From Sphaerolaimus hirsutus (lineage: Eukaryota > Nematoda > Chromadorea > Monhysterida > Sphaerolaimidae), in NCBI GenBank assembly GCA_964036195.1, contig OZ038451.1:30521927-30585926 (forward strand): a stretch of 64,000 nt of DNA, read 5' to 3'. Position 1 is the first letter of the stretch; each line of letters starts with the position of its first letter. The notes beneath the pieces were generated by a model. The model was not told the origin of the DNA. It worked only from the letters and a program-made list of their open reading frames with translations, and made no database searches. Positions 1-64,000 of this stretch are shown here, piece by piece. Both the position numbers and the translations under genes were made by a program.

Positions 1-1611
1 GGAATGAGAAAGCACCGCTGCTTGCTCCAGATGAACAAATGCTTTGCAACCGCACAGTTTGTTTTGTTTTTGTTTTACATTTATCACTGTTTTGACATGT
101 TTTTATTACAAAGAATGTATGCTAAATAATGCAGTTGGACTGGAGGGATGCGTATGATGGGCTGGATAACATGCAAAATGGTGATCAACGACGCGAGCGT
201 GACCACAGAGGGTTGAGAGAGAAACTGAAGGAGTGGATGAAGACTCCAGAGGGGGTTCTGCCGTGGATAAATTGGCAAAATTGTTGAATTTTTATAATTT
301 TTTATGACAGGTTTTGATTGTTCATGTGTGTGCTGCATGAATTGGTAATAAGTGAAAAGCTCAATGAAAATTTTACTACAAAGTGTAAATTATTTTTCAC
401 CTTCTGCATGCAACGTGGGAAAACTAAACATTTTAACTTTTCAACTATACAATTAGTTGAGTTTGTGATTAATGCTTGATTTGGATTTCATGTGTTCCCG
501 CATATTTTTGTCTTTCGATAAAAGTCTAATGAGCGCTCAGGGTAAAAAATTCAATTTTTAGGACATGTTTTAGTAAAAGAAATTGAAAAATATTTTTTTC
601 ATTTTTTTATGGTGTAGATTTATCACCCTTTTATTGACAATATACTGAATACATGCTGTGCCTCGTGTGAAAAAATTGCAGCTGATTGCCAAGTGATAAA
701 AATTTTATTGATTTTTTTATGTCATACATGTTAAATTCATTCATTTTTCAAACTGCAGTAATGACAGTGTGTGATTAGTATCAAATAAAAGAGAAAAAAA
801 AACTGTACATGGCTCTAAATTTACAAGTATTACAAAGTAACCAATGATTTTATAAAAATTATTATATTCATGACTTTCAAAAATAATTTAAAAAAGAACA
901 AAAGTAACTGGAAGCACAAAAATGTACATATATATACAGTTTCACATAGTGTATAACATGCAACATAAATAACGTTCTGGAAATCAATTTTTTTATGGTG
1001 CAAAACTCATTAAACTTTCACCATTTTTTCACAGTTTTCCCAAATGGGTGTCACAAAGGGATCATCATAAAAAAATTGCAAATGGCGGCCTCTTGCATCT
1101 GTTGCCTGCACAATGGGAAAACTAAATTGAGTTTTCCCACGAAAGTCACGCGGAAAACTAGTGTGTGTAGGCCCAATAGTACACTGCCTGTGTTATGCAA
1201 ACATTCTGCATATGCGTGGCAAGTTTGACGTGTGCTCTATATCTTCATGGCTAATCTGAAGTGTAATCTGTGCCGATTTTTATGTAAAAGATAACATGTG
1301 TCTGTATCTAAAGTTGATAAAATCAACTTTAGACTGAATAAAATTGCATGTTGCACGCGGTGGGCCTGGCGGCGCCAGTTTGAGCATTCTGGATTATTGA
1401 GCAGTAAATATAGGGGTTTATTTCACGCGCATACACAGAATATCCCATAGCACAGGCAAAAGCCATATTTTTATGAACACGCCATTGACCCCCGAAAATC
1501 CAATATGGCGAAAAGCCTATAACTGGCCGTCTGTTGCACACCCAGTGACCCACGCCACGCCGTATGCAATAGAAAAGTACTGACAATAAGTATAGTGAAC
1601 CTAAATATGTG
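1..1611. other. AT-rich intergenic DNA, no gene seen
   Basis: No reading frame here shows a recognisable protein or paired splice sites. The stretch is AT-rich with short A and T runs. A perfect small palindrome (AAAGTTGAT/ATCAACTTT) lies near 1313-1332. Nothing else can be supported. Confidence 0.6.
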
Positions 1612-1619
1612 GCTGTGGC

Positions 1620-2142
1620 TAGGGTGTCAACTTTCCGTTTTCCGTTTCCGCTTTCCGCAGGCAAATTTTTTTTCCGTTTCCGTTTTCCAGCTGCCAAATT
1701 TTTTTTCCGTTTCCGTTTCCGTTTTTCCGGCTCATTTTCCGTTTTCCGGCTAAATTTTCAGTTTTTCCGGCTTTTTTCAATTTTCCGGTTCAATTGTCTG
1801 TTTTTCCAACTTTTTTCTACTTTCTAGCTCAATTTTATGTTTTCTGTTGTAGCCAAACTGGTAAACATGCATGGAGGTTCTCAATTATGTGATTTTTTTC
1901 TATTTCTAGTGAGATTTCTGCACATTTTTTTATTTCCGGATAAATTTCAGCAATTTTTTTTCCATTTCCGGCAAAATTTCAGAAAATTTTTCCGTTTCCG
2001 TTTTCCGGCCTTTTATTTTTCCGTTTTCCGTTTTCCGGCAAGTGCCAAAATTTTTCCGTTTCCGTTTCCGTTTTCCGGCAAGTACCAAAATTTTTATGTT
2101 TCCGTTTCCGTTTTCCGCCAAAAAGTTTTTGTTGACACCCTA
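1620..2142. mobile_element. hAT-type MITE filled with TTTTCCG (AAACGG on the other strand) motifs
   Basis: Starts TAGGGTGTCAAC and ends GTTGACACCCTA, flanked by a perfect 8-bp duplication GCTGTGGC (1612-1619 and 2143-2150). An 8-bp duplication with TAGGG ends is the hAT signature. The interior is a near-continuous run of TTTTCCG and TTTCCGG units in one orientation. No transposase is encoded. The Lys/Arg-rich and Phe-rich frames across it are translations of the repeat. Confidence 0.85.
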
Positions 2143-2147
2143 GCTGT

Positions 2148-2310
2148 GGCCCCACACTGTGGCTAGTTGACATTGACACAAATGTCAACTGGTTCCGATC
2201 CCAATTCAAGGCTTGCTGGCGAGCCAACGATCGACCTTCAAATACAAGCTTGGAATTGGGACCGGAACCAGTTGACATTTGTGTCAATGTCAACTAGCGT
2301 GTGTGGGGCC
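2148..2310. repeat. Foldback MITE with GTTGACAT arms
   Basis: The two halves are inverted copies. The left begins GGCCCCACAC and runs through TAGTTGACATTGACAC. The right ends with the complement, GTGTGTGGGGCC. Relatives lie at 4168-4255 (damaged), 16371-17518 (expanded) and 34031-34194. Its left end overlaps the target duplication of the adjacent hAT MITE, so the two insertions abut. Confidence 0.75.
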
Positions 2311-2930
2311 TGTCGATTGGCCAGCAAACGTTAACAAGTTGCCAACTGCATTCAGTTGTGTACTAAAATTATAGAATTTGGTGCTGGCGGTAAAACAAAA
2401 AGTGCTATGGCGCTCTTGGTGCCTGGTGCCATTTTGCTGTGGCACTAAGTTTGCTCTTGCGCTAGCACCTAAATCTAAATTTCTAGTATGCAAAAGAAAG
2501 TACTTGGCAACTTGCCAACTAGCGCGCCGAAAATGGATTAACTGATGTTCGTAAGAGGTAGTATATAGCCAACAAAATTCCCACCAGCATAAATGTCTGA
2601 GCAGTGTGAATATCTATCTCTCAGATAAAAATATAACCGGGCTTTGGCGTTGAGCGGGGGGGGGGGGGGATGACCTCCCCCCACCTTCCTTACATTTGAC
2701 CCCAGTCCAGTTAACATTGTTTTCATATCACACATGAATGGAAATGCATCCATGTTCACTTAAAAAGTGATTTTTATTGTGTTCTCATCAAAAACATGCA
2801 ATTTCTGCAGACATAATTGCAAATGGTCGATGATATTTTATTCACGCAGCAAATATAACAATTGAGGCGTCTACTTCTAAAAGTCGACAAGTCCAAAATA
2901 TGAAAATTTTGCGCACATAAGAACCCCCCT
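2311..2930. other. Intergenic, no gene; 14-G run
   Basis: No coding exon is supported. The stretch holds a G run (2656-2669). It also holds a motif (near 2868-2895, AAAGTCGACAAGTC) that recurs near 52330 and, as GACTTGTCGACTT, several times at 52573-52945. Confidence 0.5.
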
Positions 2931-3423
2931 TAGGGTCAACAAAAACTTTTTGGCGGAAAACGGAAACGGAAAAAAATTTGCACCTGCCGGAAAACGGAAA
3001 AATGAAAGGCCGGAAAACGGAAACGGAAATGGAAAAATTTGCTGAAATTATGCCAGAAACGGAAAAAATTTGCTGAAATTTTGCCGCAAACGGGAAAAAA
3101 ATTGCAGAAATTTATCCAGAAATCAAAAATTTGCAGAAATCTTGCTAGAAATAGAAACAATTCACATAATTGAGAACCTGGATGCATGTTTACCAGTTTG
3201 GCTGTAACAGAAAACAGAGAATTGAGCCAGAAAATGAAGAAAAAAACGTTGGAAAAACAGACAATTGAGCCGGAAAACGGAAAAAAAGCGGAATAACTGA
3301 AATTTGAGCCGGAAACGGAAAATGAGCCGGAAAAACGGAAACGGAACAAAAATTTAGCAGCTGGAAAACGTAAACAGAAAAAAATTTGCCTGCAGAAACG
3401 GAAAACGGAAAGTTGACACCCTA
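2931..3423. mobile_element. hAT-type MITE, AAACGG family, just upstream of WDR24
   Basis: Ends TAGGGTCAAC and GTTGACACCCTA. The flanks ACCCCCCT (2923-2930) and CCCCCCCT (3424-3431) match at 7 of 8 bases. The interior is AAAACGG/AAACGG repeats, the reverse orientation of the 1620-2142 copy. It ends 39 bases before the WDR24 start codon, so it lies in the promoter or 5' leader. A 205-codon minus-strand frame starting inside it is repeat translation. Confidence 0.8.
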
Positions 3424-3462
3424 CCCCCCCTGCCATTTTGTGAACACTGGAATTCTCGCAGC

Positions 3463-6400
3463 ATGGCAGCCTCAATCTCGATATCGCGCTGTTCCCCGAG
3501 AAGCAACTCCAGCGAGAGCAGACCTGTAAATAACGCGAACTCGACTGTTGCATTGGGGGAAAATGGCTCGCAGATTTCCGGAGGTGACTATGCTATCAAG
3601 GCGCTGTGTGCAAATGTCGATGCTAGTAGATTGGTGGTTGCTGGAAGGAATTGTGAGTTTTTGGGAGGGGTATTGGGGTTCCTTCGAAAGTGATGGTGTG
3701 GGAGCGACGTTTTTCTATGGCGCTTTTGGTGGTGGGGATTGGAAAAGTGCCATGTCACTGGGGTATTTTTGGGTGGCTTCGGGAGCGAAACTAGGTGGTG
3801 TCGCTGGGGGTGGCGTCAAAAATATGAAAATTTTATTGCTGTTATAACCTTTGTGTTAATGTTTTCCCTACATTATCTTCAAAAATTGCGTGCACCATAT
3901 AAAAAATGTATCGTTGGCACGCGTCCAACCTGGGACAAATCAGTGCATACTGTCATGTCACCGTACTTCACTACAATTTGGCAACTTGAAAAATCTCGCA
4001 GTGCTGCAAGTGTATAAAGTGACAGAGGACAGTGAAGAGTTGCTGTACGAAATGAGGCGTCGCAGGGCCGTCACCCATTACTCGTCGCTCGATGTGGCTT
4101 GGAGCCCTGTGTCAGGTGTTTTGACTACTTTTTCGTGCGGTCTGTATTCTTTAACGGAGGCCCTACATAATAGTTGACAATGAGATCAATTTGAATTGGG
4201 ATGGGGACCAGTAGACATTTGGTGTCCTTGCCAACTAGAGTATGTAGACCAGGGCCTTACAATCATAGGGGATTTTCTGGGTAGCATTTTAGGGGGGGGG
4301 GTGGGTCCGCCAAAGTTCGCATGGCTGAAACTCTGCAACCACTTGGCGAAATTTGACGAAAATTTAACATAATGATGTTTCAGGTCAGGGCGGTATTGAA
4401 AATCGAATTTGACTTTCTACGACCCCCCTGACCCGAAATAGGGTGGGTCTGAAAAAGGCACATTTTTCGATTTTTTCGGGTGTCGCCTTGAACACGCAAA
4501 CTTTGAATGTCAGTAACTCCGTTAGTTCACAGCCAATTTGGTTCATTAAACTTCTAAAATGAAGAAAAATCTTTGGAGATTCCATTTTTGAGGTCATTTT
4601 GGTGATGTACAATTGCGGTCATATCGATTTGACAATTTCTGAATGTCAAATTTTGAGCAAATTTTTTTATTTGAACATGCTATCATATACTTTAGACAAC
4701 GAGAACTAATATAAAATGAAAGTGAGTTAAATATCTCTTTCCAATCAAAAGTTATAGCGCATCAAACTTTCCCTCCCATCCACATAAATAACTGCATGAA
4801 GAACAAAGCATGCAACTTCAAAACTCCATATCTCAACCATTTCTCAGCCGATTTTCACCAACGAACATTTAAAATGATCAGAATAACATGGGGATATCGT
4901 TTTTATTATTAGTTTATTTGTATAAATTTTCATTATGATAATTTCATTCAAGAGTTATCATTGTTTTCTTGTACGGGAGAACTTATACAATACAGAGATA
5001 ATCTGGGAAAAAATGATATCTCCATGTCATTCTGATCATTTTAAGTGTTCGTTGGTGAAAATCGGCTGAGAAATGATCGAGATATGGAGTTTTGAAGTTG
5101 CATGCTTTGTTCTTCATGCAGTTATTTATGTGGATGGGAGGGAAAGTTTTATGCGCTATAACTTTTGATTGGAAAGAGATATTGAACTCATTTTTGTTTT
5201 ATATGAGTTCTCGTCATCTAAAGTATATGATAGCATGTTCAAAAATAAAAATTTGCTCAAAATTTGGCATTCAGAAATTGGATCAAATCGATATGACCGC
5301 AATTGTACATCACCAAAATGACCTCAAAAATGGAATCTCCAAAGATTTTTGTTAATTTTAGAAGTTAAATGAACAAAATTGGCCGTGAAATAACGGAGTT
5401 ATTGACATTCAAAGTTCGCGTGTTTGGGGCGACAGCGAAAAAAATCAAAAAATGTGCCTTTTTTCAGACCCACCCTATCTCGGGTCAGGGGGGTCGTAGA
5501 AAGTTGATTTCGATTTTCAATACCGCCCCGACCTGAAACATCATTATGTTAAATGTTCGTCAAATTTCGCCAAGTGGTTGCAGAGTTATAGCCATGCGAA
5601 CTTTGGCGGACCCCCCCCCCCCCCCTAAAATGCTACCCAGAAAATCCCGTATGCTTGCAATGTGTACACCGAAAAACACACCCAAACCCACAGACGAAAT
5701 CGCCACGGCAGCGACCAACGGCTCAGTATTGATTTGGCACGTTGCCAGCGCGCACGCGCACAGATTCGAACGTCCCGCGCGCACGTTCGCCAGTGTGCAC
5801 AAACAAGCGGTTACTAGGGTTGCCTTCCATCCCAGTGAGGCCAGTGTGCTCATGTCTGGTCGGTTTTTTTAGATTTTTCGGATTTGAACTGTTGTGGTAG
5901 TGTTTTTAAGTGGAGAAGCGGCGTGAAACTGTGAAGTGATCAGTCAAGTAACTGGTAGATCAGGGGGCAGTCCCAAGCCCTGTAAAGTGTAAAGTAAAGT
6001 GTCAAATGTAAAGTCAAATGCAAAGTCAAGTGTCAATCAAAACAAAAAAGAAAAGATTTTATTACTGAACTTTGCATGACAATTGTCACTTTACTTTTCA
6101 TTTGACTTTGTATTTGACACTTTACTTTACACTTAACAGGGCTTGGGATTGGCACCTGCGGCAGTAACGTAAACTTTGAGAAGTAAAATAGTAATTAATA
6201 AGTCCTAAATCGACATAAAATGAGAATTAAATAGTTTACTTCTCTTTTAAAGTTTTTCTTGACATTTTTCAATTCTCACTGCTAAATTTATATACTTTTT
6301 AATTATTTACTTTTGACTTGTCATTTCACCTCCCGTTTCTCACTTCACTTCTCACATATCAAATAACTTCTTTCTTCTCCACTTGCCGAATCGACCCCTG

Positions 6401-9400
6401 ATTGTGCGGTCGGTCAGCTAAAATCTGAATTGACAGTTGACACGGAAACCAATTGACAGCGGTGTCAAGTCGCCCACCCACCACTAGGGTTCAAACGGGA
6501 TCCCGATCCCGGATCCCGTGAAATTCCGGGATTTAGCAGTCCCGATCCCGATCCCGAAACCCCAATCCCGATCCCGATCCCGAAATCCAAAAATACCAAT
6601 CCCGATCCCGAAAACTTTCAAATCCCGATCCCGATCCCGAAACCCTAATCCCGAAACCCTAATCCCGATCCCGAAATCTCAAAAAGTGAATCCCGATCAC
6701 GATCCCGAAAAGTCAATCCCGTTTGAACCCTACCCACCACCCTTAGGCTCGATGGACGGCACGGTGAAGCTGTTCGACCTGCGCGCCGCCCAGGACGTGT
6801 TCAGCGTGCGCACGTTCGCCAGCTGCGAGGACGGCGTCAGGGACGTCCAGTTCAACCCCCACGACCAGTGGTCCTTCGCAGTCGCAGACGAGGGCGGCAA
6901 TTTGAAGTGGTCAGTGAAGCGACGTCAAGTTCACCAGGACTTTGGCGCCAAGCCATGGCGTTTTTCCGAACCCCATCGCCGAGCGCCAATGGCGCCAGAG
7001 CAAACTGGCGCCGAGCGCCAGTAGCGCCATGGTGTTTTTCATGAGTGTGCGCCAAACGCCAATAACGCCCATCAAAATAGCGCCAAGCGCCAGATGCCAG
7101 TGCCATGGTGCTTTTCCAACACTACTATGGCACCGTTGGCGCTATAGCTGGGGGTCCGAAAAGCGCCATGGCGCTTGGCGACAAAGTCCTTTTTATGTCA
7201 CTTGCCTGGCGCTTGGCGCTTTTTACATCACCTTACTTTCAATCAAACACAGGTGGGATACTCGAAATGACGTGCGCGCTGTGAAATCATTTTGCGCGCA
7301 CCACGGCCACTCGATGACGCTCGATTTTCACCCCACATCAAAAGATTGGCTCGCCAGCGGCGGCAGGGATAAACTGATCAAAGTGTGGGATTATTCGGGT
7401 TTGTTTTAGGTTCGATTTTGTTGTTTGATGCGTGCATTTGAGGATCCTGGTTCCGCTGAAGTGTGGACAAACGTCCAAACGATACCCAAGTATACACCCC
7501 CTTGAAAATGAATCATTCAAAAAAAATTTATTTAAAAATCCAGGGGAACGTCCGAATTTGGTTTGCAGCGTGCAAAGCATAGCGGCCGTGCGCAGAGTAA
7601 AATGGCGACCAAAAAAAGACTGGCATATTGTTTCCTGCGCCATGGGCACCGATTTGACTGTGTGAGCTGTTTTGTCGGGATTGATTTTTGATATACAGGG
7701 ATCAATTAATTTCAACTTGAACTATGAAAAAATCCGGGTAAAATATCAATATTATATATTTTTGCTTATCTCTTCAATGTAAATATCCGAAGAATTTCCA
7801 TCACCCTACGACTAGGGATGGCCAATGTCTTTTTTAACCGTCTTTTTTTAAACAAAATGTCTTTTTTTTAGAAAAAGACACATCAAAACCGTCTTTTTTA
7901 AAAAACATCAGCCCAAATTTTTAGTACTTATGCACTACGTATTTTGCAATTTTTGCACACAAGCGCGCAATTTCACATGCACATTACCATTGATGGTTGT
8001 TTTCATTGATCTTTGAAGCATTTTGAGTGAAAAATCGTTCATTTGTTCATGCCATTGCATGATAATAAGCTGAGATATGTTTGTGTAGTATAGTATAGTA
8101 AGTATGTTGTCTCATAACAATAATTGGGAGCTTTTAGAAAAAGACCGTCTTTAAAAAAAAATGTCTTTAAAAAAAGGGTCGTTTAAAAAAGACATTTTTT
8201 GGCCATCCCTACCTACGACTAGGGTTCAAACGGGATTGACTTTTCGGGATCGGGATCGGGATTCACTTTTTGAGATTTCGGGATCGGGATTGGGGTTTCG
8301 GGATCGGGATCGGGATTGGTATTTTGAGATTTCGGGATCGGGATCGGGATTGGCCGGGATTGGGGTCACGGGATCGGGATCGGGATTGGCATTTTTTTCG
8401 GGATCGGGATTGGGGTGTACGGATAGAGATTTTCGTCACTGTTCTGGCATTCACAGTTGTTCATAAAGGTCTCAAAACACTGTTGGATGCCAGAAAAGTG
8501 ACATAAAATGGACGCTGGGGGTTTGCGTTCACATTTTTGCACGCAAAAATGTCATTTTTTAACTTTTTATAATTTTCACTATTTTTTCCGGGATCGGGAT
8601 CCCGGACTTGGGAGATTCTCGGGATCGGGATTTGAAAGTTTTCGGGATCGGGATCGGGATTAGTATTTTTGGATTTCGGGATCGGGATTGGGGTTTCGGG
8701 ATCGGGACTGCTAAATCCCGGAATTTCACGGTATCCGGGATCGGGATCGGGATCCCGTTTGAACCCTACCTACGACCGACGGCAGGTACGCGTGGGACAC
8801 CCGACGGCCGTACGTGCCGTTCGCGCTGTTCGAGCCGCTGGTGCGCGAGGGCGGCTTCCCGCAGGCGCACAACGCGGGCGGCGTGCACGCGGGCATCGCC
8901 TGGCTGCACAAGAACGCCTTCTTCACGTGCGGCTGGGACGGCCGGCTGCAGAGGAACCGCTTCCAGGGGCCAGTTCCGCAAATTGACAAGTGACAAGTGA
9001 AATGGCAAAGGTCAAGTGAAATGGGAAGTGAGAAGTGAATTGAGAAGGAATTGCCAATGCAAAAGCCAAGGGAAATCACTTAAAAAATTTATTTTTAGTT
9101 CGCTTTTGCCAATTTACATGCCATTCCACTTGGCTTTTGCCAATTTTCTTCTCACTTCACTTTGCATTTGCCACTTCACTTCTCACTTCTCAATTTGTGG
9201 AACTGGCACCAGGCGGCCGTGCGCCCCATCGAGAACTGCAGCCCCGTGGCGCTGGCCGTCGGCGCCACTGGCCAGCTCGCACACGCATGCACTCGTAAGT
9301 GCGCCACTGATTTCATTCCGATGGCGCACCACACACTGAAATTTTGCGTTCAGCGTTCGAACGTTTTCGCACGCTGAACTACAAACGCTGAAATTAAAAT

Positions 9401-12400
9401 CTAAAGAACACAGCGTTTTTAAAGCGTAAAAATTTCGGCTCGAATGTAAATTACGCGAAGAATTACAAATTCCGAATTTTTACGCTTCAAAAACCTTGTG
9501 TCCTTTAGATTTTGATTTCAGCGTTTTTTGTTCAGCGTGCAAAAACGTTCGAACGCTGAACTCAAAATTTCAGTGTGCGGTGCGCCTTTTCCCGCATACC
9601 GTACAGGGGCGTTCACATGTTCTTTGTGACGAAAAATATTCGGAATGAAAATGTGTGACGCCTCGTTCGATCATGCCGTTTGATCAGCCTCACTGCCAGT
9701 GATGGAAGAGCGCCAGAAAGAAGGGTGCCAATGGCGCCGTGGCGCCTTTCAGTATGTGGGCGCCAGACGCCACGGAAAAATGGCGCCATGGCGCTTTTTA
9801 GAATGTGTGCGCCAGGCCATCGCGCCATTCCATCAGTACTCACTGCCTACAAAAGTAAATATTCATAGATCTAAACTGGCAGTAAATTCATCTTTTTACC
9901 TGATTTGCGTCCTTTAGTTATAGTTGGCACGCTGCCAACGTGAAACATAAATATAGACGGATGCACAGTATCAAACGTATTTAAAGGGTTCTATGCACTA
10001 TGTCCACTATGAAAAAGTGCACTATTCATGACTTGTGCTTTTGGAATAAAACTTGATTTGCACCCTCTTTCAGTGGGCAGCGGAAGACAGTCTCGTCACA
10101 TTTCCAGCAAAAGCAACTACAGTTATAACGATAGACGCCACAGTTCAGATTCCAGTTATGAGTGCATTGACGGCCTTGGCACTAATTCTGTGAGTTTTTA
10201 TGTAAGGTATAATGTTGTTGTTGCGTTTTTTTGTAAGTAAACAACAACGAGAACATAATGGGATCACCACAAGAAATTACTATTATAAAATACTTTTATT
10301 TAATATTGATTAATTAATTAATGGGAGGCATCCATAAAATTAATATGGTTTGAATTATTTATTAATCCTTATTCATATACTCGACACTTACCAAATATGA
10401 AAAAACCCTCATTTGCGTGAACGTTTTTAAACTTCCAGGCAACTACAACCACCTCAGACACAAACAATATGATTACCGCTGTTACAAATGTGATTTCTGG
10501 CAAGTTGCCAATGAGTTCTGGAGGTTCCAACAAGTGGCCCAGTGGTTCCAGAACGAACAAAGTTGCGAAGAGAACTATTGAGAGATTCAGTCAACCTGTT
10601 TTGAGCAAACTTTCTGTTACCGCGTTGGAAGAGGATTCTGTGAGTGGGGAACTTTGAAGCATAAAAAATTTAAATTTAAAAGAAAGGTTGAAGTGAAATG
10701 AGAAGTAAAAAGTTAAAGGGAATTAATTCTTAATAATTTAACTGCTCACTTCTCATTATACTTCTCACCTGGTGCCAATCCCAGACCCTGTAAAATGTAA
10801 AATGTCATGCAAAGTGTTAAAAGTCATGTAAAATGCCCGGTAAAATGGCAAGTTTGCCATTTACCGGGCATTTACATGACTTTTGACACTTTGCATGACA
10901 TTTTACATTTTACAGGGCATCTTACAGGGTTTGGGAGTGCCCCCAGATCCCCGATGAATTGACCCCCGATCGCTATGACTTACCCCACCCCCCCCCGCAG
11001 CCACTCAGCACGCATTGCATCGTGGAGTGCGCTCGATCGTACAGAATCCACGGGGATTCTATCGGGAATTTGTGCTTGCACAATGCTAAAGTCGCCGCTA
11101 AAGTGGGCAGGAAACATACAGCCGGCATTTGGCTCATTTTGAAGGTTGGTGATGAATTTCTGTTGAATGTCTTGATATTATACACGTTTTTTGGTTTTAG
11201 TGAGTATTTGCGCCTGTGTTTCAAGGTTTTTGGTTTGCTGTTTGAACTGTGACTAACGTAAATATTTGCTTGAATTATGCCCTTGGGAAATTATTTTTCG
11301 TCAGACGTTTTAACGCGGTGGGGGGGGGGGGGAATTCAAGGGTGGGGATAATTATTTCAGAATATTTTTAGACATTTTTCTATCAACTAATCCCGCAAAA
11401 TATGCTTTCTTAGCATTCTCAGTTTTGTGCAAACTGGACACAAATTTGTCATATGCCTATCAAATTGTCAAATTTCAACGCATCAAATTAATGCCCAGGC
11501 GATGTACGAAGATCTGGAAGACCTCTATCGCGAGGCACTGAGCCTGGGCGCCGCCAGCGAGAAGAATGCCCCCTCGGCCAGTACTGCAGCAGTACAGCAT
11601 CTGGGTGTTCATCAAGCTGACGGCACCCATTTGGGCAATGCGCCACACAGTGGGTCGAATGCCATACAGAAAAGTGTGAGCACTGACAATGATACTGCTG
11701 GCATGACTATGTTGCACAGTGATGGTTCGTTTTGTGAGGAACAATAGCTCCTCCCGTTGAATACCCCCCCCCCCCCACCAATTTGATAGGTGGGAAAGAC
11801 TAAAATTTGATAGATGCATGTAAAATTTGTTATGTATATATTCTGTAAAATTTGAGTATTATTTTGCTTTTGCTCACCAGTATTGATTTTTTTGCTGCGA
11901 TTATGGAGCGATAATATTCCAACTTATTATTTGAAAAGTAATCAGTAAATTGATCAATTGATGCAAAATTCTAACTGAAAAATACCCCCCCCATCTCAGT
12001 CTAAAAAGTCTGACGAAAGATCACTACACTGGGGACTTTTACTCAAAATCCCTGGGGACTTATTCCGCAAGCGTGAAACCAAAAACTTGCGGACGCACAA
12101 CTCAAAATGTAAGCGTACATAGCGCTATTTACTACCATATTTCCTCGAAATACCCCCCGGGGGGTGATTGTTTCAGAGTGAGAATTTTGAGAGAAAAACG
12201 TGAAAAATGCAACAATAACCACCATTTATAAGTTTTTACAGGATGTAGATGGTATAAACGATGTTCTAACGTAACACAGTAAGTGTTTTGAACATCTGTT
12301 ATGCATTTCTCGGACCACAAATTCATAGTGCCGATTTTGAGGGGGGGGGGTATTTCGAGGAAATACGGTAGTCAAAAAAAAATTCCCAGGTCTGGGCATG

Positions 12401-15400
12401 TTGGGAGGCAGCCCGCCGCTGGAAGTGACCACTGGCCACTCCACGCACTTGACCAGCACCACTGATTTCTACTTCGGCTCGGACGAGTTGACCAGTTTGA
12501 GAGACTTCTCTGTTACTGAGTTCGTCTTGTTGTTTGTGTTTAGAAATTTCAATTCAAATTTTGTTTTCTGTAAGGTAAAAAAATCGTGTAAATGTGATGG
12601 ACTAAATCTGTCAATTCAAAATCTGATTGAAGACATAATTATTCTAATGTAACTCTCCAAAATAGTATAGTATTGGTGCTACTCGCACTATTCAGTTGAC
12701 AGTCAAATTTTCCAAAAGTCGATTGATGTTGATGGGAAAACCAAAAATGATTTATCACGGTAAACTCAAATGTATTCAAAAATATTTATCAACAACGGAA
12801 ATTTTGTCTGTCAACTAGAACGCGTAGAAATACCGAGTCACTTTTTACAATGTTTTCCCACCCGCCACATCGGGCCCCCACACATTGGATGTCAACTGAA
12901 TTCGTGTCAACTAAATGTCAACTGAATTTAAGTCGTACTGTGATTTCAACTTATCTATCTGATAGAGCATAGTTAATTTTACATCATGCCACTTCATTTT
13001 CACTGTTCCTGTTCAGTGTGATGCTTTTTACAAACTTCTGGTATTATTCAATTGACACTGAGTTGACGCGAATTTGCGATGTCAACTAGTGTGTGTGGGC
13101 CCATTCCAGCGACCACCCAGTCCCATCTAATCTGCCGGTGGATCCCGTAGAACAACGGGTCAACTTGGAGTGCGTTCTCTCAAATACAGATGGCGCCATG
13201 AATGGCGCTACTGGCGCTCTCATGGCGCCGACTGTGGCGCCATTGGCGCTGGGAAATAGTCCAAAGAGACAGGAGTCTACTGAGAAGAGTGAAGGTTGAA
13301 TTGGGGATTTATGTCTATTTATTTGTATTATGCTTGTATTTATATCGTAAATTCTCAAATAAGTCCTTAGTGGCAGTCCCGCTCCCTGTAAAGTGTTTTT
13401 ACGCATCCCAGATTTTCCCGCCCATCACAGGGGAGGGTTGTTTTTCCCACTCGGCCCACAACGTAGATTTATTCAAGCGGGGCTTTTTATGGATTTATGG
13501 TATCTATGTAGTTGTATTTATTTTTTATTTTTTTCTATTTCCAATTGTGGTATTGTTTTTCAGATGATGCCGATTTTGACACGGCGTGTTGCCCAATCGT
13601 ACAGCCAGGTAGCTTCAGTTTTCTTTGCCAATATTGTGGCACCTGGGGGCAGTCCCAAGCCCTGTAAAGTGTAAAGTAAAGTGTCAAATGTTTAGTCAAA
13701 TGCAAAGTAAACTGTCAATTGGCATGCAAAGTTCAGTAATAATTTTTTTCTTTTTTGTTTAATTGACACTTTACTTTGCATTTGACTTTACATTTGACAC
13801 TTTACTTACACTTTACAGGGCTTGGGATTGCCCCCAGGTGTGCATGTGATTTTTATGGTTTTAGTTGACGTGTTGCGTAACTAGTTCATTTGCATATGTG
13901 AACTATTGCGCCATGCACATTTGAACATCGTTCTGCCACCCGTTTTAACTAAAATCTGAATTGACACTGAATCAAGTTAACACCCATTGCAAACCAATGT
14001 TTTTAGCGCCAATATCGTTATTTGGAATTTGGCAATTGAAATAATCGTTTGCATTCAGACCCCGCCCACTCGTGGTCTGCACTGAACCAGCCTTGGCCGC
14101 GGCCCAGGGTCAACTCCAACACCTCTGGCAACCCGCACATTTCAAGACCAGTCAACTCAATTAGGCAGCCTCAGATAACTCCAGATACGACCGCAACCAG
14201 GTGCCAATTTCACATGTTGACAAGTGAGATAGATGATAAGTGAAGGCATGGGTGGTCGGGCAGTGTATCGTACAAATATCGAATATGAACGATTTTTCAT
14301 GTCGAAAGTTTCGGAAAATATCTAATATCGATATTGAAAATTTCGAAAAAATTCGCACATCGGCTATTTTTTCATTTCGAATATCGGATATCGGTGATTT
14401 TTTCCTATCGAATATCGACATCGAGGGTCCACACCGATATTGATATCAGGTTTCAGTAAAAAATATATCGAATATGGATATCGAAAAGTGATATCGTCCC
14501 AATCCTTTTGGGTGGTAATTCCAAAGAAAAGCAGACATATAAGGGACAAGTAAATTCGATATTGAGAATACTTGTCACTTAAACTTAAAGCCTAATCAGT
14601 CACTTGACTAACCACTCAACCCTGAACCTCACCACTTGTCATTACCCTCTCACTTGTCAACATATGGAATCGGCCCCAGGTCCGTGGACACCTCGCCGGC
14701 GCACGTGACAGCCATAGCGCAACTTCTACACTCATTGGTGGACTGCGGCGACTTGCAGACGGCCGTCACCATGCTGGTTGTCCTCGGCAACAGGGTGGAC
14801 GTGTTGTTCGAGGGAGGGGTTGGCGCCCCCGTGCCCATGGAGAATTGGCTCGTCGAGTATGTCGGTTCGTTTCGGGTTGCACAATTAACCCTGGGAATCT
14901 GTGTGCAGTAGACATCTGCACATTTGCATGCGCGCAGTGAACATCTGCATATTTCCGTGGTGCAGTTAGCATCTGTGCTCAGTTCACATGGGTTATGTTA
15001 AATTTCGTTGCAAACTAACAACCCCCAGACCTGCTGTCTCGTCTGGGCCAGCACATCGCCAGCGCCAGCTTAATCCGGCACTGCCGCGTGCCCGCCGTGC
15101 AGCAGCTCACCTGGGACTCCACCGCCATCGCGTTGTGCTGCGCCAAGTGCGGCAAGCTGCAGACTCCCCCCGAGGACCCCAATGCCCCCCAGGGGGGTGC
15201 CAACAAGACTGTGGGCGGTGGGGCCCCCCAGGCGGCTTATGTGTGCAAGCGGTGTGGCGAGATGTATAGCGTGTGCGCTGTTTGGTTGGTTGGATTTGTA
15301 TTTGTTGGTCGGTATGGTTGGGAGCCGGAACCCGAATACTACCCGATACCCGACGCCGACACTAATACCCAGATCCGCAGTCAGTTCTTGAAAGTACCCC

Positions 15401-15836
15401 CAAAAATTACATATTGTTGTGAAGCCGAATACCAGACCCGCCCTTTTTGCACCCAATAATCCGCCAAAAAGTTTTCTTTAAGGAAAAAGTGTCAAAAATA
15501 TTTCTACTCTGATTCAACTTTAGGTGCCCGACACACGAGCGTGGTATGAAACTGCACGTCATGCTCACAATTTAAGCGCTCTCTCGTGCCGGGCGCCAGG
15601 GGTTTAATTACGGGGGGGGGGGTTAATTCAAGGGGGGTAATTCGATGTAATACGGTACGTTCCAATTAAATCAAGCCCCTGTATTTTCTCTCAGCTGCAC
15701 AGCCGTGCGAGGCCTGTACACGTGGTGTTCAATTTGCTGCCACGGGGGTCACATGAAACACATTCGGCAGTGGTTCGCTCAGAATTCAGTGTGCCCGGCT
15801 GGCTGTGGACACAATTGCTTGGGGTGGATGGTGTGA
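3463..15836 (+). CDS. WDR24: GATOR2 complex protein WDR24 (WD-repeat plus C-terminal RING-type zinc domain)
   Basis: WDR24 is a core GATOR2 subunit acting upstream of mTORC1 at the lysosome. Exons by phase-matched splice sites: 3463-3652, 4002-4115, 5694-5858, 6747-6906, 7253-7398, 7544-7661, 8786-8966, 9213-9294, 10074-10189, 10439-10639, 11001-11144, 11499-11724, 12390-12486 (or to 12519), 13110-13294, 13564-13608, 14059-14200, 14680-14864, 15029-15272, 15695-15836 (TGA). Total is about 960 residues, against about 790 in human; the extra length is in the linker of exons 9-16. Exons 1-8 form the beta-propeller, with family signatures such as TAATNG, VKLFDLR, WLASGGRDKLIKVWD, VRRVKWRP and WDTRRPYVP. 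Exon 11 carries the HNAKVA helix motif. Exons 18-19 carry paired zinc ligands ending VCPAGCGHNC. ATG 3463 has A at -3 and G at +4. Donors of exons 7, 12 and 13 are uncertain. Introns 7 and 16 are introners. Confidence 0.93.
4269..5648. repeat. 1.38-kb foldback element in WDR24 intron 2
   Basis: The left arm begins GGGATTTTCTGGGTAGC followed by a G run and GGTCCGCCAAAGTTCGCATGG. The right arm ends with the inverted copy (CCATGCGAACTTTGGCGGACC, C run, GCTACCCAGAAAATCCC). Pairing continues inward for roughly 600 bases per arm with scattered mismatches. A damaged GTTGAC-family fragment (4168-4255) abuts its left end. No protein is encoded. It fills most of intron 2 (4116-5693). Confidence 0.8.
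5961..6158. mobile_element. Intr-II element (free copy) in WDR24 intron 3
   Basis: Inverted termini: CAGGGGGCAGTCCCAAGCCC at the left, and the complement of CAGGTGCCAATCCCAAGCCC at the right. Each is followed inward by CTGTAAAGTGTAAAGTAAAG. On the minus strand it reads CAG-GTGCC...CCCCCTG. It belongs to the same family as the exact introns 58432-59111 and 59854-60068. Here it sits inside a larger intron. Confidence 0.75.
6485..6732. mobile_element. hAT-type MITE with GATCCC array
   Basis: TAGGGTTCAAACGGG and CCCGTTTGAACCCTA ends are flanked by a perfect 8-bp duplication CCCACCAC (6477-6484 and 6733-6740). The interior is tandem GATCCCGATCCCGAAA. Exon 4 of WDR24 starts at 6747, so this element supplies almost all sequence immediately upstream of that splice acceptor. 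Confidence 0.85.
6947..7230. repeat. GCGCCATGGCGC-type repeat in WDR24 intron 4
   Basis: Dense GCGCCA/TGGCGC units, ending GGCGCTTTTTACATCAC like other members of the TAGTGATG hAT MITE group. The left terminus is degraded and no target duplication was found. It lies within intron 6907-7252. Confidence 0.6.
7813..8211. mobile_element. hAT-type MITE, TAGGGATGGCC ends
   Basis: Begins TAGGGATGGCCAATG and ends TTGGCCATCCCTA. It is flanked by a perfect CCTACGAC duplication (7805-7812 and 8212-8219). The subterminal part is GTCTTTTTTAAA-type. The right duplication is shared with the next element at 8220. It lies in WDR24 intron 6. A relative of this interior lies at 28325-28985. Confidence 0.85.
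8220..8768. mobile_element. hAT-type MITE with GGGATC array
   Basis: TAGGGTTCAAACGGG and CCCGTTTGAACCCTA ends. The target duplication CCTACGAC (8212-8219 and 8769-8776) is the same octamer that flanks the preceding element. The interior is GGGATCGGGATC arrays around a unique centre. It ends 17 bases before WDR24 exon 7 (8786). Confidence 0.87.
8967..9212 (+). mobile_element. Introner (Intr-I) forming WDR24 intron 7
   Basis: The inverted ends (left GGGCCAGTTCCGCAAATTG, right the complement of CTGGTGCCAGTTCCACAAATT) lie exactly at the exon borders TTCCAG and GCGGCC. The reading frame continues in phase 0 across them. The left end has GG where the family normally has the donor GT. Splicing would need a GG donor, or the GT six bases further in, which would add two residues. 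The right end gives a normal CACCAG acceptor. Confidence 0.75.
9323..9586. repeat. Foldback MITE in WDR24 intron 8
   Basis: Arms begin GGCGCACCACACACTGAAATTTTG and end as its inverted copy. Both arms carry GTTCGAACGTTTT and GCTGAA. This is a non-coding hairpin of about 265 bases with a short centre. Confidence 0.7.
9697..9838. mobile_element. hAT-type MITE with GCGCC palindromes
   Basis: CAGTGATGGAAGAGCGCC and GCGCCATTCCATCAGTA ends, flanked by a perfect 8-bp duplication CTCACTGC (9689-9696 and 9839-9846). The interior is GCGCCAN-rich. It is the smallest intact member of the TAGTGATGG group and lies in WDR24 intron 8. Confidence 0.8.
10674..10946. mobile_element. Intr-I remnant with Intr-II (10769-10946) beside it, WDR24 intron 10
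   Basis: 10674-10768 has the GAAGTGA...TCACTTCTC inverted body of Intr-I without clear ends. 10769-10946 is Intr-II: CTGGTGCCAATCCCAGACCC at the left, and GGGTTTGGGAGTGCCCCCAG at the right. The inner arms are TAAAATGTAAAATGTCATGC and the complement. The host intron is 10640-11000, so neither element sets a splice site here. Confidence 0.7.
12133..12370. mobile_element. G-tract MITE (TACCGTATTTC ends) in WDR24 intron 12
   Basis: Begins TACCATATTTCCTCGAAATA then a C run, and ends with a G run then TATTTCGAGGAAATACGGTA. The interior, read on the minus strand, matches the element at 48893-49128 nearly throughout. It ends 19 bases before exon 13 (12390). Confidence 0.75.
12872..13102. mobile_element. 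MITE copy 1, GGGCCCCCACAC ends
   Basis: About 230 bases, starting GGGCCCCCACACATTGGATG and ending GTCAACTAGTGTGTGTGGGC. It is near-identical to 15840-16067. It ends 7 bases before WDR24 exon 14 (13110), so it provides the sequence just upstream of that acceptor. Confidence 0.75.
13643..13837. mobile_element. Intr-II element (free copy), WDR24 intron 15
   Basis: Near-perfect inverted ends: CTGGGGGCAGTCCCAAGCCC at the left and GGGCTTGGGATTGCCCCCAG at the right. Arms are TGTAAAGTGTAAAGTAAAG. The left end has GGGG where splice-competent copies have GT, and the element lies inside a longer intron (13609-14058). Confidence 0.78.
14201..14679 (+). mobile_element. Introner (Intr-I) forming WDR24 intron 16
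   Basis: The whole intron, from donor GTGCCAATTTC to acceptor CGGCCCCAG, is one element with inverted ends. Left: GTGCCAATTTCACATGTTG then ACAAGTGA. Right: the complement of GGGGCCGATTCCATATG then TTGACAAGTGA. The upstream exon ends ACCAG and the downstream exon begins GTCCG (phase 2, ...TATR|SVDT...). The core holds an AT-rich segment of repeated ATATCGATATCG-like steps, perhaps a nested element. Confidence 0.85.
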
Positions 15837-15839
15837 TAA

Positions 15840-16067
15840 GACCCCCACACACTGGATGTCAACTGAATTCGTGTCAACTAAATGTCAACTGAATTTAAGA
15901 GATACTGTGATTTCAACTTATCTATCTGATAGAGCATAGTTAATTTTACATCATGACACTTCATTTTCTTTGTTCCTGTTAAGTGTGATGCTTTTTACAA
16001 ACTTCTTGTTTTATTCAATTGACACTGAGTTGACGCGAATTTGCGATGTCAACTAGTGTGTGGGCCC
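15840..16067. mobile_element. MITE copy 2 in the WDR24 3' UTR region
   Basis: Same family as 12872-13102. It begins four bases after the WDR24 stop codon (15834-15836). Any WDR24 transcript must run through it. The first AATAAA beyond it is at about 16251-16256. Confidence 0.75.
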
Positions 16068-16250
16068 ATTGGCATGGTTTCTGTGGCGTCGTTTTTGGGC
16101 AGTGTTCTATTATCGGGTACTTTCTGCAAGTGGACAAGTGACAAGGAATGTACTGAGTCGAGTGACAAGTTACGATTGCTAATACATATTGAAAAACGTT
16201 TTTCCTCAATAGTTTTGGAGTTATCCAATTTTTTCGTTGTGTAACTTAAA

Positions 16251-16256
16251 AATAAA
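16251..16256 (+). terminator. WDR24: Candidate poly(A) signal for WDR24
   Basis: AATAAA is the first canonical hexamer after the stop codon, about 415 bases downstream and just past the MITE. This is position and motif only. Confidence 0.3.
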
Positions 16257-16370
16257 AATAACTTTCCAAAGAGTTTTGGGTAAGAGATCGTTAGTGAAAA
16301 GTTAACTCATTATTGAAGAGTACTCTCATAATAAAACCTACTTGTCATTCGACGTGTTACTTTCCAATTA

Positions 16371-17518
16371 GGCCCTACACACTACCTAGTTGACAATGAC
16401 GCCAAATGTCAACTGGTTCCCATCCCAATTCAAAGCTTGCTGATGAGCCGACGAGGGACGTTTGAATGCAAACGAGTTGAATCATGTTGCAAATGAAACT
16501 GTCGTTTTAAAAAAATATTGCGGTGTGTGCAATCTACAAGGCGGGCATGACGTAAACACCTTCCCGGACAAGTTCACCACCCATTTTTCTATTTCACTTC
16601 GAATGCAATACCTCCGTCCATAGGGGTGTAATAAAGCTGAAACTTGTATATATAAAGTTGTAAGACCCCTCTACTCCCCAACAATGGGGGAGGTGCAGCG
16701 ACTCACTACAGGGTGGGTCGCCCTATATGCAACAAGTTTTTTGGCGTTTTTGGTGTCCCAAACAGGTTCACCACCCACTTGATTGGCCACACCACAGGAG
16801 CCATATCTCCAGCTGTGATGGCGGTATAAAGCTGAAATTTGGGGGATGTCTTGCCAACAACCCCCTTCACGATCCACCAGTAGGACAGGGTGGGTGCCTT
16901 ACTGAAAAAAATTTAATGAGCAGAACTAGGGTTCATATCTGATTCAATTTTATATCAGGTATGTTCTCACAACATTTAGTTATAATGCAGTTGGGTAGCG
17001 AACTTGTTTGGGACACTTGGGTTGTTCTTAAAAATATTATCAAATTTATTTGCAGTGACCCATGCTGTAGTGGGTCGTCGGCAGCCGCCCCACTGGTGTA
17101 TTGTGAGGGGGGTTGTTGGCAAGACATCCCCCAAATTTCAGCTTTATACCGCCATCACAGCTGGAGATATGGCTCTCGTAGTGTAGCCAATCAAGTGGGT
17201 GGTGAACTTGTTTGGGACACCAAAAACGCCAAAAAAAATTGTTGCATATAGGGCGACTCACCCTGTAGTAATCGCCGCACCTCCCCCATTGTTGGGAAAT
17301 AGAGGGGTCTTACAGCTTTATAAATACAAAGTTTCAGCTTTATAACACCCCCATGGACGGAGATATTGCATTCGAAGTGAAAAAAATGGGTGGTGAACTT
17401 GTCCGGGAAGGTGTTTATATGTGTATACCATAATGCGTATAGTTTCTGGTGAGCAAGCTTTGAATTGGGAAAGGAACCAGTAGACATTTGGTGTCCGTGC
17501 CAACCAGTGTGTGTAGGG
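16371..17518. repeat. 1.15-kb foldback element, expanded GTTGAC family
   Basis: Outer arms GGCCCTACACACTACCTAGTTGAC and the inverted copy ending CCAGTGTGTGTAGGG. Inner arms include CTTCCCGGACAAGTTCACCAC and TGCAACAATTT-flanked TTGGCGTTTTTGGTGTCCC, each present once per arm in opposite orientation. Several frames on both strands (for example around 16671-17290) are mirror translations of the same arm, not genes. Confidence 0.8.
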
Positions 17519-18149
17519 TAAAATTACTACCAGTTTCCTTCTCACTTGTACACCCGCAGAATCGGCACTTATCTTATTGTGTGGTGATTGATAGCGATTT
17601 TTGGGTCAAGTAATTTATACGGTACTACGCATTCGATTCACTGCGATAAAATTCGAAAACAAAAAGATTGAAAAATTAAAAATGTTTTCGAGCATTTGTC
17701 TTTAATGTCTGGATAGTTGAGACAATTGTAAAACTATTCAAGTATTTTCTTCAAGAAGTGTGAAATGTGAACAAATTCATTTTGCTTTCGTGGTGCTATT
17801 TTGAACTGTGATAAATATTTATATTTTAATAGGAATCCTCAGCTAGCTCTTCTAGGACTGGGGATTTATTCAAATTTCGCCTTGTCTCCCGCAGAAGTGT
17901 TTTTGTTGGTGCATGTCGTGACAAAAAATTCTAAAATATTTGTATTTATTATGTGTAAATATGTATTTTCATGTATCAGTGTATTAAAATATTCAGATTA
18001 TAAAGCAAACTTCACTACGTCCCCATACTGGAATTTTATGCGAACCGGTCCGCCTTTCCGTTGCGCTAAATGGCAGAGTGAAATCTGGCCGAAACGTGTA
18101 TTTACTTACAAAAATGCGTTTTTCATAAACTAACAAATCTCACTGCGGC
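17519..18149. other. Intergenic, no gene
   Basis: AT-rich. A 110-codon frame (17801-18133) has no recognisable domain and no convincing codon pattern. I treat it as chance. Confidence 0.45.
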
Positions 18150-18349
18150 CAGTGGTCGATTCCGCAAGTGGTGAAGTAAAATACTATTTGAGAAGTGAAG
18201 GTTAAGTAAAAGTTGAAAGCGAAGTAAAATAATTATCTAATTAATGAAAGTGAAAAGTTAAAAAATAATTACCTAATTTTACAAGTAAACTCATTTGACT
18301 CATTTCTCAAATAGTTGTTTCACGACTCAACTTGCGAAATTGGCACCAG
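18150..18349. mobile_element. Intr-I element, intergenic copy
   Basis: CAGTGGTCGATTCCGCAAGTGG at the left and the complement of CTGGTGCCAATTTCGCAAGTTG at the right, with GAAGTAAAA arms. No coding exon is visible on either side, so this appears to be a free copy. Confidence 0.65.
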
Positions 18350-18365
18350 AATTTTTCCGTTTTTC

Positions 18366-18599
18366 CCTGCAATTTACCGTATACTCCGTATAGGTTATAC
18401 TTGGACGTATCAATGTGTATCGCTACAGGAACCAGTCTATGTGTACCAGCGATGCAAATTGGTCCCAATTTATACATCATGTATATCGTATACATGATGT
18501 ACCTTCTTCCAGACGGGGGTATTTCGAAGGGGGGTATTTTTCCCCAGCTCGAAAACACCTGGGGGTAATTCAAGGAGGGTATTTCGAGGAAATACGGTA
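18366..18599. mobile_element. G-tract MITE, CATGTACATGATG subfamily
   Basis: The right end TATTTCGAGGAAATACGGTA is intact; the left (TACCGTATACTCCG) is altered. The interior hairpin ACATCATGTATA and CCCCAGCTCGAAAACACC matches 41580-41767 and, inverted, 34480-34560. Confidence 0.6.
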
Positions 18600-19786
18600 T
18601 TCGTTTTTCTGCTGATCCTGTCAAAACACTGTTTTTTCTTCAATTTTTATCGTCTGTTTGCTATATTCAAGTTTCCGCGTCACTATGAAGAAGTCTGTTT
18701 TGCTTCTGTTTTCTATTCTAAGCTGCCTTTTTATTGTTTGTCTACTGCCGGAATATAGCAAAATACTTTTCACCTCAAGTACGTACCCTAAGTGTCGCAT
18801 CCACCCAAAAACCTACCTAAATATTCACATAATTTGTTCATTTAAACAATACATGGGTTAACAGTAGGTTATATGTTTCCCACCATTCATGTGGACATTT
18901 CGAACAGTCCGTACATTCGGTGGGTTACGGTACGTAAAAATTGGGTCAACAGTACCGTATATACATCCGCGTACTTTAAATCTATGTATTTCAAATACAT
19001 ACAGCCCTTTATCTACATATTTAAATAAATAAGCAACTGGTGGATTACTTTTTGCTTAATCTTCAATTTGCTATTTAAATTTTCCGCCAATTTTTGCACT
19101 GCCCTGCAAATCGCTCACTATGCAGTTTCTGACCACAGTTTCTAACACGATTTTACGTTTACTCTAGAAGTACGTATACTCTAGCACTGAGTACGGGAGT
19201 ATAAAAGTGAACCAGTGTTATGTTATGTATATTTATCTGCATAAGTCCTCGGGTTTAATATTAAATACACGTTGGGGAAGTGTTTTTAAAAAAAGGAAAT
19301 AGCTCAAACAAACCAAATTGTCTGCGAAAACACTTTTCCTCTTTTTACATTTTCCAGAAAAACAATACTTTTACTCACTTTTTACGCAGTGTAAAAGTAA
19401 AAATATTTTACTTTACGTTTTTTGGTACTTCGGCTGAGTATAGTGAAATTACTGTACATTCACGTTTACTTTGGAAAAAAACTCCAGTATTTTTAACACC
19501 TATGTCTCGGAGCACCGCACTGCACCAAGCGAGTTCCCGCTTAGATAAAATATTCAGTACAGACAAACCCCCCCTGCTTTTGCAGCTCCCCCCCACTCTT
19601 GTATAGCTGAACCCAGATTCTCTGTGTGCTGGGGGGGGGGTTAGGGCATTTTTGGAAGTGGGGATAAAATGGACGCGTCTTAATTTGTGTTTGGGGATAT
19701 TGTGGTGCTACAAGTTGTTTCTTTGTGTTTGATTACATTTACATTTACATGTGCGGTTGTTGGTTATGAGATAAACACATGTATTT
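18600..19786. other. Intergenic; degenerate CAGAGTTG-type hAT MITE at about 19134-19505
   Basis: 19134-19505 shares ordered blocks (ACGATTTTACGTTTACTC, GCAGTGTAAAAGTAAAAATA, CGTTTACTTTGGAAAAAAA) with the better preserved element 58483-58967. No target duplication remains. No gene is seen. Confidence 0.5.
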
Positions 19787-19974
19787 TAGTGGCAGTCCCG
19801 CCCTCTGTTAAGTTGAAGGTATGAAGTAAGTTCAAAATGCCATGTAAAACGTGAATCAAGAATCAAATAAAAAGAAATATTTTATTACTTTTGGCACTTT
19901 GCATGACAATTTGCAAATTTGTATGACAATTTGCATGCATTTGTCATGTTACAGAGTGTGGGACTGGCAGCTGG
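19787..19974. mobile_element. Intr-II-like element, intergenic copy
   Basis: TAGTGGCAGTCCCGCCCTCTG at the left and GAGTGTGGGACTGGCAGCTG at the right. ATGCCATGTAAA and TGCATGACAATTTG arms are degenerate. The ends lack the GT/AG pairing. Confidence 0.55.
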
Positions 19975-20233
19975 TGCACCTTCTGAATTGTGGAAAATAT
20001 CAGACAAAATTGTCAAGTGTTAGTGAAAATGTAAAGTGTGTTGTAAAATTTGTTTTTAATTTTCTGGACATTTGTTGTTTCACATGACACTTGACAAATA
20101 GTGTAGGATGTATTCCTAGGTATATTTTCCATTTGATTGTTTTCACTGGTTTTGGTGTGTAAGCCAGACACTCTTCTCATTTTTTCCTTAATATTTCATA
20201 CTTGTCAAATTTACATTAAATGAATTTTGTTCC

Positions 20234-20493
20234 ATTCACCCGATGCCAATTCTGCAAATTGAGAAGTAAAAAATTAGAAGCGAGACTTAGAAATTTAAAG
20301 AAAAGTAAATTTAGAAGTTTTAGTGAGATTTTAAATGTTTGAAAACAAATGGAAGGTGAACAGAAATCACTTAAAAATGAATCAAATTTTTTGTAAATAT
20401 TTTACTTGCAATTTCACTTCTAAATTTACTTCTCTTTGACCCTTTTACATCTCATCTAAAAATCGTTTTTTTTACTTGCGGAATTGTCCTCAG
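20234..20493. mobile_element. Intr-I-like element, intergenic copy
   Basis: GATGCCAATTCTGCAAATTG then AGAAGTAAAA at the left; TTTTACTTGCGGAATTGTCCTCAG at the right. The donor position reads GA, so it would not splice as drawn. Confidence 0.6.
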
Positions 20494-21079
20494 GTAAAAT
20501 TAAGACGTCTCAATTTCTCACCTGCTTAAACTTCGGCTGCATTTATGTGTACCGGTATTGTGTACTTGTACGTAAGTAGGTAAAATATGTATGTGGGCAC
20601 GCGCTTCTGCTGGAACACACGTAAATAAAGTGTAGGGATATTTCCCCTTGCTGCAGCTGTCTGATGGAAAATGTGTGGAATGAATCTTGCTGGGAAGAAT
20701 AAAATGTTTTTCCCGGTGTTTTTGATTTTGAACACTTTTATTTTCAATTTTATTTTATCTTCGAATGTGTTTTGGATTTCCATACTTTTGTATAAAATCA
20801 ATATTCTTCCATTGTGACAAAAGAAGTCTTAACTTTTCCGCCAAATATCACATTTCTGCGTAGAGGCAAACTCCTGTTTCCCAACTGTTTTTGAGTCCAG
20901 TTTTATCCGGGTTTATTGTTCATTTTCTAGATTTTTTTATTATACCTTCCAATTTTTGCTGTAGGCAATCCTGGATGTTTCTGCTTATGTTTTGTCACTT
21001 TTCCGAAGTTTTGTACATTTGTCTGGTGATTTTTAACTTTGAACGGGAAATATTTTGCGAATAAGTTTTCAGATTGTGC

Positions 21080-21245
21080 CTGTCATATTTCAAATTTCGA
21101 AAACTCGTAAATCAGCTTTGAACGCATTTGAGTTTACCGGAATGAAGGGTCTGTCAACTACTGTTGGTTGGAATTGAACTCACCCATTCCGGTAAACTCA
21201 AATGGGCACAAAGACGATTTATGAGTTCTCGAAATGTCGGATGAA
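21080..21245. repeat. Foldback repeat, CTCGTAAATCAGCTTTGAA family
   Basis: The halves are inverted around 21160: CATTTGAGTTTACCGGAATG and CATTCCGGTAAACTCAAATG. Relatives lie at 22767-22920 and 30293-30465, with fragments near 37275 and 47320. Confidence 0.65.
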
Positions 21246-21257
21246 AAGGGTGTGCAC

Positions 21258-21463
21258 TGATACGCACATCTGCCCGATACGCACATGTGCCCGTTTTTTT
21301 CACTTGACACTTTTTCAAGTGATTTTCAGATATGAGTAAAGTGAAAAAAGTTGCGCAATGACATGCGTGAACTTTTTTCACTTCACTTATATCTGAAAAT
21401 CACTTTAAAAAGTGTCAAGTGAAAAAACGGGCAAATGTGCGTATCGGGCAGATGTGCGTATCA
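21258..21463. repeat. Near-perfect 206-base palindrome
   Basis: CTGATACGCACATCTGCCCG at the left and its exact inverse at the right. Pairing continues through CACTTGACACTTTTTCAAG and TTTCACTT. The centre is near 21360. Confidence 0.7.
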
Positions 21464-21847
21464 GGCCTGCCCCGATGAAAACTTGTGTGTGTATGGTAAT
21501 TTATAGTAAACTAAACTTTTTAGTCGCGATCTTTTTCTGTCGACATTCTAACGTTTCCTGAAAAAGTGAAAATGCGTCCATTTGATATTTCAATCCTATT
21601 TTATGCGCACTTTAGATAGGCTGATCATAAATAAAAGTGTGGACATAAATCCTTTAAAACGTGCTTCGTCCCTCTGGACATCCCCAGTCTAGTATAGAAC
21701 CGGATAAAATCGGATTTTTAGAAGTTTTAGAGTGAATTGAGTGACTGTAGAGAAATTGGTACTCATATAAATTAGTTATAATCTTTTAACCAAAAACTTC
21801 TAGATCAATTGTTTACGACGGCTTTTCAGTAAAGTGCCCTTGACTAG

Positions 21848-21980
21848 TGATGCAAAAGCGCTATGGCGCTAGGCGCTGTTTTTGCATGGCACTGGCGCTG
21901 ACGCCATTTTGCTGTGGCGCCGTGGTTCGGGAAAACGCCATGGCGCTTAGCGACAGAGTCCAGGCGCTTTTAACATCACG
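21848..21980. mobile_element. GCGCC hAT-type MITE
   Basis: TAGTGATGCAAAAGCGC and GGCGCTTTTAACATCACGA ends. The flanks CCCTTGAC and TCTTTGAC match at 6 of 8 bases. Confidence 0.6.
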
Positions 21981-22174
21981 ATCTTTGACTATTGATTAAA
22001 TTTAGTGTATGTTTATGCAAATGCATTCAAACTAATTAGTCTGAAGGTGATCCCTAAGCTGCCCTAATTACGTGCAAGGTCTCACGGGTTTTCATGTCGA
22101 TTTTGCATTAGGGTGTCAATTTTACCGTCCCGAATATCATTTTCCGGTAGCTGCAAAATTTTCAGCATTCAGAT

Positions 22175-22707
22175 CAGGGGTCTCCAAGATTTTGGCCCTC
22201 GCGGGGGCTGGATAGATAGCAAATCGCTCCTCCGGAGGGATAGATAGCTGAAAAATTTTTCTGGGGGGGGGCTCGCGAGGGCAAAATATATAGGCTTTTT
22301 CAGTGCATAGAAGGCCGAAAGGGGAAAAAAATCGCTAAAAATCGCTAATAATCGGTTAAAAGTGGTCAAAAGTAGGTTTAAAATGGCTAAAAACAGGCAT
22401 ATAACCATGCATATAGCCGGAGAGCACAATTTTGAAGGTGAAAAACTCTAAAAAGATGCAATATTGGCGATTTTGAGCGAAAATTGGGGATTTTGAGCGA
22501 AAATTGGGGATTTTGAGCGAAAATTGGGGCAAAATTTCTCAAAAACCACTCCAGATAGATAGATAGCTGAGCGATTTGGGGGGGTCTTTGGGGGTAGTAG
22601 CCAAAAAATAAACCTCGGGATAGATAGATAGCTGAGTGGCCTCCGGGATAGATAGATAGCTGGCGGATTTGGGGGGGGGCAGCCCCCCCCCCCCTAGGAG
22701 ACCCCTG
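22175..22707. mobile_element. hAT-type MITE, CAGGGGTCTCC ends
   Basis: CAGGGGTCTCCAAG and CTAGGAGACCCCTG ends with a perfect 8-bp duplication ATTCAGAT (22167-22174 and 22708-22715). The interior carries GATAGATAGCTGAGC motifs near both ends and three tandem 20-base units (GAAAATTGGGGATTTTGAGC) near 22465-22525. Confidence 0.88.
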
Positions 22708-22766
22708 ATTCAGATATTTCACGATTTGAAGGTGCTAATGATAATGATGACACTAGTTGCAACCGA

Positions 22767-22920
22767 AATTTTGAAAACTCCTAAATCAAATGTGAACGCG
22801 TTTAAGTTTACTAGAATAAGTTATTCTTGATCACCGTCAACTGCAGTTTACATAACCCTATTCTGACAAACTGAAATGCATTCAAAGCTGATTTATGAGG
22901 TTTCGAAATTTCCGATGAAG
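22767..22920. repeat. Foldback repeat, same family as 21080-21245
   Basis: AACTCCTAAATCAAATGTGAA at the left pairs with TTCAAAGCTGATTTATGAGG at the right. Degenerate copy. Confidence 0.55.
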
Positions 22921-23168
22921 ACAAGCTTTTGTGGGACCATTTTGACACCCTAGACTCTATATTACCACCTGGAAGTATTTGCTTTTCAACCACACAAAAT
23001 TCGTTCACTCTAAAGCTCCGCAAATCCGGTACTTTCCACCAGTACAAAAACAAGTGTGACGTCACCCTTCACCACTACCAAAACTTATCTCGCGGAAACT
23101 TATGTCCCGCCCAAACGGAAAGCAGGTTTTCTGGCGCGGCGGCAGGTATTTACTCTCTGCCACAACCG

Positions 23169-23452
23169 GGGTTCAAGCGGGATTCCGATCCTGATCCCGA
23201 ATCCCGAAAATCCAATCCAATTTTGATATTCCAATCCCGATCACGAAAAAATTGTCAAAGTTTCCGAATGAGGTGTTTGCATCGAGAAACGCGAACGGAA
23301 ACCTGCAACGTGCATTTTATGTCGCTTTTCTGGCGTCCAAGTGTGTTTTTAGACCTTTTTGAAATTAGACAAAAACCCTGAACTACCTAGAATCCCGATC
23401 CGGCAAATTAAAAAAGCAATCTCCGAAAAGTCGATCTCGTTTGAGCCCTAAC
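23169..23452. mobile_element. Degenerate GATCCC-type hAT MITE upstream of aldolase
   Basis: GGGGTTCAAGCGGGATTCCG at the left and TCTCGTTTGAGCCCTA at the right, with GATCCCGA units inside. No matching octamer is directly adjacent, although CCACAACC occurs before the left end and again about 30 bases past the right end. It lies 150 bases upstream of the aldolase start codon. Confidence 0.6.
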
Positions 23453-23599
23453 CGTATCTCATATCTACCGTAACTCAATTCTACCACAACCCGATTATAC
23501 CGTAGTCCCCGAATATAACCACCCTCTTCTTTAAGCAAGCCCGACGCTACGAAAACTGCAGCTGCAAGTACATCGGAATCTAAATCTGAAATCATAAAA

Positions 23600-26500
23600 A
23601 TGGCCAGCTACGCCCAGTATTTGACTAAGGAGAAGGAGGATGAGCTGAGGAAAAATGCGAACGCTATCGTGGCCTGCGGAAAAGGCATTTTGGCCGCTGA
23701 CGAGTCCACTGGTGCGTTTTACAAGGGTTTTGGGTACCCCTGCGACTATACAGACGGATAGAATATCGGTTCACCACGGGTCTGTGCCTGTCGGCATCTG
23801 AACCGTTTGGCATCTAGATAACGGATCACGGGTTTCCGAGGGTTTGACCCTCGCGATGGCTTCATAGATAGCAAATCTGAAATAGATAGCTGAAAACTAA
23901 ATTTGGGGGTCGCTGGGGCTAAAATATATATGATATATATGGCAAAATTGAGCATAATTTAGCGATTTTAAGTGAAAATCCGGAAAAATTGCTCTAAGTA
24001 TGCTCCACAGAGATACCTAGATAGTTAAGTGATTTGTGGGGCTATCAGGGGATAGTAGCCTCGGGATTGCTAGCTAGCTGAGCAGCCGCCTCCCCCATGG
24101 GACCCCCGAACGGGTCTTAATGCCAAGCGGGTTAGATGCCAAGCAAGCCTACGCCGTCCACCACGGCAGGGGTCTCCAATGTCGGGGGTTGGGTAACCCC
24201 CAAATCGACCACCCCCGTACTGACCCGTATTGAGAAAAGGTTTTGGCTGCTAACCCGGCCCACGAACAAATTCAGCTATCTATCTAGCTCTACAGCTAGA
24301 TGAGTTCACGGGAAATCAGTAATTGGCTTTTCAAGGTGTAGAAAGCAGAAATATTAGAAAAATCACTGTAAAATGACATAGCACACACAAAAGCTAACAA
24401 TAGCTGAAAATAGGAAAAAGGGAAGGAAAATTATCTATTATGAGCGAAAATTGGTGCAAAATTTTCCAAAAATCACCCCAGATAGATTTTCCATTGGAAA
24501 GGACATAGCTCAGCGGCGCCTGGGATAAACAGATACATAGCTGGAGCGTTTGGGGGATACCCCTAACCCACCCTACAATTAACTCGTGCAACACGATTTC
24601 CCTCAAATACCCCCATTTTGCAGGCTCCATGGCCAAACGTCTGGGCCCATTGGGACTGGAAAATACGGAGGAAAATCGCCGCCAATACAGGCAGCTTTTG
24701 TTCACCAGCGACGCCAAGATGTCCGAGTACATCAGCGGGGTGATCATGTTCCACGAAACTTTCTATCAGGTGCATTTTTGATTGTTTTTGAACTATTTTT
24801 GGATTTGAAGGCTTTTTTAGTGAGGAAGTTGTTGGCATGTACACTATTTGGCAACTGAAACATTTAAAGCTGATAAATATGATATAGGTAAACACATTTG
24901 AGTTTACCATCATGGGATTCTGAACCACCTTCGATCGACCTGAAAAATGATTCATAATAGTAGAAACAAATGTGCTCAACTGAAATCTGAATTAACATGT
25001 TCACCTATTCAGTTGACGTCTGTCAACTCCCCAAATCACCCCAACCCCCCCCCCAGAAAACGGACGACGGCAAGCCGTTCGTGCAGCTGCTGCAGGAGCG
25101 CGGCATTATCCCCGGCATCAAGGTGGACAAAGGTGTCGTGCCCCTGCCCGGAACCATTGGGGAGTGCACCACTCAGGTTAGGAGATAGCAGGGTACGGTT
25201 AGCGTTAAAAGTATCGAACGTTTTTCAACTAAACGTGAACTTAAACGTGAAAAATGACCCACCCCTGAGTACAGAAAACGTAAAAAGAAAAAATTCTCCT
25301 GTAGTCACGTATTGTTTACCTCTACGTAAAAGAAGAATAAAATACTTTCTTTCGAAAAAAAAACTTTAGAAAGAAACGAAAAAATAGTACTTTTTCCCAC
25401 AGAAAATGTAACATTGAGTATCTTTCGACTTGATGAGTATTTCTCTTGATGAGTATTTCTTTATGAAATGATATACTATTCTTTGATGTTTCGTTTTTAT
25501 TTGTATAAAAGGGCACTGCTGTCGCTGCATATAATAGTGAAAATAGCTCATATGTCGCTGTGGTCCAGCAGTTAGGGCGCTCGTGGTCTATAGAAGATGC
25601 CCGACGCGGGTTCGATTCCCGCCTATGGCAGTGCATTTTTTGCACTCATTGTACACGCCGCAGGGCCTGGACGACCTGAACGCTCGCTGCGCCCAGTACT
25701 ACAAGGACGGCGCGCGCTTCGCCAAGTGGCGCAACGTGCTCAAGATCAGCTCGCACACGCCCAGCCACACGGCCATGCAGGAGTCCGCCCAGGTGCTCGC
25801 GAGGTACGCGCAGATCTGCCAGCAGGTCAGCTGGGGGGTTGATTGTTTTTGCTTGTTTTTTTTTGTGATTTGTGGCGATACTGAGCTTTTAGGGGACTGG
25901 TGGATGTCCCGCGCCCTGTACAGTGGAAAGTAGAGTCTCAAATGTCATGTAAAGTGTCAATTTAAATAAAAGATTGACATTTTGCATGACACGATAAATT
26001 TGTAATTTTGAAAGATGAAATTGTTATCGGGCATTCAACATTTCAAATTTTCGACAAATTTCACTCACATTTTACATTACATTACAAACTTTTCTGTGAG
26101 TGTACAAGACAAATTTTCTCAGAGTTCTGCAATGGGTACAACGGTTCCATTAGTCTGGTAAATACAAGGGTAATTTGTCACACAGCGATAGCGCACAAAA
26201 ATTCAACAAACCAACAATTGAATCCAGTCGAGCCGATAGCATGAATTGCACTCAGAACGGGCTGGTGCCGATCGTGGAGCCCGAGGTGCTGCCCGACGGC
26301 GAGCACGACATCGACCGGTGCCAGAAGGTCTCGGAGACGGTGCTCGGCTACCAGTACAAGGCACTCAATGACTACCACGTCTTCCTCGAGGGCACTCTGT
26401 TGAAGGTGCCTTGGTTTGAGAGGGAGCACACAGCTTATTGGACTTTGTGAAACTCGTTGAATGCATTTGAGTTCATTGGGATCAGTTTTTTATTCCCGTG

Positions 26501-29500
26501 AACTGTACTTGATAGTCATATTAAATAGATAGAAACGTATATATACATAATAAGATTAGCCAAAAAATCCGTAAAAAAGTAAAAATCCGTGCAGATCGCG
26601 AGATTTGATTTGGACGTATTTGAGGGGGTGGCTCAGGCGCTTGTAGCCAAAAATATTGCCTCGGTTTAGATTGGCAGCTGAGCGCTTAGAAAGATGGATC
26701 GCTGGAGCGTTTTGGTGGGAACCCCGACCCCCCCCAACCACCCCCACCCCCTGGTGCCCATCTACCCTCAAGCACCCCCCCCCACAGCCGAACATGGTGA
26801 CGGCGGGGCAGTCGTGCCCCAAGAAGTACCACTGCGCCGACATCGCCAAGGCCACCGTGACCGCCCTGCAGAGGACCGTGCCCGCAGCCGTGCCCGGTGC
26901 GTCCATTTTTTTGATTTGTTTTGTTTTGGAAATGTTGGGGACAATGCCCTGGAAAATGGCAACGAAACACTCCATCGTAATCTCCATCTCGATGGTTGGT
27001 CAAATCAAAGTTATTGCAAAAAAATAGTTCGTCGCTTGTACGGATGGCGCCTTTTTATTTTTTGTGGTCACGGGTTGGCGACTCAGAAATAATTATTTCG
27101 GACACATAATTGAATGTCAGCCGAGTAAAGTCATTACGACATAATTACCGAGGCGTAAAAGAAGTTGCACCCCTCTAAAAAACCATTTATGCATACTAGC
27201 ATGTAATAATAAGCGTGCATACTCGCACTAGAGTTTAATTGATCCAGCGGTTGAAACGTGAAATTTACGGGTTTGCGTCTGAGTGGCGGAGAGTGCATAC
27301 TGAGGTCACGATTGGAGTGGAATCAAGAGTTCAGGTGCCACTCTCATACCGTGTAAAGAGTCAAATGTCAAGCTGTCGAAAGTCATGCGAAATATGCAAA
27401 TGCAAAAAATGAATCCTGAAAAATGCATATTTGTATTTGTATTTAATCGGTGACATGTGACATTTTACTACAGGGCATTTTGCATGAAATTTTATATTTT
27501 ACAAACTCTGTGTGTGAAATTAACACACGAGCAAGAAGTAAAGATGTCTACTTATTTCACTGCCGTAGTCCCGCACCGTGTAAAATGTCATCAAATATCA
27601 TTTCTACACTCAGCACCGCTCAGACACAAAGCCGTAAAATTTATGTTTCAGCCAGGAGTCAAGCTAACGCTAGTTGATTTCGCCTCACTGCTCTATCACA
27701 TAGGAACAAACAGCTAGCGCTATAAATGCTAGCTATTATTTACGGTGGAAAATCATTTTTGATTTTTCGTAGTATCTATCGGTGAGTGGCACGAAAGTAG
27801 AAATGTAAAAATTCAATATTTTAATTTAATATATTATTTATTCAATATATTATATTTCAACCAGTTTTGACTCCTTCCTACGAAAACCATTTTTTAGTTT
27901 TCACACTGTTGACATGTTAAAAACTGTTGTGTGTGACATCATAAGCTAGCACACAGGAACGATTTTATCATGATTTACGAATCCGTTTGTACCTCGATAT
28001 TTATATCTCATTTCGGTAGTGTTTTTACTTGGGGTTTTTCACCTATTTTGTACATTTTAGTATCTTATTCAAACTTCAATTTTTTCTGTAAACTGCGTTA
28101 ACACGATTTTTATGTGGCGACAATGTTTAAGTCAAGAATTGATAAACTGGACATTCTCATTTGGGATATGAGTGTCTGGTTTGCAATCACTGCATCACAA
28201 TTTTCCGAATATTGACTAATGACAATTTTCGCACAGTTTTCGGCAGCATCAACAATAACAAGGCCGACCCCACATTTTAGTTCACATGTGCAAAAATTGT
28301 CATTTGTCAATGAGTTGTCACTAGGGTTGGCCGATGTTTTTTTAAACGTTTTTTTCATTAAAAAATGACGTCCGAAATGTTGTTTTTTTGAAAACATCGG
28401 CCAAAATTTTTAGTACGAAGCACTAGGTATTTTGCAAAATTTTTGCGCGCAAGCGCGCAATTTCACACACAAATTAACATTGGTGGTTGTTTTCATTGGT
28501 TTTGTGGCATTTTTAGTATCAAAGTATCCATTTCTATGTGCTACCATGGGTTAATAAGCTGTCATATGTTGCTGTACTATATAATATTGAGGTAATGTGC
28601 TTCCATGTACCTCCACAGTGTGTAACTTCACTCCCAAAGTTACAACCTCCTTTTATAACCTTGTTTGATCACTATTCCGTGCCAAACTTTACCTGAAGTC
28701 ACAAACATTTGACTATAAGGCGATATACAAACGATATGTTGACAAAAAATGGATATTTTTGACACAAATCACCACTTATAATGCTATCCCATGGCTCCAC
28801 AGACATTATATGGTCATATATAACATCACAGAGTATTGCCACTGTCTGATATACCTATATATGTTGACACAAGGTCATATCTGGGAGCTTTAAAAAAACG
28901 TTTTTTTTATATAAAAAAACGTTTTGTTTTTTTTAAAAAACATCGAGTTAAAAAAAAACGTTTTTTTCCTTCAATTCTAGTTGCCACTACAGTCATTTGG
29001 TAACGCACATATTTTGGTTTGCATCAGTCATTTTGTTCCTTTGTGCACTTGTGTCGCTAGCGCGCAATTGTCATTCGCACAATAGCGACACAAGCGCACA
29101 AATTCCGAAATGACACGCTCATTTTTGTTTACGTTTTTGTCCCAATTTTGTATGGGAAAAACGTCGAATAACGGCGGGGCTGCAATGGTCTAAGTAAAGA
29201 AAGCATTAAGCCCCGTTTACACGGATTTTTTGTGACGACTCGACAACACTAAAAACTTCGATAAGTTGAGTAAAACGGTGCCATTTTCATGAGAAAAAGT
29301 GGTCAACCATACATTATACCTTGGCGAATATGCATGTCAAATTTCAGAATCGTGCTTGTAGCTCAAAAGTTATTGACGTTCAAAAATTTTTGCCGTTGTC
29401 GGACAGCATTCTAAAGTCTCCCGGCGACAACGGTAATTTTTTTTCAAACGTCTATAATCTTGAGCTACAAGCACGATTCTACGATTCGAAATGCACATTC

Positions 29501-31681
29501 GCCTAGGTAGAATGTATAGTTGACCACTTTTTCTCATGAAAATGGAACCTTATTACTCAACTTATTGAACATTTTAGCTTTGTCGAGTCGTCACAAAAAA
29601 TCCGTGTAAACGGGGTCTTACTAACTCTTGGCTCACCGCCAACACGCGACGTAAATATCGAGGCGCAATCGAATTTGCAACCCTCTAAAAAGTCCATTTC
29701 TGTATGCTAGCTTATAATAATAAGCGTGTAACTACGTCAGCTCGCGCGTTGTTGGCTAATGGTTGAAACATGAAAGTTACGGGTTTGTTAATGGGCAGTG
29801 TGGAGTGGGTCGTAAAGGTCACGTCGCGTTTAGAGCGTAGATCAAAAGTTCAGGTAACATTTATTATGTCGTTCGAATTGTATAATGACTGCAGAGATAT
29901 TAACCATATTCCATTTGAATTTTAAAAAACAAACAAGAAATATTCTCGTTGTCACATTTCACTGCTGTCATTTTTTGTACTTACACAGGTAGGTAAACAT
30001 TTGTTGGACTTTATTCATCTAAATATGGTTACTTTCGTTGCAGGGTATATACGGTCCGATAAATTTTTGTAATGTTATGTATAACTCGAAAATTGCTACA
30101 TAGCCTACTGATGTGCTGTTTATAAACACACCTCGCAAAAGATTACCTTTTCGATTTTATTTCTTCATTAATAAATACAGAATACACTAGCTGACACGTT
30201 GTGCGGAAAGCATGACAGCTCATGGAGTCGACTCGTGATTAAAACATGAAAATCACTGGTTTAAGTGCCTGTTCTCCATAAACATACACACTAGTTTACT
30301 ACCAGTAAACTAAAAATTCAGTAAACTCGTAAATCAGCTTTGAATGGCGTTTGAGTTTACTGGAATTATGACATGAAAAGAACTCATTGTGGTTAACTCA
30401 AACCCCTTAAAGGATGATTGATTAGTTTACAAATTTTCGAAATTTCAGTAGAAAGCTAGTGTGTGTACTGTGTAGCTAAATATTTACATAAATTTTACAT
30501 GAAAACTTTTGCACTTTTCCAACAGTGAGAGAAATGCAATGTGATGAAAGAAAAATGTTTGGTTTTATTCAGCTGGAATATGGTACTGGTACATTTGATT
30601 GTAAAATATACATCCGATGGACTATAAATCAACAGTTCCACAGTACCCCGTAAAAAATCAATCCTACAATAACCCTCCGAATTCAGGCGTCGTTTTCCTG
30701 TCCGGAGGTCAATCCGAGGAAGATGCCACTATCAATCTGGACGCCCTGAACAAATTCCCCGGCAAGAAACCCTGGGCGCTTACGTTTTCTTACGGTAGGG
30801 CGCTTCAGGCGAGCGCCCTAAAAGCGTGGGGCGGCAAGAAGGACCAGATCAAGGCTGGACAGGGCGAGCTGATGAAGCGGGCTGAGGTGGGGTTTTATTC
30901 GAGGGGGGGGGGGGTTGGGTAACCTAGATTTGATAATGTGTTCGAATTTTTTCTCCACTAGAAAAATATCTGAAAATCTATTTTTTCTAGGAACACTCGA
31001 TAATTCGAAAAATAATTCAAATTTTTTAAACTGAAAATGCATTATAATATATGAATAAAATGTAGAAAGACAATTCAAAACTTGAATTTCACATGATGTA
31101 TTTTTGCGGCGAATCATGTGTTTGCGTCGGTACCTTCCATTCCTCAAAACAAAAAGTTGTATTCAAGCCTGAAAAGAAATTTTGAAAATGCAATAATCAG
31201 GTGGAAAAATTCGAGAATTCAAAAAATATTCTAAAAATTCCACAAGTCATTTAAGGAAAAAACTTACAAATTTTAATACTTTTCCTAGAGGGTTTGCTAT
31301 GGCTACACTTGGGAAGTTATGATAGGGAGTCGAATGGCAGTGAATGTTGATTACGCATTTTACGGCGGCTGAAGTTACGCTAGTGGAGAAGTAATTCGAA
31401 AATTTTTGAAGTCAGAAGTAAAAAGTGAAAACAAAGGTAAATTTATAATTTCAAATTTTACTTTTCTTCAACTTTTTACTTTTCACTCCAATCCAAATAG
31501 TTTTTTATTCCTCCACTTGAGGAATAGCCTCTGCCCCACAAACCATAGTAAACTTTTTTTAAGCAACCTACCTTAAATACATTCGCAGGCGAACAGTCTC
31601 GCGTGCCAGGGCAAATATGACGGGCGTTTCGGAGGCGAGGCCGCAAAGCAGTCGCTTTTCGTCGCCGGACACGCCTATTAG
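23600..31681 (+). CDS. ALDO: Fructose-bisphosphate aldolase, class I
   Basis: Cleaves fructose-1,6-bisphosphate to glyceraldehyde-3-phosphate and dihydroxyacetone phosphate through a lysine Schiff base; cytosolic glycolysis and gluconeogenesis. Exons: 23600-23711, 24624-24769, 25057-25176, 25664-25825, 26256-26405, 26788-26896, 30687-30886, 31589-31681 (TAG). The sum is 1092 bases, 363 residues, the family length. In mature numbering (no Met) the catalytic set falls in place: Asp33 (AADEST), Lys107 (GIKVDKG), Lys146 (FAKWR), Glu187 (PIVEPE), Lys229 (EGTLLK|PNM) and Arg303 (SYGRA), with a C-terminal Tyr (GHAY). The start has A at -3 and G at +4. Exons are GC-rich; introns hold transposons but none is an introner. 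A leader exon ending CGGCGGCAG|GTATTT near 23145 is possible but unproven. Confidence 0.97.
23830..24560. mobile_element. Two degenerate GATAGATAGCTGA hAT-related elements, aldolase intron 1
   Basis: About 23834-24112 begins GGGTTTCCGAGGGTTTGACC and ends CCATGGGACCCCCGA. About 24174-24560 begins CAGGGGTCTCCAATG and ends GGAGCGTTTGGGGGATACCCC. Both carry ATAGATAGCTGA motifs like the intact element 22175-22707. A related fragment lies at about 26562-26780 before exon 6. No clear target duplications. Confidence 0.55.
25555..25629 (+). other. tRNA-like sequence (A and B boxes), probably tRNA-derived repeat or pseudogene
   Basis: TGGTCCAGCAGTTAGG resembles a pol III A box, and GGGTTCGATTCCC is a perfect B box with a GCGGG/CCCGC T-arm stem. 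A D-arm GTCC/GGGC stem also forms. The acceptor stem (GTCGCTG with CTATGGC) pairs poorly and no five-pair anticodon stem forms. It is followed by T6 at about 25636. It sits in aldolase intron 3, 34 bases before exon 4. Confidence 0.5.
27140..27335. repeat. Diverged direct repeat, copy 1, aldolase intron 6
   Basis: Shares ordered blocks with 29655-29855: CCCTCTAAAAA, TATGC TAGC, TAATAATAAGCGTG, GGTTGAAACGTGAAA, TTACGGGTTTG and AAGAGTTCAGGT. About 200 bases each, same orientation, no coding content. Confidence 0.6.
28325..28985. repeat. AGGGTTGGCCGATG element, hAT-like, right end lost
   Basis: The left end TAGGGTTGGCCGATGTTTTTT parallels 7813-8211, and the core TTTTTAGTACGAAGCACTAGG matches that element's interior. 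The right side ends in AAAAACGTTTTTTT without a clean inverted end. Confidence 0.5.
29209..29617. mobile_element. Foldback MITE, PIF/Harbinger type
   Basis: AGCCCCGTTTACACGG and CCGTGTAAACGGGGTC ends, flanked by TTA on both sides (29206-29208 and 29618-29620). A TTA/TWA 3-bp duplication with such ends is typical of PIF/Harbinger. The arms pair nearly throughout (GTGACGACTCGACAA, GAGAAAAAGTGGTCAAC), with a centre near 29410. Confidence 0.75.
29655..29855. repeat. Diverged direct repeat, copy 2, aldolase intron 6
   Basis: Partner of 27140-27335 by ordered shared blocks. Confidence 0.6.
30293..30465. repeat. Foldback repeat, CTCGTAAATCAGCTTTGAA family, aldolase intron 6
   Basis: ACTCGTAAATCAGCTTTGAA and TGAGTTTACTGGAAT in the left half; the inverted but degraded counterpart in the right half. 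Confidence 0.55.
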
Positions 31682-31682
31682 G

Positions 31683-31757
31683 GCGGTTACGGTAGCCCCA
31701 GTGATGTATGGGTTACGGTAGCGTGATGTGGGTTACGGTAGCGTGATGTGGTTACGG
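31683..31757 (+). repeat. Short tandem repeat in the aldolase 3' UTR region
   Basis: Starts one base after the TAG stop. Units of about 22 bases, GGTTACGGTAGCGTGATGTG, repeated three times with one diverged copy. Confidence 0.7.
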
Positions 31758-33193
31758 TAGGGAAGAGCGATGGGCTGATTCTGGTATATTTAGATGGCTA
31801 GTCACACTTGAGAAAATGCGCTGTTTTGAAAATGAATGGACGTTGTTCAGGGCTCGGTTATTTTCATTCATACCGTTGTGAGTTTACGCTTTGCATGCTG
31901 AGTTCACGTTGGAATCGTGCCAATAATAATTAACGCGTGCGATTTTCGTAAAAAGATGGAAACTTTTGTTGGTGTTGAAACAAAAGTTTTTCATCTTAGT
32001 ACAAAAATAGCATTATTATCTATTTGTGGCACCCTTCCAACGTAAGACATAAATACCTGCGCGTGCACAGTGTCATGCCACTGCAGTTACTCACTGAAAC
32101 TACACTTTACAAGTAAATCTACCATAACCCATCTGAATAAAGAAACAATCGTTTTCTTTTATATTGCGAAATATGTATTCACCGAATGTTCCCCACGTGA
32201 CTTTATTCATCAAAATATGGTAGCATTCCCTGTAAAGCGTGCGGTCTTCTCGTGAAATCAATGTTAGCAAAGATTTTGCCTAGTTGCAGATTTTCGTTGT
32301 CGCGCTAAAAAGCACATTTACGCGTTTGGGTTTACAATTACTTGGCTTACTTAGGCATTCTAATCATGAATGTTTAATCTGTTACTCACCAGGATATTTA
32401 ATATACTTGGCTGACCGCAAAGTCCAAAATTACTTGTGTCTTGGTCGATAACGATACTTATGCACGCACTTTCACAAAAAAGTATTAAATTTAAAAAAGG
32501 CGGAGTCACCTACAAGCGACGACTGTTTTTTTTTTGAAACGTTTTTGGAACCATTTTTAGTTCTTAACGATGACGTCATGAAGGAATGTTAGGGAAATTA
32601 AAGTCGTTCAGAGAAATCCGTATCATGCGGTCAGCTGAGTGTATTTTTGTATCTGTATTAGGCACCAAAAGAAAGTTATTTATAGTCAGGTTTTACTTTT
32701 AATTTGTCAGGTTTCGCTGGAGTCGTTTTATTTAAGCATTTTGTTCAGCACTGATATCTATTTATATCGTAATCGTTGAATAAATAAAACGTATCGTGTA
32801 TTTGTTAATTTTTGTAGTTGCAAATGTCAAAATATACATTTTTTTCACCCCACAGGCAATATTTACCAAAATAAACCTAAAATTTTTGTTGTGAAGTTGA
32901 AGTTCCATTTCTTTCACGGGAAACGCCGTCAAAATAGCTTGAGAATGGCTATCGAAATTTTATTTGTCGGAAATTTTGAGACGTCTTACATTTTCCTCTG
33001 GACAGTAATTGAATGAGACTTATCAATTCAATGTAATTTAAACAACTTACTGTGCTGTCTTGAATGATTCCTTCGCTTGAATAATTTTCCCGTAATAGAT
33101 GAGTGAAGAAAAATACCCCCTTGAATAATCCCACCCTACAGACATGATCAATTTGTCGTATTCAATTTGAACAAAAGTGACATGTTATTTTGT
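31758..33193. other. Intergenic, no gene
   Basis: AT-rich with a fragment of the CTGGAAGCGTGCCAACG repeat family (about 31900-32090). AATAAA at about 32136 is a possible distant aldolase poly(A) signal. No exon is supported. Confidence 0.4.
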
Positions 33194-33410
33194 TATACTC
33201 CAGTTACTTTACACCCTGCACGCGTGGTTCCCGCTGGAAGCGTGCCAACGGTTTTCTTTACGTATGCAATTTTCATAGAAAGTTGAAAAATGTAATAATT
33301 GTTATAATGCTAAACGTTAACTTATTCACAGCAATGATTTTTTTCCATATTTTATTTAAAAAATCGTATGCTTTATCATCATTGGCACGCTTCCAACGTG
33401 AGACGAAGTG
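33194..33410. repeat. CACGCGTGGTTCCCGCTGGAAG repeat, partial copy
   Basis: Begins TATACTCCAGTTACTTTACA and ends near CACGCTTCCAACGTGAGAC. Fuller copies lie at 36546-36800 and, inverted, 63080-63321. Confidence 0.6.
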
Positions 33411-34030
33411 GGTTGATAAAGACATGCTTGAACGTTCAGACGAAATAATTTCGCCTTGAATCGTTCTCTTCTCAAAAAAATTTCACGAGAAATCGATCCC
33501 CAGGAGAATTATTCGAGCAAATGCTGTACTATTAAAATCGTGTCATCATTGAAGTGGTGTCGTCGCTAGTGATGTTAAAGGCACCGGGAAAAATGGCACC
33601 GCACCGCACCGGCACCTTTGCCAACGCATGAAAATGGCACCTGGCACCCTGGGGCACCGGCCAGAAAATGGCACCGCACCGCACCGGCACCGGTGCCTTT
33701 TGGAAAAAATGGCACCGGCACCGAAGGGCACCGGCGGGTTGCCGGTGCTAGCACCGAAAGGCACCGCACCGGGCTGGAATTTCTGAAGTAAATATCGGCA
33801 GTTTCTCAGTGGTCTCACCTTTGGAAGTGCATATTTCCATGAATTTTCAACCGATTTTGATGGTTGAGCACTTAAAATGATCAGAATGATGTGGCAATCA
33901 CTTTTATGAAGCAATTACAATGATTACAAATGAAAGATAAAATATTTAATTCATTACAATGTCCATAGCCACTATTGTCTACTGATCGGAGTCGTTGCTG
34001 TACAGAGAATGGAACTATCTCTGTCATATA

Positions 34031-34194
34031 GGGCCCACACACGCTAGTTGACATCAACACCAAATGTCAACTGGTGCCAATCCCGATTCAAAGCTTGCTG
34101 AGGAGTGTACGAACGACGTTCAAACGCAATTTTTGAATTAGGAACGGAACCAGTTGACATTTGGTGTCGATGTCAACTAGCGTGTGTGGGGCCA
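34031..34194. repeat. GTTGAC foldback nested in the GGCACC element
   Basis: GGGCCCACACACGCTAGTTGAC and the inverted right arm ending GTGTGTGGGGCC. Flanked by ATA on both sides. Confidence 0.75.
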
Positions 34195-34371
34195 TACTGA
34201 CAACAAATTTTGAACAAAAAAGTAAGATAAATATACAATATAAAAATGATTTAAAATTCAACAAAATTTTAGATTCGCTCATCAGATCACGTATCGGGTA
34301 TAATGGATTTCACAGTAGGTATTTTTATTTGATAGGGAGGTTTACAAAATAGGGAAAAACGGTTGGGTAAA

Positions 34372-34800
34372 TACCGTATTACCTCGAATTATCCCCCCCC
34401 CCTTGAATTAACCCCCCCCCCTCGAATTAACCCCCCCTCAAAATGGGCTGGGGAAATAATAAACCCCCCCCCCCCCTCGAAATACCCCCCCTCTGGAATG
34501 ATGTACATCATGTATGCAATGTACATGATGTATTTATTACTACTTATTTGCATCGCAGCTACACTTATACGCTCATTTGTGTGCATATGTACATTTATAG
34601 CCCCAATATAACCTTGTTTCTCACGTTTATTACCGTTTTTGTGTAAGAAAAAGCATATTCTTTACTACGAATTTCATGAAAATTTCTGACGAAATAATAA
34701 AACCCCCCCTCGAATAAACCCCCCCCTCGAATTAACCCCCCCTCAAATTTTGCTGGCGAAATAATAAACCCCCATGGGGGTATTTCGAGGTAATACGGTA
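34372..34800. mobile_element. G-tract MITE nested in the GGCACC element
   Basis: TACCGTATTACCTCGAATTA then C runs at the left; GTATTTCGAGGTAATACGGTA at the right. The CCTCGA/TCGAGG steps and the TTACC/GGTAA variant match between the two ends. Confidence 0.8.
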
Positions 34801-35785
34801 TATCGCTGTCTTTTAAATATGAATAAGCACATACTATGGACAAAATTGCACAGCACATGAAGCCTTGGCCGGTGCCTTTCCTGGTGCCTTTTACTTTGCC
34901 CTGGTGCTAGCACCTTTGGCACCGGCAAAAAAATGGCACCGCACCGGCACCGGTGCTATTCTAAAAAAAATGGCACCGGCACCGGCATGGCACCCCTGAA
35001 GATTGCAATGGCACCGCACCAGCACCGGTGCTGGTGCCCCGGTGCCTTTACATCACTAGTCGTCGCCAAAACAAATACCGCAAATCCTCGAATAAGACGC
35101 CCCTCGAATAACCCCCATTGAAAAACTCCCCCCTGTTTGCGAGGTGAGGAAAAAATAACTTCCCCGCTCGAATGACTCCCCCTCTTAAATAACACCCCCC
35201 CCCCTGGATGAAAACTATACAATACAAAAATACAAAAGAATATTAGCCTAGAGCAGCGACAGCGGATATGTATTTACATTATGTGCATGCAGTCTATACA
35301 CATCACAGATACGTTTCAACGTTTTAGACATCGAATATTTTTTTTGTCTAAGACTAAAATTCCCCACAAAGGAACGTATATATCGCCGCCATATACGTAC
35401 ATCTCCAATATTCCAAATCCCCACAGCCGTCTCATTTTTTCCTCAATTCACATTCCAAGAACATCGAAATGTCTGTCTGATCATGTTGTCATGAATAAAA
35501 TGCACCGCTGCGTTTCAAGTGTGGTCAGCAACGATGGCAAACTATTTGAATAAAGGTGTTACTTTTTATACAAAATTAAAGGTTTTTTGAAAATCTGTTC
35601 TCAAATTTCGGTTTTCCAAAAGTTGTCTGAATTTTAATTTCTCCGTTATATATTAAATTTTGGAATGTTTTAACGATTTTGAATAAATGTTTTTTTTGAA
35701 AAGCCTCGAAGCTGTTGCCAAGGACACATTCACCTTCTTTATTTTCACCCTAGCAATGCATCCATGTGGAAATGACGATTTCTAC

Positions 35786-36234
35786 TACCGTATATCCTCA
35801 AATAAGTCCCCCCTCTCGAATAACTCCCCCCTCTCGAATAAGTCCCCCTCTTGTGAGTGTGAGGAAAAAACAACTCCCCCCTCGAATAACCCCCCCCCCC
35901 CTACTTTGATAGGTAGAAAAGATTTCACAACATTTCACATTTACAGAACACGTTTGATGCATTTTATTTGTAAATACATCTACCCATTATCTTGCAGCCA
36001 GAGTTCACTAACATTGCTTTCACTGCTCGAATTGTGAATTATGTATTCCCCAAATGATTTATGTTACCAAATTTACCCGATTTGTGCAGTAAATAAATCA
36101 TACATTTTACCGAAAATTCTCACGAAACAATAACTCCCCCCCTCGAATAACTCCCCCCTCTCGAATAAAACCCCCCTCCAAAACTTCTGACGAAAAAATA
36201 ACTCCCCGGGGGACTTATTCGAGGATATACGGTA
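35786..36234. mobile_element. G-tract MITE, AAGTCCCC subfamily
   Basis: TACCGTATATCCTCAAATAAG then C runs; the right end ACTTATTCGAGGATATACGGTA is the inverse including the unusual TATATCC. Four internal C-run blocks, each preceded by TCGAATAA. Confidence 0.8.
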
Positions 36235-36545
36235 TTTATATTTTCGAGTAAATTTTTCTACCTAGTCAACTTTTAAATGCAAATTAAAAATTCCAATGAA
36301 AATTAAAAAATAAAATTTGTTTGCCATCGTCGGGTGGCCATACGCAACCTGATTGAATGTTGATTGAAAAGTCTGCATGCGGAACGGTGTTTTTTCATCT
36401 AGATCTTACAGTGCTCGGTAACCTAATTTACAGAAGGCAGTGCACTACTTTCATTTTTTTACTTTTTTGCTAAAAAAATTATAATCGCGAAAATTGGTGG
36501 AATTTCTTGCGAAATCACTATTGTTGGTTTTTGGCTATTTCCAGC

Positions 36546-36800
36546 TATACTCCGATTACTTTACACCTTGCACGCGTGGTTCCCGCTGGAAGTGTGCCAA
36601 CGATGGTTAACGCGGCGAGTTTCATAAAAAGATGACAAAATTGATTGTTGCTCTAATGTTATTCATTAACAGATTCACATCGATAATTGTGACATTTTCG
36701 CATGATTTAAATGGAAATCGCATGATTTAACAACCATTGGGACGCTTCCAACACGAGACATAAATCAGTGCGAGGGCAGAGTATCATGTACGCCGAGTAT
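36546..36800 (+). repeat. CACGCGTGGTTCCCGCTGGAAG repeat, full copy
   Basis: Matches 63080-63321 in inverted orientation over its length. Shared blocks: GTTCCCGCTGGAAG, ATAAAAAGATGA, AACATTTGACATTTT-like centre, GCGAGGGCAGAGTATCATG. No protein. Confidence 0.7.
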
Positions 36801-36937
36801 ATTTCAAAAATTGTTTAGCTATTTCCAGCTTTTTAGAGTAGATGCCGCTGCACGCAGCACGCACTGGTTTACTACTACTGAAAGTTTCAAAATTTATCAA
36901 ACTCATATCAATGTCTTGGACTCATTTTAGTATACTG

Positions 36938-37226
36938 GAGTACTCATGGAAAAAGCGCCATAACTTTGGCGACAATCGCCAAAAGCGCCATGGCGCTTTT
37001 CGAACCCCAGCGCCAATGGCGCCAGAGCATAATGGCGCCAAGCGCCATGGCGCTTTTTGCTATGGCGCTAGCTCCAAGCGCCAGCGCCGGCGTTTTGTTC
37101 CTGCGCCGCAGAAAAATAGCGCCAAGCGCCATGGCGCTTTTCATAGATGCGGCGCCAAGCGCCAATGGTGCTTTTTGCTTTGGCGCTAGCGCCAGGCGCC
37201 AGCGCCATGGCGCTTTTCCATCACTA
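36938..37226. repeat. GCGCC palindrome array (hAT MITE group)
   Basis: Dense GCGCCATGGCGC units. The right end GCGCTTTTCCATCACTA is intact; the left ends in CATGGAAAAAGCGCC. Overlapping Lys/Arg/Ala-rich frames are repeat translations. Confidence 0.65.
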
Positions 37227-37458
37227 TACCGGGGTGAATTATTTTTACACTGTTTTTGGCAAACATGTAATTCCAGTAAACTAAAATGACATCCAAAGTT
37301 GATCTATGAGTTTACAATATTGTGAGTTTGCTGGCAGTACACCGTTGCAATTGTTTGGCAGCAACGTCCGCTGCATCGTGTCCATTATTCCAGACGAGGG
37401 GGGGGGGGCGTGTTTTGAAAGGGTAGTTTATTTATTCCTCAGCTCGCTCAGACAAGCA

Positions 37459-37707
37459 GGCAGTCCCAAGCCCTGTAAAGTGTAAAGTAAAGTGTCAAAT
37501 GTAAAGTCAAGTGCAAAGTAAACTGTCAATTCTCATGCAAAGTTCAGTAATAAAAATTTTTCTTTTTTGTTTTGATTGACACTTTACTTTGCATTAGACT
37601 TTACAATTGACACTTTACTTTACACTTTACAGGGCTTGGGACTGCCCCCTGGGGGTATTTCGAGGGCGGGTCAATTCACGGGGGGATAATTCGAGGAAAT
37701 ACGGTAT
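37459..37707. mobile_element. Intr-II element (37459-37650) abutting a solo G-tract end
   Basis: GGCAGTCCCAAGCCCTG at the left and CAGGGCTTGGGACTGCCCCC at the right, with TGTAAAGTGTAAAGTAAAG arms. It is followed directly by GGTATTTCGAGG...GAGGAAATACGGTA, the right end of a G-tract MITE. The two insertions touch. Confidence 0.75.
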
Positions 37708-37997
37708 TTATGAGAACGCCGCTTTTTTTACACCTGCGTGAAGTTCTGCATATAGTCCAAAGGAATAGAATATTCAGGCCTCAGGCAAGATTTTTTGGTA
37801 AAATGTGGTAGTAAAGAATGGGCTTTGACGTACCCAAAACTGATAAAGATGACCTCACAAGATAAATATGTCCATGCATACACTCCTGGAAAAATGTCTT
37901 TATGCTCCTGATCGGAAACAAAAAAATTCAACGTCTCCCATGCTAATGCTCGATCCCTGTCGGGATATACATTGGGATGAATTCTTGTAGATAAAGG

Positions 37998-38930
37998 CAG
38001 AGTTGGAAAAACGTATTTACGTTTACCCGAAATACCCGGTTATTCGGGTATTTATACTTACGTTTACATTTACGTTTTCCAAAAATACCATTACGTTTTG
38101 TTACGTTTTCCTGACCAAAATACCCGGGTACTAGGGAAAACGTAAAAAAACATGTGATGGTTCACACGTGCACATGTTTAAGTGGGCCGCACCACCTGCA
38201 GCCAACAATATTCTTACGTTTTTGCATAAACGTAACATGTATACATACAGAAAAGCGGTGTATGAAAAAAGTGACTGCACGCTTGCACTTACACATAGAA
38301 TACTGGGTACATAAATATTCATAAATGTGTTCAAATGCTGAACACAGAAACCTGTTTTGTCTGTTTGTGGAGCCTTGCGTTTATAAATTTTTTGCGATGA
38401 ATTCCGACGACGCAATTGCAACAACTGTGAGTAGCACACGTTTTGAAACTGGCAGGGCGGGTGCAAGCTCTAGTGCCAATCCTAGATTTAGTACGATGCC
38501 CTGTAAAATGTAAATTTCATGCAAATGTCAAAACTCATGTAAAATGCCCAGCAAAAAAGCTAAGATTTGCCACCTTCCAGGGCATTTTGCGTGACTTTAG
38601 ACACATTGCATGCCATTTGACATTTGACAACGCATTTTACAATGTCTGGGACTCCCCCAGAATCACCAGCGTAGTTGTATTTGCCCACACTTATAACAGA
38701 AAGTGGTGCAGATTGAGCGATTGACCCATAAATATATAGGTGAAAATAATGGTATTTTCCAAAGCACAATGGCAAATACTGTGCGTAAAATTTTTTACGT
38801 TTACGTTTTTTTACGTATTCCTTGGTATTTTCAGAATACCTTACATTTTGGTATTTATACTTTTGATTTGGAAAAGGTATTTACATTTACGTTTACATTT
38901 TCCAAAAATACCAGTATTTGCACAACTCTG
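37998..38930. mobile_element. hAT-type MITE, CAGAGTTG ends
   Basis: CAGAGTTGGAAAAACGTATTT at the left and AATACCAGTATTTGCACAACTCTG at the right. The flanks GATAAAGG and AATAAAGG match at 7 of 8. CAGAGTTG is a common hAT terminus. An Intr-II copy is nested at 38470-38660. Confidence 0.78.
38470..38660. mobile_element. Intr-II element nested in a hAT MITE
   Basis: TAGTGCCAATCCTAGATTTAG at the left and ATGTCTGGGACTCCCCCAG at the right, with CCTGTAAAATGTAAATTTCATG arms. Position inside a transposon shows the family is itself mobile. Confidence 0.65.
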
Positions 38931-39229
38931 AATAAAGGTGCCTTTATGCCACATGCCGATTTTTAGGTTTCTGGGTGCCTTGCTGCTCGTTTGACAGCGA
39001 TGCAATTTGAAATTTCCGGTGGAAAAATGTCTATCCCTTATGCTAAAATGTTAAAACAAAGAAAAAAATGGCAAAACGATGAAAAAGACTGTGATGCGAT
39101 GTAAAAAGAATGATGCACTGCTCAAATATTTATCACTTTGCCAATTTGTATTCAAAATGGTCTGCACTCATGATTTCGGTCAATTTATCTCGCATCATGT
39201 TCAAAATCGTCTGCCGTCGGTTGGAAGAT

Positions 39230-39308
39230 ACCGTATTTGCTGGAATAGTTCCCCCCTTGAATAATTACCCCCCTATGTATGAGTTTCACCCCTCAGTGAC
39301 CCATATTT
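39230..39308. repeat. Solo left end of a G-tract MITE
   Basis: TACCGTATTTGCTGGAATAG then C runs with TTGAATAATTA. No right end was found before the next element at 39394. Confidence 0.5.
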
Positions 39309-39393
39309 AATATTTGGTTCACCGTTGAACCAAAAAAAATCAAAGGGATAAAGACATTTTTTCAGGAATGTATCAACGTAGGTAGATAGGTAC

Positions 39394-40254
39394 CAGAGTT
39401 GGAAAAACGTATTTACGTTTACCCGAAATACCCGGTTATTCGGGTATTTATACTTACGTTTACGTTTTCCAAAAATACCATTACATTTTGTTACGTTTTC
39501 CTGACCAAAATACCCGGGTACTAGGGAAAACGTAAAAATCGTATGGAAAATAGAAAAACTGCTATTTATTTGAAATATTTTCAACACCGTATGCATAATA
39601 AAGTTTGTGTGCGGCGACTTTTGGTGTGTTTATGTATTGCAATTCATTATGACAATGCGCTAGGGTGCTGATATTGGTGGAAAAAGATAGCCAAAACATT
39701 TCTCTAGCAACGTATAAATCCTAAATTTATCCTACCCCCATCCCGTGTAGTCCCCAAAATGAAATTGGCGTAGACAAAAGTTGATGTGCCAGGAACAAAA
39801 GTTCACTTCTGCAATAACGCTAGAGGGGTACGATAAAGTTGGGGGGCTGGGATTTCATACTTTGGTAATGAAATGTTCTGGCTATATTTTGATACAAAAA
39901 TCAGCCCCCCAGCACACCGTCATCACAAATCGCAATTATAAACACAAAAGTTGCCCATGCAGGAACCTTATGCGCGGGGTGCATTAGATTCCACTTGCAC
40001 TCACCATGTACTTGACAATGAATAAATACTTCACATTATTCATCATGTTCATCAAACTGTAAAAATAGGTGAGGTTTTTCACACGCTCTGATGATGGGAG
40101 TGCTTCAAAGTATTTTTACATTTACGTTTTTTTTTACGTTTACCTGGGTACTTTCAAAGTATTTTACGCTTTTAGTATCAATACTTAAAATTGAGAAAAG
40201 GTATTTACGCTTACGTTTACGTTTTCCAAAAATACCGGTATTTGTACAACTCTG
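39394..40254. mobile_element. hAT-type MITE, CAGAGTTG ends
   Basis: CAGAGTTGGAAAAACGTATTT and ACCGGTATTTGTACAACTCTG ends with a perfect 8-bp duplication ATAGGTAC (39386-39393 and 40255-40262). Same family as 37998-38930. The interior encodes no transposase. Confidence 0.87.
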
Positions 40255-40262
40255 ATAGGTAC

Positions 40263-41961
40263 ACATAAACTGGTGGCACATATAAATGAGATATCAGGTA
40301 CCTCATTTTTCACAACAATCTCACAGGGAAACGTGCAGCCCAATATGGCTGCCTTTTGTTGTGGGGGTGCCCACAACATTTGTCTACATAAATGCCAAGT
40401 GGCACCCCATGGCACCCCCCTGTTCTGCTGTTACAGATCGATGAAGGTTTTTTGCCAGTTTTTTCCCGGAAAATATAAATGAGAATTTTCAAAAAACCAC
40501 ACAAAATATAGCTGCGGTAAAGTGTGCAGCCATTTTTTGGTGTGCTGACAACATAAGTAATGAATTCACTTGTGTTGGTGCTTTTTCAAAAAATAAAAGT
40601 TCCTTGTGGCTTGCCAAAACCATATTTTGACCCGCTGGTCATTTGTGGGTATATTTTGACCCCCATTCCACTACCCCCACATAAAAATGGCCCCCAATAT
40701 GCAGACATGTGCTATGAAGCTAGCTCAACAATGATTATATACTTTGTGATAATCCAAATTGCGATTGTTATTGAAAATCCATGATTTTCAACTTTCTGGA
40801 CATGACCTAGTTTTTTGTCTGGCCCATTCAAACTAGATACATTGCACATTGCCCATTTGCCCCCATAGATTTTTTACAGATAATTAGTGCCCACATTAAA
40901 TGGGCACACTTATTTTGTGATTTGTCTGGCGACATTGGATGCGTCGGACACGCTGTCACCCAAGTGCTCTCTTTACACAGGGCCAGTTTTATCATTTGCT
41001 ATAAACTATATTTGAGTGCAAAAACGGGGCCCAGGAGCAGTCATATGTTGCCCCTGACACCAAACAAGCCAATTCTGGCCCCCATGTGCTCTATGAATAG
41101 CTTGGGATAGTGGATTATTTGTAAAACTTGTAAAACCTATGTTTGTACTTTGTAAAACCTATGTTTACACTTTGTAAAACCTATGTTTTTGTCCAAAATT
41201 TTTTTTCAGTTTGATCAACAATGCCGTCATTGTGTGGGGATTCTGGGGGTTCTGAGGGGGTGGAAAAGTTGTATATACTGTGAATCTACCAATGTTAAAA
41301 AAAATTTTTGGGCTCAAATGTCCAGAATAAAAATAATTAAAAATTTAAATTTCATCGGGAACAAAAATTCGTATGAATTCTCATTTATATTTTCCAGAAA
41401 AAATGTGATAATTTTATGTTTCTGCACCAAGGGTGGCCTGAGGGGGGTGCCCCCTAGGGTATATATAGTAAATACTTGGGGGCACCCTCACACATAATGA
41501 AAGCCTAACAGCTTGCATGTGGGATTTGTAAAATACAATAAAGTGATTTTCTCATTTATATTTTCCACCAGTTTACACACTAGTCTATGTGTCGCTGCGA
41601 TGCAAATTTACATCTCTAAATACATCATGTACCTTATATACATGATGTACTTTTTTCCAGATGGGGGATATTTCGAGGGTGGGTTATATTTTTACCCCAG
41701 CTCGAAAACACCTGGGCGTATTTCGAGGGGGGGTTAATTCAAGGGGGTATTTCGAGGAAATACGGTATGTTCAAAACGGATTTGTGCGTCTAATTAGAAA
41801 TAATGCCACCATCTGAGTGCAATTTTTCAACGGCTTGTCTGATTGAATTGTGTTTGCACGGTAAAAATATTCCAACCACGGTAAATACCACAAACCTATT
41901 ATTAATTTTATATGTACCTTTATATGTACCTCGCTTTTCTACATAAAATATAAATACTGGA
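40263..41961. other. Intergenic, no gene; tandem repeat and G-tract fragment
   Basis: 41112-41190 holds three 22-base units (GTAAAACCTATGTTT...). GTGGGGGTGCCCACA near 40365 and GGGGGCACCCTCACA near 41480 are a weak inverted pair. About 41580-41767 is a G-tract MITE of the ATACATGATGTAC subfamily with an intact right end. Confidence 0.45.
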
Positions 41962-42206
41962 TACCGTATTCCTTCTAATAGAAGAGCGCCGTTCTATTTC
42001 TTCGCAACTATTTTACATGCCGTTCTATTGGAGCTTGGAGGTGCCCTTCTATTTGATGCTGCCGTTCTATTTTTCATCAAATTTTGTCACATTTTTCATT
42101 TGAACTTAGTATCTTTTATGAAACATGAGCAGCATTCCAATATCAGAGCATTCGTTCAAACAGAACCAAATGTGAAAACAACACTTCAATCATATTTAGT
42201 TCTAAC

Positions 42207-42775
42207 TTGGGTGTCAAATTTCTGTTTTCCATTTCCGTTTTCTGCAGGCAAATTTTTTTCCATTTTCCGTTCCGTTTTCCAGCTGCTGAAATTTTTTTTC
42301 CGTTCCGTTTTCCGGCCACTTTTTTCTGTTTCGGTTTTTCCGGCTCATTTTCCGTTTTCCGGTTAGATTATCAGTTTTTCCGCCTTTTTTCCGTTTTCCG
42401 CCTCAATTTTCTGCTTTCCGCCTCATTTTACCATTTTCTGGCTCAACTTTCGGTTTTCTGTTCCAGCCAAACTGGTAAACAGTCATGCAGATTGTCAATT
42501 ATGTAAAAAAATCTGTTTCCAGCAAAATTTCAGCGAATTTTATCGTGTGTTTTTTTGGCAAAATTTCAGCAAATTTTTCCATTTCCATGCAAATTCCATT
42601 TTTCTGTTTCCGTTTTTCTGGCCCCTTTCTCCGTTTTTTGGCCACTGAAATTTTTTTTCCGTTTCCGTTTTTTGCCAAGTGCAAATTTTTTCCGTTTTCC
42701 GTTCCGTTTTCCGGCCGCTGAAATTTTTTTCCGTTTCCGTTTCCGTTTTCCGTAAAAAATCTTTTTGACACCCTA
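42207..42775. mobile_element. hAT-type MITE, TTTTCCG family, nested
   Basis: TTGGGTGTCAAA and TTTGACACCCTA ends with a perfect 8-bp duplication GTTCTAAC (42199-42206 and 42776-42783). Confidence 0.85.
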
Positions 42776-42803
42776 GTTCTAACCACCTTGGGTGTTCCCA
42801 CCA

Positions 42804-43708
42804 CTAGTGATGGAAAAGCGCCAGAAAAAAGGGCGCCAGGCGCCAATGGCGCCATGGCGCCATTCAGAAAGTGGGCGCCAAGCGCCAAGGGCGCCACAGA
42901 AAAAGGGCGCCAGGCGCCATTCGGAAAGCGGGCGCCAGGCGCCAAGGGCGCCACGGAAAGAGGGCGCCAAGCGCCAAGGGCGCCATGGCGCCATTTGAAA
43001 AATAGGGCACCAGGCGCCAAGGGCGCCAGGATAAATAAGTGCATACAACACCCTGCGTGTGCTAAAAGTGTATCTACAGCACTCTAGTACATGCATTCAC
43101 TACTTAATTTGCATTCTCCAGGGTGTAATGAACAAAGACAACACTAGCAACAAAAAATTTGAGTGAAATTCACATGACAATTCAAACACAATGGATATTG
43201 TCATTTGACAACAATCCATCCACTTCAAATTGACTTTTCCAATCAATGTTTCCTCGAAATGGTCAAAAAACGGAATTGCAATGATTTGAGTCCGTTGATT
43301 TATGATTTTGCAAGTTCAACGTTCCATCATTCTCGTCTTCTGATCGGTCAGACACATCTGATGAACCGTTGCACAACGGATTTATACCCACCCACACCAC
43401 TTCGTCCATGTTTCTGGCGAATTCAGATCATCCATGAATGCGTTTTTCATTTTTTTCCATTTACACAGCACTCACATTGAAGCCCTGCTGGCGCCTTTTT
43501 GGCGCCCTACAAAAGCAGGGCGCCAGGCGCCAAGGGCGCCACGGAAAAAGGGCGCCAAGCGCCAAGGGCGCCATGGCGCCTTTCAGAATGTGGGCGCCAG
43601 GCGCCAAGGGCGCCACAGAAAAAGGGCGCCAAGCGCCAATGGCGCCATGGCGCGGCGCCCTTTGGCGCCATCAAATGGCGCCAGCGCCATGGCGCCATTC
43701 CATCACTA
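42804..43708. mobile_element. hAT-type MITE, GCGCC family, 905 bases, nested
   Basis: TAGTGATGGAAAAGCGCC and GGCGCCATTCCATCACTA ends with a perfect 8-bp duplication CCCACCAC (42796-42803 and 43709-43716). GCGCC arrays occupy both ends around a 450-base AT-rich centre. Long frames of Ala/Arg/Lys on both strands are translations of the arrays. Confidence 0.85.
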
Positions 43709-44059
43709 CCCACCACCCATTTTTCATTTTAGGTATTTTGTGTTTCAACTTTTGGCACCCTCCCGATGTAATTTCTATTCGCCGTTCGATTGGAGGCTCC
43801 GTTCTATTTCTTTCGTCAGTGGAAAAACGATCAAAACCTGCCGTTCTATTGGAGGTATGCCATTCTATTAGAAGAAATATGGTATTGACTTTGCACTGGA
43901 TTCCACCATATCTTTCCCATCTGAGTAAAAAAATTGAATTTTCTCATCGCATTACATCGCTGTCACTGTGAGTGGATTCAGTGCACAATTTTTACCGTAA
44001 TGTCATTCATCAAAATACGGTGTCAGTAACACTATTTGTATTTATAGCAGCGTGCGGTC

Positions 44060-45806
44060 CAGGGACGTATCCAGGATTTTTGAGTGGGGGGGGGGGCTGC
44101 TTGTTTACGGGGGCCGGCGAGCGGGGGCCCCTAAATTTTTTCCCTATACACTACCGTGCATAATAGTGCGGAATCTGCTATCTTACATCGTTCTGATCAT
44201 ACTCCAATGCGGAGATGCATGACTGCAAAGTGAATGGGCATTTGTTTGATGCGCAGGAGTGTTCACAACACGCATGGACAAAAATGATCTTTCAATCTTA
44301 CTCATGAGCCATTTTAGAGCAAACGTTTTGAACACCCCTCAATTTGTTCCACGTGCATAATAGTCCGGAAAATGTCGCTAAAGCTATTCTAAGCTTGAGA
44401 ATGTTCATCAAAAAGCTTATATCTTGATGGAGGGAATTATTCACAACATAAAATTTCAGAAAATATCATATGTTATATCCCATCCTAAAAGATATAGCAA
44501 TATGAATATGACACTGCTTTTTCTGTTTTTCATGGTATAGGTTAGTATTTATTTTGCAAGCTGGATTACATCTTCAAATTGCACATAGGGGTTTTACACT
44601 GTTTATCATTCAGAGGACACTTGGGGGTTCCCAGATACACTACCTAGAGTGCACATTTGTGACCTGAAAAAATTTGTTCTTAGGCCAAAAGTGTGATAAC
44701 CCAATTTTGTTCCTGAAAATGTAGAAATTTTGTAAAAATTCATTTGGCCTGAGAACATGTTTTAACCAGACTCCTATGTACTTTGTGAGTTATATGGCCA
44801 GGCACACCCAAGAGTGCTCTATGTGATGCACCAGTCTGATCTCAGCTGTGTGTGGTTGTACATGGTATGTATGTCAAATTTCATATAGTAGTGACAGTAC
44901 ATTGTGAGTACAGTTTTGTTTGGGTGCTTATTTATAGTTCAAATCCTATTTATTCATCTTAAATCACTGTTTAGTGAAATCTACATTCTGAACAATATAA
45001 ATATGTTGTTGATCAAGCTAGTTATGAGCCATTAAAGTGCCCAATGCCTCTTGTTTGATAGCAAATGCTACCAGACAATGGTAATCAGTTGTGAACAGTT
45101 TTCTTCAAAAACATGAGCTTGGGAGTAAAATTGGATGATGTTTCCTGGCATTTTGTGTTTCAGATCATTCCCCCTTTTCAACTGTTAGCCTTTTTGAGGG
45201 CATTCTTAAGCTTAGAATAGCTTTAGCGACATTTTCCGGACTATTCTGCACGGGGAACAAATTGAGGGGTGTGCAAAACTTTTGCTCTAAAATGGCCCAT
45301 GAGTAAGATTGAAAAACAATTTTTCGCATGCGTGTTGTGAACACTCATGTGCATCAAACAAATGCCCATTCACGTCGCTGTAATACTTCTCTGCATTGGG
45401 ATATCACCAGAACAATGCATGATACACGATTCCGCACTTTTATGCACGGTAGTGTATAGGGACGGAAAGGTGTTTTGGCGCTAGCGCCATACCAAGGCGC
45501 CACGCCATGGCGCTATTGGCGTTGGCGCCAGCGCCAGGAACCGCTTTATATAGATGTAAATATGCATACATATGCAGCGAAAGTCGCAAAAATGTGTCTA
45601 TTTTCAAGGATATTTGTTTACGGGGAATGATCCGCTAAAAATACAATGTATGGGGAAGAAATTGCGCGCTTGCGCGCAAAATTTTTAAGAAACCTCGAAA
45701 AATGTATAGGAAAAAATTGCATTTTCCGGGACTTTTTAGGTCTCACCCCGGGAGGGGGGGGGGGGCTGCAGCCCCCCCCGCCCCCCCCCCCCTGGATACG
45801 GCCCTG
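44060..45806. mobile_element. hAT-type element, CAGGGACGTATCCAGG ends, 1.75 kb
   Basis: CAGGGACGTATCCAGG and CCTGGATACGGCCCTG ends with a perfect 8-bp duplication GTGCGGTC (44052-44059 and 45807-45814). The interior is mostly a nested foldback (44149-45454), a GCGCC fragment (about 45470-45540) and G/C runs. No transposase. Confidence 0.87.
44149..45454. mobile_element. Tc1/mariner-like foldback, 1.3 kb, nested
   Basis: CACTACCGTGCATAATAGTG and the inverted right end, flanked by TA on both sides. A second inner repeat of CGTGCATAATAGTCCGG lies about 200 bases in on each arm. The arms are long and diverged, the centre near 44720 is short, and no transposase is seen. Confidence 0.7.
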
Positions 45807-45878
45807 GTGCGGTCCGATTATTACAGGAAGAGTGTGACCGTATTTTTGCGAATAAATTGGCCCACTGTGAAAGCAAAG

Positions 45879-46294
45879 TACGGTATTACCTCGAATTAAC
45901 CCCCCCTTGAATTAATCCCCCCCCCCTCGAAATACCCCCCTCAAAGTCGGCTGAGGAAAAAATAAACCCCCCCCGAAATACCCCCCCCCCCTAAAATTGA
46001 GTGTAAATAGAACGTACATGACAAATACCGCAGTTTGTGATCTGTACACACGTTAAAACTGATGAATGAGTGACGTTAGGGACGGGTTTATGTGTATGTA
46101 CAGTTATAAATGCCTATAAACACATATACATCTATGTAATTGTTTGATAATTCTACATATGAGTATCGGGAATTTCCGAAAATTTCTGGCGAAATAATAG
46201 ACCCCCCTCGTATAAATCCCCCCTTGAATTATCCCCCCTCAAATTTTGCGTGCGAAATAATAAACCCCCTGGGGGTATTTCGAGGTAATACGGT
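45879..46294. mobile_element. G-tract MITE, TTACCTCGA subfamily
   Basis: TACGGTATTACCTCGAATTA then C runs; right end GTATTTCGAGGTAATACGGTA. Same TTACC variant at both ends, as in 34372-34800. Confidence 0.8.
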
Positions 46295-46591
46295 AATGTG
46301 ATGAGATAGTAAAATGATTGGTTTTTATTCAGATGGTATAGGGTAGCTTTAAGTGCAAAGTGTGCGGTCAGCGATGAAAAATTCAAAAATGTTTTCGAAT
46401 TTTTTATGGACCTTTCGTATTTTTATTTCACTACCAGAAAAACCGCTTGAAAATAGATTTTTTGCTAGAAAAATTCGGAAATTTCAAGAGTGTTTCATTT
46501 TTTGGTAGTTTTGGTTGAAAATACATTAAAAATAATAAACATTATCCAAAACTTGAGTTTCAGATTTTACGCGGCAAAACAAAAATGTGCT

Positions 46592-46894
46592 TACCATATT
46601 TCCTCGAAATACCCCCAGTGGGTTTATTTTTTCAGAGTGAGAAGTTTGAGGGGGGTTAAACGGGGTGGGGGTATTATTTCGCCAGAAATTTTTCGAAATC
46701 CCAGTACTAATTGTTGTCTGTAACAAACACAAACGTGGTCATTGTTTTCAACGTGTGTTCTGCGTTTTCCGCATCACAACGGAGCTTTTGTCATTTACGT
46801 TCTCTATACAGTATATTGGGGGGGGGGTATTTTCAGGGGGGTTTATGAATTCATAGTGTCCATTTTGTGGGGGATATTTCGAGGAAATACGGTA
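46592..46894. mobile_element. G-tract MITE
   Basis: TACCATATTTCCTCGAAATA at the left, ATATTTCGAGGAAATACGGTA at the right, with GTTTTCAACGTGTGTTCTGCG inside, a block shared with 51780-51957. Confidence 0.75.
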
Positions 46895-47688
46895 TATTGC
46901 TTCTGCGGAAACAGATTATATTTAGGCTGCAAGTCATAAAGATATTCAAAATAGGTATTCAATGTTGACCAGAAAATTTAGAAAATGCAAAATGTAGTGG
47001 AAAATATTTGAAAAGTATTCCAAAAAATTAGACAACCTTTTTGGTAAAAAATACAAAATTCGAAGAGTAATTTTTTAAATTAAAAAGTAAAACATTTTTC
47101 TAGAGGGTTTGCCACCGTTAACTCTGTAGACTTCGTGCCATAGAACTGGGTTAATTTAATTAGGGGATGTGTATGTAATTACATGCAACTTCCGATTTAT
47201 GGTCACATTTTCAGCGGGAAAAATCTCTCGCGTTGTGTTTATTTATACTGTAAAAATAACTAGGTATATAGGTGTCCCTCGAATACCCCCCCCCATTTGA
47301 ATTTGCTGCTGTGCACCAATGAAATGTTTAAAATTTTGTTAACTCCGCCTTGAACGCACTAGAGTTTCTGGAATGAGTTATATTTACTTCCTATCAGCTG
47401 TAGTTGGCAAACACCTAACGTTAGGTTGTCACCTAAGTTGTCAACTAGGTTGTCAACTAAGTAACCTTAATTTTTTGCGTATGTGTGATCGCAAAAAATA
47501 ATGTTACTTAGTTGACAACCTAATATTATTCAGTTGGGATATAAATAGTTCGCGGACCGCATTCTAGGTATTTTATGCATTTTCCGAAGGACCGCTTCAT
47601 CGTGATTCCATCGTCAATAAAATCTAAATCGTTCCGTAAAAGAAATTAAAAAACTTTTTCTCGGGGGGGGGGGGGGGTTCTTTTTAAA

Positions 47689-48071
47689 TACCGTAAATCC
47701 TCGAATAAGTCCCCGGGGGAGTTATTTTTTCGTCAAAATATTTTGAGGGGGAGTTATTCGAGGGGGGAGTTGTTTTTTCGTCAGAATATTCAGTGCATAA
47801 GTACGAACATCACCGCTTTACGTAAAACATTATTTTGTGTTTATGTTGAATATGCTGCACTGCACTGAATAGTCAATGAACCAGACCATGGCTATTTTGG
47901 TCTTTCTGGTTTCATCGAAATGTTTTTTAATGTGACACGACTTATTTGCATCGATCATAGGGGGGAGTTATTCGAGGGGGGGGAGTTATTTTTTCCTCAC
48001 GCTCGCAAGAGGGGGAATTATTCGAGGGGGGCGTTATTCGAGGGGGAGGACTTATTCGAGGATTTACTGTA
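47689..48071. mobile_element. G-tract MITE, AAGTCCCC subfamily
   Basis: TACCGTAAATCCTCGAATAAG and right end CTTATTCGAGGATTTACTGTA. AAATCC at the left is mirrored as GGATTT at the right. It is preceded by a 15-G run (47663-47677). Confidence 0.75.
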
Positions 48072-48231
48072 TTATTCTTTGTGGAGTGTATACATAATTT
48101 CATTTTCATTTCATCAACTATACCACGGGTGGCTACGCGAGTCATGGATATCCACTTTACACAAGCGAGAAAGAAAAAAGGTGTTTGACATACGACAGGT
48201 GCATCGCGATAAGAATTCTGCTCGCGCGTAA

Positions 48232-48688
48232 AGCCGGAATTAGAGCTCAGCGTCGATTCGACGTGAAATGACGACGTGAAATTAATTACACAAGTGTGGA
48301 TCATGCTACGGGTCTACAATTTTCTAAGGATAATATATGAATCAATACCTTAATCGTGTCCAATACTGAGTGTTAACAACAGTCTTAGAACAACTTGACA
48401 TTTCACGTCAGACTATTGCAAGCAGCAGTCTGACGTGAAATGTCAAGTTGTTCCCTGACACTGTGAGGTGAAATGATGATGACGTGAAATGATAAAAATT
48501 GAATCATTCAATTCGCTCTAGTTGTGGCTGATAACACTCAGTATTGGACACGATTAAGGTATTGATTCATATATTATCCTTAGAAAATTGTAGACCCGTA
48601 GCATGATCCACACTCGTGTAATTAATTTCACGACGTCATTTCACGTCATCATTTCACGTCGAATCGACGCTGAGCTCTAATTCCCGCT
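48232..48688. mobile_element. Foldback MITE, AGCCGGAATTA ends
   Basis: AGCCGGAATTAGAGCTCAGCG and its inverse at the right, flanked by TAA and TTA. Arms carry CGTGAAATGACGACGTGAAAT and ATCCTTAGAAAATTGTAGACC. Sister of 53228-53651. Confidence 0.75.
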
Positions 48689-48703
48689 TTATAGACTAAG
48701 ACA

Positions 48704-49269
48704 TACCGTATTTCCTCGAAATATAACCGGGGTTTTTTTTCCAGAGTGATAGTTTTGAGGGTTTTAAACAAGGGGGGTATTTCGAGGGGTATTATTACGC
48801 CATAAATTTTTTGAACCGTCAAGTACTAATTTGTTGTTGTAACGTACGCATACGTAGAAAATGCAACAATAAGCACCATGAATAAGAGTATATACCGTAT
48901 TTCCTCGAAATACCCCCCCTCAAAATGGGCACTATGTATTTGTGGTCCGGGAAATGCATAACAAACGTTCAAAACACTTACTGTGTTACGTTAGAACATC
49001 GTTTATACCATCTACATCCTAAGGCTGTAAAAACTTATGTGGTTATTGTTGCATTTTTCACGTTTTTCTCTCAAAATTTCCACTCTGAAAAAATAAACCC
49101 CCTGGGGGTATTTCGAGGAAATACGGTATTTATAGGTAGACTACCCGGAGCCCGGACTACAAACCGCAGCTTTTGTCACTTTCACGCAATTGGGGGGGGG
49201 AATTTCGAGGGGGTTAATTAATTCATAGTGCCCATTTAGAGGGGGGGGGTATTTCGAGGAAATACGGTA
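48704..49269. mobile_element. G-tract MITE carrying a second G-tract MITE (48893-49128)
   Basis: Outer ends TACCGTATTTCCTCGAAATA and ATTTCGAGGAAATACGGTA. The inner element has its own full ends and matches 12133-12370 inverted. The outer body (AAAATGCAACAATAAGCACC) is shared with 51118-51290. Confidence 0.75.
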
Positions 49270-49671
49270 AGTACTTTTGGACGCGTACTTTGCGGTTCGC
49301 CGAGTATATGTTAGATTTCGACGTATGTTTCATGATTAAATTGTAGCGGTTTCATCCTATTGTAAATATGTCATTGTTCACGTTCAGTGGGTTTGGATTA
49401 CCGCATCGAACCTCCCAACCACTGAAATTTTGCCAAATGCCAAAAAAATCTTGCCGGATAAAATAAATCACCTAATAAATAAAATAAATTGCGTTTTATT
49501 CAAAAGATTATTATAGTTATGTAAAGCATGGCTCTTGGAAAATGTCTATCATGTTATCCTTGTCTATTGAAATTTATTTTTCCCCCGCATTTTTTGCATG
49601 AGTTGAGTGATAGCCCAAGGGCGCAATGATCAGATTCAATTGAAATGTAGGGCGCACTTAAAGCGCCCTAC

Positions 49672-50052
49672 ATGTAGGGTTCTAACGGTATTGACTTTCC
49701 AGGATCGGCATTGTTTTGTTTGTTTGTTTTAATTTTCGGGTTGGGATTATGGTTTCGGTATCGGGATTTTGGACGAAGTTATGATATTCTGGATTTTTCT
49801 CTCATTTTTGACAAAAAAAAAATTCACCAATTTTTCATTTTGGTGTCAGAGAAGTAGCATAAAACGAGCACTGGGGGTTCCCGTTCAGATTTCTTCATGC
49901 AAAAAGTTAATTGGCAAATTTGGCGAATTTTACTGGAATCGGGATTGGGGAAATCTTATCGCGATTGGCATTTCAAAATTTTCGGGATTAGGACTACGGG
50001 ATCGGGATTTCTGCACGTCGAAAACTGTCGGGATCCCGTTAAAAGCTATCCA
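49672..50052. repeat. Degenerate GGGATC-type hAT MITE
   Basis: TAGGGTTCTAACGGTATTGAC at the left and GGGATCCCGTTAAAAGCTA at the right, with scattered GGGATCGGGAT units. No target duplication. Confidence 0.5.
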
Positions 50053-50301
50053 CATGCAAATATAATAAGAAAATTATTTTCTGTCCGGTTCTGCGTAATG
50101 GCGCCTTACATCCTAATTGGATTTGGGCCCGGGCATCTTCGAACGAGATAAAAAAGCGGTGGGGTTTTATCCAATTGTGAAGAAGTGTAGTGCTGTGATT
50201 TTATCGCATTTGTGCCATAGTTGCCTCTATGAGTGCTCTTATGTGCGACCATTCTTCCAGTATAATTTTTGTGCATTTTTGTTTGCATCTTTTTCTGTAT
50301 T

Positions 50302-50652
50302 TACCGTATTTGCTTGAATAATCCCCCTGGGGGATTATTATTTCGTCAGACTATTTTGAGGGGGGAACTAATCGAGGGGGGGAATTATTCGAGGGGGGGA
50401 ATTATTCGAGGGGGGGAATTATTATTTCGTCAACATTTTCAACCATGTTTCTATCAACTCATTTGATGAAATCTGCTTTATTCACACAAAAACGTGTCAT
50501 TTTTGTTTCAATTGGGCACAATAAATTGAGCAAATTCTTTAAGGGGGGATTATTCGAGGGGGGGAATTATTATTTCCTCACTCGCCTTACAGGGGGGGAT
50601 TATTCGAGGGGGGGAATTATTCAAGGGGGGTACTATTCAAGCAAATACGGTA
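50302..50652. mobile_element. G-tract MITE, TTGCTTGAATAAT subfamily
   Basis: TACCGTATTTGCTTGAATAAT and ACTATTCAAGCAAATACGGTA: the GCTTGAA variant is mirrored at the other end. At least seven G runs inside, each followed by AATTATTCGAG or a close variant. Confidence 0.8.
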
Positions 50653-51117
50653 CATATATTTTTTTGCATTTTTGGCGATCTTTTTAGGTTGTGTAAGATC
50701 TGTGAGCTGTTGTGGTTTTGTTTGTGAAATTTGCTAATTCAGCCAAATTGATAAATATATACATCATTTAATATATTTTGAACAAGATTTTATATCAATA
50801 TACATCGATCACCTATCATTTCTGAATGAATCACATTCCCGATGTTATAAATATTTCTATTTGTTGCAAATTTAATAAAAATTTATTAAAAATTCAGCAG
50901 AAAAATTCGAAAATGCAATAAGTTCGGGCAAATTTTTTTTTCGAAAAGTAGTACTCGCGTTTACACTTTTCTTAGAAAAAAATACTTGCAGTTAAGTTTT
51001 CTGGGAAAAATTATGTTTACTCTCATTTACTTACAGTAAATAATTTTTACTTTACGCTTTCTGTACTCGGGGTGTGAGTAAAAATATACTTTACGCATAC
51101 ACATACACATACTTTGA

Positions 51118-51957
51118 AAAAAGTGAGATTTTGAGGGGAGGGGGTGAGGGGTAAACAAGGGGGGGCTTATTATTTCGCCAGATTTATTTTTGAACTTCCA
51201 GTACCAATTTGTTTGTAACGTAAATACGTAGACGTAGAAAAATGCAACAATAAGCACCATGTATATAAGAGCCTAAAGAGATAGACTTATACCGTATTTA
51301 CTCGAATAATTTCCCCGGGGAATTTTTTTTTCGTCAGACATTTTTGAGGGGGGAACTATTCAAGAGGGGGAATTATTCAAGTGGGGGAATTATTACTTCC
51401 TCAAAATTTTCAAGCATGTTTCCATCACACAACATACACATGTAGGTCCAATTTCCATTCATAGTGCACATTCCTTTGCATCCTTACACACCGAATGTGC
51501 TGCATTTGTATTTGATGAATCAAACGAGTCACTGCTATTTTGCTTGCTTTGATTACATCGATTGTATTTTTAATAAATGTGCATTATTTATTCTCCATCA
51601 TTGTGGGGGGGGTTATTCAAGTGGGGGATTTATTTTTTCCTCACTCGTCTAGCAGGGGGAATTATTCAAGCGGGGGAATTATTCAGATGGGGGGAATTAT
51701 TCGAGTAAATACGGTATATTTTAGTACCCTATGTAGATACATAGTACCCTATGTAGATACATAGTACATACCCTGTTCTAATGTATTACAGACATTGTTT
51801 TCAACGTGTGTCCTGCATTACACGATCACAAACTGCAGCAGTTGTCATTTAAACTACGTTCTCTTTACACTCAATCTTGTGGAGGGTGTATTTCGAGGGG
51901 GCTAATAAATTCATAGTGCTCATTTTGAGGGTGGGGTATTTCAAGAAAATACGGTAC
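51118..51957. mobile_element. G-tract MITE carrying a second G-tract MITE (51290-51716)
   Basis: Outer body as in 48704-49269, right end TATTTCAAGAAAATACGGTA, left end lost. The inner element has TACCGTATTTACTCGAATAAT and ATTATTCGAGTAAATACGGTA. Just after it lies a 21-base tandem (ACCCTATGTAGATACATAGT) in two copies. Confidence 0.7.
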
Positions 51958-52572
51958 ATAAATTTATAAAACTTCGGTACTTTGAACAAACTCTGGACGA
52001 AATAATAAGGACCCATACTAAATATGGACCCAAATGAATGTTAGGCTTTGTTTCACTGTAAAATTTTCATCAGTTCTGCAAAATGCGACCTGCAAACTAA
52101 TCAGAATTGATCAAATTTATTATTAAGCGCTTCACCGGTGTCACGTCTTCGTGAAGCAAATCACAATTTGTTAAATCAGTTAATACTGTTCTTAGACTAG
52201 CTTTATACCATTCATACCTTTACTTTATTTCGCAATTTTTACTGCGGTTTCATAAGATGCAACAGTATTACCTCGAATAACTCCCCGGGGTTCATTTCTA
52301 CTTACTTTATACTTAGATGTAATTGAGGCGTCTAATTCTAAAAGTCGACAAGTCTACAAAATGCGATTTTGAGTAAATCGCATTTTAAGTTTCAGAAGCA
52401 ATTCCAGGCCCGTGGTGCGTGTCCAATTTGGCTCACTCATGTTTTCCATTAAGTTCCATATGTTGACAATAAAGTGTCAAATTTTCAGTCCCTAATCTCA
52501 ACCTACCTATATGTGAAAAATGGGGTGTCCATAAAATTATATTCGGTCTGAGCAAAACTGTTTCGGGGAGAG
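51958..52572. other. Intergenic, no gene; solo G-tract end near 52263
   Basis: GTATTACCTCGAATAACTCC with a short C/G run and no partner end. AATTGAGGCGTCTAATTCTA then AAAGTCGACAAGTC (52320-52360) matches 2860-2895. Confidence 0.4.
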
Positions 52573-52945
52573 AAATGGACTTGTCGACTTCTTGCACGCG
52601 AGCACGTTTTTGTTCCCGGGGAAGCAGAGGCTGCCTTATGCGAAAATTATGGACTTATCGCCTTTTAGAAATCGGTGTCTACAGTGGACTTATCACATTT
52701 CTTACGTTTTTTTTTCATAAAACAAGGATGCGGAGGATGGACTTGTCGACTTTTAGCCCAAAACTAAGAGGACTTGTCGACGTCTTGCCCAAATGTTGTT
52801 TGCATTTTCCCCCAAAAATGTCAAATTTGGCACTATGCCATATGGGCATGGGAGGTCAGAAAAATTATGGAAAATTATGAAAAATGTGCAGACGTAGCCC
52901 CAGATGACGTTTCCGGGCCTAACTCGAAATTCTCATGTTTTGGAC
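52573..52945. repeat. Scattered GGACTTGTCGACTT motif cluster
   Basis: GGACTTGTCGACTT or one-to-two-base variants occur at about 52574, 52650, 52687, 52740, 52770 and 52943. Spacing is irregular. Function unknown; possibly subterminal sites of an unrecognised element. Confidence 0.5.
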
Positions 52946-53227
52946 TTGTCTACTTTTACATCAATTAATTATATTAATTATAATTATAATACCTCAATTA
53001 TAATACATATTATACTTTGCATTTTTCTAAGTGAGCAGTTTTTACATGAACTCTTCTTGAATGGTTTTTTTTCGAACAGTGACCGGTATGTGCCATTGCA
53101 GAAAAATTCACTATGCATTTTTTTGAATGAAACTTATTGGTTGTGCTCGACTCTGCTTATTTCTTTTCAAATTTTTTTTTGTGAAAGTGCGTGCACAAGT
53201 ATATGGCGTTGGTGCGTTTGCGCGTAA

Positions 53228-53651
53228 AGCCGGAATTACAGCTCAGCGGCGTTTGACGTGAAATGATGACGTCGTAAAATTGATTACATCAAAATAGACA
53301 TAGGTACAGCGTTGAAATTTCAGAATTTGATAGTTCTAGTAATTGTGTGTAATGTCCCAAAACAAATTTAGAAAAAATTATTATTTAATAAGTTATTAAT
53401 TTTTTTGTCAAAATTTACACATTCTATGTCAACATTTCACGTCAAACATTTGACATCAACAAAAAATTTTGATGTTAAATTAATAACTACGTAAAAAATG
53501 ATTATTTGATAAATTTTTTTTGGGACATTACACACTATTACTAGAACTATCTAATTCTGAAATTTCAACCTGTACCTTTGTCTATTTTGATGTAATCAAT
53601 TTTACGACGTCATCATTTCACGTCAAACGCCGCTGAGCTGTAATTCCGGCT
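53228..53651. mobile_element. Foldback MITE, PIF/Harbinger type, AGCCGGAATTA ends
   Basis: AGCCGGAATTACAGCTCAGCG and its inverse, flanked by TAA on both sides (53225-53227 and 53652-53654). Arms pair through GACGTGAAATGATGACGTCG and AATTTCAGAATTTGATAGTTC. Confidence 0.8.
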
Positions 53652-53937
53652 TAAGACATAAGTATGTGTGGATGCAAACTGTGCTGTCAGCGGAGTATAA
53701 ATACATACTCAAAACACTCTATACCGAAAGTACTCAATATCTTCATCGGAATGCAGCAATATTCTTTTCTTTTTCCCTCAGAGGTTCGCTGCATTTATGT
53801 ATTCTTGAGCCGAGATGTTTGAGTATAAATACTAAATGATTGATGTGTGATGATGTAATTGACGCCATGGCGTTTCCTCCAGTGTGCGGCGCCACACCAT
53901 TTCAGCGCCATGGCGCTTTTACAACACTATTCATGAC

Positions 53938-54520
53938 TAGGGTGTCAACAAAAACTTTTTTGCGGAAAACGGAAACGGAAACGGAAATTTTTTTGCACAT
54001 GCCAGAAAACTGAAACGGAAACGGTAAAAAATTTGCACTTGCCGGAAAACGGAAAAATGGAAGGCCAGAAAACGGAAACAGAAACGGAAAAATTTGCTGA
54101 AATTATGCCGGAAATGGAAAAAAAATTGCTGAATTTATGCCGGAAACGGAAAAAATTTGCTAAAATTTTGCCGGAAACGGAAAAAAATTTGCAGAAATTT
54201 ATCCTGAATTAAAAAAATTTGCAGAAATCTCACTAGAAATAGGAAAAATTCACTTCATTGAGAACCTGCATGCATTTTTACCAGTTTGGCTGAAACGGAA
54301 AACACAAAATTGAGCTGGAAGGTGGAAAAAAGTTGGAAAAACAGACAATTGAACCGGAAAACGGAAAAAGGCGGAAAAACTGAAAAATTTTGCTGGAAAA
54401 CAGAAAATGAGCCGGAAAAACGGAAACGGAAAAAAAATTAGCAGCCGGAAAACGGAAACGGAAACGGAAAAAAATTTGCCTGCGGAAACGGAAAACGGAA
54501 AATGGAAAGTTGACACCCTA
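53938..54520. mobile_element. hAT-type MITE, AAACGG family
   Basis: TAGGGTGTCAAC and GTTGACACCCTA ends with a perfect 8-bp duplication TTCATGAC (53930-53937 and 54521-54528). AAACGGAAACGG arrays throughout. A GCGCC fragment precedes it (about 53864-53925). Confidence 0.9.
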
Positions 54521-54540
54521 TTCATGACCACCAACGAGAC

Positions 54541-55201
54541 TAGGGTGTCAAATTTCCGTTTTCCGTTTTCCGTTTCCGTTTTCCGCAGGCAAATTTTTTC
54601 CGTTTTCCGTTCCGTTTTCCGGCTGCTGAAATTTTTTTTCCGTTTTCCGTTCCGTTTTCCGGCAACTTTTTTTTCCGTTTCCGTTTTTCCGGCTCATTTT
54701 CCGTTTTCCGGCTAAATTTTCAGTTTTTCCGCCTTTTTTCCGTTTTCCGCCTCAATTTCCAGTTTTTCTGCCTTTTTTCCATTTTCCGCCTCAATTTTCC
54801 ATTTTTCTGCCTCATTTTACCTTTTTCTGGCCCAACTTTCTGTTTTCTGATCAGCCAAACTGGTAAAAATTCATGCAGATTGTCAATTACGTATAAATTT
54901 TTCTGTTTCCAGCAGAATTACTGCAAATTTTTTCCACTTCCAGCAAAATTTCAGCAAATTTTATCCATTTTCCAGCAAAATTTCAGCAAGTTTTTCCATT
55001 TTTGTGTTAATTTGATTTTTCCGTTTCCGTTTTTCCGGCCTCTTTTTCCGTTTTCCGGCCGCTGAAATTTTTTTTCCGTTTCCGTTTCCGTTTTCCGCCA
55101 AGTGCAAATTTTTTTCCGTTTTCCGTTCCGTTTTCCGGCTGCTGAAAAAATTTTTCCGTTTCCATTTCCGTTTTCCGTAGAAAATTTTTTTTGACACCCT
55201 A
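54541..55201. mobile_element. hAT-type MITE, TTTTCCG family
   Basis: TAGGGTGTCAAA and TTTGACACCCTA ends with a perfect 8-bp duplication AACGAGAC (54533-54540 and 55202-55209). It lies 20 bases from the previous member in the opposite orientation. Confidence 0.9.
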
Positions 55202-55543
55202 AACGAGACAATAACTGTGAACTAACGATGGCAAACCCTATGGAAAAACTGCTTAAATTTTTTAAGTGTTTTTCTAAAATGAATTTTCACATTTTTTCTG
55301 CTAAATTATTGCGTTTTCAAATATTTGCTGAATTTTGAATACAACTTTACGTTTTGCGGCCTCCCAAACTGTTACCGCAGTATAAATGACATTTTTTGTT
55401 TTGGCGCCATAAATAGATCCGTGCGATGCTTGTTTTGAGTCGTGTCTCCGCAATTTAGGTGTAGGCTTTTTCAGCCACAGAATTCGAAAATTATTGAAGC
55501 TGCGTTTACACTGCCCCGTGTGACCCCCCAATCGGCGAGAACT

Positions 55544-55952
55544 CGGCCGTAAAGTAAACCCGGCCGTAAAGTAAATCCGGCCGTAAGGCATAGTTGTTAA
55601 AACGTATTTACGTTTACTCGACAAATACGTATACTCGAGTGCTGCGTAAATACGTTTACGTTTCCTCCCGAAAAATACCGGTACTCACTTACTCGCGTAC
55701 TTTGAAAGTACGCGGGTACAGAAAACGTGATTGAGAACATTTTTTGAGTGCATAAAAAAACAAAAAAATCACTCACACGAATATAAACGGCTGAAAAAAT
55801 AGCGTAAAATAACATTGGAAATTATAGAATTCGCGATGGGTCGGGATAGCGACGACTCTCGCTTTCACCTATACTCATTTTTACGTTTTCCTAGCTACAA
55901 AACTAAAGTATCACCCTCTACTTTACGGCCGGGTTTACTTTACGGCCAGACC
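55544..55952. repeat. Inverted repeat with CGGCCGTAAAGTAAACC arms
   Basis: CGGCCGTAAAGTAAACCCGG at the left and CCGGGTTTACTTTACGGCC at the right. Inside is a CATAGTTGTTAAAACGTATTT fragment of the CAGAGTTG hAT family. No gene. Confidence 0.55.
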
Positions 55953-57108
55953 ATCCCCGACACAATCATACACAATAAGGGACTGCATAGAGAACCGTTA
56001 TCGTTAACGAGGCTGCATAGAACAAATAGAACAAATGAAACCGACAGGCTGTGACGACAAAAAAACATGTTATCTTATTGTGTATGATTGCGTCATATAA
56101 ATATACGTTAAATTTACGTTTGTGCTAGGTGTGAGGTAATCGAGATTACGGTACCGACCCAACAAATACCATATTTCCTCGAATTACCACCCCTATTTCG
56201 AATTACCACTCGAAAATAAACGAAAATATGATAATTAACGTGCGTGACTCTTAACACTTTGCATAACATTTTACGAGGTCCATGAGTGGCACCTGGAAGG
56301 AACCTTTTCCATGACAATTGCTGTAACAAAAAAGTACATAGCAATAAAGAGGTTTTTAAATCCGGATTTCCTTGAATTATTTCCCTTGAATTGATCCCAC
56401 TCGAAATACCCTTGTCTTGAATAATTTACATCATGTAGGCAATGTAACTAGTGATGGAAAAACGCCATGGCGCTGGCGCCTGGCGCTAGCGCCAAAGCAA
56501 AAAGCGCCATGGCGCTTTTGGCGCTTGGCGCTATATTGCTCTGGGGTAGTGATGTAAAAGCGCCATGGCGCTGGCGCCTGGCGCTAGCGCCAAACCAAAA
56601 AGCGCCATGGCGCTTTTGGCGCTTGGCGCCTTTTTGCCGTGGCGCCATTGGCGCTTGGCGCCGAGACCTCCAAAAGCGCCATGGCGCTTTTGGCGCTTGG
56701 CGCTTTAATGCCGTGGCGCCATTGGCGCTTGGCGCTCACACTTTGAAAAGCGCCAAAAAAGCGCCATACCATCTGTGTACGATTTCGATAGGTGGCATCA
56801 AATATGCCATCAAAATATGAGATGATTGTTTTTTTGTTCCATCCAGTTTTTCCATCACCTAAAAATTATGGATCAAACTTCAAACATCCAAATTTCATTG
56901 AAATAAAACAAAAAACCCAGCACAACTTCACTTACTTGAATAGAGTAACCTACAGAAACTTACTGCCTTATATGGCATGCTGAATATACACTTTATTTAC
57001 ATTCTATCTATCATATTTATAATATCACATTTATATTTCTGACATTCATTTTTAGAATGCTTATCAGATCGGTGTAAAAAAACGTGCTCCATCACATCAC
57101 TTTTTATT
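55953..57108. other. Intergenic, no gene; GCGCC arrays at 56450-56770
   Basis: 56450-56770 begins TAGTGATGGAAAAACGCC, contains a second start TAGTGATGTAAAAGCGCC at about 56547, and ends GCGCCATACCATC. It is probably two overlapping hAT MITEs. A damaged G-tract end lies at about 56167. Confidence 0.5.
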
Positions 57109-57487
57109 TACCCTATATCCTTTAATATGATCCCCTTGAATAGCACCCCCGAATAACTCCCCCTGTTGGCCATGTGAGGAAAAAATATGTCCCCTTGAGT
57201 AACTCCTCCATCTTGGTATTTGATATGTACCTATATCCACAATGTGTATTTGAATGATTTGGATGCCAATGAAGACAAATTTTTGCATGGATACCTTCTT
57301 TTTGTTGTCGTCGAACTATCAAATACCTGAATTACATGAGCTTATGGAATGCATTTAGGTATACAATGAATGAAGCGCAAGTTCCGCAGAAAAAATAACA
57401 CACCCTAGAAGAACACCCCCTTGAATACCCCCCCCCTCCAACACTTCTGATGAAATGATGACAGGGGTCTTATTTGGGATATACGGT
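57109..57487. mobile_element. G-tract MITE, degenerate
   Basis: TACCCTATATCCTTTAATATG at the left, TCTTATTTGGGATATACGGTA at the right, with the TATATCC variant mirrored as GGATATA. Confidence 0.6.
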
Positions 57488-57635
57488 ACTTGCATTCCCT
57501 TAAATTTGTTGCACAAATTTTCAATCAGCTTCATTTATCAAGTTGAGGAACAGCTTTAGCATCCAGTTCGATCCATACCATGTAACTTTAGATATTGATG
57601 TATTTACATGGCCAATTAAAAATCGGCCAAGAAAT

Positions 57636-58086
57636 TTTTGGCGCTGGCGCTATTGGCGCTTGGCGCCATTGTCCTCTGGCGCCATTGGCGCTTGGCGCTA
57701 CGGTCTGGAAAAGCGCCATGGCGCTTTTGGCGCTTGGCGCTAAAATCGTGTGGCGCCATTGGCGCTTGGCGCCGCGATGGGAAAAGCGCCATGGCGCTTT
57801 TGGCGCTTGGCGCCGAAACTCTGGCGCTTTTTACATCACTACTCTGGGGCCATTGGCGCTTGGCGCTGGGCTTCGAAAAAGCGCCATGGCGCTTGGCGCT
57901 ATTTTTGGGTGGCGCCAGGAACAAAAGGCCCGGCGCTGGCGCTTGGCACTAGCGCCAAAGCAACAAGTGCCATGGCGCTTCTGGCGCTTGACGCCATTTT
58001 CCTCTGGCGCCATTGGCGGTTGGCGCTGGGGTCCGAAAAGTGCCATGGCGTTTGGCGCCAAAGTCCTGGCGCTTTTTCCATCACTA
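57636..58086. repeat. GCGCC arrays, two hAT-type MITE copies joined
   Basis: TGGCGCTTTTTACATCACTA ends one copy at about 57843; GGCGCTTTTTCCATCACTA ends another at 58086. Between and before them are GCGCTTGGCGCC arrays. Ala/Arg/Trp-rich frames here are repeat translations. Confidence 0.6.
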
Positions 58087-58398
58087 AACGTAACTAAATG
58101 ATGTATTAATTGCTGCCAGTTTGTAAAAACGCTACACATAGACTAGTAGTTTGTGTAGATATACCTAGGTATGCCTATTTTATGTCCAAATTTACCTACC
58201 CTGTTGCATTAATTACCAGTTTTGGGTAAGCAAAAGCAAAAGGTATTCTATACAATTATCCTTCACGAAAATTTTGGACGAAATTATAAACCATCTGCGA
58301 ATTCACCCTCAAATTAACTTGGTATGTCTCTAGCCTGCAGAACAAACAACATAAATATCATATCATAAATCCAAACTAAAACATTCCTAAAATATCAA

Positions 58399-61300
58399 AT
58401 GGAATCACTGATTGGCAAGGAGAGTTTCCTGGTGCCAGTCCCAGACCCTATAAAATGCCCTGCTGTCAAATGTCATGCAGAGCATAGTTGTGAAACGTAT
58501 TTACGTTTACTCGAAAAATACGTATACTCGAGTACTGCGTAAATACGTTTACATTTCCTTCCGAAAAAACTCAATTACTGGCGTACTGTTTGAAAGTACG
58601 CGAGTACAGAAAACGTAACTCCAAAAAAATAATGAGGTGCAAAACAAGCAAAAACGATTCAAACGAATTGAAATAGCTGTGAAAATCGCAGCGGAAATGA
58701 TGGAAGTTGCGATGGTAGGGATAACGTTGACTCTCACGTTTGCTTCTAGTCAATTTTACGTTTTTTTAGTACAAGATTGAATAAAAATTATCGCTTTTAC
58801 GTTTTACCTGAGCAAAATACTGGTATTTACGTTTACGCAGTTTTACGCAGTGTAAAAGTAAAAAAATTACTTTGTACTCTGTTTACAGTTTTCTGTGCTC
58901 AGGGGTGAGTAAAAATAAAATACTTTACGTTTACTTTGAAAAAAGTCCAGTACTTTTCACAACTCTGACGCAGAGTGTTATAAGTCATGTAAATGCCCTG
59001 CAAAATGGCAACACGGTTGCTATTTTGCAGGGCATTTTACATGATCTATGACACTTTGCATGACATTTGACATTTTATGGGACATTTTACATGGTCTGGG
59101 ACTGCCCCCAGGGTGAATACAGCCGCTACTTAATTGTGTGCGCGGGAATGTCTATCAGCGTGTCAATATTCTGCATTTTGTGCCATCTCTCTGCGAGCAG
59201 AAGGAGGCCTTGCTGCACAATTTGCTGCAAAGATTTCGACGACGCTATTATACATAAAGGCTCCGTTTCCGCAATGACTTATGCCGTTAAAAGTCCTAAG
59301 TGAGTTTGTTTGTTTGCATACCATATTTCCTCGAGTTACCCCCCCGGGGGTGGTTATTTTTTCACAGTGGAAATTGGGGGGGGGGGGTAAACGAGGGGGC
59401 ATTTGGAAGGGGTTTTTTTTTCGCCAGAAATTTTTTGAACTCGCAGTACAAATTCCTTGTGTGTATGTAACGTAATTACGTAGAAGTAGAAAAATGCTGT
59501 GTAGATGGTACAAATACGGTGTTAAAAAAAAATCTTACAGAATGGAATGGTAATTATTTTCAACTGCCGAAAAACGGAAAGGGTAAAACATTTATTTGCC
59601 GGAAAACGGAAAAGGTAAAAAATTTCATCTGCCGGAAAACGGAAAGGGTAAAAAAAAATTGTCAGCCAAAAATCGGAAAGGGTAAATTTTTTCATGTACC
59701 GGAAAATGGAGAGGGTAATAAAATTTCCCCCTGAAAGCAGAAACGGGAAACGGAAAGTAGGCACCCTAGTACAAACCCGCAGGAAAACTTCGCACTCGCC
59801 CGCCACTTCACTGCTCACTGATTCAAAATGGCACAGCATTTCCCATACGCCAGGTGCCTGTCCCACACCCTGCTAAGTGTACTGTAAAGTGTCAAATGTA
59901 ATCTAAAAGTTAATGCAAATTAGTCAAATGTCATCTAAAAGTTAATACAAATTCGTCAAATGTCGTGCAGAATGTCAAAAGTTCAGTTATACAATTTTTT
60001 TCAATCGACATTTTACATGACAGTTGACACTTTACTTAACACTTTACAGGGTGCGGGATTGCCCCCAGCGCGTAGAATACCCCCAAACAATTACTATAAT
60101 CAACGACAAAATAGCGACCTGTGCTATCGGGAAAGGACCTTAACTAGTGCTGGGAAAATGGCGTGCTCTAGCGTTGGGAATAGCAGTTTTGCCAATGTTC
60201 AAGAGTGCACATTTTATGCCGATGATGACTTCAGGAGGGCAACTGTTATTGGGAATGATGCTGCGACAAAGAGTGCTGCCTGTCAGTTTTTTATAACTTT
60301 TAGTTCGCCAGGGGAAATATTTTTTCAGATTTTTGATGGCGGAAGTTTTCAATGGAGGATTGTTTTTTGTCCTATAATTGTTCCTATATAATGTCATTGT
60401 AGAAAAATGGTATATGAACAGGAAAATTTGTCATTTGGAGAAAAAACACTTTAAACAAGGGGCACGTAACATTGAAAAAATGGTCAATGGTGAAAAATGT
60501 GCGGGACCAATTCTAGATTCCATTTTCGTGCTTCACTTAATTGTTGATATTTTGGATTTATCGACTTTTCAAAATTGACCTCAAACTCAAATGCAGCAAA
60601 TCATTTTCAGACATGCCCATCTCCCAACGACGATCCATCAAATTACAACAAACCCACCAGCCCAGGTGCCAATTCCCCAAGTGGAGAAGTGAGAATATTT
60701 TAGAAGTGAGAGACTTAAAATGAGAAGTGAAATGACACTTAAAAAGTAAACAGCGAAGCAGAATGAGAAGTGAAAAGCAAAATAAACTTTGAAACCTTTT
60801 AACTTTCACTGTTCAAGAAGTTAAGGCCATTCAAGAAATTTTTTTTGAAAACAACGCAAGAAATGAGAAGTAAAATGAAAAGTGACAAGTGAAACAAGGT
60901 ACCTAAGTCAAAAGTTAAAATCGAAATACCGATTTCTTCTAATAGAACGGCGCCGTTCTATTTTTTCGTCAACTTTTTTACCTGCCGTTCTATTGGAGGT
61001 GCCGTTCTATTGGAGGTGCCGTTCTATTGGAGGTGCCGTTCTATTGGAGGCTGCCGTTCTATCCTTTTCGTGGGTGTAAAAAGGTGCCTAAACCTGCCGT
61101 TCTATTGGAGGTGCCGTTCTATTGGAGGTTTGCCGTTCTATTAGAAGAAATACGGTAAAACTTTTATTTCTCATTTCACTTCTCAGATGTTTTTACTTCT
61201 CCACTTGACGAATTGACGCTAGTCTGCCGGAAACCGAGTTATGCTCAAATTCAGATGAAAATGAAAATGGTGGCACTTCACTCAGTTTGGAGTCGAACAC

Positions 61301-63604
61301 AGATTCAAATTCAATAAATTATGCCAGTGCTAGTGATGCATCAGAGGAATCTGCTTGTTTGAAGTCTGATTTCGATAATCAGGTGCCATTTCCACAAGTT
61401 GACAAGTGACGAGAAAATTGCTAAATGCAAGTACAGTTACCATATTTACTCGAATAATTCCCCCAGAGGAATTATTTTTTCGTCAACAATTTTAAGGCGG
61501 ATCAGGGATGTTTCAAGTTGGGGGATTATTTTTTTGCAAAATTTTTCAGCATGTATCTGTCACACTAGATATAAACACATTTTGTCCTGTCTCCCTTGCC
61601 CGTTGGTAGTGCACATTCCATTACAATTTTGCACACCGGATGTGCTGCATTGGCATTCATGAATCAAATTCACACTGACAAAACGGGTCTGGCCATTTTT
61701 TAGACGACACGACAGGTCGACAAACCATTTTTTATGGCATTATAGTTTTGATACCTAACTTTATTTATGTGCATTATTTTTGTTCCGTGGGGCGGGTTAT
61801 TCAAGTGGAGGAATTATTTATCCTCATCTGTTAAACCATTTAAAGGAACTATTCAACTATATTGGAAGAAATAAAAAATTATAAAGATTTTAAAAGGTTT
61901 GTTTTACCATTTTCCACGCCATCATTACAGATGACAAGTGAAATATGATTGATAATATTTTAATCGAGACATTGACGTGTCACTTAAAAGTCCAGTTGTC
62001 ACTTGACGTTCCACTTATAACTGTAAAAACTTACCACTTAAAAGTTTCCTTGACCCTTGTTCACTTGTGGAATTGGCCCCAGGGAAAGCACAGGGTGGCT
62101 CAATTGAAATTGCAAAATATGTGTGAAAGTGGCAATCTTGTAGTACCATTGGCATCTGCTGGTGAGCTCGTTGATTCGATTTGATATTTGTTATTATTCA
62201 TGTCCTTCGCGGACAGCATAATATGCATCAATTTATCAAATTAATTAATTTAATTAATTTGATTTTTTATGGTATTTAATTGTTTTGGAACAATTTGACA
62301 AAAAATCGCATGCGAAATGCAGAGACGCTGACATCGTCCAGCTGCGATGGGAGCAGTTGGAACAGAGCGCCACATTTCACATTCAAAAATGCAGGCAATC
62401 CATCGGACGAACATTCTCCATACCCGATCAAACGCCTTCTAAACGCCAATCTTTTGAATGAGCCAGGTGCCAATTCCAAAAGTGCACCGGTGACAAGAAA
62501 AGTGCTACGTGGTGGATCGAGTTTTAAATAACGATGGAAAATATTCTGGAAAAGTGTGTACATTTGTAAGTGTTCTTTATTCAATGACTTTTCGTAACTT
62601 TTATGACATAAATACTTTTTTCAACTAGATTATTGCATTTTAAAATGTTTCTGGTGCCGGTTCCGCAAGTGGAAAAGTTAAGAGTAAAGAGTTAAGAGTT
62701 GATTAAAATGATAAATGATAAGTAAAGAGTAGAGTTAAAAGTTAAGAGTTGAGTAAAATCATCTGTCGTTTTTTTCAACTCTTAACTCATAACTTAACTT
62801 TACTCATAACTTGCCATTTGTTTTTTTACTCAAGTTTTAACTCTTAACTTTATACAACTCTGTTTTGCTGCGCCGCATAACCATTTGCACATTTTTTGTT
62901 TTGCCCCTATGGTGAAACAAGTTTTGTATTGTGTTGCATTTTATTCATGCATTTTCAAACAAACACACCGAAAAAATTGAGAGAAAAAACTTTCCAAATT
63001 TTCTACCTTTCAAATCGTTGTTAGGCATCGTTAAAAATGGTATTTAGGTACATAAATTGTAAAAATTCAACTTATATAGTCAGCGTACATGATACTCTGC
63101 CCTCGCACTGATGTGTCTCGTGTTGGAAGCGTGCCAATGATTATTAAATCATGCGATTTCTGTAAAAAGATGAAAAAGTCTTCGATGTGAATATGTTAAT
63201 GAATAACATTATAACAACAATCAATTTTATCATCTTTTTATGAAACTTGCACGCGTTAACCATCGTTGGCACACTTCCAGCGGGAACCACGCGTGCAGGG
63301 TGTAAAGTAACCGGAGTATAACTAACGATATCTCTAAATGTGAATGCATATTATTTTTAGTTTAGTTTGACTTGACAGTTGACACTTTCCTTGTCACTTG
63401 TCACTTTTGGAATTGGGCCCAGATCTACTCAGTGAGAATCTATTTAACCCAAAAAGTGGTCAGCCTCAAGGGAAAGTCCGTGTGAAGCGGTCATTGGGCA
63501 TTCCGTCGGGCGGGGCGGAGCCCAATTTGAACAGGCCGGAAAGGAAGGCCACAATGTTGGCAGATAAAGCTGTCACGCAGAGATATAGAAGAAAGAGCAG
63601 TGGG
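58399..63604 (+). CDS. Predicted single-pass membrane protein of unknown function, 5' part (9 exons, 3' end outside window)
   Basis: I do not recognise this protein. Exons: 58399-58431, 59112-59299, 59783-59853, 60069-60281, 60611-60665, 61223-61382, 62083-62161, 62323-62466, 63423-63604. Every junction agrees in codon phase and the sum is exactly 375 codons without a stop. ATG 58399 follows an in-frame stop 33-36 bases upstream; the upstream context (C at -3) is weak. Residues 17-39 are a hydrophobic helix (YLIVCAGMSISVSIFCILCHL) followed by RRR and CCTICC, suggesting an N-out protein with a cytoplasmic tail and possible lipidated cysteines (inference). The tail is Ser/Asn/Asp-rich around residues 195-240 and basic at the end. 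The donor of exon 4 (60281 or 60272) is uncertain. Five of eight complete introns are introners. Confidence 0.72.
58432..59111 (+). mobile_element. Introner (Intr-II) forming intron 1 of gene 3, with nested hAT MITE
   Basis: Donor end GTGCCAGTCCCAGACCCTA and acceptor end GGTCTGGGACTGCCCCCAG are inverted copies at the exact exon borders TTCCTG and GGTGAA (phase 0). TAAAATGCCCTG and TGACATTTGACATTTTA arms. A CAGAGTTG hAT MITE (58483-58967) is nested, leaving an introner of about 185 bases. Confidence 0.85.
58483..58967. mobile_element. hAT-type MITE, CATAGTTG/CAACTCTG ends, nested in an introner
   Basis: CATAGTTGTGAAACGTATTTA and AGTACTTTTCACAACTCTG ends. Flanks ATGCAGAG (58475-58482) and ACGCAGAG (58968-58975) match at 7 of 8. 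Confidence 0.8.
59319..59515. repeat. G-tract MITE left part, gene 3 intron 2
   Basis: TACCATATTTCCTCGAGTTA, C and G runs, then the GTAACGTAATTACGTAGAAG body shared with 48704-48890. No right end survives before the hAT MITE at 59516. Confidence 0.55.
59516..59768. mobile_element. hAT-type MITE, AAACGG-like family, gene 3 intron 2
   Basis: The right end GTAGGCACCCTA is intact and the left is ACGGTGTTAA. Flanks GTACAAAT and GTACAAAC match at 7 of 8. Interior GGAAAACGGAAAGGGTAAA units. It ends 14 bases before exon 3 (59783). Confidence 0.7.
59854..60068 (+). mobile_element. Introner (Intr-II) forming intron 3 of gene 3
   Basis: Donor end GTGCCTGTCCCACACCCTG and acceptor end CAGGGTGCGGGATTGCCCCC AG are inverted copies at the exon borders ACGCCAG and CGCGTA (phase 1). 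The AAGTGTACTGTAAAGTGTCA arm is mirrored at the right. Only 215 bases: the cleanest unnested Intr-II intron. Confidence 0.88.
60666..61222 (+). mobile_element. Introner (Intr-I) forming intron 5 of gene 3, with nested element
   Basis: Donor end GTGCCAATTCCCCAAGTGG then AGAAGTGAG. The acceptor end is the complement of CTAGCGTCAATTCGTCAAG then TGGAGAAGTA. Exon borders are AGCCCAG and TCTGCC (phase 2). A CCGTTCTATTGGAGG element (60927-61156) is nested inside. Confidence 0.85.
60927..61156. mobile_element. CCGTTCTATTGGAGG element with 17-base tandem array
   Basis: TACCGATTTCTTCTAATAGAA and TTCTATTAGAAGAAATACGGTA ends. The interior has six or more tandem TGCCGTTCTATTGGAGG units. Same family as 41962-43883. 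Confidence 0.75.
61383..62082 (+). mobile_element. Introner (Intr-I) forming intron 6 of gene 3, with nested G-tract MITE
   Basis: Donor end GTGCCATTTCCACAAGTTG then ACAAGTGACG. The acceptor end is the complement of CTGGGGCCAATTCCACAAG then TGAACAAGG. Exon borders are AATCAG and GGAAAG (phase 0). A G-tract MITE (about 61438-61860, TACCATATTTACTCGAATAAT left end) is nested. Confidence 0.85.
62467..63422 (+). mobile_element. Introner (Intr-I) forming intron 8 of gene 3, with nested repeats
   Basis: Donor end GTGCCAATTCCAAAAGTGC then ACCGGTGACAAG. The acceptor end is the complement of CTGGGCCCAATTCCAAAAG then TGACAAGTGACAAGG. Exon borders are GAGCCAG and ATCTAC (phase 1; the split codon gives Asp). 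Nested are another Intr-I copy with TTAAGAGT arms (about 62651-62850) and an inverted CACGCGTGG repeat (63080-63321). Confidence 0.82.
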
Positions 63605-63702
63605 GTGAGTGGGTTGTCAAAAGATCAGTAGTCAGAAACAGCATTCCAAAATTAAAATTTGATATTTATTACCATATTAAATACCTCCAGTATAAGATAT
63701 AC

Positions 63703-64000
63703 CTTACCGTATTTGTCTGAATAATCCCCCTGGGGGATTAATATTTCGCCAGACTTTTTTTTTGGGGGGGGGGAATTATTCGAGGGGGAATTATTCTTTC
63801 ATCAAAATGTTCGAGTTTTTTTTCTATCAAGTCATTTCACGAAATGTGCATTTTTAACACAAAAACGTGCCATTTTTGTTAAAATTTGGCACAACTAATT
63901 GATGAAATATCTTTAAGGGGGAATTTTTATTTCCTCACTCGTCTTTCAGGGGGGGTTATTCGAGGGAGGGACTTATTCAAGGGGGGAACTATTCAAGCAA
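63703..64000. mobile_element. G-tract MITE cut by the window end
   Basis: TACCGTATTTGTCTGAATAAT at the left; the window ends at ACTATTCAAGCAA, which in sister 50302-50652 is followed by ATACGGTA. It lies in intron 9 of gene 3. Confidence 0.75.

Follow-up and report, generated by a model that had tools for sequence, protein, structure and literature searches.

Within the window, by which we mean the whole 64-kb stretch of DNA analysed, we identified three genes. The first, at 5537-15833 on the forward strand (about 5.5-15.9 kb), encodes a protein that matched the GATOR2 subunit WDR24 with an E-value of 6e-74, the reference matched being, we assume, the human protein; the exon reading of its middle part is incomplete, and a phmmer search with one piece of this WDR24 gave no match. 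The second gene, at 23600-31681, encodes a class I fructose-bisphosphate aldolase in eight exons, which join into a complete frame closed by a stop codon, and 357 of its residues were aligned to the best match, an aldolase chain, with one gap column. In the structure database this protein scored 535 bits against aldolase A chains, which we take to be vertebrate, and 514 bits against 1fba, presumably the Drosophila aldolase; the next groups followed at 439 bits (7efs), 434 bits (9led) and 427 bits (6rng, a plant aldolase as we understand it). The aldolase appears to be animal-like, supporting the metazoan host that the first-pass annotation had supposed, as far as the few lineages in that database go. 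An Rfam scan returned 0 matches and a tRNA scan 0 genes.

The third gene, at 58399-63604 on the forward strand, is the host of the introns described here. Its coding part, which is incomplete at the window edge, consists of nine exons (58399-58431, 59112-59299, 59783-59853, 60069-60281, 60611-60665, 61223-61382, 62083-62161, 62323-62466 and 63423-63604), and its predicted protein carries an N-terminal hydrophobic segment and found no match in a Pfam search. When joined, the nine exons gave 375 codons with 0 stops, and the other two frames contained 13 and 27 stops. We then scored the frames with a codon usage trained on 788 codons of the WDR24 and aldolase genes of the same window, with stops counted as a fixed penalty. 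The model frame ranked top of three in all nine exons, with small margins in some of them, and its absolute score was -68, compared with -180 and -208 in the other frames; the negative value indicates that the codon usage of the host gene differs from that of WDR24 and aldolase. When pieces of the window were drawn at random into 20,000 sets, one set reached the host-gene score and none was stop-free; this null takes no account of the latitude with which ordinary splice sites could be picked. The sites of the three ordinary introns of this gene were selected to keep the frame open, and 60 of 1920 nearby splice-site combinations give an open frame, i.e. the choice is not unique.

The remaining five introns (I1-I5) share their borders. 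With the exon-intron boundary marked by a slash, these read CTG/GTGCCA..CCCCAG for I1 (58432-59111), CAG/GTGCCT..CCCCAG for I2 (59854-60068), CAG/GTGCCA..CGCTAG for I3 (60666-61222), CAG/GTGCCA..CCCCAG for I4 (61383-62082) and CAG/GTGCCA..GCCCAG for I5 (62467-63422), exactly the GTGCC starts and CAG or TAG ends that the first-pass annotation had given. A donor of this kind is not diagnostic by itself, since GTGC donors are ordinary in this genome: we found them in four of the seven aldolase introns, one of them being GTGCCT. Branch-point-like YTNAY motifs lie 10-45 bases upstream of the acceptor in all six predicted introns, and motifs this short are common.

Counted inward from the outer trinucleotide, the two ends of I1-I5 match each other in inverted orientation at 17, 14, 14, 17 and 17 of 20 bases. 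GT..AG intervals picked at random from the window (200,000) averaged 5.1; 3e-5 to 1.6e-4 of them reached the five values, and being window intervals they include the elements themselves. The same measure gave 4, 7 and 7 for the three ordinary introns of the host gene (P 0.78, 0.23 and 0.23), in line with the annotation that only five of the eight introns are element-like, and 4-7 of 20 for the seven aldolase introns used as a control. The inverted ends had been described as extending over 20-40 bases, and this stands, with the addition that the repeats are imperfect (arms 74-85% identical over the first ~42 bases in I1-I5). CAGGTGCC occurs 10 times in the window versus 1.17 expected, and six of the 10 occurrences are at counted elements.

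We found that the codon phase continues across all five introns, as had been claimed. None of the five lengths is divisible by 3, the introns fall in phases 0, 1, 2, 0 and 1, and the exon after each one contains a stop or stops in both alternative frames.

Further copies were located by running profiles of the element ends across the window; the exonic copies served as the seed for this inventory, whose initial search pattern started from CWG. The copies fall into two subfamilies, which have their outermost bases in common and differ in the sequence further in. Subfamily A, with the consensus GKGCCARTCCCA... and runs of GTAAAGTG, includes I1 and I2; subfamily B, with a consensus of roughly GKGCCAATTCCRCAAGTTGACAAGTGA, includes I3, I4 and I5. 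Elements of both subfamilies are palindromic, MITE-like elements with terminal inverted repeats (TIRs).

Outside the host gene, subfamily A is represented by E1 (5961-6158, reverse strand), which lies within a WDR24 intron, and by five forward-strand copies. E3 (10769-10946) lies, by our own exon reading, inside a WDR24 intron or on its border and is the closest copy of I1; it is a 178-nt near-perfect palindrome that as RNA would form one long hairpin (z -20.2). E4 (13643-13837) is located in the WDR24 span, again in an intron by our own exon reading, with GGG at both ends and arms that are 98% identical. E6 (37454-37651) has a damaged left end and is 93% identical to E1 and E4, and these three copies are mutually 90-93% identical over about 190 bp. 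E7 (38470-38660), outside identified genes, is related to E3 and I1, and E10 (19785-19973) has a weak left end. Subfamily B comprises E8 (18150-18349, reverse strand), outside identified genes and flanked by CAG on both sides, E9 (20240-20493, forward strand), with weak ends flanked by CCG and CAG, and two copies in WDR24, E2 and E5, described below. E1, E3, E4 and E6-E10 are copies outside exons.

Some candidates were set aside. Both the long inverted repeats at 6542-8663, which consist of CCGATCCCGATCC, and a foldback element with ends AAATGTCWACTGGTTCC at 16413-17480 came up when ends were first paired; they represent other repeats. Lone weak ends at 6400, 13370, 16122, 17568, 25897, 27332, 27567, 33643, 56252-56295 and 62651 were not counted as copies. 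The window also contains dense GCGCCATGGCGC / TTGGCGC repeats at 56460-56760 and 57640-58090, and by eye around 36.9-37.2, 42.8-43.1 and 43.4-43.9 kb.

The element copies that make introns in the host gene all lie on the forward strand. I1 (element 58429-59111), flanked by CTG and CAG, is a ~180-bp element interrupted around 58482-58961, where ~480-490 bp of other sequence lie within it. The two parts aligned end to end with E3, 48 kb away, at 155 of 177 aligned bases (88%), with the inner stretch of I1, whose edges were set by eye, omitted from the alignment. The insert itself is a different repeat, with inverted ends around AGTTGTGAAA and a possibly duplicated GCAGAG. I2 (59851-60068; CAG on both sides) is near unit length and folds as one hairpin (z -7.3). 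I3 (60663-61222) is flanked by CAG and TAG and probably carries an inner insertion; its interior has a perfect 20-nt inverted repeat with arms at 60932-60951 and 61132-61151. Units of 17 bp (GGTGCCGTTCTATTGGA) are repeated in tandem at 60980-61150, between these arms. I4 (61380-62082) and I5 (62464-63422) are both flanked by CAG on either side, and I5 has an inner second B-type end at 62651. I3-I5 (557-956 bp) exceed unit length and look composite. Given this and the later insertion in I1, the description of each intron as a "single" transposon is too simple, and only I2 comes close to it.

I1 and I2 resemble the other copies over much of the element sequence, I3-I5 at the ends. With copies in the window lying off splice borders, and I1 aligning end to end with one of them, the derivation of the five introns from one family of TIR elements, also proposed by the first-pass annotation, is well supported by these alignments.

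To describe the element ends, we tabulated the 13 copies with readable ends, leaving out E6 and E10 with their damaged ends. The outer trinucleotide is CAG or CTG at 23 of the 26 ends, a count to be read with the CWG start of the pattern by which many copies were searched. Reading inward, 11 ends start with GTG, 10 with GGG and five otherwise. Exactly one end is GTG in 11 of the 13 copies, and none has two GTG ends; this pattern is also seen outside exons, indicating that the GT donor belongs to the element. Six of the seven exonic copies have their GTG end on the upstream side in the sense direction. The flanks differ between the subfamilies. B-type copies carry the identical trinucleotide (CAG) on both sides in 5/7, as a 3-bp duplication would give. 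For the A type, the flanks are identical in 1/6, CTG..CAG or CAG..CTG in four and CTA..CAG in one, so no clean 3-bp duplication is demonstrated for this subfamily. With as few copies as these, subfamily A could insert without duplication, could hold the trinucleotide inside its repeat, or could be mis-bounded here.

The two B-type copies in WDR24 coding sequence differ in orientation. E5 (14198-14679, forward strand; CAG on both sides) corresponds to a predicted GT-AG intron at 14201-14679, across which the codon phase is continuous. The exon upstream of it, in a variable region, is stop-free in the model frame only, and another of the three frames scores slightly higher (-0.1 versus -3.1 for the model frame), leaving this exon weakly supported. 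E2 (8964-9212, reverse strand), also flanked by CAG on both sides, sits in a conserved WDR24 exon. Once E2 and one CAG are removed, the WDR24 protein is gapless across the join, a result that rests on a join constructed for the alignment. As E2 is reversed, the sense strand reads CAG/GGGCC with no GT at the border. We found eight in-frame GT-AG, GC-AG or AT-AC pairs near it; the one nearest to exact removal is a GT-AG pair (donor CCA/GTTCCG, acceptor 9212) that adds 2 residues, and the remaining pairs would cost the protein 3 or 5 residues or lengthen it by 6 to 40. Either E2 is removed in a non-canonical way, or extra residues are left in the protein, or this is a broken copy of WDR24. The orientation model set out below would class an insertion such as E2 as a bad one.

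Taken together, these results lead us to propose, with a probability of about 0.83, that the five introns, probably together with a sixth in WDR24, arose when MITE-like TIR elements inserted into exons at CWG. The proposal builds on observed features, namely the borders, the common family, the copies off splice borders and the open frame. In this model, a short palindromic TIR element with GTG at one end and usually GGG at the other would insert in an exon at CWG, mostly CAG. If such an element enters a CAG so that its GTG end comes first on the coding strand, the pre-mRNA would read CAG/GTG...CC CAG/, in which the GT donor would come from the element, the exon side of the donor from the target CAG and the acceptor from the second CAG. 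Excision from GT to AG would keep a single CAG, so that splicing would restore the exon without a frame shift, whatever the codon phase. Splicing is accordingly predicted at the element borders, and we infer that the five positions were intron-free before insertion, i.e. that introns were gained; transposition would presumably depend on a PHIS/NuwaI-type transposase acting in trans. The features expected of introners were compared on this basis. Shared sequence reaches both splice borders in I1-I5, the same element recurs outside exons as E1, E3, E4 and E6-E10, and exact removal restores the frame in I1-I5 and, for E2, only without a GT donor.

Several families described before offer points of comparison. 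NuwaI, a group of the PHIS superfamily, has a CWG target duplication and was found in animal genomes only in the survey that described it, with TIRs of 12-61 bp usually starting with GGG (PMC4482050). The present elements resemble NuwaI in part, through CWG flanks, imperfect TIRs with GGG at 10 of 26 ends and an apparently animal host, and differ from it in having one GTG end and A-type flanks that are not clean duplications; an intron role is not mentioned in the available portions of that account. Autonomous NuwaI elements carry a DDE transposase and a Myb/SANT open reading frame. Neither was seen among the ten window open reading frames scanned with Pfam, which yielded no transposase and one sub-cut-off match (E 0.036). 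The family is probably NuwaI-like; with no transposase found among these reading frames, the likeness does not establish membership. More speculatively, and with rather less than even confidence, NuwaI-type transposons may stand one base away from introners, and this family may be a continuing source of introns in this animal lineage. If so, the CWG target would already give CAG on both sides, and a G to T change at position 2 would turn the border into CAG/GTG; with this change at one end only, about half of the sense-CAG insertions would be born as ready introns.

Introners have been described before, also from two groups of animals and possibly from more in newer work, and the elements described here are a further family. 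In the survey of Gozashti et al. 2022 (PMC9860276), as represented in its available text, the ends of introner families, many of them with TIRs, coincide with splice sites, most introners leave the mRNA length unchanged, and one class takes its 5' site from the element and its 3' site from the duplicated target (Fig. 2C legend). The example in that figure shows duplications of 4 bp and no sign of TIRs, and the present family has an animal-like host, TIRs, a CWG target and long palindromes; "Harbinger" is absent from the main text of that paper. The same paper reports introners in only two animal groups, with animals and land plants making up 835 of the 3,325 genomes, so that much is left to learn about how animals gain introns. 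Introners are mentioned once in a 2026 paper on tunicate splicing, without detail in the text available (PMC13326754). The principle that element ends and target double as splice signals is known, and animal cases are rare. In the present family, element end and target together spell both splice sites, and copies that are not introns, as well as a misoriented exonic copy, occur in the same 64 kb. The case would illustrate how mobile DNA turns into an intron, a step from transposon to intron that becomes directly testable in an animal.

It might be argued that the elements inserted into pre-existing introns, replacing or abutting their ends. Introns do collect such elements: those of WDR24 contain E1 and, as we read the exons, also E3 and E4. 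However, all five element introns match both splice borders exactly, no element ends are found at the borders of the three ordinary host-gene introns or the seven aldolase introns, and the secondary insertion in I1 is internal, away from the borders. We consider such late arrival in old introns very unlikely, and insertion into exons is the explanation that we keep.

Spread as RNA, through reverse splicing and reverse transcription rather than as DNA, appears slightly less probable again. It has a precedent in the symmetrical introns of Hypoxylaceae, which have inverted ends and for which the authors, in the sections available, excluded a DNA route on the ground that flanking duplications are lacking (PMC8469720), and the A-type flanks likewise lack clean duplications. 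However, the present copies occur in both orientations, in introns and outside identified genes, where they are mostly CWG-flanked, and this fits movement as DNA. According to the same partial account, the Hypoxylaceae introns resemble ours in their pairable inverted-repeat ends and seamless integration into exons, and they differ in being fungal, without flanking duplication and of stwintron origin (PMC8469720). Similarly, the introner elements of Amoebophrya, as far as the available text describes them, carry inverted repeats of 8-20 nt by which the two intron ends are joined, with 3-5 nt direct repeats at their borders, whereas they belong to a dinoflagellate and are mainly non-canonical introns, and the authors detected no family-specific inverted repeats (PMC7789003). 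In the non-conventional introns of euglenids, RNA structure also joins the intron ends; unlike the present introns, these have no conserved GT-AG borders in the descriptions available, and the lineage is a different one (PMC6221363, PMC4770533).

That the host gene is unreal or a decayed copy carrying plain unspliced insertions, to which the missing Pfam homologue, the negative absolute codon score and the exonic E2 without canonical splice sites might point, is equally improbable in view of an open frame of 375 codons that is best of three in 9/9 exons and of a random-set null, blind to the choice of ordinary splice sites, in which 1/20,000 scored as high and 0/20,000 were stop-free.

We also examined where the copies lie. 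Seven of the 13 tabulated copies are in the coding sequence of the three identified genes, which makes up ~6% of the window (P 3e-6, or 0.019 if the true coding sequence were four times larger). Without one doubtful copy the count is 6/13 (P 5e-5; 0.065 with fourfold coding sequence), and with E6 and E10 added it is 7/15 (P 1.1e-5). A preference for exons is suggestive rather than clean, because the search started out from exonic copies and the window may contain genes that we did not recognise.

Finally, the identity between the two arms was compared among copies. It is 0.74-0.85 in I1-I5, 0.88 and 0.87 in the two WDR24-exon copies, and 0.71-0.98 in six copies outside exons. The first-pass annotation had suggested a recent mass intron gain, which finds no support in the arm identities of I1-I5, and at least one of these introns carries a later insertion. 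The intron copies are not the youngest of the family, nor do they stand out clearly as its oldest.
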